From positions 1 through 28,219 of IMG/VR virus record IMGVR_UViG_3300044801_000076: a DNA stretch of 28,219 nucleotides. One strand, 5' to 3'. This document shows positions 1 through 28,219 of this stretch, piece after piece; position 1 is the first letter of the stretch, and every line of letters starts with the position of its first letter. Origin of the DNA: a virus. The translations under genes were made by a program, and so were the position numbers. Below the pieces are notes generated by a model. It ran no database searches, was not told the origin of the DNA, and was given only the letters and a program-made list of their open reading frames with translations.

Positions 1-8
1 AAGCTAAT

Positions 9-422
9 ATGATTGATGAGTTTATTACTGCTCACGCGGCAAAAGAGGGCAAGAAAGTAGATCCATACGATCCTAAGCAGCATCATTTAGAACAGATTCG
101 AGAGAACAAGAAAGAGGATAAAAAGGATAGAGATGGTAGATCACAACATCACGTAGCTCCGTATCAGGAGACTGGCGTAGGTGCTTTACAAACACGTTAT
201 TGTCCCGAGCACGTAGGCGATATGTTGGGCAGGGTTGGAGACGGAATATGGCAGTGCCCAAGAGATGGCGCCATCTTTAATTTTGAGACAGGTTGGACCG
301 ATGCTAATGGCGTTAAACATCCTGGCGGAAGTGTTGCGAATCAAACATCTGATGTATCAAATCAACCTGTGCCGCATAGAATTTTTGATAGTAAAGAAAA
401 CACCCTAAACGTTATTAACTAA
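9..422 (+). CDS. Hypothetical protein with small zinc-knuckle-like cysteine cluster (5' end possibly cut)
   Basis: I do not recognise this 137-residue protein. The first third is highly charged and lysine/glutamate-rich (about residues 12-45), probably disordered or helical. The middle holds a CPEH element (C65, H68) and a WQCPRD element (C83), an arrangement like a small treble-clef or zinc-ribbon knuckle, though one ligand would have to be non-cysteine. The tail is rich in Asn, Ser and Val. The reading frame stays open to the left edge of the window, so the ATG at position 9 may be internal and the gene may begin upstream. It ends eight bases before the next start, as part of the same rightward cluster. 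Zinc binding is inferred only from residue spacing. Confidence 0.6.
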   Translation: MIDEFITAHAAKEGKKVDPYDPKQHHLEQIRENKKEDKKDRDGRSQHHVAPYQETGVGALQTRYCPEHVGDMLGRVGDGIWQCPRDGAIFNFETGWTDANGVKHPGGSVANQTSDVSNQPVPHRIFDSKENTLNVIN

Positions 423-430
423 GGGCCACA

Positions 431-919
431 ATGCTTAACGCCCTCATCACCATAGCCGACGCATTAGATGCAAAAGGATTTATCCGTGAGGCTGAAGCCA
501 TAGATTCATTGATTCGTCAAGCGTTTAATGTAAAGGATATGCAAGAACTAGTCACCATTCTAAAGGATACTTTTACCGAAGCCGTTAATAATCCTGCTTT
601 GCCCTCCATAACAAAAGAGACTCTACCCAACATATTTGCCGTGTTAGATGCAGTCGGCACAAAAATACAAGTGCCCGTTTCTGGAGAAGGAACTGCAAGA
701 CAAATTACATCAGTTCAAGATCGGGCTTTGGCTGTAGAACAGGGCATTCGTGAACTACGACGAGCAATAGGTCAGTTACAGGATCCAAAAGAAATAGCAC
801 ATGATCAAGGGCTCTTGAGGGATCTTTTGACCGAGGCACTAGGTTGGAAAAAAGGACGCAGGCCTGGCGATAAAAAGAACTGGGAAAAAGTTAAACACGT
901 AGTGGAACAGGTGAAGTAA
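431..919 (+). CDS. Hypothetical phage protein beginning with the LDxxG/EAD helical hairpin
   Basis: 162 residues, function unknown. Residues 1-28 form two predicted amphipathic helices around the pattern LDAKGF...EAEAID. This is the first copy in the window of a hairpin that recurs in seven other proteins here. The rest is largely helical, with a basic C-terminal stretch (about 140-160) rich in Lys, Arg and Trp that could contact nucleic acid or a protein surface. The start at 431 gives the hairpin at the extreme N-terminus, as in the gene at 21971. The stop at 917-919 is one base before the next ATG, so translation is probably coupled. A structural or capsid-interior role is inferred from context only. 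Confidence 0.75.
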   Translation: MLNALITIADALDAKGFIREAEAIDSLIRQAFNVKDMQELVTILKDTFTEAVNNPALPSITKETLPNIFAVLDAVGTKIQVPVSGEGTARQITSVQDRALAVEQGIRELRRAIGQLQDPKEIAHDQGLLRDLLTEALGWKKGRRPGDKKNWEKVKHVVEQVK

Positions 920-920
920 C

Positions 921-1697
921 ATGAAAGGTAAAAGCAAGATACTCGTGCACCCTGAAAAAGAGTTCATTATTGCGTCTTTAAGTAGCGGAATGTCTGTTCG
1001 CGACCTTGAGGCCAAGATAAAAGAGAAATACAGGGATAATAAAAGACTATGGCTTTCTTCAGTTACTATTCAATCATTTCGTAAGAAGTATCTTAAGCTT
1101 GATGGTCAGGTTTTAAAAGACATTCAGGAAACCGGCCGAGTACAACAACAGGTTGAAGAAGAGCAACATCGTCAACATCAATTAGAACAATCTGACGCCT
1201 ACAATAAGAAGCTACACGAAGTAGTAGATACCAAGCTAGATGTAGCGAAGAAGATCCTACAACTAGATAAAATCATAGAGAGTAGAATAGAGTATTGGTT
1301 CAATGCCGTTGCGTCTGGTGAAGAAACTGCATCTAAAGGTGACAAAGAGCTTAGGCAATTCATGGACCGTCAGTTTGTTTTGCTGGGCCAGTACAAGAAG
1401 TTCGTTGAGGGTTTGGCGGATCGGACTGTTGACTACAATGTTAACGTCACCGTTATGAATGATCAGATCAACATGATACGTGATGTGATTAGAGAGTGCA
1501 TAGTTGAATTGGAGCCAGAGAAGGGCATGTTGCTGTTGGAAAAGGTGCATAGTAAGATAAACGGCCTAGTGTATAGATCGAACTCATTACCGCCGGCTGT
1601 TATTAACCTCGAAGACCTGCAGGAGCCATTATCGCTAGAAAGCCATAATGATTTGGTTGCGCCTATAATACCGGAGCCTAATAATGACACCAAGTAA
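921..1697 (+). CDS. Hypothetical helical protein, candidate small terminase (HTH plus coiled coil)
   Basis: 258 residues. The first 60 or so look like a helix-turn-helix: a helix ending in SSGMSVRDLE, a charged loop, then SSVTIQSFRKKYL as a recognition-type helix. Residues about 60-140 are strongly charged with heptad-like leucines (probable coiled coil), followed by another helical block and a Pro/Leu/Asn-rich tail. An N-terminal HTH followed by an oligomerising coiled coil is the architecture of phage small terminase subunits, and the large subunit lies in the same cluster, but about 6 kb away rather than adjacent. That makes the call tentative; a generic DNA-binding structural protein is the alternative. 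The last 14 bases overlap the next gene. Confidence 0.7.
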   Translation: MKGKSKILVHPEKEFIIASLSSGMSVRDLEAKIKEKYRDNKRLWLSSVTIQSFRKKYLKLDGQVLKDIQETGRVQQQVEEEQHRQHQLEQSDAYNKKLHEVVDTKLDVAKKILQLDKIIESRIEYWFNAVASGEETASKGDKELRQFMDRQFVLLGQYKKFVEGLADRTVDYNVNVTVMNDQINMIRDVIRECIVELEPEKGMLLLEKVHSKINGLVYRSNSLPPAVINLEDLQEPLSLESHNDLVAPIIPEPNNDTK

Positions 1698-3201
1698 TCA
1701 TTCCGAAAAATTATTGCAGGCCTATAAAGATGGGCGGCTGAATGATTACATGTATAATCGTCTGATGAAGGTCATTGACTCTGGTATGACGGATGATCTC
1801 TTGGGCGAAACAGTTGAAGATGCGCAATGCGCTAGTGATCATGGAGTTAGTGGTGATAAGGACTATCACGCTTACTTTTTTATCCAGCACCTTACTGATG
1901 ATATATTAGATGATACATTCGGGGTTAAGCTTAATGATGTAGACAAGAAAGACTTGATATCCTTTTTATTCGCCCACCGAAATGATGAAACCTATAAACT
2001 CAACAACCTCGTAGATTACAGGTTACTAGTTCATAAGTGGTTGTGTAGCCGATTATCAAAGAAAGCCTACCCAAACACAATGGGCAAGAACAACAGAGAT
2101 CCTGTTTGTGATTTGGATAAATGGATTTCCACCTTAAAGAACATCTATGGGCTTATTCATGCTCCAAAGGGCCCCAAATTAGAACAGATTTCTCGCGGAG
2201 CGGCCATTGATTATTTTACTGCCCAATGGGATCCAGATGAGACACAGAAGTTCATCAACTGGATGCGCTATTACGAAGATGGGTCAACGGAGAAATATAA
2301 CGTGAAAACAGCAATGACTACACTAATGTCCGAAGCAGAGTTAGAGATTCCATTACCGCAATCCTGGGCACGTAGAGACGGCCGAAATCAATCTGGACCT
2401 AATATGTCTACGTTTGTCGCCCCACAAAAAACCCGGCGCGAACTAGAGTTCGAAATGGCGGCCAAAAAGAAGCACCAGATGTTATCACGACTAGATTCGT
2501 TAAAAAGACTATTACGAGGCTTTAGCGAAACTATCTCTAAAAATGACCTAACCGCAATTTATGACGAGATTCATAAGTTAGAGTTATCTATAAACAAGTT
2601 AGAGATAACAGCTTCTATTCAGGATTGTGCGATTCGTTCCGCTGGTAAACTGAGGAAGCTTGGCTTTTCAGAGGGTGCCGAGATACTAGAAAAGGCAGCA
2701 GCTGAACCAATTGCCAGCCCAGATGTTATGAAAGCTTTGCCTCAGGGTGTTTCTGATCAGCCTAATATGGCTCCTGGCCAATCAAATACTTATAGCCTGA
2801 ATACAATCATCAATCGGCTGGAAGGAACCAGTAAGATATTGAAAACCAGAGACATCATAAGAGAGTTGGCTAGTATCGATATCCTGCTAAATGAGCTAGG
2901 ACTAGCTAGTTACTTTCCAGAGCTTACTGATGGTCAGTCCCATTTAATAGAAGCCTTTGGCTATGCCAGCAACAAGATTGAAGCCATTATAGCTAAATTA
3001 CGAGGAAGCGGGACTAATAAGCCTAAGCCCCCAGAGACGAAGCAGCCGGAAGCACCAATGCCATCGGCGCAGCCCCCGGCACCACCTAAGAAGCCAATGG
3101 AAACTGGTGAAATCATGGACAAGCCTGTTGGTGAGGTTAAGAAAGAGTTGCCTAAGCCGACACCTGCGCCAATTGCACCGCCGGCACCGAAAAAGGTGTA
3201 A
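1684..3201 (+). CDS. Large hypothetical structural-region protein with EAD-type hairpin and proline-rich tail
   Basis: 505 residues, not recognised. Residues about 1-240 are mixed and aromatic-rich; 250-310 are highly charged and probably coiled coil. Residues 312-339 carry a diverged copy of the recurring hairpin (GKLRKLGFSEGAEILEKA). A second helical domain follows (about 375-440), with a notable GLASYFPEL segment. The last 65 residues are a Pro/Ala/Lys-rich linker or tail (PAPPKKP and TPAPIAPPAP), typical of flexible extensions on virion proteins. The ATG overlaps the end of the upstream gene by 14 bases. A cysteine (C49) and the LSKKA segment near residue 124 resemble but do not match the LSKRA motif of the downstream giant ORFs. 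Function unknown. Confidence 0.75.
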   Translation: MTPSNHSEKLLQAYKDGRLNDYMYNRLMKVIDSGMTDDLLGETVEDAQCASDHGVSGDKDYHAYFFIQHLTDDILDDTFGVKLNDVDKKDLISFLFAHRNDETYKLNNLVDYRLLVHKWLCSRLSKKAYPNTMGKNNRDPVCDLDKWISTLKNIYGLIHAPKGPKLEQISRGAAIDYFTAQWDPDETQKFINWMRYYEDGSTEKYNVKTAMTTLMSEAELEIPLPQSWARRDGRNQSGPNMSTFVAPQKTRRELEFEMAAKKKHQMLSRLDSLKRLLRGFSETISKNDLTAIYDEIHKLELSINKLEITASIQDCAIRSAGKLRKLGFSEGAEILEKAAAEPIASPDVMKALPQGVSDQPNMAPGQSNTYSLNTIINRLEGTSKILKTRDIIRELASIDILLNELGLASYFPELTDGQSHLIEAFGYASNKIEAIIAKLRGSGTNKPKPPETKQPEAPMPSAQPPAPPKKPMETGEIMDKPVGEVKKELPKPTPAPIAPPAPKKV

Positions 3202-3203
3202 CT

Positions 3204-3971
3204 ATGAAACTAGATGAGCTGTTGGGCATAATAATTGAGGTTGCAAAAACCAACGGTTTAACTGAGCCCTTTATGGTTGGTGGAACCCCACGAGATAGGA
3301 TCCTGGGGGTTATTGATAAAAAGGCAGAGATCAAAGACATAGATATTACTACTGGTGACAAAAACTCTCCGAAGCTTGCTATATTGGTTCATCAAAAGTT
3401 AGAAGGAAGCATTTACAACGTGTTTGATGATAAACACTCATCCGTTGACGTGCAAGGAATCCATTTGGACTTTAGCAGTAACTATCGTGTTCGCGGCATT
3501 GAAGAAGAGCTTAAGAGACTGAACGTGAAAGATGTCACCCCTATGAAAATGGAACTCTATTCTCGGGACTTTACGATCAATTGTTTACTAGAACGTCTGG
3601 ACTTCACTGGAATCTTTGATTTGACCGGCGAAGCAATTGATGATATAAAGAGTAAGGTGATTCGTTGTCCTATTAATCCCGAGATTACCATTGGTAGTGA
3701 TCCCCGTCGAATTTTGCGGGCCATAAAGTTTGCCATCAAGTTCGGGTTTAACATAGAAGAGGGGCTAAAGGGTGTTATGCTAAACAACAGGGAGAGTATT
3801 AAAACACTTCCAGTTAAGTTCGCTCAGGATAAGATGACGGAAATAGCAACTCTAGATTCTGAAAAGGGCATTGAAATGTTAATAGAGTTTAAGTTATTGC
3901 CCCTAGTTCCATTGTCCAAAACTTTGTCCGACATACTTATTCAACAGCGCAAGATCATTCACGCATTATAG
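3204..3971 (+). CDS. CCA-adding/poly(A) polymerase-type nucleotidyltransferase (class II head domain)
   Basis: 255 residues. The hallmarks of class II tRNA nucleotidyltransferases and bacterial poly(A) polymerases are present in order: VGGTPRDRILG (GG at 26-27, RD at 30-31), KDIDI with metal-binding D45 and D47, a third carboxylate in HLDF (D89), YSRDFTIN (R121, D122), and the neck signature DPRRILRAIKFA (about 167-178). In the family this domain adds C, A or poly(A) to RNA 3' ends using CTP/ATP. The protein stops after the neck helices, with no HD or anticodon-binding tail, so it is about half the length of a housekeeping CCA enzyme. A second, HD-containing member is split between the two giant ORFs downstream. 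Specificity (CCA, poly(A), or another acceptor) cannot be read by eye. Confidence 0.88.
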   Translation: MKLDELLGIIIEVAKTNGLTEPFMVGGTPRDRILGVIDKKAEIKDIDITTGDKNSPKLAILVHQKLEGSIYNVFDDKHSSVDVQGIHLDFSSNYRVRGIEEELKRLNVKDVTPMKMELYSRDFTINCLLERLDFTGIFDLTGEAIDDIKSKVIRCPINPEITIGSDPRRILRAIKFAIKFGFNIEEGLKGVMLNNRESIKTLPVKFAQDKMTEIATLDSEKGIEMLIEFKLLPLVPLSKTLSDILIQQRKIIHAL

Positions 3972-3979
3972 GAGATAAA

Positions 3980-4261
3980 ATGGCCGAAGATATTAGGGGC
4001 ATGTTACAAATTCAGATCAAGAAGTCTCTTGAAGAGCTGCGCACGCTTTTGACGTTAAAGATTGCTCCAGAGAACAAACAAAAGGTTAATGACCAGATTA
4101 ACAAGGTCATCGCTGATTTGACTAACTTGGCGGTGCGACTACCGGCAACACTAACTGCCCCTGTCGTTATGAAGGCAGATGATGCTAAGACAAAAGATAT
4201 ACACTTAACTGTTAGACCATTATCGCCATTGCGCCAAAACCTAGACTACGGACACAAATAA
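3980..4261 (+). CDS. Small helical hypothetical protein
   Basis: 93 residues, unrecognised. Residues about 8-55 are predicted helical with alternating hydrophobic and charged positions (probable coiled coil or helical hairpin), followed by a Pro/Thr/Val segment and a polar tail. A purine-rich stretch (GGAGATAAA) lies just before the ATG. The TAA is immediately followed by the ATG of the next gene at 4262, so the two are likely translationally coupled. A small structural or chaperone-like role is possible, but nothing in the sequence decides it. Confidence 0.65.
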   Translation: MAEDIRGMLQIQIKKSLEELRTLLTLKIAPENKQKVNDQINKVIADLTNLAVRLPATLTAPVVMKADDAKTKDIHLTVRPLSPLRQNLDYGHK

Positions 4262-4969
4262 ATGACCGACCAAGTTATGGATACAATAGAAGTGGTAGAT
4301 GAAACCATCGAAAAATCGGCAACGATTAGGGGTGAAGGTGTAAGGGCCTGTCCTTTCAGTTTACCGATTCCTGAGGCCTGTGAAAATGCTGGCAAATCTG
4401 TAAATCGTATGGCTCCTACACCAGAAGATGAAAAAGCAGAGAAAATAGCAAAGGCCAATAGGTTAGTTTATACTTACCATAAAGACTGCACGCACTGTAT
4501 GTTTGCCGACAAAGTCCTGACCAACAATAAGAAAGTGGATTGCAGCTTTGGAGACACGGCGGCTGGAAAAAAAAGTACGCCGTTTACCGGGTCGCCCTTA
4601 TATCCTCAAACATTTGGATCGGGGTATGAGGCTCTTAACTCAAGGACGTTAGGTCTCTATAGCGACAATAATGAATCTCGTAACATGTTCTTTGGGCTGT
4701 TTAGTTTGCTTGGTTCTACTACAGTTGAGGAGATAATCAAACTAGCAGAAGAATACGACAGGTGCGGAGAAAAAGACAAGGCAGAGATAGTTGACAACTT
4801 GTTAAAAAAACTACAAGCTATTAAAGATGAGTATAAAGATACGTTTGAGAAGGTAGAAAAGTATCTTGCTGATTATAGATTACAGTATGAGGCAGAGAGT
4901 AATGATACCTCTTTAATCTGGGAGCTAAGTGATTCTTGGTTTGGCCCTCGTCAATTGAATCGCGGTTAA
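4262..4969 (+). CDS. Cysteine-rich hypothetical protein with hairpin-like helical segment
   Basis: 235 residues. Two cysteine groups stand out: CPFSLPIPEAC (C30 and C40) and HKDCTHC (H73, C76, C79) followed by C94, which could bind zinc. The middle (about 100-150) is Gly/Ser/aromatic. Residues 155-184 (VEEIIKLAEEYDRCGEKDKAE and onward) fit the spacing of the helical hairpin that recurs in this window, although the LD...EAD consensus is weakened. The C-terminus is a long charged helix. The ATG directly follows the upstream TAA. I cannot assign a function; metal binding is inferred from residue spacing. Confidence 0.72.
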   Translation: MTDQVMDTIEVVDETIEKSATIRGEGVRACPFSLPIPEACENAGKSVNRMAPTPEDEKAEKIAKANRLVYTYHKDCTHCMFADKVLTNNKKVDCSFGDTAAGKKSTPFTGSPLYPQTFGSGYEALNSRTLGLYSDNNESRNMFFGLFSLLGSTTVEEIIKLAEEYDRCGEKDKAEIVDNLLKKLQAIKDEYKDTFEKVEKYLADYRLQYEAESNDTSLIWELSDSWFGPRQLNRG

Positions 4970-5007
4970 ATAACATCAAGACCATACAACTTTGGAGGAT
5001 TAACATC

Positions 5008-6111
5008 ATGGCAGACACAAATTCATTCTGGGTAGACGACGCAGCACAAAACGCAGAGGATTTATTCAGTCCAGAGGCGATGGATAAGCTAAATGAGCTT
5101 AATGAGCAATCCAAACATGACCCAGATCTTGAGCCGGTTATTGTTGAAGAAGAGCCCGTACTAAAGAGTGGTAATGAACCAGATTGGATGCCTTTTGAAT
5201 CAGGAGATACATATTTCGGGAAAGGCACCGAGAAATCAGAAGGTCATCCCAATTCAATGCATGAGATTGGTCATCCTGACCAAGAATTTGGCTCAGATCC
5301 CAACGAAATCACCGTTGAAGAAGAGCCGAAGGCTCATAAAGATACAATCCCCGGTTCCGACACGATCTTCGTTGAAGAAGACGAAGCCATTGATAAGCCA
5401 GCTAAAGAAACAGATTGGGAACATGATAAGGATCCCTCTAAGTTTATGGCTCATTACTCTAAAGGGCTAACCACAATACCACGGCATAGTGGGGAAACAG
5501 TTCATGGATGCGAGAGGGCTATTGCACATCTAAAATCCTATATGAATGATGGGCACCAGGCTATGAAAGTAGACCTAAAGGGAGTGATAGACGAACTTCA
5601 AATGGATGCTAAAACCAAAGAATATATGAATGCAATAGACAGGCTTGAGCGTCAAATCGAGAGACTAAAGAAGAAGACCAAGAAAGCATCTATGGATGTG
5701 CGGCTAGTTTCTGAGGGCCAGTGTGAAAAGTGCAAATCTAATACGCCTATGTGGCATGACGTAGCTAACAATAAGCTAGTATGTATGCATTGTGAGGCTG
5801 AGGAAGTTGCTGAAACCGATACTATCGAAAAGACGGCAGGAACTGCGCGGCTTAACGTTTATATTAGTGCATTTGAGAGAGCCATTACAGGTATAATTAC
5901 CAACTCTTCTGTTTCTGCTGGGCATGATTTAGAAGAGGTTTATGATCGTTTGGACAAGCAATATAAGTTTACCCCACGTGAGAAACTAGCAATCATTCAA
6001 ATCCTGGCTGATATGGGCAACCCAATCATTTTGGATCGTGGCCGAATTGGTGATGAAGATAAAGATCCGTCTAAGGGTGGAATAGATTATATGTCTAATT
6101 ATTATGCCTAG
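5008..6111 (+). CDS. Acidic-repeat, zinc-ribbon hypothetical protein
   Basis: 367 residues from ATG 5008, chosen because GGAGG lies at 4994-4998. Upstream in-frame starts would overlap the preceding gene and lack such a site. The N-terminal 130 residues are acidic and probably disordered, with three copies of a VEEE/VEED element (residues 46-49, 103-106, 122-125), each preceded by hydrophobic residues, like repeated docking peptides. Residues about 190-228 form a coiled coil with a basic end. A zinc ribbon follows (C239, C242, C259, C262). The C-terminal about 90 residues form a compact helical domain. Repeated short acidic motifs plus a zinc ribbon suggest a protein-interaction hub in the virion or packaging machinery; this is inference. 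Confidence 0.75.
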   Translation: MADTNSFWVDDAAQNAEDLFSPEAMDKLNELNEQSKHDPDLEPVIVEEEPVLKSGNEPDWMPFESGDTYFGKGTEKSEGHPNSMHEIGHPDQEFGSDPNEITVEEEPKAHKDTIPGSDTIFVEEDEAIDKPAKETDWEHDKDPSKFMAHYSKGLTTIPRHSGETVHGCERAIAHLKSYMNDGHQAMKVDLKGVIDELQMDAKTKEYMNAIDRLERQIERLKKKTKKASMDVRLVSEGQCEKCKSNTPMWHDVANNKLVCMHCEAEEVAETDTIEKTAGTARLNVYISAFERAITGIITNSSVSAGHDLEEVYDRLDKQYKFTPREKLAIIQILADMGNPIILDRGRIGDEDKDPSKGGIDYMSNYYA

Positions 6112-6130
6112 GATCTAATTGGATGTGATT

Positions 6131-6583
6131 ATGTTAAACAACAGAAGGCGTTGGGACGAACAATCTGTTTCTTTTTTGAAAGAAAACTATTGCCGTGACG
6201 ACAAAGATCATTTGGTATCTGTGTTGGGTAGAAAATGGACCTCTATAAGAAGATTTGCCGAAGAAGTATTGGGACTAAAAAGACACTTTAAAAGACTTTG
6301 GACAGAGGATGATATTGCTTTCTTAAAAGCAAACTACTCAACCTCTACAAAAAGCCATATAATGTCTGGTCTAGATAGAGGATGGGAAGCTATAAAGAAA
6401 AAGGCAACATCAATTGGGGAATCAAGAGCGCATTGCCGGCCGCAAGAAGGGACTAATCATAAGTTTTTTGACATTTGGTCTAAAGAAATGGCCTATGTTT
6501 TAGGATTTATATGGGCCGATGGATGCCTTCTTTCTGGTCCTAGAAAAAGATTAGAGATTTATCTTCATCCTCAATATGCATGA
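6131..6583 (+). pseudogene. Truncated LAGLIDADG homing endonuclease
   Basis: About 150 residues from ATG 6131 (a TTG at 6119 is in frame, with no better ribosome site). Two similar HTH/SANT-like repeats occupy residues about 8-50 and 57-97, each with a conserved Trp, an acidic pair and a long-range Trp. They are followed by AYVLGFIWADG (121-131), a clear first LAGLIDADG helix. The protein ends 19 residues later, whereas enzymes of this type need roughly 100 more residues and usually a second LAGLIDADG helix, as the intact relative at 9914 shows. The catalytic domain is therefore missing and this is a remnant. It sits between two ordinary phage genes; nothing in the following 50 bases extends the lost domain in any frame. 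Confidence 0.8.
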
Positions 6584-6633
6584 TAGTTAACAATAAAACT
6601 TGGAAAATTCAAACGCAGCCTTAGAGGTCTTTC

Positions 6634-7113
6634 ATGGGCACTAACTTCATCTCACAACTTATTACCCTTGCCGTTCGTTTGGACGAACTGGGCGAGACCG
6701 AGCAGGCCCAAGAAATAAAGGGGCTGACAAAAGAACTGTCAGCAACTCCTGACATAGATGATGAGCAAATCATTCAGTCTATCAAACTGCATCATGGCCC
6801 GCCTAAAGAAGTGGTAATAGATCATATGCCTGTTGAAATGACTGATGAAGACTTTGCACAGCTTGATGAAACTGAAAGGCATATTATTACAGATGAAGCG
6901 AACAACATATCTATGCACTCCAAGATTACGCCAATTGCTGGCGGCGGGGCTCATGTCTACTTTGTAGAGGTTCCATATCATGTTGAGCCGGATTCTCCAG
7001 AATCATTGTTTTACGCCACCACTAAACAGTTTGGATTAGGTGGAAACATTGTTCGTTTAAAACCGCAGAATAATCATTTAAGATATGTAGTATATGGTCC
7101 AATTCTAACCTAG
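6634..7113 (+). CDS. Hypothetical protein with N-terminal EAD-type hairpin
   Basis: 159 residues. Residues 5-31 carry a copy of the recurring hairpin (LAVRLDELGETEQAQEI), placed at the N-terminus as in the genes at 431 and 21971. The remainder looks like a separate alpha/beta domain: an acidic region rich in DDE, then beta-strand-like segments (THITP-like region, HVYFVEVPYHV) and a glycine-rich turn (FGLGGN). The predicted ribosome site is AGAGG at 6623-6627, and the start is the only one compatible with the hairpin. Located right after the broken homing endonuclease. Function unknown; by context a virion or packaging accessory protein. Confidence 0.72.
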   Translation: MGTNFISQLITLAVRLDELGETEQAQEIKGLTKELSATPDIDDEQIIQSIKLHHGPPKEVVIDHMPVEMTDEDFAQLDETERHIITDEANNISMHSKITPIAGGGAHVYFVEVPYHVEPDSPESLFYATTKQFGLGGNIVRLKPQNNHLRYVVYGPILT

Positions 7114-7124
7114 CGGAGACTAAT

Positions 7125-7295
7125 ATGTCATTGGAAATCATCGTTCCAGAAGACATTAAGGACCTGATCGTTGATATTTTAGCGCAAAACATACTGATTT
7201 ATGAGTATAACGAAGCACGTCTTTATATCGAAGACGCAGAACCTGAAGATGATCAATACCAGTCCCAAACTCCTAATATAGACTTCTATCTGTGA
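7125..7295 (+). CDS. Small acidic hypothetical protein (56 aa)
   Basis: A 56-codon ORF filling the gap between two phage genes. Its start follows GCGGAGAC (GGAG at 7115-7118), and the TGA ends eight bases before the next ATG. The first half is hydrophobic and helical (an IVPEDIKDLIVDILAQ-type amphipathic helix); the second half is acidic and Gln-rich. Without this gene the segment would be an unusually long untranslated gap for this window. Function unknown. Confidence 0.6.
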   Translation: MSLEIIVPEDIKDLIVDILAQNILIYEYNEARLYIEDAEPEDDQYQSQTPNIDFYL

Positions 7296-7302
7296 GGCTT
7301 AA

Positions 7303-7899
7303 ATGGCAATATCGCGATCTGACATATATGCTAAAGACGAACGAGGAGGAGACTGGTTTCAAGAGTTTCTGTGTTCTTTAGCCGGGCAATCTTCCAACAT
7401 GCAAGAAATACTTGAGGCTATTACCGGCCAGCACGGCAAAAGTGTTCAAAGCATAGTACAGCAGTATCGCAAAGATGTTGGCCTAGATATTGTGGGCGGG
7501 TTAGAAGATGAACAGGTAAAAGAAGCGTCTGTTAAAAACACCGAGGTTAAAATGTCTCAAGCATCATTTAGACCATTATCGATACGTCATGCGCAAGATC
7601 ATAGCTCCATTATAGACATGATAGAAAAGGATCCCAAGGCAGTACGTGATATTGAAAGTCATTGCCGGGGCAGTGGTGGGTTTAAATCTACTATATCGAT
7701 TATCAACATTATACGTAAGATGTTCCCTGACGAACTTATAAGCTTTACCGATAAAGACCTTGTCGCCTACATAGAGCGGATTAAAGACTCCCATAAAGCT
7801 GAATCTGGTAAAGTTGATATAGCGGACGTTGGTGCCGGAACTCGTATAGGGGATAATAACGACGATAACGCCGCTGATTATATACGCGGAGCCAAATAA
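7303..7899 (+). CDS. Hypothetical protein immediately upstream of large terminase
   Basis: 198 residues, unrecognised. The N-terminal 70 residues look helical and include a possible HTH-like segment (MQEILEAITGQHGKSVQSIVQQYRK region). A low-complexity stretch with several Lys/Glu/Val residues follows, then a second helical domain (about 105-165), and a polar Gly/Asp/Asn-rich tail ending just before the terminase GTG. In many phages the small terminase subunit directly precedes the large one, so this position makes it a rival to the gene at 921 for that role, but no diagnostic motif is visible. The ribosome site for terminase (GGAG at 7888-7891) lies inside its last codons. Confidence 0.7.
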   Translation: MAISRSDIYAKDERGGDWFQEFLCSLAGQSSNMQEILEAITGQHGKSVQSIVQQYRKDVGLDIVGGLEDEQVKEASVKNTEVKMSQASFRPLSIRHAQDHSSIIDMIEKDPKAVRDIESHCRGSGGFKSTISIINIIRKMFPDELISFTDKDLVAYIERIKDSHKAESGKVDIADVGAGTRIGDNNDDNAADYIRGAK

Positions 7900-7900
7900 A

Positions 7901-9772
7901 GTGACTAGTCAAAATAAGTCTAACCTTACGGCTATAGAACAGATGTTCGCCAGTCTCAAGAAAGAAGTGCTAAAGATAGATCCTGTAGCATTTGCCGAAA
8001 ACTATCTCACTATAGATGGAAAGCCCCTTAAGTTAGGCGGCGGAACAGGATGGAAGTTTCTCGCTGACATCTACCGATATGTGGCCATTAAAGGTTTGGA
8101 GCCCGATGCAAAACCAGTAATTTGTCTGAAAGGGCGACAAATTGGCTGCACAACTATGGCCACTGCCCTGGAGTTATACTTTTGCACCAGCGGGCTCTTC
8201 GGCACATCTCCTGAAAGACCTCCCATCAGAATACTACATTGTTTTCCTGCATTGGCATTAGTTGACCGGTTTGTTAAAGACAAGCTTAGTACAATGATGC
8301 GCACTGCTAAGGATAACTATGTTCTTAAACAATCACTGTCATATAATGAAGACAATGGGAAGAGACGACTTGATGTCCCAGAAGATACTTTGAGGGAAAA
8401 GCAGTTTAAGTACGAGAATAGGCTTTGGGTAGACTCTAATGCGCAGGATGCGCAGCGTCTTCAAGGTATGTCCGTTGATGGCATTTTTTATGATGAGTGC
8501 CAACATATGAACCAGGACGACATTGGTAATAGTAAGAGAACTTTAACCGCCGCTAGGTATGGCCCTGTAAATCAGGGCATTCAGATGTATTTCGGTACGC
8601 CTTTGCAGCGTGGCTCTGCTTTCCATAAAATGTGGGAAGCATCTGATAAGCGAATATACCATCTTAAATGTGAAGCCTGCGAAGAGTTCTTTCCTCTTTA
8701 TGTTCCTGAGTCGGATGATTGGGAACAATATTGGCTATACGGCAAGGTAGTGGCCTGTAGAAAATGCGGGCACCAACAAGATAAAGTAGAAGCAACTGAG
8801 CGTGGTAAATGGATACCGTCTCAGCCATTAATGCCAAATGGAGATGAACCACAGTTTGTTGGCTTTCATTTCAACCAGCTCTTTATTCCGGACTTCACTA
8901 AAGAGGTCATCTTAAAAGAAAAGCCTGGCATTCATCCTACTAACTCAGACCGTATTTGGAAGAATGAAATATTGGGAGAGTTCTACAGTGGTTCAGACAT
9001 GCCAATGTCAGAAGATGAGATCTATAAATTCTGTCGAGACATAAACAGGAAGATATCTTTCGGATCTGAGTCGGTTGCTAGAGTACCTGGACAACTTATT
9101 AATGGATATCGTCCTCCTATGTTTATGGGAATTGACTGGGGTGGTAAAGCTGATGATTCGACATCTACCAAGGGGAAGTCCTTTTCGTCCATAGTTATTG
9201 TGTCGGTGGACCAAGCGGGAACGCTACATATAGAGAACGCCTTCAAGCTTAAGAGCAATGACTTTGAGCACAAGAAAGAAGTGGTTAATGAGATGTTTCG
9301 GCGGTACGACATTAAAATATGCGTGGCTGACTTGGGATATGGCAACGACATTGTTGCCGAGCTACAGAAAGAATATGGATCGCGAGTAATAGGAAGCTTA
9401 AGCGGCGGAAATATGATTCATCCTGTGAAGTATGATCCAGAAGAGTTGAGAATGATAATCAACCCTAATGTGCTACTGGAAGAACTGTTTAGTCAAATGA
9501 GGAAAGGTAAGATTAAGTTTCCTTGGCAAAGCTATGAGATGTTGCATTGGTTAATACAACATTGCTGCTCAATGGAAAAAGAAGTGAGGACTTTTCAGGG
9601 CAAAGTGATTACTCGGTACGTAAAAGGCAATGGACCGAATGATGGACTTCAAGCCATTATGTACGCCTGGCTCAGTTATCGTTATTTCCTAACCAAGGGG
9701 TTTACCATGAAAGAATTCCAGGTGGGCAGAAAAGATAGCGGCCCATTATTGGCTTATTTGCCGAATATGTAG
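7901..9772 (+). CDS. Terminase large subunit (GpA-like DNA packaging ATPase/nuclease)
   Basis: 623 residues with a GTG start. It is the motor that drives DNA into the prohead and cuts genome ends. The ATPase domain has a P-loop-like LKGRQIGCTT (76-85) in which the usual lysine before TT is Cys, while K77 sits at the front, as in the deviant Walker A of lambda gpA. Walker B is GIFYDE (D198, E199), and a coupling motif FGTP lies at 231-234. Two CxxC pairs (C257/C260, C286/C289) form a zinc-ribbon insertion, also typical of GpA-type enzymes. The RNase H-like nuclease follows, with GIDWGG (D412), VADLGYGND (D477) and an acidic PNDGLQ (D581). Length and domain order fit the family, and the portal follows one endonuclease gene later. 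Confidence 0.93.
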   Translation: MTSQNKSNLTAIEQMFASLKKEVLKIDPVAFAENYLTIDGKPLKLGGGTGWKFLADIYRYVAIKGLEPDAKPVICLKGRQIGCTTMATALELYFCTSGLFGTSPERPPIRILHCFPALALVDRFVKDKLSTMMRTAKDNYVLKQSLSYNEDNGKRRLDVPEDTLREKQFKYENRLWVDSNAQDAQRLQGMSVDGIFYDECQHMNQDDIGNSKRTLTAARYGPVNQGIQMYFGTPLQRGSAFHKMWEASDKRIYHLKCEACEEFFPLYVPESDDWEQYWLYGKVVACRKCGHQQDKVEATERGKWIPSQPLMPNGDEPQFVGFHFNQLFIPDFTKEVILKEKPGIHPTNSDRIWKNEILGEFYSGSDMPMSEDEIYKFCRDINRKISFGSESVARVPGQLINGYRPPMFMGIDWGGKADDSTSTKGKSFSSIVIVSVDQAGTLHIENAFKLKSNDFEHKKEVVNEMFRRYDIKICVADLGYGNDIVAELQKEYGSRVIGSLSGGNMIHPVKYDPEELRMIINPNVLLEELFSQMRKGKIKFPWQSYEMLHWLIQHCCSMEKEVRTFQGKVITRYVKGNGPNDGLQAIMYAWLSYRYFLTKGFTMKEFQVGRKDSGPLLAYLPNM

Positions 9773-9845
9773 TAAATAGTGGGCCTGTAAAGTACGCGTA
9801 GAAATAACCTAGTAATATCACATAGTTACATATGCTAAAAATTGA

Positions 9846-9888
9846 GGCCATCTACTAATATTATTGAGTATAGGTAGATGGTCTTTTT
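9846..9888 (+). terminator. Rho-independent terminator after the large terminase
   Basis: A 10-bp inverted repeat (9846-9855 paired with 9874-9883, one G-T pair), an 18-base AT-rich loop, then TTTTT at 9884-9888. It lies about 75 bases after the terminase stop and just before the homing endonuclease, so it may insulate terminase from the inserted gene or reduce read-through into portal. An ATG at 9878 falls inside the hairpin, which argues against using it as a start. Confidence 0.75.
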
Positions 9889-9913
9889 GCGTATAAAGGC
9901 CGAAGGAGAAGCA

Positions 9914-10756
9914 ATGCGAAGATTCAAGTGTAATGAGGACTTCTTTTATCGTGATACGCCAGAATCTTTCTATTGGGCCGGGTTTATAGCTGCTGATGGA
10001 TTTATAGGATTGCACAAAGATCTATACAAAAAATTGGGCATATTACTGGCAAACAAAGATATACGACACCTTTGGAAGCTCAAAAGACTGTTAAACTTTG
10101 AGGGCCCAATTGGACAAGGTATTAGCACAATCGGAGAAAAAACATACCCACGATGCACTATAGCTATTACTTCTGACCAAATATTTGATGGGTTAACTAG
10201 ATTCGGCATAACACCAAGAAAGTCACTTACATTGAGATTTCCTAAGTGGGTAGAAGAACATCCTTTGGTTCATCATTTTATTCGTGGTTACCTCGATGGT
10301 GATGGGTTTTGGATGTTAAGAACTCGGGACCAGCAAATGTATGTTGGGTTATTGGGAACAAAGCAGTTTCTTAACGCATGCATTAGGGTATTGGAAAAGA
10401 ATTGCGCATTATGTCATCATCGTAAACCATCGCCAAAGGAAAACATCTTTGAGATTACTTGGAGCGGAAACAAGCAAACCAAGAGAATCAGAGATTATTT
10501 ATACAAAGACGCCACAATCGACATTCGTTTAACCCGCAAGTTCAATATTGCTTTTGATCCTATTATGGAATTAACCCACGAGACAAGTCATTTCAAGCCC
10601 ATAGTTGGAACCAATATTGAAACAGGAAAAGAGATAATCTTTGCTTCGGTTAAGAGCGTAGTGGAAAAGGGTTTTCATCCATCTTGTGTGAGCAATTGTT
10701 TGCACGGGAGATATCAACAACATAAAGGTTTTACTTGGAAACTTAAGGAGACATAA
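9914..10756 (+). CDS. LAGLIDADG homing endonuclease with C-terminal NUMOD-like domain
   Basis: 280 residues from ATG 9914, chosen over ATG 9878 because AAGGAG lies at 9903-9908 and the earlier ATG is inside a terminator stem. Two LAGLIDADG helices are present: WAGFIAADG (21-29) and FIRGYLDGDG (122-131), each ending in the metal-binding acidic residue, so the monomeric nuclease looks intact. Residues about 229-277 (TGKEIIF...SVKSVVEKG...SNCLHG...GFTWKL) resemble the small NUMOD-type DNA-binding modules found on homing enzymes. Such enzymes cut an intron-less or intervening-sequence-free allele and spread their own gene. It stands free between terminase and portal, with no intron or intein boundary visible, and the portal ribosome site is inside its last codons. 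Confidence 0.88.
   Translation: MRRFKCNEDFFYRDTPESFYWAGFIAADGFIGLHKDLYKKLGILLANKDIRHLWKLKRLLNFEGPIGQGISTIGEKTYPRCTIAITSDQIFDGLTRFGITPRKSLTLRFPKWVEEHPLVHHFIRGYLDGDGFWMLRTRDQQMYVGLLGTKQFLNACIRVLEKNCALCHHRKPSPKENIFEITWSGNKQTKRIRDYLYKDATIDIRLTRKFNIAFDPIMELTHETSHFKPIVGTNIETGKEIIFASVKSVVEKGFHPSCVSNCLHGRYQQHKGFTWKLKET
10745..10750 (+). promoter_or_regulatory. Portal ribosome binding site embedded in the homing endonuclease gene
   Basis: AAGGAG six bases before the portal ATG at 10757. It is read as Leu-Lys-Glu codons at the end of the endonuclease, whose TAA abuts the portal ATG. The mobile gene therefore supplies or preserves the start signal of an essential gene. Confidence 0.75.
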
Positions 10757-12796
10757 ATGACAGGCAACAATATACGTCGCGGTGTTTGGAAACCGGAATC
10801 AGTAAAGAAAGAGGCGACAGTTAAATCGGGACGGTTTGGTGCTCGTCCGGCAACTGTCAATAATGATGGTTTATCAAACTCAGAGTCTCATTTGGCAGCT
10901 AGAGGAACTACTCCAGTTAGTTCTGCAGTTGTAGCGGGCGTTTCTGAACATCGACAGGAAGAGCTGATTAGAGCTACTGATATGAGGCAAGAAGATTCTA
11001 AGTATCCAACGCCAGTATCTGTGGTGGGGCGCACTCGAACGGCAGGTATTGTATCAGCCGATGGACAACTTAATAAATCGGCCGGGATAGTTTCTACCGA
11101 TGGCCGTTTCAATTCTCCGGGCGGCAATACAGTTCGAATGGCTCCAGAGGTTTACTCACCGCTATTCCAAATAGCGAACTTACAGCTTCCGCGAGATCGA
11201 ATTACGTGCAATGCTTGGAATAGAAACTTCTATGCTACGCATCCTATTGTCCACAACTGCATTAATCTACACGCAACCTATCCGATTAACAAGATCCATA
11301 TTAAGTGCAAATACAGAGAAGTCGAAGACTTCTTTAACGGTATGGATGAAGAACTTGATCTGATCAAGATATTACAGGATGCGGCACTTGAATTCTGGGT
11401 AATTGGTGAATGTTTCCCCTACGCAGAATTTGATGAGACCCGTGGAACCTGGAAGTCAATCATTATACAGAATCCAGACTATATGCACGTCAAGACCTCT
11501 GTGCTGGGCAATAATCCAGTGATTTCTATGCGACCTGATGCAGCGTTACAGCGGCTAGTAATGAGCAATAATCCAGCGGATATGCAGTTACGCAATCAGA
11601 TTGATGAAGAGATCCTGTTCCATATTAGAAAGGGAAACAACATCCCGTTTGATAACTTCCACGTTAGTCATTTAAAGATGCCCTCTCATCCTTATGATGT
11701 CCATGGGACATCTTTGATCGTTGATATCTATAAGGATTTGATGCTTTTCGACAAGCTTCGCGAGTCTCAATTTGCTATGGCCGATGGTATGGTGAATCCA
11801 ATTACATTGGTTAAGGTTGGTGGTTCTGAAGAAGGCAGTTATCACCCCACTAGCGATGCTTTGGAAAAATGGCGCCAAACATTTGAAGCTGCTCAGTATG
11901 ATCGCGATTTCAAGATCATTACCCATGGAGCTGTTACAGTTGAACGTATTGGTGCTGCCGGTCAAATAAAGGACATTAGCCCTGAGCTAGCCTTTATTGT
12001 AGACGATATCTTCTACGGGCTGTTAGTCCCTAAGGCTATTGTAACGCAGGATGGTGCTGCTTTTAACTCAGCATCAATAGGACTGGAAGTCCTGAAACAG
12101 CGATATGAGCAGTTCAGAAATATGATGGGTCAGTGGCTCACTAAGAAGATCTTTGCCCCTATTAGTGAGATTCAAGAGTTCTATTCCTATAAGGATGGCG
12201 TTAAGAAACTCATAGTTCCCGAGATCGAATGGAATAAGATGGTTCTATTTGATATGGATAACTACATTCAGATACTGAATACTTTAGCTACAGCCGGTAC
12301 TGTAAGTCAAACCACATTGTTCAAGAGCCTCGGATTGAGCGTTCAAGAAGAGCGCCGCAATAGAAAAGAGGAAATGATCTACCAAGCTATTATCGCGAAG
12401 GAAACAGATATACTCAACACTATGTCTTTGGGCGCATTAAGAGCACTAAAGCCCGATGAAGATATTATAGAACAAACGGTTGACGTGCTCCCTGGCACGA
12501 CCAGCGCAACCTCTGAAGATGCTGGCGGCTTGCCAGGAACCGGTCCCATGCCGAGTGGTATGGGAGGAATGGGTGGCGGCGGCGGATTAGGCGGAGCGCC
12601 TTCTGGGCCTGCCGGGGGGCTACCCTCTGCTCCTGCTCCAGTATCAACACCGCCTGCTGGTGCTAGTGGCGCTGGGGCGGCGACCGGTGGTGGATTAGGC
12701 GCAGGGGCTCCTGGTGGAGCCGGTGGTAGCGCTGGAGGTCTTGGCGCTGGCGCACCTCCTCCTTCAGCAGCTCCATCTGGCGGAGGCTTAACATAA
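10757..12796 (+). CDS. Portal protein
   Basis: 679 residues. The first about 130 are a polar, probably flexible N-terminal arm carrying a 13-residue tandem repeat. The conserved core begins near residue 135 and contains the features usual for portal proteins: a WNRNFYATHPIVHNCI helix, a long segment with EFWVIGECFPYAEFD, an IIIQNPDYMHV strand, an HVSHLKM strand, and a YGLLVPKAIVTQDGAAFNS segment leading into the long stem helix. The last about 100 residues are almost entirely Gly, Ala, Pro and Ser. Portals form the dodecameric ring through which the terminase threads DNA. The size and strand/helix pattern fit, and the terminase neighbour supports the call. The Gly/Pro tail is unusually long and may be a flexible interior or crown extension. 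Confidence 0.85.
   Translation: MTGNNIRRGVWKPESVKKEATVKSGRFGARPATVNNDGLSNSESHLAARGTTPVSSAVVAGVSEHRQEELIRATDMRQEDSKYPTPVSVVGRTRTAGIVSADGQLNKSAGIVSTDGRFNSPGGNTVRMAPEVYSPLFQIANLQLPRDRITCNAWNRNFYATHPIVHNCINLHATYPINKIHIKCKYREVEDFFNGMDEELDLIKILQDAALEFWVIGECFPYAEFDETRGTWKSIIIQNPDYMHVKTSVLGNNPVISMRPDAALQRLVMSNNPADMQLRNQIDEEILFHIRKGNNIPFDNFHVSHLKMPSHPYDVHGTSLIVDIYKDLMLFDKLRESQFAMADGMVNPITLVKVGGSEEGSYHPTSDALEKWRQTFEAAQYDRDFKIITHGAVTVERIGAAGQIKDISPELAFIVDDIFYGLLVPKAIVTQDGAAFNSASIGLEVLKQRYEQFRNMMGQWLTKKIFAPISEIQEFYSYKDGVKKLIVPEIEWNKMVLFDMDNYIQILNTLATAGTVSQTTLFKSLGLSVQEERRNRKEEMIYQAIIAKETDILNTMSLGALRALKPDEDIIEQTVDVLPGTTSATSEDAGGLPGTGPMPSGMGGMGGGGGLGGAPSGPAGGLPSAPAPVSTPPAGASGAGAATGGGLGAGAPGGAGGSAGGLGAGAPPPSAAPSGGGLT
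11042..11119 (+). repeat. Two-copy 13-residue tandem repeat in the portal N-terminal arm
   Basis: Codons for AGIVSADGQLNKS (11042-11080) are followed directly by AGIVSTDGRFNSP (11081-11119). The DNA copies differ at many synonymous sites, so this is not a fresh slippage product. It lies in the flexible arm before the portal core. Confidence 0.7.
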
Positions 12797-12847
12797 CAGA
12801 CAACATATTATCCATTCCTATGCTTTTAGCCCATTAAAGGACAACCT

Positions 12848-13204
12848 ATGGACCATTACTATTATAAAGTCAAGCCTTACCTGGACTTCAATAACTCTTA
12901 TTCTATGCGCAAGGTCCTTAACTCTTTATACTCTGAGTTCAATAAGGCCCTGAAAGGCAATAATGTATTATACGCTACTCAAACGCTTGACACTGTAAAG
13001 GCCCTATATGATGACTTCACACGATCGTTTTGCACCAGAGAAGATAAAGGCGGAACGATGAGCTTTACCCAGAAAGAGATGTCCAGCAAGATTAGAAGCT
13101 TCATTGGGTATATGATTCAGAAGCTTCATAAAGGGCGGGGTGTAGAGGAAGAGATAGAACAGATAATTGATAAGAAAGCAACTACCAAACAAGGATTAAA
13201 ATAA
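12848..13204 (+). CDS. Small helical hypothetical protein upstream of the polyprotein genes
   Basis: 118 residues, not recognised. Tyr-rich N-terminus (MDHYYYKVKPYLDF), then predicted helices with a central KALYDDFTRSF segment and a basic, helical C-terminus (about 85-118). AAAGGA lies nine to fourteen bases before the ATG. The stop is followed one base later by the start of the first giant ORF, so the genes are likely coupled. By position between portal and the giant ORFs it could be a capsid-interior or scaffold accessory protein; this is context only. Confidence 0.68.
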   Translation: MDHYYYKVKPYLDFNNSYSMRKVLNSLYSEFNKALKGNNVLYATQTLDTVKALYDDFTRSFCTREDKGGTMSFTQKEMSSKIRSFIGYMIQKLHKGRGVEEEIEQIIDKKATTKQGLK

Positions 13205-13205
13205 C

Positions 13206-15803
13206 ATGCATCCTATCAGCAAACGCGCCAAAGTAGTCTCCGATGGTAAACCAGCCTACACCGAGAAAGAGAGGTCTGATTCCGGCGGAACTATTTACAG
13301 GTACAGCCCAAGTCATATTGATGCTCGCTGGAAGGATAAGGTATCCAAAATCAAGCTCCTCGAAAAGAACATAGGCAAACTGCGTAAGCAGTATGAGAAA
13401 GATCTATCCTCTGATGACCTCCGCACTCAAGCTGAAGCCGCAGTTGTCGGTATTATGGATGACACATGCGCTAGAATTGGCAATGAGGAATCTGTAAAGG
13501 AATACAAAACATATGGCGTTACTACATTCAAGGTAAAGCACCTTACTTTCTCCGGCTCTAAAACCACCTTTAAGTTTGTTGGTAAAGATCAGGTAAAACA
13601 AGATACATTTACCACTAACTCAAAGATCACCAAGGTTCTGAAAGAACTCGTTAAAGGCAAGAAAGATAACGACTTCGTATTTGAGATTGATGGAACCAAG
13701 ATCTGGGACCGTGCTATCAACCGTTACCTTAAGCAGTTCGACATCAGTGCTAAAGACCTTCGTGGTTTTCAGGCTAATCGTTTAATGAAGGATATGCTTA
13801 AGAAGAAGGACTGGCAAGAGGCGCTGGAAGAAGTTGCTGATATAGTCGGACACGAAGCGACCACGCTTAAAAATCAGTATCTCGACCCTGCCTTAGTGGA
13901 AAAACATGAGACTAAGAAAAAGGCCGAGGAGACTAGACCTTTGTCTAAACGCGCGACACGCAATTACTGGCAAGATCCAGACGGTAATATGGTTGAGGTA
14001 GAAGGCCATGCTTCATTTGTAAAGGAGCACCCGGAGATTTTTGGGATGTTACCAGAAGGACAAGACTCTTATCATAAGCTAGCACTTGAGAAAGGATGGA
14101 CTAGACTTGTGCTTGATTCAGAACAACTATCCAAACGTGCAATAGACCAAGATCATCAGGACATGCTTAATCTCATTCTTGTAACTGCCAAACGATACAA
14201 TGGAGCTGTTAAGTTTCGCTATCACCAATCTGCCATTAAGGGCTCGTTTGACCTGTCTTACAATATTGTATTCGATAGCTTAAATGATACTGAATCGTTC
14301 ATACTAGAGGCATATGACTTTTTACCATCCCCGTGGGTGCCAAAGAAACCATACAAGCGCAATGACAAGTATGAAGTATGTATGGATTTTACACTTAGGA
14401 TGACTAGTCATGACATAGCTGTATATGAACAGCAGGTTAAGTATGCTGGTGGTTCTCGACAGCCTCTTTCTAAACGCGCCTTACTAAGTCAGCCTGATGC
14501 GACGTTACTGGAAGGCGTTGGGCCTAATGCGTCAATGCTTAATGGCCCGTCCGTTCTGCCAAACCAAACACCAATAGGCCCTAAGGCCACGCCCCCAGCG
14601 CCAGCAAAAACACAGCCCGCTCCTTCTGTGGCCCCAAACCAGCAGATTCGTATATGGCCGGGAGTTAAGACCAATCAACTACTATTAGATGCTTGGAGCA
14701 CTTTACTTCCGTTCTTACCACAATCTGCTGTAATGACGTCTGGAATACGCACACCTAATGATCAGAAACGTATTCTGCGTAACTACTGGCAAAAGGCTGG
14801 GTTTACTTCACAGGATGAAGGCTGGGGCGATTACTTTATGATGTCCAAGATACTAATAGAGAACGATTGGATCGTAGGCCCTCCTGCCACTAATGCACAA
14901 TATGCTCACCTCCATAATAATGCGATTGATATAGCCGGGGCCGATTTAGATGAAATAGCAGCAGCAATAGAACTGGTGAATGAAAATCCTGAATTGGGGG
15001 TTAAATTTACAGCACCTCTTGTGGAACGTAAAAACAATGATGTTCATGTCGGTATCATGAATGCAAAATACGATCCCAATGCCATAGCAAAAGTGCTACA
15101 GGAGCTAAGGATAAACGAAAACAGAGTGGCTAGTAAGTCTACGTCTATGAGCAAGCTATCCGCTGAAGATCAAGAGTTTATTGCCTATGCCGTTAATACA
15201 TACGGGAAAGGCATTAGTAAAAGAGCAGAGACTTTTGACATTCCCAAAGAGAAATCAGGCATTTCTCCGGAGGCTATAAACAATCTTAAAGGGTTGACTG
15301 ATGACTTTAATACAACAGACTCGGTTATATCTGGTGGGGCTAAAATTAGTGATAAGCCATACGTAACGTTAGAGTGGTATTTGGTTGACAATAGTGATCG
15401 TGCCACTCGTAGTGCCGAAAGATATATGGCTAGCATTTACGTATCCTATAAGACCCCCTTTGGTTTTCAGCAAAGCAAGCTAGTATACTCGTGTAGTGAT
15501 TTGGACGCCGAAAAGCTATCGATGGATCTAAGAAAAGAGCTGGAAGATCCTAAGTTAACAGATGAGATTATGGCCGTGGTGGTAAAATCAATGGAAGTTG
15601 AAAAGGCTAAAGAGGAACATATTAAGAGTCTAAACAGTGATAAACGACTTCTTTCCAAAAGGGCCGATGAAATACAGATAGATATAGGTCCAGATGAGCA
15701 GAAGGTATTTGATCTGTTGAAAGAGGTGAAGGCACATTATGGGCTGAACAAGGTTAAACTTTTTGCTGTGGGTGGATTAGTTCGTGACGCAATCATAAAA
15801 TAG
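13206..15803 (+). CDS. Multi-domain polyprotein-like ORF A with six SKRA boundary motifs
   Basis: 865 residues. Six copies of (L/I)SKRA (ending at residues 8, 250, 312, 425, 674 and 820) divide the protein into unrelated blocks: a short leader (MHPISKRA), a type IB topoisomerase (9-250), a 62-residue YWxDPxG domain, a 113-residue unknown, an M15-like peptidase with a Pro-rich leader (426-674), a 146-residue unknown, and the first 45 residues of a nucleotidyltransferase (821-865). The motif codons vary freely, for example TCT/TCC/AGC/AGT for Ser and CGC/CGT/AGA/AGG for Arg. Such a string of enzymes joined by one repeated motif suggests a polyprotein cut into units, perhaps by the phage prohead protease, but cleavage is not shown. 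The ORF ends in TAG in the middle of a conserved catalytic domain. Confidence 0.85.
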   Translation: MHPISKRAKVVSDGKPAYTEKERSDSGGTIYRYSPSHIDARWKDKVSKIKLLEKNIGKLRKQYEKDLSSDDLRTQAEAAVVGIMDDTCARIGNEESVKEYKTYGVTTFKVKHLTFSGSKTTFKFVGKDQVKQDTFTTNSKITKVLKELVKGKKDNDFVFEIDGTKIWDRAINRYLKQFDISAKDLRGFQANRLMKDMLKKKDWQEALEEVADIVGHEATTLKNQYLDPALVEKHETKKKAEETRPLSKRATRNYWQDPDGNMVEVEGHASFVKEHPEIFGMLPEGQDSYHKLALEKGWTRLVLDSEQLSKRAIDQDHQDMLNLILVTAKRYNGAVKFRYHQSAIKGSFDLSYNIVFDSLNDTESFILEAYDFLPSPWVPKKPYKRNDKYEVCMDFTLRMTSHDIAVYEQQVKYAGGSRQPLSKRALLSQPDATLLEGVGPNASMLNGPSVLPNQTPIGPKATPPAPAKTQPAPSVAPNQQIRIWPGVKTNQLLLDAWSTLLPFLPQSAVMTSGIRTPNDQKRILRNYWQKAGFTSQDEGWGDYFMMSKILIENDWIVGPPATNAQYAHLHNNAIDIAGADLDEIAAAIELVNENPELGVKFTAPLVERKNNDVHVGIMNAKYDPNAIAKVLQELRINENRVASKSTSMSKLSAEDQEFIAYAVNTYGKGISKRAETFDIPKEKSGISPEAINNLKGLTDDFNTTDSVISGGAKISDKPYVTLEWYLVDNSDRATRSAERYMASIYVSYKTPFGFQQSKLVYSCSDLDAEKLSMDLRKELEDPKLTDEIMAVVVKSMEVEKAKEEHIKSLNSDKRLLSKRADEIQIDIGPDEQKVFDLLKEVKAHYGLNKVKLFAVGGLVRDAIIK
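13230..13955 (+). other. Polyprotein A unit: type IB DNA topoisomerase domain
   Basis: Residues 9-250. The pattern matches the catalytic core of poxvirus/bacterial type IB topoisomerases, which relax supercoils through a 3'-phosphotyrosine. Visible catalytic residues are R90 (CARIGNE), K127 (FVGKDQ), R186 (KDLRGF), H216 (VGHEATT) and nucleophile Y225 (NQYLDP). The R90-K127 interval (37) and H216-Y225 interval (9) equal those of the vaccinia enzyme. All five catalytic positions are present, so the domain looks active. It is about 240 residues, close to the minimal catalytic size. Confidence 0.88.
13956..14141 (+). other. Polyprotein A unit: YWxDPxG domain, copy 1
   Basis: Residues 251-312. 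The pattern YWxDPxGxxxxVxxHxxFVxxHxExFG, followed by LA...W.R, is shared with residues 1052-1187 of ORF B, so the two are paralogues. Unknown function. This copy is short and ends right after the shared core. Confidence 0.75.
14142..14480 (+). other. Polyprotein A unit: unknown 113-residue domain
   Basis: Residues 313-425 between two SKRA motifs. The composition suggests an alpha/beta fold: an N-terminal helix (DMLNLILVTAKRYNG), then alternating strands and a CMDFTLRM strand. Not recognised. Confidence 0.6.
14481..15227 (+). other. Polyprotein A unit: M15-like (D,D-carboxypeptidase/endolysin-type) peptidase
   Basis: Residues 426-674. A Pro/Ala-rich leader (about 440-480) precedes a domain with SGIRTPNDQ (512-519), HLHNNAID (H568, D575) and NDVHVG (H614). 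H-x6-D followed by a later H is the zinc-ligand pattern of M15 peptidases, which cut peptidoglycan peptides. Inside the virion this could open the host wall or be released at lysis. The motif variant is loose, so I am moderately sure. Confidence 0.6.
15228..15665 (+). other. Polyprotein A unit: unknown 146-residue domain
   Basis: Residues 675-820. Beta-rich middle (VTLEWYLVDN, YMASIYVSYKTPFGF) and a long C-terminal charged helix ending in the LLSKRA motif. Not recognised. Confidence 0.55.
15666..15803 (+). other. Polyprotein A unit: N-terminal piece of a split nucleotidyltransferase
   Basis: Residues 821-865, ending FAVGGLVRDAIIK then TAG. FAVGGxVRD is the first catalytic motif of class II nucleotidyltransferases. 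The expected next motif, KDIDI, appears at the start of ORF B after a 17-base gap. The fragment alone lacks the metal-binding aspartates. Confidence 0.82.
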
Positions 15804-15817
15804 ATGGAGCATAAATA

Positions 15818-17236
15818 ATGGCTATTGGCAAAGATATCGATATTATGGTGGTAGGTCTTTCGGGTAAAGAGTTTGCCGAATACATGAGTCGCTACCTAAA
15901 AGAGGTGAAACAAGAAACAGCCAAAGTGGGTATAATAGCGGCGCAACCTGAAAAAAGTAAGCACCTAGAAACTGCGACCATGCAAATTTATGGCAACTCA
16001 GTTGATTTTGTTGGACCACGGAAAGAAGTCTATACCACAGACAGTAGGGTCCCTCAAGTTACTGAAACTACCCCCGAGGAAGATTCCAAGAGACGCGACT
16101 TCAACTTCAACAGTCTCTTCATGGATCTCGACGACAACAGTATTAAAGACTTCACCGGGCACGGCATTGAGGATATTAAGAATAGGGTTGTGAGAACCCC
16201 TCTTGATCCTTATATCACTTTCATGGACGACCCACTTCGTATATTACGTGCTATTCGTTTGGCCACTAAATTTGGCTTCACGTTATCTCCCGAGTTAATT
16301 AAAGCCGCACAATCTCCTGCCATACAAGATGCCTTCCGCAAGAAAATCTCTCGTGAACGCATGCATGATGAGTTTTACAAGATGCTTACTGGGCCAGATC
16401 CGGTTGGCGCGATGCAACTACTGAAAGAGGTCGGGCTAAGAGACGAAGTGCTGAAATTGCCTGAGAACTTCTCTACATGGGAACTAGATCAGAAATCTCC
16501 TCACCACGATTTTAATGTCTGGGATCACACTTTACAGGCGCTAACTAACTTACAACAGATCATCAAAGATCGTAACCTAGATGACGCTGATAAGTTCATT
16601 ATTAATCTCGGCATGCTTCTTCACGACGTTGGTAAACTTGACCCCTCTATTCCTCAAACAAAGCAGCTAGCTGATAAGATAATCACAGTATATCATGGGC
16701 ACGAAGCTGCCAGCGCTAAAGCTGCTGAACAGATATTACGTAATCTACCAGGAACCAAGGTAGAAGAAATCGAGGCCATTAAGAAGATCATTATTGGTGC
16801 CGGTAAAACAAGCGTGGGGAGAACAGATACTAGTAAAGAATATGATAAAGGCCGTAAGGCATTGGGTAAGTTCGTGCGAGAGATGGGTACATTGTGGGAA
16901 CATGTGATTGATGTTCGTCACGCAGATGCAGCGGGGCACAAAGTTAATCAGTTCGCCACGCATCCAACTAAGTACTACGATACAATGAAAGAGCAGATAC
17001 GTAACTTTAACCCTAATGCTATAATGCAAATGAAACCCCTACTCAACGGCCAAGAACTCATGACCATGTTCAATCGTAAAGGCGGACCATGGATGGCTAA
17101 GTTGATAGCCGCTCTTATAGATTGGCAGCTAGGCAATCCTAATGCTACACCGGAAACAGCGCGAGCTGAGGTGCAGAGACTCTATACTGATTTGGGGCTA
17201 GACAAACAAGCGTCCAGAGCATTGTCCAAGCGAGCG
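15818..17236 (+). other. Polyprotein B unit: CCA-type nucleotidyltransferase catalytic part plus HD domain
   Basis: Residues 1-473. KDIDI (D6, D8) and SVDF (D63) supply the metal-binding carboxylates; KRRDFNFN (91-98), a GIEDI turn and DDPLRILRAIRLA (137-149) follow as in bacterial CCA-adding enzymes. An HD phosphohydrolase domain comes next: WDHT (H237), LLHDVGK (H269, D270) and YHGHE (H293, H295). In cellular enzymes the HD part removes phosphates from repaired tRNA ends. The GGxVRD element is missing because it is encoded at the end of ORF A. Confidence 0.85.
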
Positions 17237-20038
17237 ATTGATACTATGGATTTTATGCTTACTGATTTCGCCGATGAGTTTCCTAAGCATTGTAACATGT
17301 GTCAGAAAGACTATGTAGGGTTAGAGGATTTCTTGACTCTTGCCCTGCCTAACAGCGATGAAGTAAGACCAGAGCTTATAGCAAATGATCCCGGTCTTCA
17401 GTGTATGAGCGACATGTCAGACGAAGATAGTGATGCCGATTTGCTGTATAGAAACTGTTCTTGTGGTAGCACGTTAATTGTAAAAGTTCCATGTATGCAC
17501 CAGGTTAAGACTGCAAAGGCGTTATCTAAACGCGCCAAAGACGCAAAAGACATTATAGATGGGTGGTTTGAAGAAGACCGAAAGAACCCAACCATTAAAG
17601 AAGAGCGACATACCGAAACCAAAGACGTTGAATTATGGCATGGTGTAACCGATACTCAGGCCTTACAAAAACTGTCTAATGGTAGGTATCTCCTTACCCC
17701 GAACCCCAAGTCTGATATGCAGAAGCTATGGTTCGTTCCGACCTTTAACAGTGAATCAAAACGTATTGCTATGGGTTATGCCAACTACGCTATGGTTCGT
17801 GTTATGGTGCCGTTTGAGTTTACTAAGGTAAAAGCCGCCAAGGAAGATGGAAGTGTTAATGAATACACCGAGTCGCATAAAATTGCAGCACCTAAATGGG
17901 AGAGAACATATCAGTGCCAGGAGTATTATTTGCATAATGGGCCGATGGAACTCGATACCAACCAGGTCAAGTTAGCGGCAGACTATGAAGAAGAGATGAT
18001 ATCGCTTAATGCGTCTGTTAAACCCCTGTCTAAACGGGCAGCAGAAGAAACAGTGGAGTTACCGCTTTGGAGAGGAATAAATGACCCAAATACTGTTAAG
18101 AAAGTTGGCAGTAAATACATAATAACCTCTAACCAGGCAGACGGAACTGTTTGGTTTTCCAATGGGTGGACTGCCTCTGGAAGGCAGTTGGCGGAGAAAC
18201 ATTCCTCTTACGCATTGGTAAAAGTCAAGGTGCTATGCAAAATCAATGTTAACTATGATAATGGAAAGAGAGAGATAGACCTAGATTCTATAGTACCTGC
18301 CGGCCCAAGCTGGAAAAGATATGAGCATTCTGCTTCAGGCATAGTTTCTTTTATTCATAATGGTGCTTTAGAAGTGGATGTAAGTTCTGTGCAGGTCGAA
18401 ATAAAGACAAAGCAAGCGTCATTGTCTAAGCGCGCCAAAGAACACAAAGAAGCCGGTGTGTTTATTCCTATTCCGGCCGATTTAGCAAAGCAGTTCAAAT
18501 CACTGGGAGAGCATGATCATAGCCATGCTCATATAACGGTTTTATTCATTGGAGACGTATCTAAAAAACAAGAGTCTAAACTTGTAGAGATCGTAGAAGG
18601 TGTATTGTCCGACCAAGAATCGTTTGAGGTTGAGTTCGAGGACCGTGTTACTTATTTCCCGGTCTCAAAACATTCCGAGGGATGTAAAGTGGCCAAAATC
18701 GGCATTAAGTCAAAGGGACTACATAAGTTACACGACGCTCTTAAGAAAGCCATCAAAGCGGCTGATATAACAATAGAGGATCATTTCCCGGACTACAAAC
18801 CACATACGACCCTTTCATACATGAAGCCGCCGCAAGAGAAATACGACGGCAAAACTCCTACCGGGTCTTTTACGGTTAAGGCGGCTGAAATATGGGGCTG
18901 TGGGAATAAGAAGAAGATACCGTTTGGTAAAGACAAGAAAGCATCATTTAGCCCTCTTTCTAAACGAGCCTCAGTCTATGGCTATTGGCTTGATCCTAAT
19001 GGCCAACTATATCCTGTTGATTATCAACATCACGATAATTTTGTAAGAGACCATGAAGAGTTGTTTGGCCGTGACTATAAAGTTACAGCATACGAGTTGG
19101 CCTTTTCACAGGATTGGATTAGGATTACTATAAATGAAGCCCCTGACAGACTTGATTTTGAGGTGCCAAAATTCGACAATAAGTATCTTGCCAGAATACA
19201 GGCTATCTTGCCTAAATTGCCAACAAGCCGCATGTCAATGATAGATGTTCCAAAAGGTGGTTTCTTATATGTTAAACCATGGGATTTAGTTAGCGCTAGG
19301 AGTTTTGGGCAGCTAAAAGAGATACAGGATAAAGAGAAACCGTTCAGGTCATTTGCTCATGCTATTTCTAAGCGGGCTAAAGCTGATAACATATTAGGGC
19401 TAAAACACAAATTGTCTCCTGATAAGATCACTCGTCTTTATGAACTGGAGTATAAGCTATTCCAACTACAGTCATTAAACTCAAGTCGCCCGTCCACATT
19501 AAAGACTATTGAGCGGCTAAAGGCTGAGCTTTCTATGATGCTGCCAGAAATGCTCCAGATAATGAAGGCGATCTATAGTGAGTGGATTAAGTTTCACGGA
19601 GACGTTATTGAGCCTCAGGATACCCTAAAGAAGGTTAAGATTGAGTATCCTGAAGTAGATCCTAGTAGGCTAGAGGATGAGTATCTAGATTACCAAATGG
19701 GAACTATTACTCCTCATTATAATGCATTCAAGAAGGTGGAGATACAGCTGCAAAAGGAACTATGGTCTAAACCGCCCCTTTCACATATTCTGGAGACATA
19801 TAAACAACTACAGCGCGGGGCAACCGGAAATGTGGGGAATGACGATGCCTTATTTAATCATGCACTAAACGTTTGCCATTTTGGTGGACCGTTCCTAAAC
19901 TACTTTGCCGACACAACTGGTATATCGGGACAGCTATTAACAGACCTGTCAGAGGGCAAATATACCGATAAGTGGGACGTTGAAATATCTAAGTTCGCTG
20001 TTGACGCCTTAAGGCCACTATCAAAACGCGCTAAATAA
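15818..20038 (+). CDS. Multi-domain polyprotein-like ORF B with seven SKRA boundary motifs
   Basis: 1406 residues from ATG 15818, preceded by GGAG at 15806-15809. Seven (L/I)SKRA motifs, ending at residues 473, 573, 741, 873, 1051, 1187 and 1405, split it into: the C-terminal bulk of a CCA-type nucleotidyltransferase with HD domain (1-473), a cysteine-bearing unit (474-573), two tandem paralogous LW(R/H)G units (574-741 and 742-873), a 2H phosphoesterase (874-1051), a YWxDPxG unit (1052-1187) and a helical unit (1188-1405). The protein ends one Lys after the last motif, so the motif caps the C-terminus here just as it lies at the N-terminus of ORF A. A processed polyprotein packaged with the genome is the favoured reading; a motif-linked scaffold of enzymes is the alternative. 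Confidence 0.85.
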   Translation: MAIGKDIDIMVVGLSGKEFAEYMSRYLKEVKQETAKVGIIAAQPEKSKHLETATMQIYGNSVDFVGPRKEVYTTDSRVPQVTETTPEEDSKRRDFNFNSLFMDLDDNSIKDFTGHGIEDIKNRVVRTPLDPYITFMDDPLRILRAIRLATKFGFTLSPELIKAAQSPAIQDAFRKKISRERMHDEFYKMLTGPDPVGAMQLLKEVGLRDEVLKLPENFSTWELDQKSPHHDFNVWDHTLQALTNLQQIIKDRNLDDADKFIINLGMLLHDVGKLDPSIPQTKQLADKIITVYHGHEAASAKAAEQILRNLPGTKVEEIEAIKKIIIGAGKTSVGRTDTSKEYDKGRKALGKFVREMGTLWEHVIDVRHADAAGHKVNQFATHPTKYYDTMKEQIRNFNPNAIMQMKPLLNGQELMTMFNRKGGPWMAKLIAALIDWQLGNPNATPETARAEVQRLYTDLGLDKQASRALSKRAIDTMDFMLTDFADEFPKHCNMCQKDYVGLEDFLTLALPNSDEVRPELIANDPGLQCMSDMSDEDSDADLLYRNCSCGSTLIVKVPCMHQVKTAKALSKRAKDAKDIIDGWFEEDRKNPTIKEERHTETKDVELWHGVTDTQALQKLSNGRYLLTPNPKSDMQKLWFVPTFNSESKRIAMGYANYAMVRVMVPFEFTKVKAAKEDGSVNEYTESHKIAAPKWERTYQCQEYYLHNGPMELDTNQVKLAADYEEEMISLNASVKPLSKRAAEETVELPLWRGINDPNTVKKVGSKYIITSNQADGTVWFSNGWTASGRQLAEKHSSYALVKVKVLCKINVNYDNGKREIDLDSIVPAGPSWKRYEHSASGIVSFIHNGALEVDVSSVQVEIKTKQASLSKRAKEHKEAGVFIPIPADLAKQFKSLGEHDHSHAHITVLFIGDVSKKQESKLVEIVEGVLSDQESFEVEFEDRVTYFPVSKHSEGCKVAKIGIKSKGLHKLHDALKKAIKAADITIEDHFPDYKPHTTLSYMKPPQEKYDGKTPTGSFTVKAAEIWGCGNKKKIPFGKDKKASFSPLSKRASVYGYWLDPNGQLYPVDYQHHDNFVRDHEELFGRDYKVTAYELAFSQDWIRITINEAPDRLDFEVPKFDNKYLARIQAILPKLPTSRMSMIDVPKGGFLYVKPWDLVSARSFGQLKEIQDKEKPFRSFAHAISKRAKADNILGLKHKLSPDKITRLYELEYKLFQLQSLNSSRPSTLKTIERLKAELSMMLPEMLQIMKAIYSEWIKFHGDVIEPQDTLKKVKIEYPEVDPSRLEDEYLDYQMGTITPHYNAFKKVEIQLQKELWSKPPLSHILETYKQLQRGATGNVGNDDALFNHALNVCHFGGPFLNYFADTTGISGQLLTDLSEGKYTDKWDVEISKFAVDALRPLSKRAK
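17237..17536 (+). other. Polyprotein B unit: cysteine-bearing 100-residue domain
   Basis: Residues 474-573. Contains CNMC near the start, then NCSCG and a later single Cys, which could make a zinc site. A very acidic segment (MSDEDSDAD) lies between. Unknown function. Confidence 0.55.
17537..18436 (+). other. Polyprotein B: tandem paralogous LW(R/H)G domains
   Basis: Residues 574-741 and 742-873 align along their length: LWHG versus LWRG, YLLTPN versus YIITSN, LWFVP versus VWFSN, a YA(M/L)V(R/K)V strand, a W(E/K)R segment, and HNGPMELD versus HNGALEVD. They are separate units, each closed by a SKRA motif, so a duplication occurred at unit level. An LxRG strand followed by a WFS-type strand and a YA...V strand is reminiscent of ADP-ribosyltransferase folds, but no complete R-S-E triad can be pointed out. 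That reading is weak. Confidence 0.6.
18437..18970 (+). other. Polyprotein B unit: 2H phosphoesterase (2'-5' RNA ligase-like)
   Basis: Residues 874-1051. Two HxT motifs define the family: HAHITVLFIG (H905, T907) and KPHTTLSY (H996, T998), 91 residues apart, in the usual two-lobed arrangement. Members hydrolyse or form 2',3'-cyclic and 2'-5' phosphodiesters in RNA; the fold also includes the phage anti-CBASS nuclease Acb1. Both catalytic pairs are present. Which substrate it acts on cannot be read from sequence. Confidence 0.85.
18971..19378 (+). other. Polyprotein B unit: YWxDPxG domain, copy 2
   Basis: Residues 1052-1187. Shares the YWxDPxG...V..H..FV..H.E.FG core with copy 1 in ORF A, but has an extra about 75 residues after the core. 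Function unknown. Confidence 0.72.
19379..20035 (+). other. Polyprotein B unit: helical C-terminal domain
   Basis: Residues 1188-1406. Long charged helices (about 1195-1250 and 1300-1340), then a compact segment with HALNVCHFGGPFLNYFAD, ending RPLSKRAK. Not recognised; could be an internal head protein. Confidence 0.55.
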
Positions 20039-20043
20039 CCAAT

Positions 20044-20057
20044 ATCTATCAATATTT
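20044..20057 (+). promoter_or_regulatory. 14-base AT-rich element shared with a second intergenic region (copy 1)
   Basis: ATCTATCAATATTT lies in the 73-base gap before the Dps-like gene and occurs identically at 23935-23948 in the longest gap of the window. Both copies precede a gene by 50-60 bases, as a phage promoter might. No matching host -35/-10 pair is clear, so the role is unproven. Confidence 0.4.
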
Positions 20058-20111
20058 ACACACTAATGTAGATACTCTTCTATCTAACTCTAAAAGGACT
20101 GGTACATACAA

Positions 20112-21377
20112 ATGGTTGATTTCTTTGCACTAATTGGACAGGTATCCATTAAGATAAACGAGATTCTGGACGTAATGTCCGTTGCTATGGACGAAAAAGA
20201 CACCGCCGAGGCTAATAAGCTCTTAATGGAGGCCAAGAAATGGTCGGTTGTTAAACAAGACTTGATAAAGGCAACCAAGGAGAAGTTCGGTGAGAAGCTT
20301 TTGTCTCCTGCCACTAAAGAGATGCTTAAAGGGCTATTACCAGAAAAGCCAGTTACCAATATGAAGCATGAGATGGAACTAATGGGATTACCAGAAAAGT
20401 CTCAACGAAAAGAGGAACTAGATACTATGTTTGAAACCATTCCATCATTAAAAAGGCCTGTATCTTGGGCTCCACCAAAGCACTCTGATGATATTGATGC
20501 AGGTCCAATAGATTTAACTAGCGCCATTAATGTTGAGTCTCTAGTCAAACAAGCCGATGGCGAAGGAAAAGAGTTCAAGCTATTATTGTCGTTTGCTAGA
20601 GCCTTGGCCCACATCTTTCAGCATGCGCATTGGGCCTCAGCAAATACAAACTTCTACGGAGATCACTTGCTCTTTGAGAGGATCTACAACAGCGCTAATG
20701 GAGATATTGACGTTATAGCCGAAAAGGCAGTGGGCATTACAAATGATTCTAGCACCATTAATCCTATCGAGGACATAAAATACACTGCTACCATCGTCAA
20801 CAAGTTAGTCTCTGGTGAGTTTAACCCAGAGTCTTTCTCCGAGATAGGCATCGCGGCCGAGAAAGAGTTCCTTAAACTTATCGAGAAGATGATGGCTGGT
20901 AATAAGTCGGATGGCGTTCAGAATATGCTTCAGGGCATAGCTGATAAACATGAAGGACATCTATACCTCCTACAGCAGCGTAACCGAACAGCCTCATTAT
21001 TAGTTAACACACTTACCAAGTTCGCATTCAATATGGATCGTGCCAGTAGATACTCTGAAGCTGACAAGATTGATGCGATGATTAAAGACCTGTGTGAACG
21101 AACCGGGCTTAAAATATCTGGTGATGATTTGGTTGCCACGTCTAATAAGCTGGATGAGATAGGGCTTTATGAAGAGGCTGACCAAATTGATGGTATGGTA
21201 AAAGAAGCCAAATGTCCTCAGTGCGGCAACCATGAATTTGGGCTAGGCGATACGAATGATATGTGTGAAGATTGTGGTTACCCCATGGTGAGATTACCAC
21301 GAGAGCCGGGCGTTAAAAAGATGTTGACACCGGGCAAACGAAAACACAAAGACGACGATACTTTTGACAAAACCTAA
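20112..21377 (+). CDS. Dps/ferritin-like domain protein with two EAD hairpins and a zinc ribbon
   Basis: 421 residues. Residues about 1-110 are helical and charged. Residues about 155-290 are a Dps-type four-helix domain: HWASANTNFYGDH (H173, H185) and DIDVIAE (D200, E204) reproduce the Dps ferroxidase quartet, with intervals 12, 15 and 4 identical to E. coli Dps (H51, H63, D78, E82). The later KHEGHLYLLQQR fits the last Dps helix. Two copies of the recurring EAD hairpin follow (297-328, 339-366), then a zinc ribbon (C368, C371, C385, C388) and a basic tail. Dps proteins oxidise iron and shield DNA. Here the domain is embedded in a larger phage protein beside virion genes, so a capsid-interior protein is plausible. 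Confidence 0.82.
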   Translation: MVDFFALIGQVSIKINEILDVMSVAMDEKDTAEANKLLMEAKKWSVVKQDLIKATKEKFGEKLLSPATKEMLKGLLPEKPVTNMKHEMELMGLPEKSQRKEELDTMFETIPSLKRPVSWAPPKHSDDIDAGPIDLTSAINVESLVKQADGEGKEFKLLLSFARALAHIFQHAHWASANTNFYGDHLLFERIYNSANGDIDVIAEKAVGITNDSSTINPIEDIKYTATIVNKLVSGEFNPESFSEIGIAAEKEFLKLIEKMMAGNKSDGVQNMLQGIADKHEGHLYLLQQRNRTASLLVNTLTKFAFNMDRASRYSEADKIDAMIKDLCERTGLKISGDDLVATSNKLDEIGLYEEADQIDGMVKEAKCPQCGNHEFGLGDTNDMCEDCGYPMVRLPREPGVKKMLTPGKRKHKDDDTFDKT

Positions 21378-21423
21378 TATTGGGCTAGTACAGGAGATCT
21401 GATTATATAAAGGGAGAACGAAT

Positions 21424-21948
21424 ATGTTCACAAAGATTGTTGCATGGTTAAAGGCAGTTAAGGCGTCAGTGGTAAAGTGGTTTACGTCCGTGGCAGCCGA
21501 ATTAGAGGCTGATGCTAAGAAAGATGTAGCAACTGTGGTAGCTGATGTTACTAAGTTTGTTACAGCGGCCAAGACAGAAGTGAAGACAGTATTGGCATCT
21601 GTTAAGGCAGATTTCGTAGCGGCTAAGGCAGATATTGCAGTGGCCGAAGCTGAAGTTAAGATGGTTATTGCAGATGTTGAGGCGGAAGTGAAGAAGATCG
21701 TTGCGGATGTAAAGGCAGACGTTGTAGCCATCGAAGCTGAAGTAAAGAAGATTGTTGCCGATGTTGATGCGGATATTGCAGATGTTAAAGCAGATATTGC
21801 AACTGTTAAAGCAGTAGTTGCAGTCATTAAAGCAGATATCGCAGCTATTAAGGCAGACATTGTTGCCGTGTCAGCTGTTGTAACACCTGTAACAGTAACT
21901 CCGGTAGTTCCGGCACCAGTTCCGGCCACACCAATTACAATCAAATAA
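21424..21948 (+). CDS. Ala/Val/Lys heptad-repeat protein
   Basis: 174 residues. After a short amphipathic N-terminus (FTKIVAWLKAVKASVVKWF), about residues 25-155 consist almost wholly of seven-residue units such as VKADIAT, IKADIAA and VKKIVAD, with Val/Ile at the first and fourth positions. This predicts one long continuous helix or coiled coil of about 130 residues. The tail is Pro/Val/Thr-rich. GGGAG lies ahead of the ATG. The composition resembles rod-like or apolipoprotein-like amphipathic proteins; it could be a fibre, tape-like spacer or membrane-surface protein. The long open frame on the opposite strand across this gene is a by-product of the repetitive codons. Confidence 0.8.
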   Translation: MFTKIVAWLKAVKASVVKWFTSVAAELEADAKKDVATVVADVTKFVTAAKTEVKTVLASVKADFVAAKADIAVAEAEVKMVIADVEAEVKKIVADVKADVVAIEAEVKKIVADVDADIADVKADIATVKAVVAVIKADIAAIKADIVAVSAVVTPVTVTPVVPAPVPATPITIK

Positions 21949-21970
21949 TAAGCAAGCAAGGAGATGTTCT

Positions 21971-22411
21971 ATGTTTAATCGTCTAATGAAACTGGCTAAT
22001 GAACTAGACTCGTTGGGTCGCTTTAATGAGGCGGATGAAGTAGATGCACTTATACATGCAATAGCGGCGGGCGAAATTGATATTGACGAGGCGCCTATTG
22101 ATTTGACCGAGGAAGATACGGGGCTAACAACTCCTCCTGCGGTCGTACCTCAGGTAGATGATGAGATGGCTAAAATGCGGGCCGAGCGGGACAGGCTATT
22201 GCAAGAGAGCAAAGAACTGACCCTTAAGAAAATGCGCAAGACGCCAAGCAGTGGTATTAAAGTAAGCCCGAAGGGGGCTGTATCAATTTATGGGCTCGGG
22301 CATTGGCCAGTTACTTTATACGCCGGGCAATGGACAAAGCTCTTAGAGATGAAAGAGAAGATCCTGCAGTTCATCGCTGAGAACGAGAAATTCCTGAACA
22401 TAAAGGGATAA
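21971..22411 (+). CDS. Hypothetical protein: N-terminal EAD hairpin plus small C-terminal domain
   Basis: 146 residues. Residues 1-28 (LANELDSLGRFNEADEVDALI) are one of the clearest copies of the recurring hairpin. An acidic linker follows with a DIDEAPIDLT element (37-46) nearly identical to DIDAGPIDLT in the Dps-like protein (127-136). Then come a charged coiled coil (about 64-90) and a compact domain (about 92-146) with the pattern SPKGAVSIYGLG..PVTLY..QW..LL. Function unknown. The hairpin plus the linker motif tie it to the Dps-like protein two genes upstream. Confidence 0.78.
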   Translation: MFNRLMKLANELDSLGRFNEADEVDALIHAIAAGEIDIDEAPIDLTEEDTGLTTPPAVVPQVDDEMAKMRAERDRLLQESKELTLKKMRKTPSSGIKVSPKGAVSIYGLGHWPVTLYAGQWTKLLEMKEKILQFIAENEKFLNIKG

Positions 22412-22413
22412 CA

Positions 22414-22833
22414 ATGAGATTATTATCAGCGAGAGATGTATCATTAACCTGTGAAGCCGGCATCGAAGTGCCGAGTGGCGGGGGTGGTATAGGCGTGAGT
22501 ACCGGGGTGCGTAAATACTGGCGCAAACACTTTCAAAGCGTTTCTGATATGCAAGGTACGAATGATCAGGTTAACTATATGATTTCATTAGACTATTCTA
22601 ATGCCACCCCGGTTCATAGATTCTTGCTTAAGTCGGGAGAAATTGGGGAGATACGCAAGTCGCATAGCTTCTATTATATTGGGGCAATTAGGAAAAACAA
22701 CAGGCATGATGTCATTGTTATTCAAACCTCTTTCAGGGAGGCCCCTGAGCAAATAAAGAGCCGGCGTCTTACTAAAGAATGGCTTGAGGGCGTAATGAGC
22801 GGGAAGATACAAAGGAAAACAAAGGGACAATAG
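22414..22833 (+). CDS. Hypothetical protein
   Basis: 139 residues, not recognised. A Gly-rich stretch (about 20-32) follows a beta-strand-like start, then a basic Trp-containing segment (RKYWRKHF), mixed beta-rich middle (HRFLLKSGEIGEIR, FYYIGAIRK, VIVIQTSF), and a basic helical end. The start lies two bases after the upstream stop, so translation is probably coupled. The basic composition hints at nucleic-acid or capsid contact, without further evidence. Confidence 0.68.
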   Translation: MRLLSARDVSLTCEAGIEVPSGGGGIGVSTGVRKYWRKHFQSVSDMQGTNDQVNYMISLDYSNATPVHRFLLKSGEIGEIRKSHSFYYIGAIRKNNRHDVIVIQTSFREAPEQIKSRRLTKEWLEGVMSGKIQRKTKGQ

Positions 22834-22841
22834 GTTTAAAC

Positions 22842-23855
22842 ATGATCATCAAAATATCCATCCTGAAGAAATTACCATCAGGCCAATTTCGCCTTTACTC
22901 CAAGAAGAAGGGGCCAGACGGCAAGAGGCGTAACTTAGGCACCTTTGATTCTCTTAGTGCGGCCAAGAAACATGAATCTGAAGTACAGTTCTTTAAGCAC
23001 CAAAATAACGACGGTATGGCCGATGATCATGAGACTAAAACACTTGGCCGCCTCAGCCACATAGCTACTTATCTTGATGAGGCTGGCTTCATTGATGGGG
23101 CGGACAAGATTTATAAAGCCATGGATTGTATAGACCCTAACCTACAAGAAGACTGCATCATCGATCAGAACTGCAATAGAATAGATGGCGGATATAGTGG
23201 TGGCACCTCTGGCTTTCCAGGACAAGGTTTTGGCGGAGATCAGGCCGGTTGTCAAGGATATGGTGGCGATGATCCTAATCAGGCTATAGGCAAACTGGTC
23301 GATATAGCTAACCGGCTGGACAAGCTAGGGATGTTTGATGGCGCTGATAAGGTAGACTTATTACTATCAAAGATAGTACTTATTCCAGAACAACCTGCGA
23401 AGCAATTAGATATGAGACGAACCACTAAGGGCACGACTTATACTGGGCTAGATTTGTTGGTATGGTTAATACAAAACGGGCTAATGGATGAAACTCGTAA
23501 GGTGATAGATAAAATCGATACATCTTCTAATAGTGACTTGTTAGCACTGTTCGGGCCGGGGATAAAAAAGAAACCAGCCAGGAAGCAGAAGCTAAAGGAT
23601 CCAGACAGTAAAACGGATAAAGCTGATGATATGCCTCATATCATAAACGATCTAGAGCGCCATCAGCAAGTAAAAGAGACTGAAGACACTCATGAACAGA
23701 AGGAAGATGAGAAACAAGGCAATGAGGCTGTAGCCAGATCGAATGGAAAAGATATCTCGCCTATGGTGGATGGTCCTGGTTGCGGCGGACTTTCTGACGC
23801 TTACTTTTTCCGATCGTATACCAATTTAGAGGGAACCTACGGACAGAACATCTAA
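22842..23855 (+). CDS. Hypothetical protein with small N-terminal beta domain and two EAD hairpins
   Basis: 337 residues. Residues about 11-53 (PSGQFRLYSKKKGPDGKRRN, then LGTF...AAKKHE) look like a three-stranded sheet plus helix, similar in pattern to AP2/integrase-arm type DNA-binding modules or a small phage domain. Two copies of the recurring hairpin follow at 67-95 (TYLDEAGFIDGADKI) and 147-178 (NRLDKLGMFDGADKVD), separated by a Gly/Cys-rich linker. A weaker third copy (about 203-226) may be present. The last 100 residues are charged and disordered, ending in a Gly/aromatic tail. Probable virion-associated protein; function not known. Confidence 0.75.
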   Translation: MIIKISILKKLPSGQFRLYSKKKGPDGKRRNLGTFDSLSAAKKHESEVQFFKHQNNDGMADDHETKTLGRLSHIATYLDEAGFIDGADKIYKAMDCIDPNLQEDCIIDQNCNRIDGGYSGGTSGFPGQGFGGDQAGCQGYGGDDPNQAIGKLVDIANRLDKLGMFDGADKVDLLLSKIVLIPEQPAKQLDMRRTTKGTTYTGLDLLVWLIQNGLMDETRKVIDKIDTSSNSDLLALFGPGIKKKPARKQKLKDPDSKTDKADDMPHIINDLERHQQVKETEDTHEQKEDEKQGNEAVARSNGKDISPMVDGPGCGGLSDAYFFRSYTNLEGTYGQNI

Positions 23856-23857
23856 TC

Positions 23858-23923
23858 GGCCAATAATACTCAATGATTTCATCGACTTACAGTCGTTATT
23901 TTCCCGTACTAATTATTTTGGCC
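23858..23923 (+). other. Nested inverted repeats in the longest intergenic gap
   Basis: The 153-base gap 23856-24008 holds a hairpin CGACT-TAC-AGTCG (23883-23895) followed by TTATTTT (23896-23902), terminator-like but with only a 5-bp stem. It is enclosed by an outer pair GGCCAA (23858-23863) and TTGGCC (23918-23923). A 14-base element shared with the gap at 20044 lies downstream (23935-23948), and a GGGC/GCCC hairpin lies just ahead of the next ribosome site. Confidence 0.45.
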
Positions 23924-23934
23924 ACCACACCAAA

Positions 23935-23948
23935 ATCTATCAATATTT
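23935..23948 (+). promoter_or_regulatory. 14-base AT-rich element (copy 2)
   Basis: Identical to 20044-20057 (ATCTATCAATATTT). It lies about 60 bases before the gene at 24009, after a possible terminator, which is where a middle or late phage promoter would be expected. Low certainty. Confidence 0.4.
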
Positions 23949-24008
23949 TGTTATTAGATATACGGAGTAGTATGCAATTAGGGCCTTTGTGCCCAAAGAG
24001 GTCTCTTG

Positions 24009-24599
24009 ATGCAAATAATGGCTGACTCAAATACGATGATGACGTTGGTCGTTACCGATGCCGAAAAAGCCATAGCCAAAGAGGTCAAGGTAGATTTCAA
24101 AGAAATCCTAAAAAAGCTTGATAAATCAGTAGAGTCCGTGTCGGACTTGCGCAAAGCAGTCGTAGAACAACACCCCTCCCAGGATGATTTGGCTGGTAAA
24201 TATCGAGGCAAACTACTTAGATATCGTAGGAAGATTCAGGCTGTGTTTAATGAGCTTCTTGTATCTACCCAAAAGGCGCTAGAAAAAATGGTCCAGATTA
24301 GCGATCCGGAGAATATTAGGTTACGTGAAGTGCTTAGTGCAGAAATCGGGGAACTAAAAGATGGTGGCGAGGCGGTTTTAGACCTACTACAAGATCCAGA
24401 GAAAGATGGGTTTAGCCAGTCTTTAGAGCAAATATCAGCCCAGATTGAAAGACGAAGCAAGAGCATAAAAGAGGTGATAACAAACCAACTTTATAGCCAC
24501 GTAGATAATGATATTTTGGGTAAAATGAGGGTGGGCGAGTTACACTTTAGGATTATGCGCCGGGCTAGAATACTGAAACAACTTGTAAGAGGTAAATAA
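24009..24599 (+). CDS. Charged helical hypothetical protein
   Basis: 196 residues from ATG 24009, which has AAAGAGG at 23995-24001; a TTG three bases earlier is closer to that site than usual. Almost entirely helical and charged, with predicted coiled-coil stretches (about 20-55 and 60-110) and a basic C-terminus rich in Arg (FRIMRRARILKQLVRGK). The composition suits a scaffold or internal head protein. It begins a small run of genes ahead of the protease. Not recognised. Confidence 0.7.
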   Translation: MQIMADSNTMMTLVVTDAEKAIAKEVKVDFKEILKKLDKSVESVSDLRKAVVEQHPSQDDLAGKYRGKLLRYRRKIQAVFNELLVSTQKALEKMVQISDPENIRLREVLSAEIGELKDGGEAVLDLLQDPEKDGFSQSLEQISAQIERRSKSIKEVITNQLYSHVDNDILGKMRVGELHFRIMRRARILKQLVRGK

Positions 24600-24600
24600 C

Positions 24601-24783
24601 ATGGGCTTTACTAAAGTAGGCGATGCACAACCGATATTAGACTACCTAGATGAAAACGTTAAAGTGCAACATTGCCCTAAATGTGGTAAAAAACTTACCC
24701 TAATAGCCGTCACAGCCGATGAAAACCGATTCGTGTGTGCCGATTGTGACGTAGCCGATGAAGATCGAATTTCAAAAAACTAA
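24601..24783 (+). CDS. Small zinc-ribbon protein (60 aa)
   Basis: 60 residues. CPKC (C25, C28) and CADC (C46, C49) make a textbook four-cysteine zinc ribbon with an 18-residue loop. Acidic ends flank the ribbon. AAGAGG upstream lies inside the previous gene, whose stop is one base away. Such miniature ribbons often act as adaptors or transcription-related factors, but nothing here specifies which. One of several zinc-ribbon-like proteins in this window. Confidence 0.78.
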   Translation: MGFTKVGDAQPILDYLDENVKVQHCPKCGKKLTLIAVTADENRFVCADCDVADEDRISKN

Positions 24784-24798
24784 TAGGAGTCCAGTCAA

Positions 24799-25398
24799 AT
24801 GGCCAATATAAAACAAGAAGAGATCGTTAAAACATTGATTTGTTTGGCGGATTCATTAGACCACGAAGGTAAAGCTGAGCTGGCAGAAGAAGTGGATATG
24901 GCGTTGGCGAGTATAACTAGTGACGGTTTAGTTGCTGAAGCTGCTCGTCCCCGAGCCCCACTAAAAGGTCTGGAAGACGCAGTTAAAGAGAGTTTGATTA
25001 AGTTTCTGGTTGATTCTCGTGATAGCCTGTCGGGTTCTGTTAAAAACATCGAGGAGTTCTTCCGCCGGTTAAAATACTTCGGCGTTGAGGGCACCATAAA
25101 AGATTTAGGACTGGACCGGATGTTGTTAGAGATGAAAGACGTAGAAGCGGCTTCGGCAGAAGCTGTAAAGCGATTCCACGAAATAACTAAGGGCCGCAAG
25201 GTACGACAAAACGAGCTGGCCCCGAAAGTGATGGAAGAGCAGAGCGCAATGGACTTCTTTAAGGGGCAGGAGCCTGCAACGGATAAAAAAATGGTTACAG
25301 AAGAAAAGGTAACTACTGTAGAAGAGCCGAAAGAAGAGGGGGCGGGGAAGGAACTCGAAGAGTTCTGGAAGGAGTATGAAGAGGGAGAGAAGGAATAG
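24799..25398 (+). CDS. Hypothetical protein with N-terminal EAD-type hairpin and acidic tail
   Basis: 199 residues. Residues 7-39 (LADSLDHEGKAELAEEVD) are another copy of the recurring hairpin. A helical domain follows (about 55-130), including a SVKNIEEFFRRLKYFGVEG segment, then a disordered acidic tail (about 160-199) rich in Glu and Lys. AGGAG lies ahead of the ATG. The HNH endonuclease gene begins two bases after the stop. An acidic disordered tail is common in scaffold or internal head proteins, which would fit its place before the protease gene. This is context-based. Confidence 0.72.
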   Translation: MANIKQEEIVKTLICLADSLDHEGKAELAEEVDMALASITSDGLVAEAARPRAPLKGLEDAVKESLIKFLVDSRDSLSGSVKNIEEFFRRLKYFGVEGTIKDLGLDRMLLEMKDVEAASAEAVKRFHEITKGRKVRQNELAPKVMEEQSAMDFFKGQEPATDKKMVTEEKVTTVEEPKEEGAGKELEEFWKEYEEGEKE

Positions 25399-25400
25399 TA

Positions 25401-26288
25401 ATGAGCGGCAAACGATACGGCAAAGAAGAGGTTGCTTTATGGGCCAAAGAGTATATGAGCTGTGGGTCTATTAAAGAAGTTGCTAAGAAATTCGATGCTG
25501 GTGCAGATACTGTTAGTAAACGATTGCATGAGTGTAAAGAAAAACTTGGCCTAGTTTTCCCATTCGAAGATGATGAGCTACTCTTTTCAGAATGTAAAAT
25601 GAGATGTTCTGGCAAATGTGGATTAGTTAAATTATTGGTCGAATTTTATCATGAGGAAAGTGGCAGAATTGCTCATATTTGTATAGAGTGTAAAAGGAAA
25701 CATCAAAGAGAATATGGTGCCTCTCACAAAGAAGAAGAACTTGAAAGATCCTACAATTGGGCTAAAAACAATCGAGAAAAGTCTAGACAAATAAAGGCAG
25801 ATTGGGTCAAGAACAATCCAGAAAAAGTCAAAGCGTCTACCAAAAAATCTAATGCTAAACAGGCACCTAAGCAAAAAATATGGCGGGAAGAAAACAAAGA
25901 TAGAACAAACGCACAAGCAATAGAAAGAAGGAAGACCGATGTAAACTTCAAAATTGCTTGCAACCTAAGATCTAGGATTTCTACTGCTGTGAGAAAAGGG
26001 TTTAAGTCTGGTTCTGCTGTTCGTGACTTGGGATGTTCAATTGAAGAGTTGAAGAGCTACTTTATTCCTATGTTTTATATGAACCCAGAAACTGGAGAGA
26101 TAATGTCTTGGGATAACTATGGAGAATGGCACATAGATCATATTAAACCACTTATATCATTTGATCTAACCGACAGAGAACAGTGCTTGAAAGCATGTCA
26201 TTATACAAATCTACAGCCTTTGTGGGCTAAAGAAAACATCGCAAAGGGTGGCAGAATTATTGAGGAGCAATCAGATGTCATTTACTAA
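25401..26288 (+). CDS. HNH homing endonuclease with HTH and zinc-binding region
   Basis: 295 residues. N-terminal HTH-like segment (IKEVAKKFDAGADTVSKRL, about 24-42). A cysteine group (C65, C69, C73, then C94, C97) around FYHEESGRIAHICIECKRKHQREY fits a zinc-binding module. A basic linker of KNNPEK-type repeats (about 115-175) may wrap DNA. The HNH fold is at the end: WHIDHIKP (H244, D246, H247), NLQPLW (N270) and AKENIAKGG (N279), intact. It is more AT-rich than its neighbours, as usual for a mobile gene. Its last 14 bases overlap the next gene, whose ribosome site it contains. No intron ends seen; freestanding. Confidence 0.87.
   Translation: MSGKRYGKEEVALWAKEYMSCGSIKEVAKKFDAGADTVSKRLHECKEKLGLVFPFEDDELLFSECKMRCSGKCGLVKLLVEFYHEESGRIAHICIECKRKHQREYGASHKEEELERSYNWAKNNREKSRQIKADWVKNNPEKVKASTKKSNAKQAPKQKIWREENKDRTNAQAIERRKTDVNFKIACNLRSRISTAVRKGFKSGSAVRDLGCSIEELKSYFIPMFYMNPETGEIMSWDNYGEWHIDHIKPLISFDLTDREQCLKACHYTNLQPLWAKENIAKGGRIIEEQSDVIY
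26262..26267 (+). promoter_or_regulatory. Protease ribosome binding site embedded in the HNH gene
   Basis: GAGGAG seven bases before the protease ATG at 26275, read as Glu-Glu codons near the HNH C-terminus. Same arrangement as at 10745-10750 for the other intact endonuclease and portal. Confidence 0.7.
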
Positions 26289-28219
26289 ACTCGGCGAGGC
26301 GCTTGATTTCGATCTACAGAGGGACTTGCTTTCTCCTAAAGAAGCACTGCCTAACGATGAAATAGCAAACAGGTTTATCAAAATGGCCAAGAAGCTTAAA
26401 AGACTTGCTCCAAAAGCAAGCGGGTTTCTGTACGGCCACTGCATCATGATGCATGCGGCTGAAGCCTCCTTGGTTGACCAGAAAACTGGTAGTCCAATTC
26501 TTGGATCGAACGGCAAGCCTATTACTGCCATTTTTGAATCTTTTAAAACTAAAAACGGGAAAGAATCAGTTCGATGGAAATGCAGTAAAGAAGACATTAT
26601 GCCATATAAGAATGCCAATGGAGATATTTTCCCAGAAAGTGAATTGCTCAAGGCGCACAAACACTGGATCGAGAAACCGCTTTGCAAGGATCATAAGTCG
26701 GAATCTGTTGATGGCATTCGAGGCATCATAATAGATACCTATTATGATCCTCGCTTTAAGCGGGTACATGCACTTTTCGCCCTTGACAAAACCAACTATG
26801 CTGATTTGGCACGAAAGGTTGAGACAGGTTATGCGAACGCGGTATCTATGGGGACCGCAGTAGGGCGCTCCGTGTGCACTACGTGCGGAAACGTAGCTAC
26901 CGCGGAGCGCGACTACTGCGATTGTATTAAAGCAAGATCAAATTACGGCGAGATCAACCTAGATCTTAATCCTCTCGAATTGAGTCTTGTAGTCAACGGT
27001 GCTGACCATCTTGCCAAAATCCAGAACATCATTGCCTCCGTTAATAACTACGTCCAGAAGAAGCAGGCTCGTATCGATCAGCTGGTCAACGACCGGTGCG
27101 TTAACCCTACTGAATTACAATCTCTAGCCGACTCGGTTAACGAGATTCAAGCCAAGCTCAACAGTCTCATGTCTCTACAGAAAACCGCCTCTACCAAGAA
27201 CGCGGCTGAGATGGGCGAAATCAGTAAGGCCATTGAGGTTCTACAAGAACAAGTCGATTTAGAAACTGACCCCGAAAAGCAAACCAAGTTACGTCAGAAG
27301 ATAGATGAGCTGGTCGACGACCTAGAAGTTACCCCTAAGGGTAATGAACGCACGCCAACAGAGGAATCTTCACCGGAACATAACTTATATTGGCCGCAGG
27401 CCACTGGTGGCGGATCAGAACCAAGCTTTAGCACTATGTCAGATCAGGATACAGCAGCCCCGGCTCCAGGATCGTTTGATCCGACAGCTAGGTTTGCTGG
27501 TAATGATATAGAAGGAGTGAAACAGGGTACTGAAGAATTAACACTCCTTCGATCCAAGGTAGCAGACTTACAGAAGTCCATTTCGGACATGCAAGACAAA
27601 CTTTCACAAGGAGAATCAAATACTATGAACTCAGCGAGATTACGTACACGAGCAAAGGCACGAAGGGCATATTGGTTAGGTGGTGGGGGCGTCAATGAGC
27701 CTACTCCCGGCAAGGCAAAGTATGAGAAAGATCCAATGGCAGAGGAAGTTCGCAATAAAGAAGACAAGCAGATGACAGGCGTTGTAGAAACTGGATCGGA
27801 TGGATTGTACCCTGGTGACGAAGAAAAACTACGCGGTGTGAACCGTGGTGGCTTTAATCTTAGTAAGGCGGAATTAGAAGACCGCAAAATGAAGCGCAGA
27901 GCATATTGGATGGGCGGTGGCGGTATCAACGAACCCACACCAGGTAAGCAGAAATATGATAAAGATCCAATGGCCGAGAAGGTTCGTAACACCGAAGACA
28001 AACAGATGTTGCAGACTATGGATATGGGCGGAACCGATGGTTCCTTCCCCGGTGACGTAGAGACTAAGAAGCGTATCAACCGTGCTGGCCTCAAGGCCCG
28101 GTTCACGAAGGTTGCAGACTCCAAAGGTCAGCTCAATAAGAGCGCGTCCCATTGGGACGTGTTTGCCGACGACCAGATGATTCTATCGGCCACCGGCTCT
28201 GAAATCTTCGGTGATCAGA
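26275..28219 (+). CDS. Probable prohead protease fused to scaffold-like region (3' end cut by window)
   Basis: At least 648 residues; no stop before the right edge. Residues about 45-245 resemble the protease domain of large myoviruses: HWIEKPLCKDHKS (H140), a DTYYDPRFKRVHALFALD stretch (154-171), and GYANAVSMGTAV with S191 in the position expected for the nucleophile. A CTTC...CDC cysteine group (C201, C204, C215, C217) follows. Then comes a coiled-coil region (about 245-345), a disordered Pro/Ser/Gly part, another coiled coil (about 415-445), and a 78-residue tandem repeat. A protease followed in frame by a scaffold-like region is the layout of lambda C/Nu3. Family assignment is from motif pattern only. 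It is the natural candidate to cut the SKRA sites. Confidence 0.65.
   Translation, partial: MSFTKLGEALDFDLQRDLLSPKEALPNDEIANRFIKMAKKLKRLAPKASGFLYGHCIMMHAAEASLVDQKTGSPILGSNGKPITAIFESFKTKNGKESVRWKCSKEDIMPYKNANGDIFPESELLKAHKHWIEKPLCKDHKSESVDGIRGIIIDTYYDPRFKRVHALFALDKTNYADLARKVETGYANAVSMGTAVGRSVCTTCGNVATAERDYCDCIKARSNYGEINLDLNPLELSLVVNGADHLAKIQNIIASVNNYVQKKQARIDQLVNDRCVNPTELQSLADSVNEIQAKLNSLMSLQKTASTKNAAEMGEISKAIEVLQEQVDLETDPEKQTKLRQKIDELVDDLEVTPKGNERTPTEESSPEHNLYWPQATGGGSEPSFSTMSDQDTAAPAPGSFDPTARFAGNDIEGVKQGTEELTLLRSKVADLQKSISDMQDKLSQGESNTMNSARLRTRAKARRAYWLGGGGVNEPTPGKAKYEKDPMAEEVRNKEDKQMTGVVETGSDGLYPGDEEKLRGVNRGGFNLSKAELEDRKMKRRAYWMGGGGINEPTPGKQKYDKDPMAEKVRNTEDKQMLQTMDMGGTDGSFPGDVETKKRINRAGLKARFTKVADSKGQLNKSASHWDVFADDQMILSATGSEIFGDQ
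27608..27627 (+). promoter_or_regulatory. Possible internal in-frame start for a nested scaffold protein
   Basis: AAGGAG (27608-27613) precedes an in-frame ATG at 27625 (residue 451 of the protease gene), at the boundary between a coiled coil and the repeat region. Spacing of 11 bases is a little long. Internal starts that produce a separate scaffold are known from lambda Nu3. Confidence 0.45.
27661..28095 (+). repeat. Two-copy 78-residue tandem repeat in the protease/scaffold gene
   Basis: Copy 1 starts at 27661 (RRAYWLGGGGVNEPTPGK) and copy 2 at 27895 (RRAYWMGGGGINEPTPGK), exactly 234 bases apart. Both continue through KDPMAE, VRN, EDKQM, a GxDGxxPGD segment and NRxG. The DNA copies differ at many third positions while the protein is kept, so the duplication is old and selected. 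Confidence 0.85.

Follow-up and report, generated by a model that had tools for sequence, protein, structure and literature searches.

What is a Dps-like protein doing among the head genes of a large uncultured phage, and does it travel with the genome? The locus that raises this question lies in the IMG/VR virus record IMGVR_UViG_3300044801_000076, whose entire 28,219 bases were analyzed and are referred to here as the window. The record is linear and, by its classification, probably a fragment. On its plus strand, a terminase large subunit is followed by a portal protein, a polyprotein in two open reading frames (ORFs), the Dps-like gene and a head maturation protease. The Dps-like gene thus sits inside a head-morphogenesis module, with the portal on one side and the protease on the other. 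The main features are as follows.

7901..9772, + strand: terminase large subunit (phrog_675, E 3e-58)
10757..12796, + strand: portal protein (32.6% identity to the Bacillus phage G portal over 61% of the length)
13206..15803, + strand: polyprotein, first part (type IB topoisomerase and other domains, separated by (L/I)SKRA spacers)
15818..20038, + strand: polyprotein, second part (CCA/poly(A) polymerase head, HD and 2'-5' RNA ligase domains, separated by (L/I)SKRA spacers)
20112..21377, + strand: complete Dps-like gene, 421 aa, comprising an N-terminal helical module, a Dps domain, two EAD hairpins, Cys4 knuckles and a short basic tail (ORF, domain searches, AlphaFold)
20112..20546, + strand: N-terminal helical module, residues 1-145 (alignment; missing in the orthologue of contig G005)
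20556..20999, + strand: Dps-family domain, residues 149-296 (sequence searches, AlphaFold, structure comparison)
20628..20723, + strand: codons of the ferroxidase ligands H173, H185, E189, D200 and E204, first to last (sequence)
21012..21089, + strand: EAD hairpin 1, residues 301-326 (HMM, E 7e-10)
21129..21206, + strand: EAD hairpin 2, residues 340-365 (HMM, E 4e-10)
21213..21275, + strand: CPQC...CEDC, possible zinc ribbon, residues 368-388 (sequence; sub-threshold in Pfam; poor model)
21297..21374, + strand: C-terminal tail, net +3 over 26 residues (charge count)
26248..28218, + strand: head maturation protease, extending past the end of the window (phrog_18299, E 4e-13)

Given the limited identity of its portal to that of phage G, the phage is assigned to an unclassified lineage that is a distant relative of phage G in this protein. 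Several neighboring genes deserve mention. A homing-endonuclease-like gene (9878-10756; phrog_4645, E 5e-44) is inserted between terminase and portal, and an ORF near the protease (25401-26288) appears HNH-like by eye. The gene adjoining the Dps gene (21424-21948) encodes a very repetitive, coiled-coil-like protein of Ala, Val, Lys and Asp with a weak match to phrog_19577, a minor head protein family (E 1e-6).

The earlier note had placed a Dps-like ferroxidase domain at 20580-20990 (residues 157-293 of the ORF at 20112-21377), based on the spacing of four residues. The ferroxidase residues of E. coli Dps (H51/H63/D78/E82, with a fifth ligand position at D67) are matched exactly in spacing (12/15/4) by H173/H185/D200/E204 of the window protein. 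In addition, E189, which had been missed, occupies the D67 position and completes the five-ligand set, giving the pattern H-x11-H-x3-(D/E)-x10-D-x3-E of the inter-subunit ferroxidase site of Dps. The HW motif and the matching last helix (KHEGHLYLLQQR) described earlier are both found in the protein. In 20,000 composition shuffles of the protein, the quartet spacing occurred in 29 and the quintet in 2. A chance origin of the quartet is rejected; the spacing alone is unlikely to arise by chance, yet the proof lies in homology.

That homology is detectable by several routes, which bear out the Dps assignment. A phmmer search of the PDB with the window protein found the S. aureus Dps 2d5k (E 3.6e-4) in an alignment that is ungapped across the H-H-E-D-E residues, and PHROG_3636 was matched with E 1.9e-8. 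As a single sequence, the protein scores 20 bits against Pfam Ferritin (PF00210), below the 24.5-bit cutoff. A profile of 47 phage relatives reached a best E-value of 1.8e-11 in the PDB, and its best 60 PDB rows were all Dps-family proteins or Dps scaffolds. The quartet is kept in 48/48 non-redundant relatives, a conservation that is partly ascertained, because YGDH and IDxxAEK were part of the search patterns and HW...H served as the domain finder, so that some of these residues entered the selection. The fifth position is more variable among the 48 (E 26, Q 11, S 5, D 4). A further histidine, H280, is kept in 45/48 phage sequences and is absent from the best-aligned Dps4 chain. A bacterioferritin-type Dps-like protein was considered and is rejected by the ligand pattern, as inspection of the 48-sequence alignment revealed neither a conserved acidic residue in helix A nor an ExxH in helix B, whereas an intra-bundle site of that type has a Glu in helix A and an ExxH in helix B.

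The predicted structure agrees with this assignment. The AlphaFold model of residues 151-300 (block-mean pLDDT 82-98) displays the Dps arrangement of a four-helix bundle with a BC helix (αA 153-175, αB 181-210, BC 218-232, αC 239-261, αD from 267). The best 50 Foldseek rows are all Dps, and alignment to MsDps2 (8hwz) with VIA gives a Z-score of 18.3 and an rmsd of 2.4 over 141 residues, exceeding the level of about 13 at which the tool warns of helical bundles. The BC-helix model, the Foldseek rows and this Z-score together uphold the fold proposed earlier, for which a structure other than a four-helix bundle had been named as the refutation. BFVD lists Dps-fold matches in proteins named 'Prohead protease'; the link between Dps and heads that these names would provide is not relied on here. 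Taking homology and model together, residues ~149-296 constitute a bona fide Dps-family (mini-ferritin) domain. It shares the BC-helix fold, the exact ligand spacing and the HW motif with bacterial Dps, MrgA and Dps4 proteins (PF00210; MsDps2 8hwz, Nostoc Dps4 5hjh, S. aureus 2d5k), at about 10-21% identity to solved Dps. Unlike bacterial Dps, it is embedded in a protein of 421 aa with an N-terminal module, EAD hairpins and Cys4 knuckles.

The nature of these additional parts is clarified by two relatives. A 162-kb contig (G005) encodes a 310-aa Dps orthologue with 38% identity, located in the same head-module synteny as in the window. All five ligand positions are retained, the fifth again as E, and a pair of EAD hairpins follows. 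Since this orthologue starts at the Dps domain, with its first residues MSKIVLADGS aligned opposite SLVKQADGEG of the window protein, residues 1-145 are regarded as a separate module. The VKQA-D just ahead of the Dps domain may be a processing site; in many phage Dps fusions, a K/R-rich A-S, A-G or A-C junction directly precedes the Dps domain and could likewise be processed.

At its C-terminus, the G005 orthologue has an HMG-box-like tail where the window protein has Cys4 knuckles. This tail scores 19.5 bits in a whole-protein search and 24.3 bits as a segment (E 4e-5), slightly below the 25.4 cutoff. Its model contains three helices (block-mean pLDDT 84-96), and it carries a net charge of +13 over 82 residues. 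In the second relative (G004), the corresponding locus encodes two EAD hairpins followed past a frame change by an HMG-like segment, without a Dps domain. The segment resembles the G005 tail by eye, although by itself it matched nothing in Pfam. Between the EAD-EAD ORF and this segment, the frame shifts at nine consecutive A residues (L022:6839-6850), reflecting either programmed slippage or a sequencing error. The G004 arrangement suggests that Dps is a swappable cargo on an EAD carrier. Within the lineage, as judged from these genes, the carrier (the EAD pair plus a putative DNA-binding end) is kept, whereas Dps may be missing and one type of end can replace another. Relatives were reached only through the terminase and through a three-sequence Dps alignment; a pattern scan of viral contigs with the single protein found nothing.

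The EAD helical hairpin has the consensus LIxLADxLDxxGxxxEAxxIDxLI. Two copies stand behind the Dps domain, as the earlier note had described, and the hairpin is found in at least 7 window proteins, including those at 431-919, 4262-4969, 6634-7113, 21971-22411, 22842-23855 and 24799-25398. It also occurs in loci L004 and L018-L023. We built an EAD HMM from 20 instances and applied it to G005, where it matches 10/35 ORFs of the virion segment vs 0/113 elsewhere (Fisher 1.8e-7), a test somewhat biased by seeds taken from the virion module; 2 of the 10 matching ORFs were non-seeds, and none lay outside the segment. All EAD-positive ORFs fall at 43-85 kb, where terminase, portal and protease are also encoded. 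Neither the loci retrieved from all other phages nor the initial 40 kb of phage G contain the hairpin. Its occurrence is limited to this lineage and, within it, to the virion module, and as such it serves as a marker predicting virion-module proteins in the lineage.

The polyprotein next to the Dps gene (13206-15803 and 15818-20038) consists of unrelated enzyme domains set apart by 13 copies of (L/I)SKRA. The motif has 15 matches in the window, vs 0.9 expected from shuffling. The same spacers are present in G005 (L018/L019) between different enzymes, including a LigD phosphoesterase. The spacers are candidate prohead-protease sites of a putative packaged enzyme kit. A TAG stop at 15801-15818 splits the poly(A) polymerase head domain over two ORFs; in G005 it is a single ORF. 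The G005 portal ORF (L018:12493-16734, 1413 aa) is apparently broken by two intein-like insertions that the window portal lacks. In their multi-enzyme composition, the neighbor genes at 13206-20038 resemble the polyvalent proteins of phages (PMC5512222), from which they differ in that a recurring (L/I)SKRA spacer divides the enzyme domains; neither of the terms Dps and ferritin appears in that paper.

To place the window protein among other phage proteins, we surveyed the wider Dps subfamily, which is widespread: the first scan yielded 71 loci and the second 226 candidate relatives, 80 of which were retained. Within a set of 115 distinct phage Dps proteins, to which the window protein does not belong, EAD hairpins occur only in the G005 orthologue. 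Proteins of at least 230 aa account for 41/115, and 19/115 (~16%) contain a stretch whose net charge reaches +18 or more per 60 residues, the maximum being +33. In eight loci (L052, L059, L068, L076, L080, L084, L086 and L092) a C-terminal Dps domain belongs to a long protein with protamine-like Lys/Arg-rich stretches of +25 to +33 per 60. A search of plasmids returned no match. In phage records, LR745208 was the sole match at a usable E-value; weaker matches (E 0.03-10) were mostly annotated as Dps or DNA-binding proteins, and some were hypothetical or unannotated. The head-module placement cannot be generalized past this lineage: the PF04586 profile had no match in 20 other Dps contigs, phrog_15 had none in 16, and the PF03237 terminase was found in four, with Dps within ~10 kb in one and tens of kb away in three. 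In PHROG scans, Dps neighbors in other contigs were mostly of unknown function.

We put at about 50% the probability that the Dps protein is head (prohead) cargo and that its ferroxidase shields the genome from iron and peroxide. The EAD hairpins, or a precursor segment removed by the maturation protease, would bring the protein into the prohead, where the Dps domains would assemble into dimers or dodecamers. The ferroxidase would oxidize Fe(II) with peroxide, sparing the phage genome Fenton damage within the capsid or during cell entry, and the protein would be held on DNA by its variable C-terminus, which consists of Cys4 knuckles in the window protein and of an HMG-box-like tail in G005. 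Packaging, as proposed in the earlier note, is plausible: we infer it for this protein from the head-module location, the virion-module hairpins and the report that the Dps of phage Privateer was detected with its purified virions (PMC7881722). The finding of SU10 Dps in a phage preparation (PMC4281155) also speaks for packaging. Against it, that preparation contained the polymerase and other middle, clearly non-virion proteins as well, and SU10 Dps is itself a middle gene; moreover, in 3/4 of the other contigs in which a terminase was found, the Dps gene lies tens of kb from it. A protective role in the capsid also has the acidic Dps core (net -5) and the scarcely basic tail against it.

The same charges bear on the DNA condensation or shielding that had been proposed for the window protein. 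The Cys4 knuckle pair (C368/C371/C385/C388) is there in the sequence, but the zinc ribbon read from it is sub-threshold in Pfam and poorly modeled, and the proposed basic tail has a net charge of only +3 across its 26 residues. Together with the -5 of the Dps domain, these make condensation the weakest step of the mechanism here. The idea is better backed by relatives with an HMG-like tail (G005) or protamine-like fusions, and it is through the ~16% of related phage Dps with protamine-like stretches that it stays alive, weakly supported as it is for the window protein.

Alternatively, the protein could be an unpackaged stress protein that acts inside the host during infection as an iron store and peroxide scavenger, so that the cell stays productive, its place in the head cluster reflecting only late expression. 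Intracellular tolerance of reactive oxygen species is the published reading for the Dps of Gratiaviridae, other gut phages and Lactobacillus phages (PMC8008677, PMC6669764), and most relatives are stand-alone and shorter than 230 aa, several of them encoded far from the terminase. However, such stand-alone proteins lack the fusion to a virion-module hairpin, whereas the window gene lies between portal and head protease and bears a tag restricted to that module. On balance, this explanation appears unlikely. Slightly less likely still is a structural or inner-body protein, in which the Dps bundle serves the head as an oligomerization scaffold or DNA organizer, its iron chemistry being incidental. 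The head-module position, the HMG-like tail of the G005 orthologue and the highly charged stretches in 19/115 phage Dps (at least +18 and up to +33 per 60 residues) are consistent with it; the four ligands, superfluous for a pure scaffold, are nevertheless kept in 48/48 sequences, a figure partly due to ascertainment, and neither core nor tail of the window protein is strongly basic. That the resemblance to Dps is superficial, the bundle belonging to another ferritin-like or an unrelated class, is very improbable: the single-sequence Pfam score under the curated cutoff and the readiness with which long helical bundles match one another would allow it, but the best 60 PDB rows (Dps-family or scaffolds), the best 50 Foldseek rows (Dps) and the exact ligand spacing largely exclude it.

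Returning to the Dps protein as head cargo, phage-encoded Dps as such is already known, in one case with purified virions. The stand-alone Dps of phiEco32-like phages (SU10 CDS67, Privateer QIN94861; PHROG_3636) are encoded by middle genes beside DNA metabolism, without an EAD or Zn/HMG module. Those of Gratiaviridae, gut phages and Lactobacillus phages, likewise phage-encoded with a predicted role in iron or reactive oxygen chemistry, are read as intracellular, and the parts of these reports consulted describe no head-module setting or fusion (PMC8008677, PMC6669764). The Dps fusions of uncultured huge phages (for example L052, L068, L076 and L080) belong to the same phage Dps subfamily and are long proteins whose Dps domain is internal or stands at the C-terminus; they differ in having Lys/Arg-rich stretches in place of EAD and Zn modules and come from other lineages. 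Within the searches and literature covered, three things appear to be new: the Dps-EAD-EAD-Zn/HMG architecture in a head module, the exchange of its modules among relatives, and the fusions of Dps to protamine-like stretches in other huge phages.

Tailed phages are usually thought to package near-naked DNA with few internal proteins. A speculative extension of our findings, which we hold to be rather improbable at present, is that huge phages build a packaged nucleoid, in which a Dps protein with its own DNA-binding module (HMG-like, zinc ribbon or protamine-like) and a lineage-specific prohead tag compacts or coats the genome, its ferroxidase protecting it in the capsid and on entry. The known phage Dps are extended here from stand-alone enzymes to built-in parts of fusion proteins. 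A head-tagged mini-ferritin with exchangeable DNA-binding ends, and with protamine-like counterparts in other huge phages, would make both iron and peroxide chemistry inside the capsid and protein-assisted organization of the phage DNA testable.
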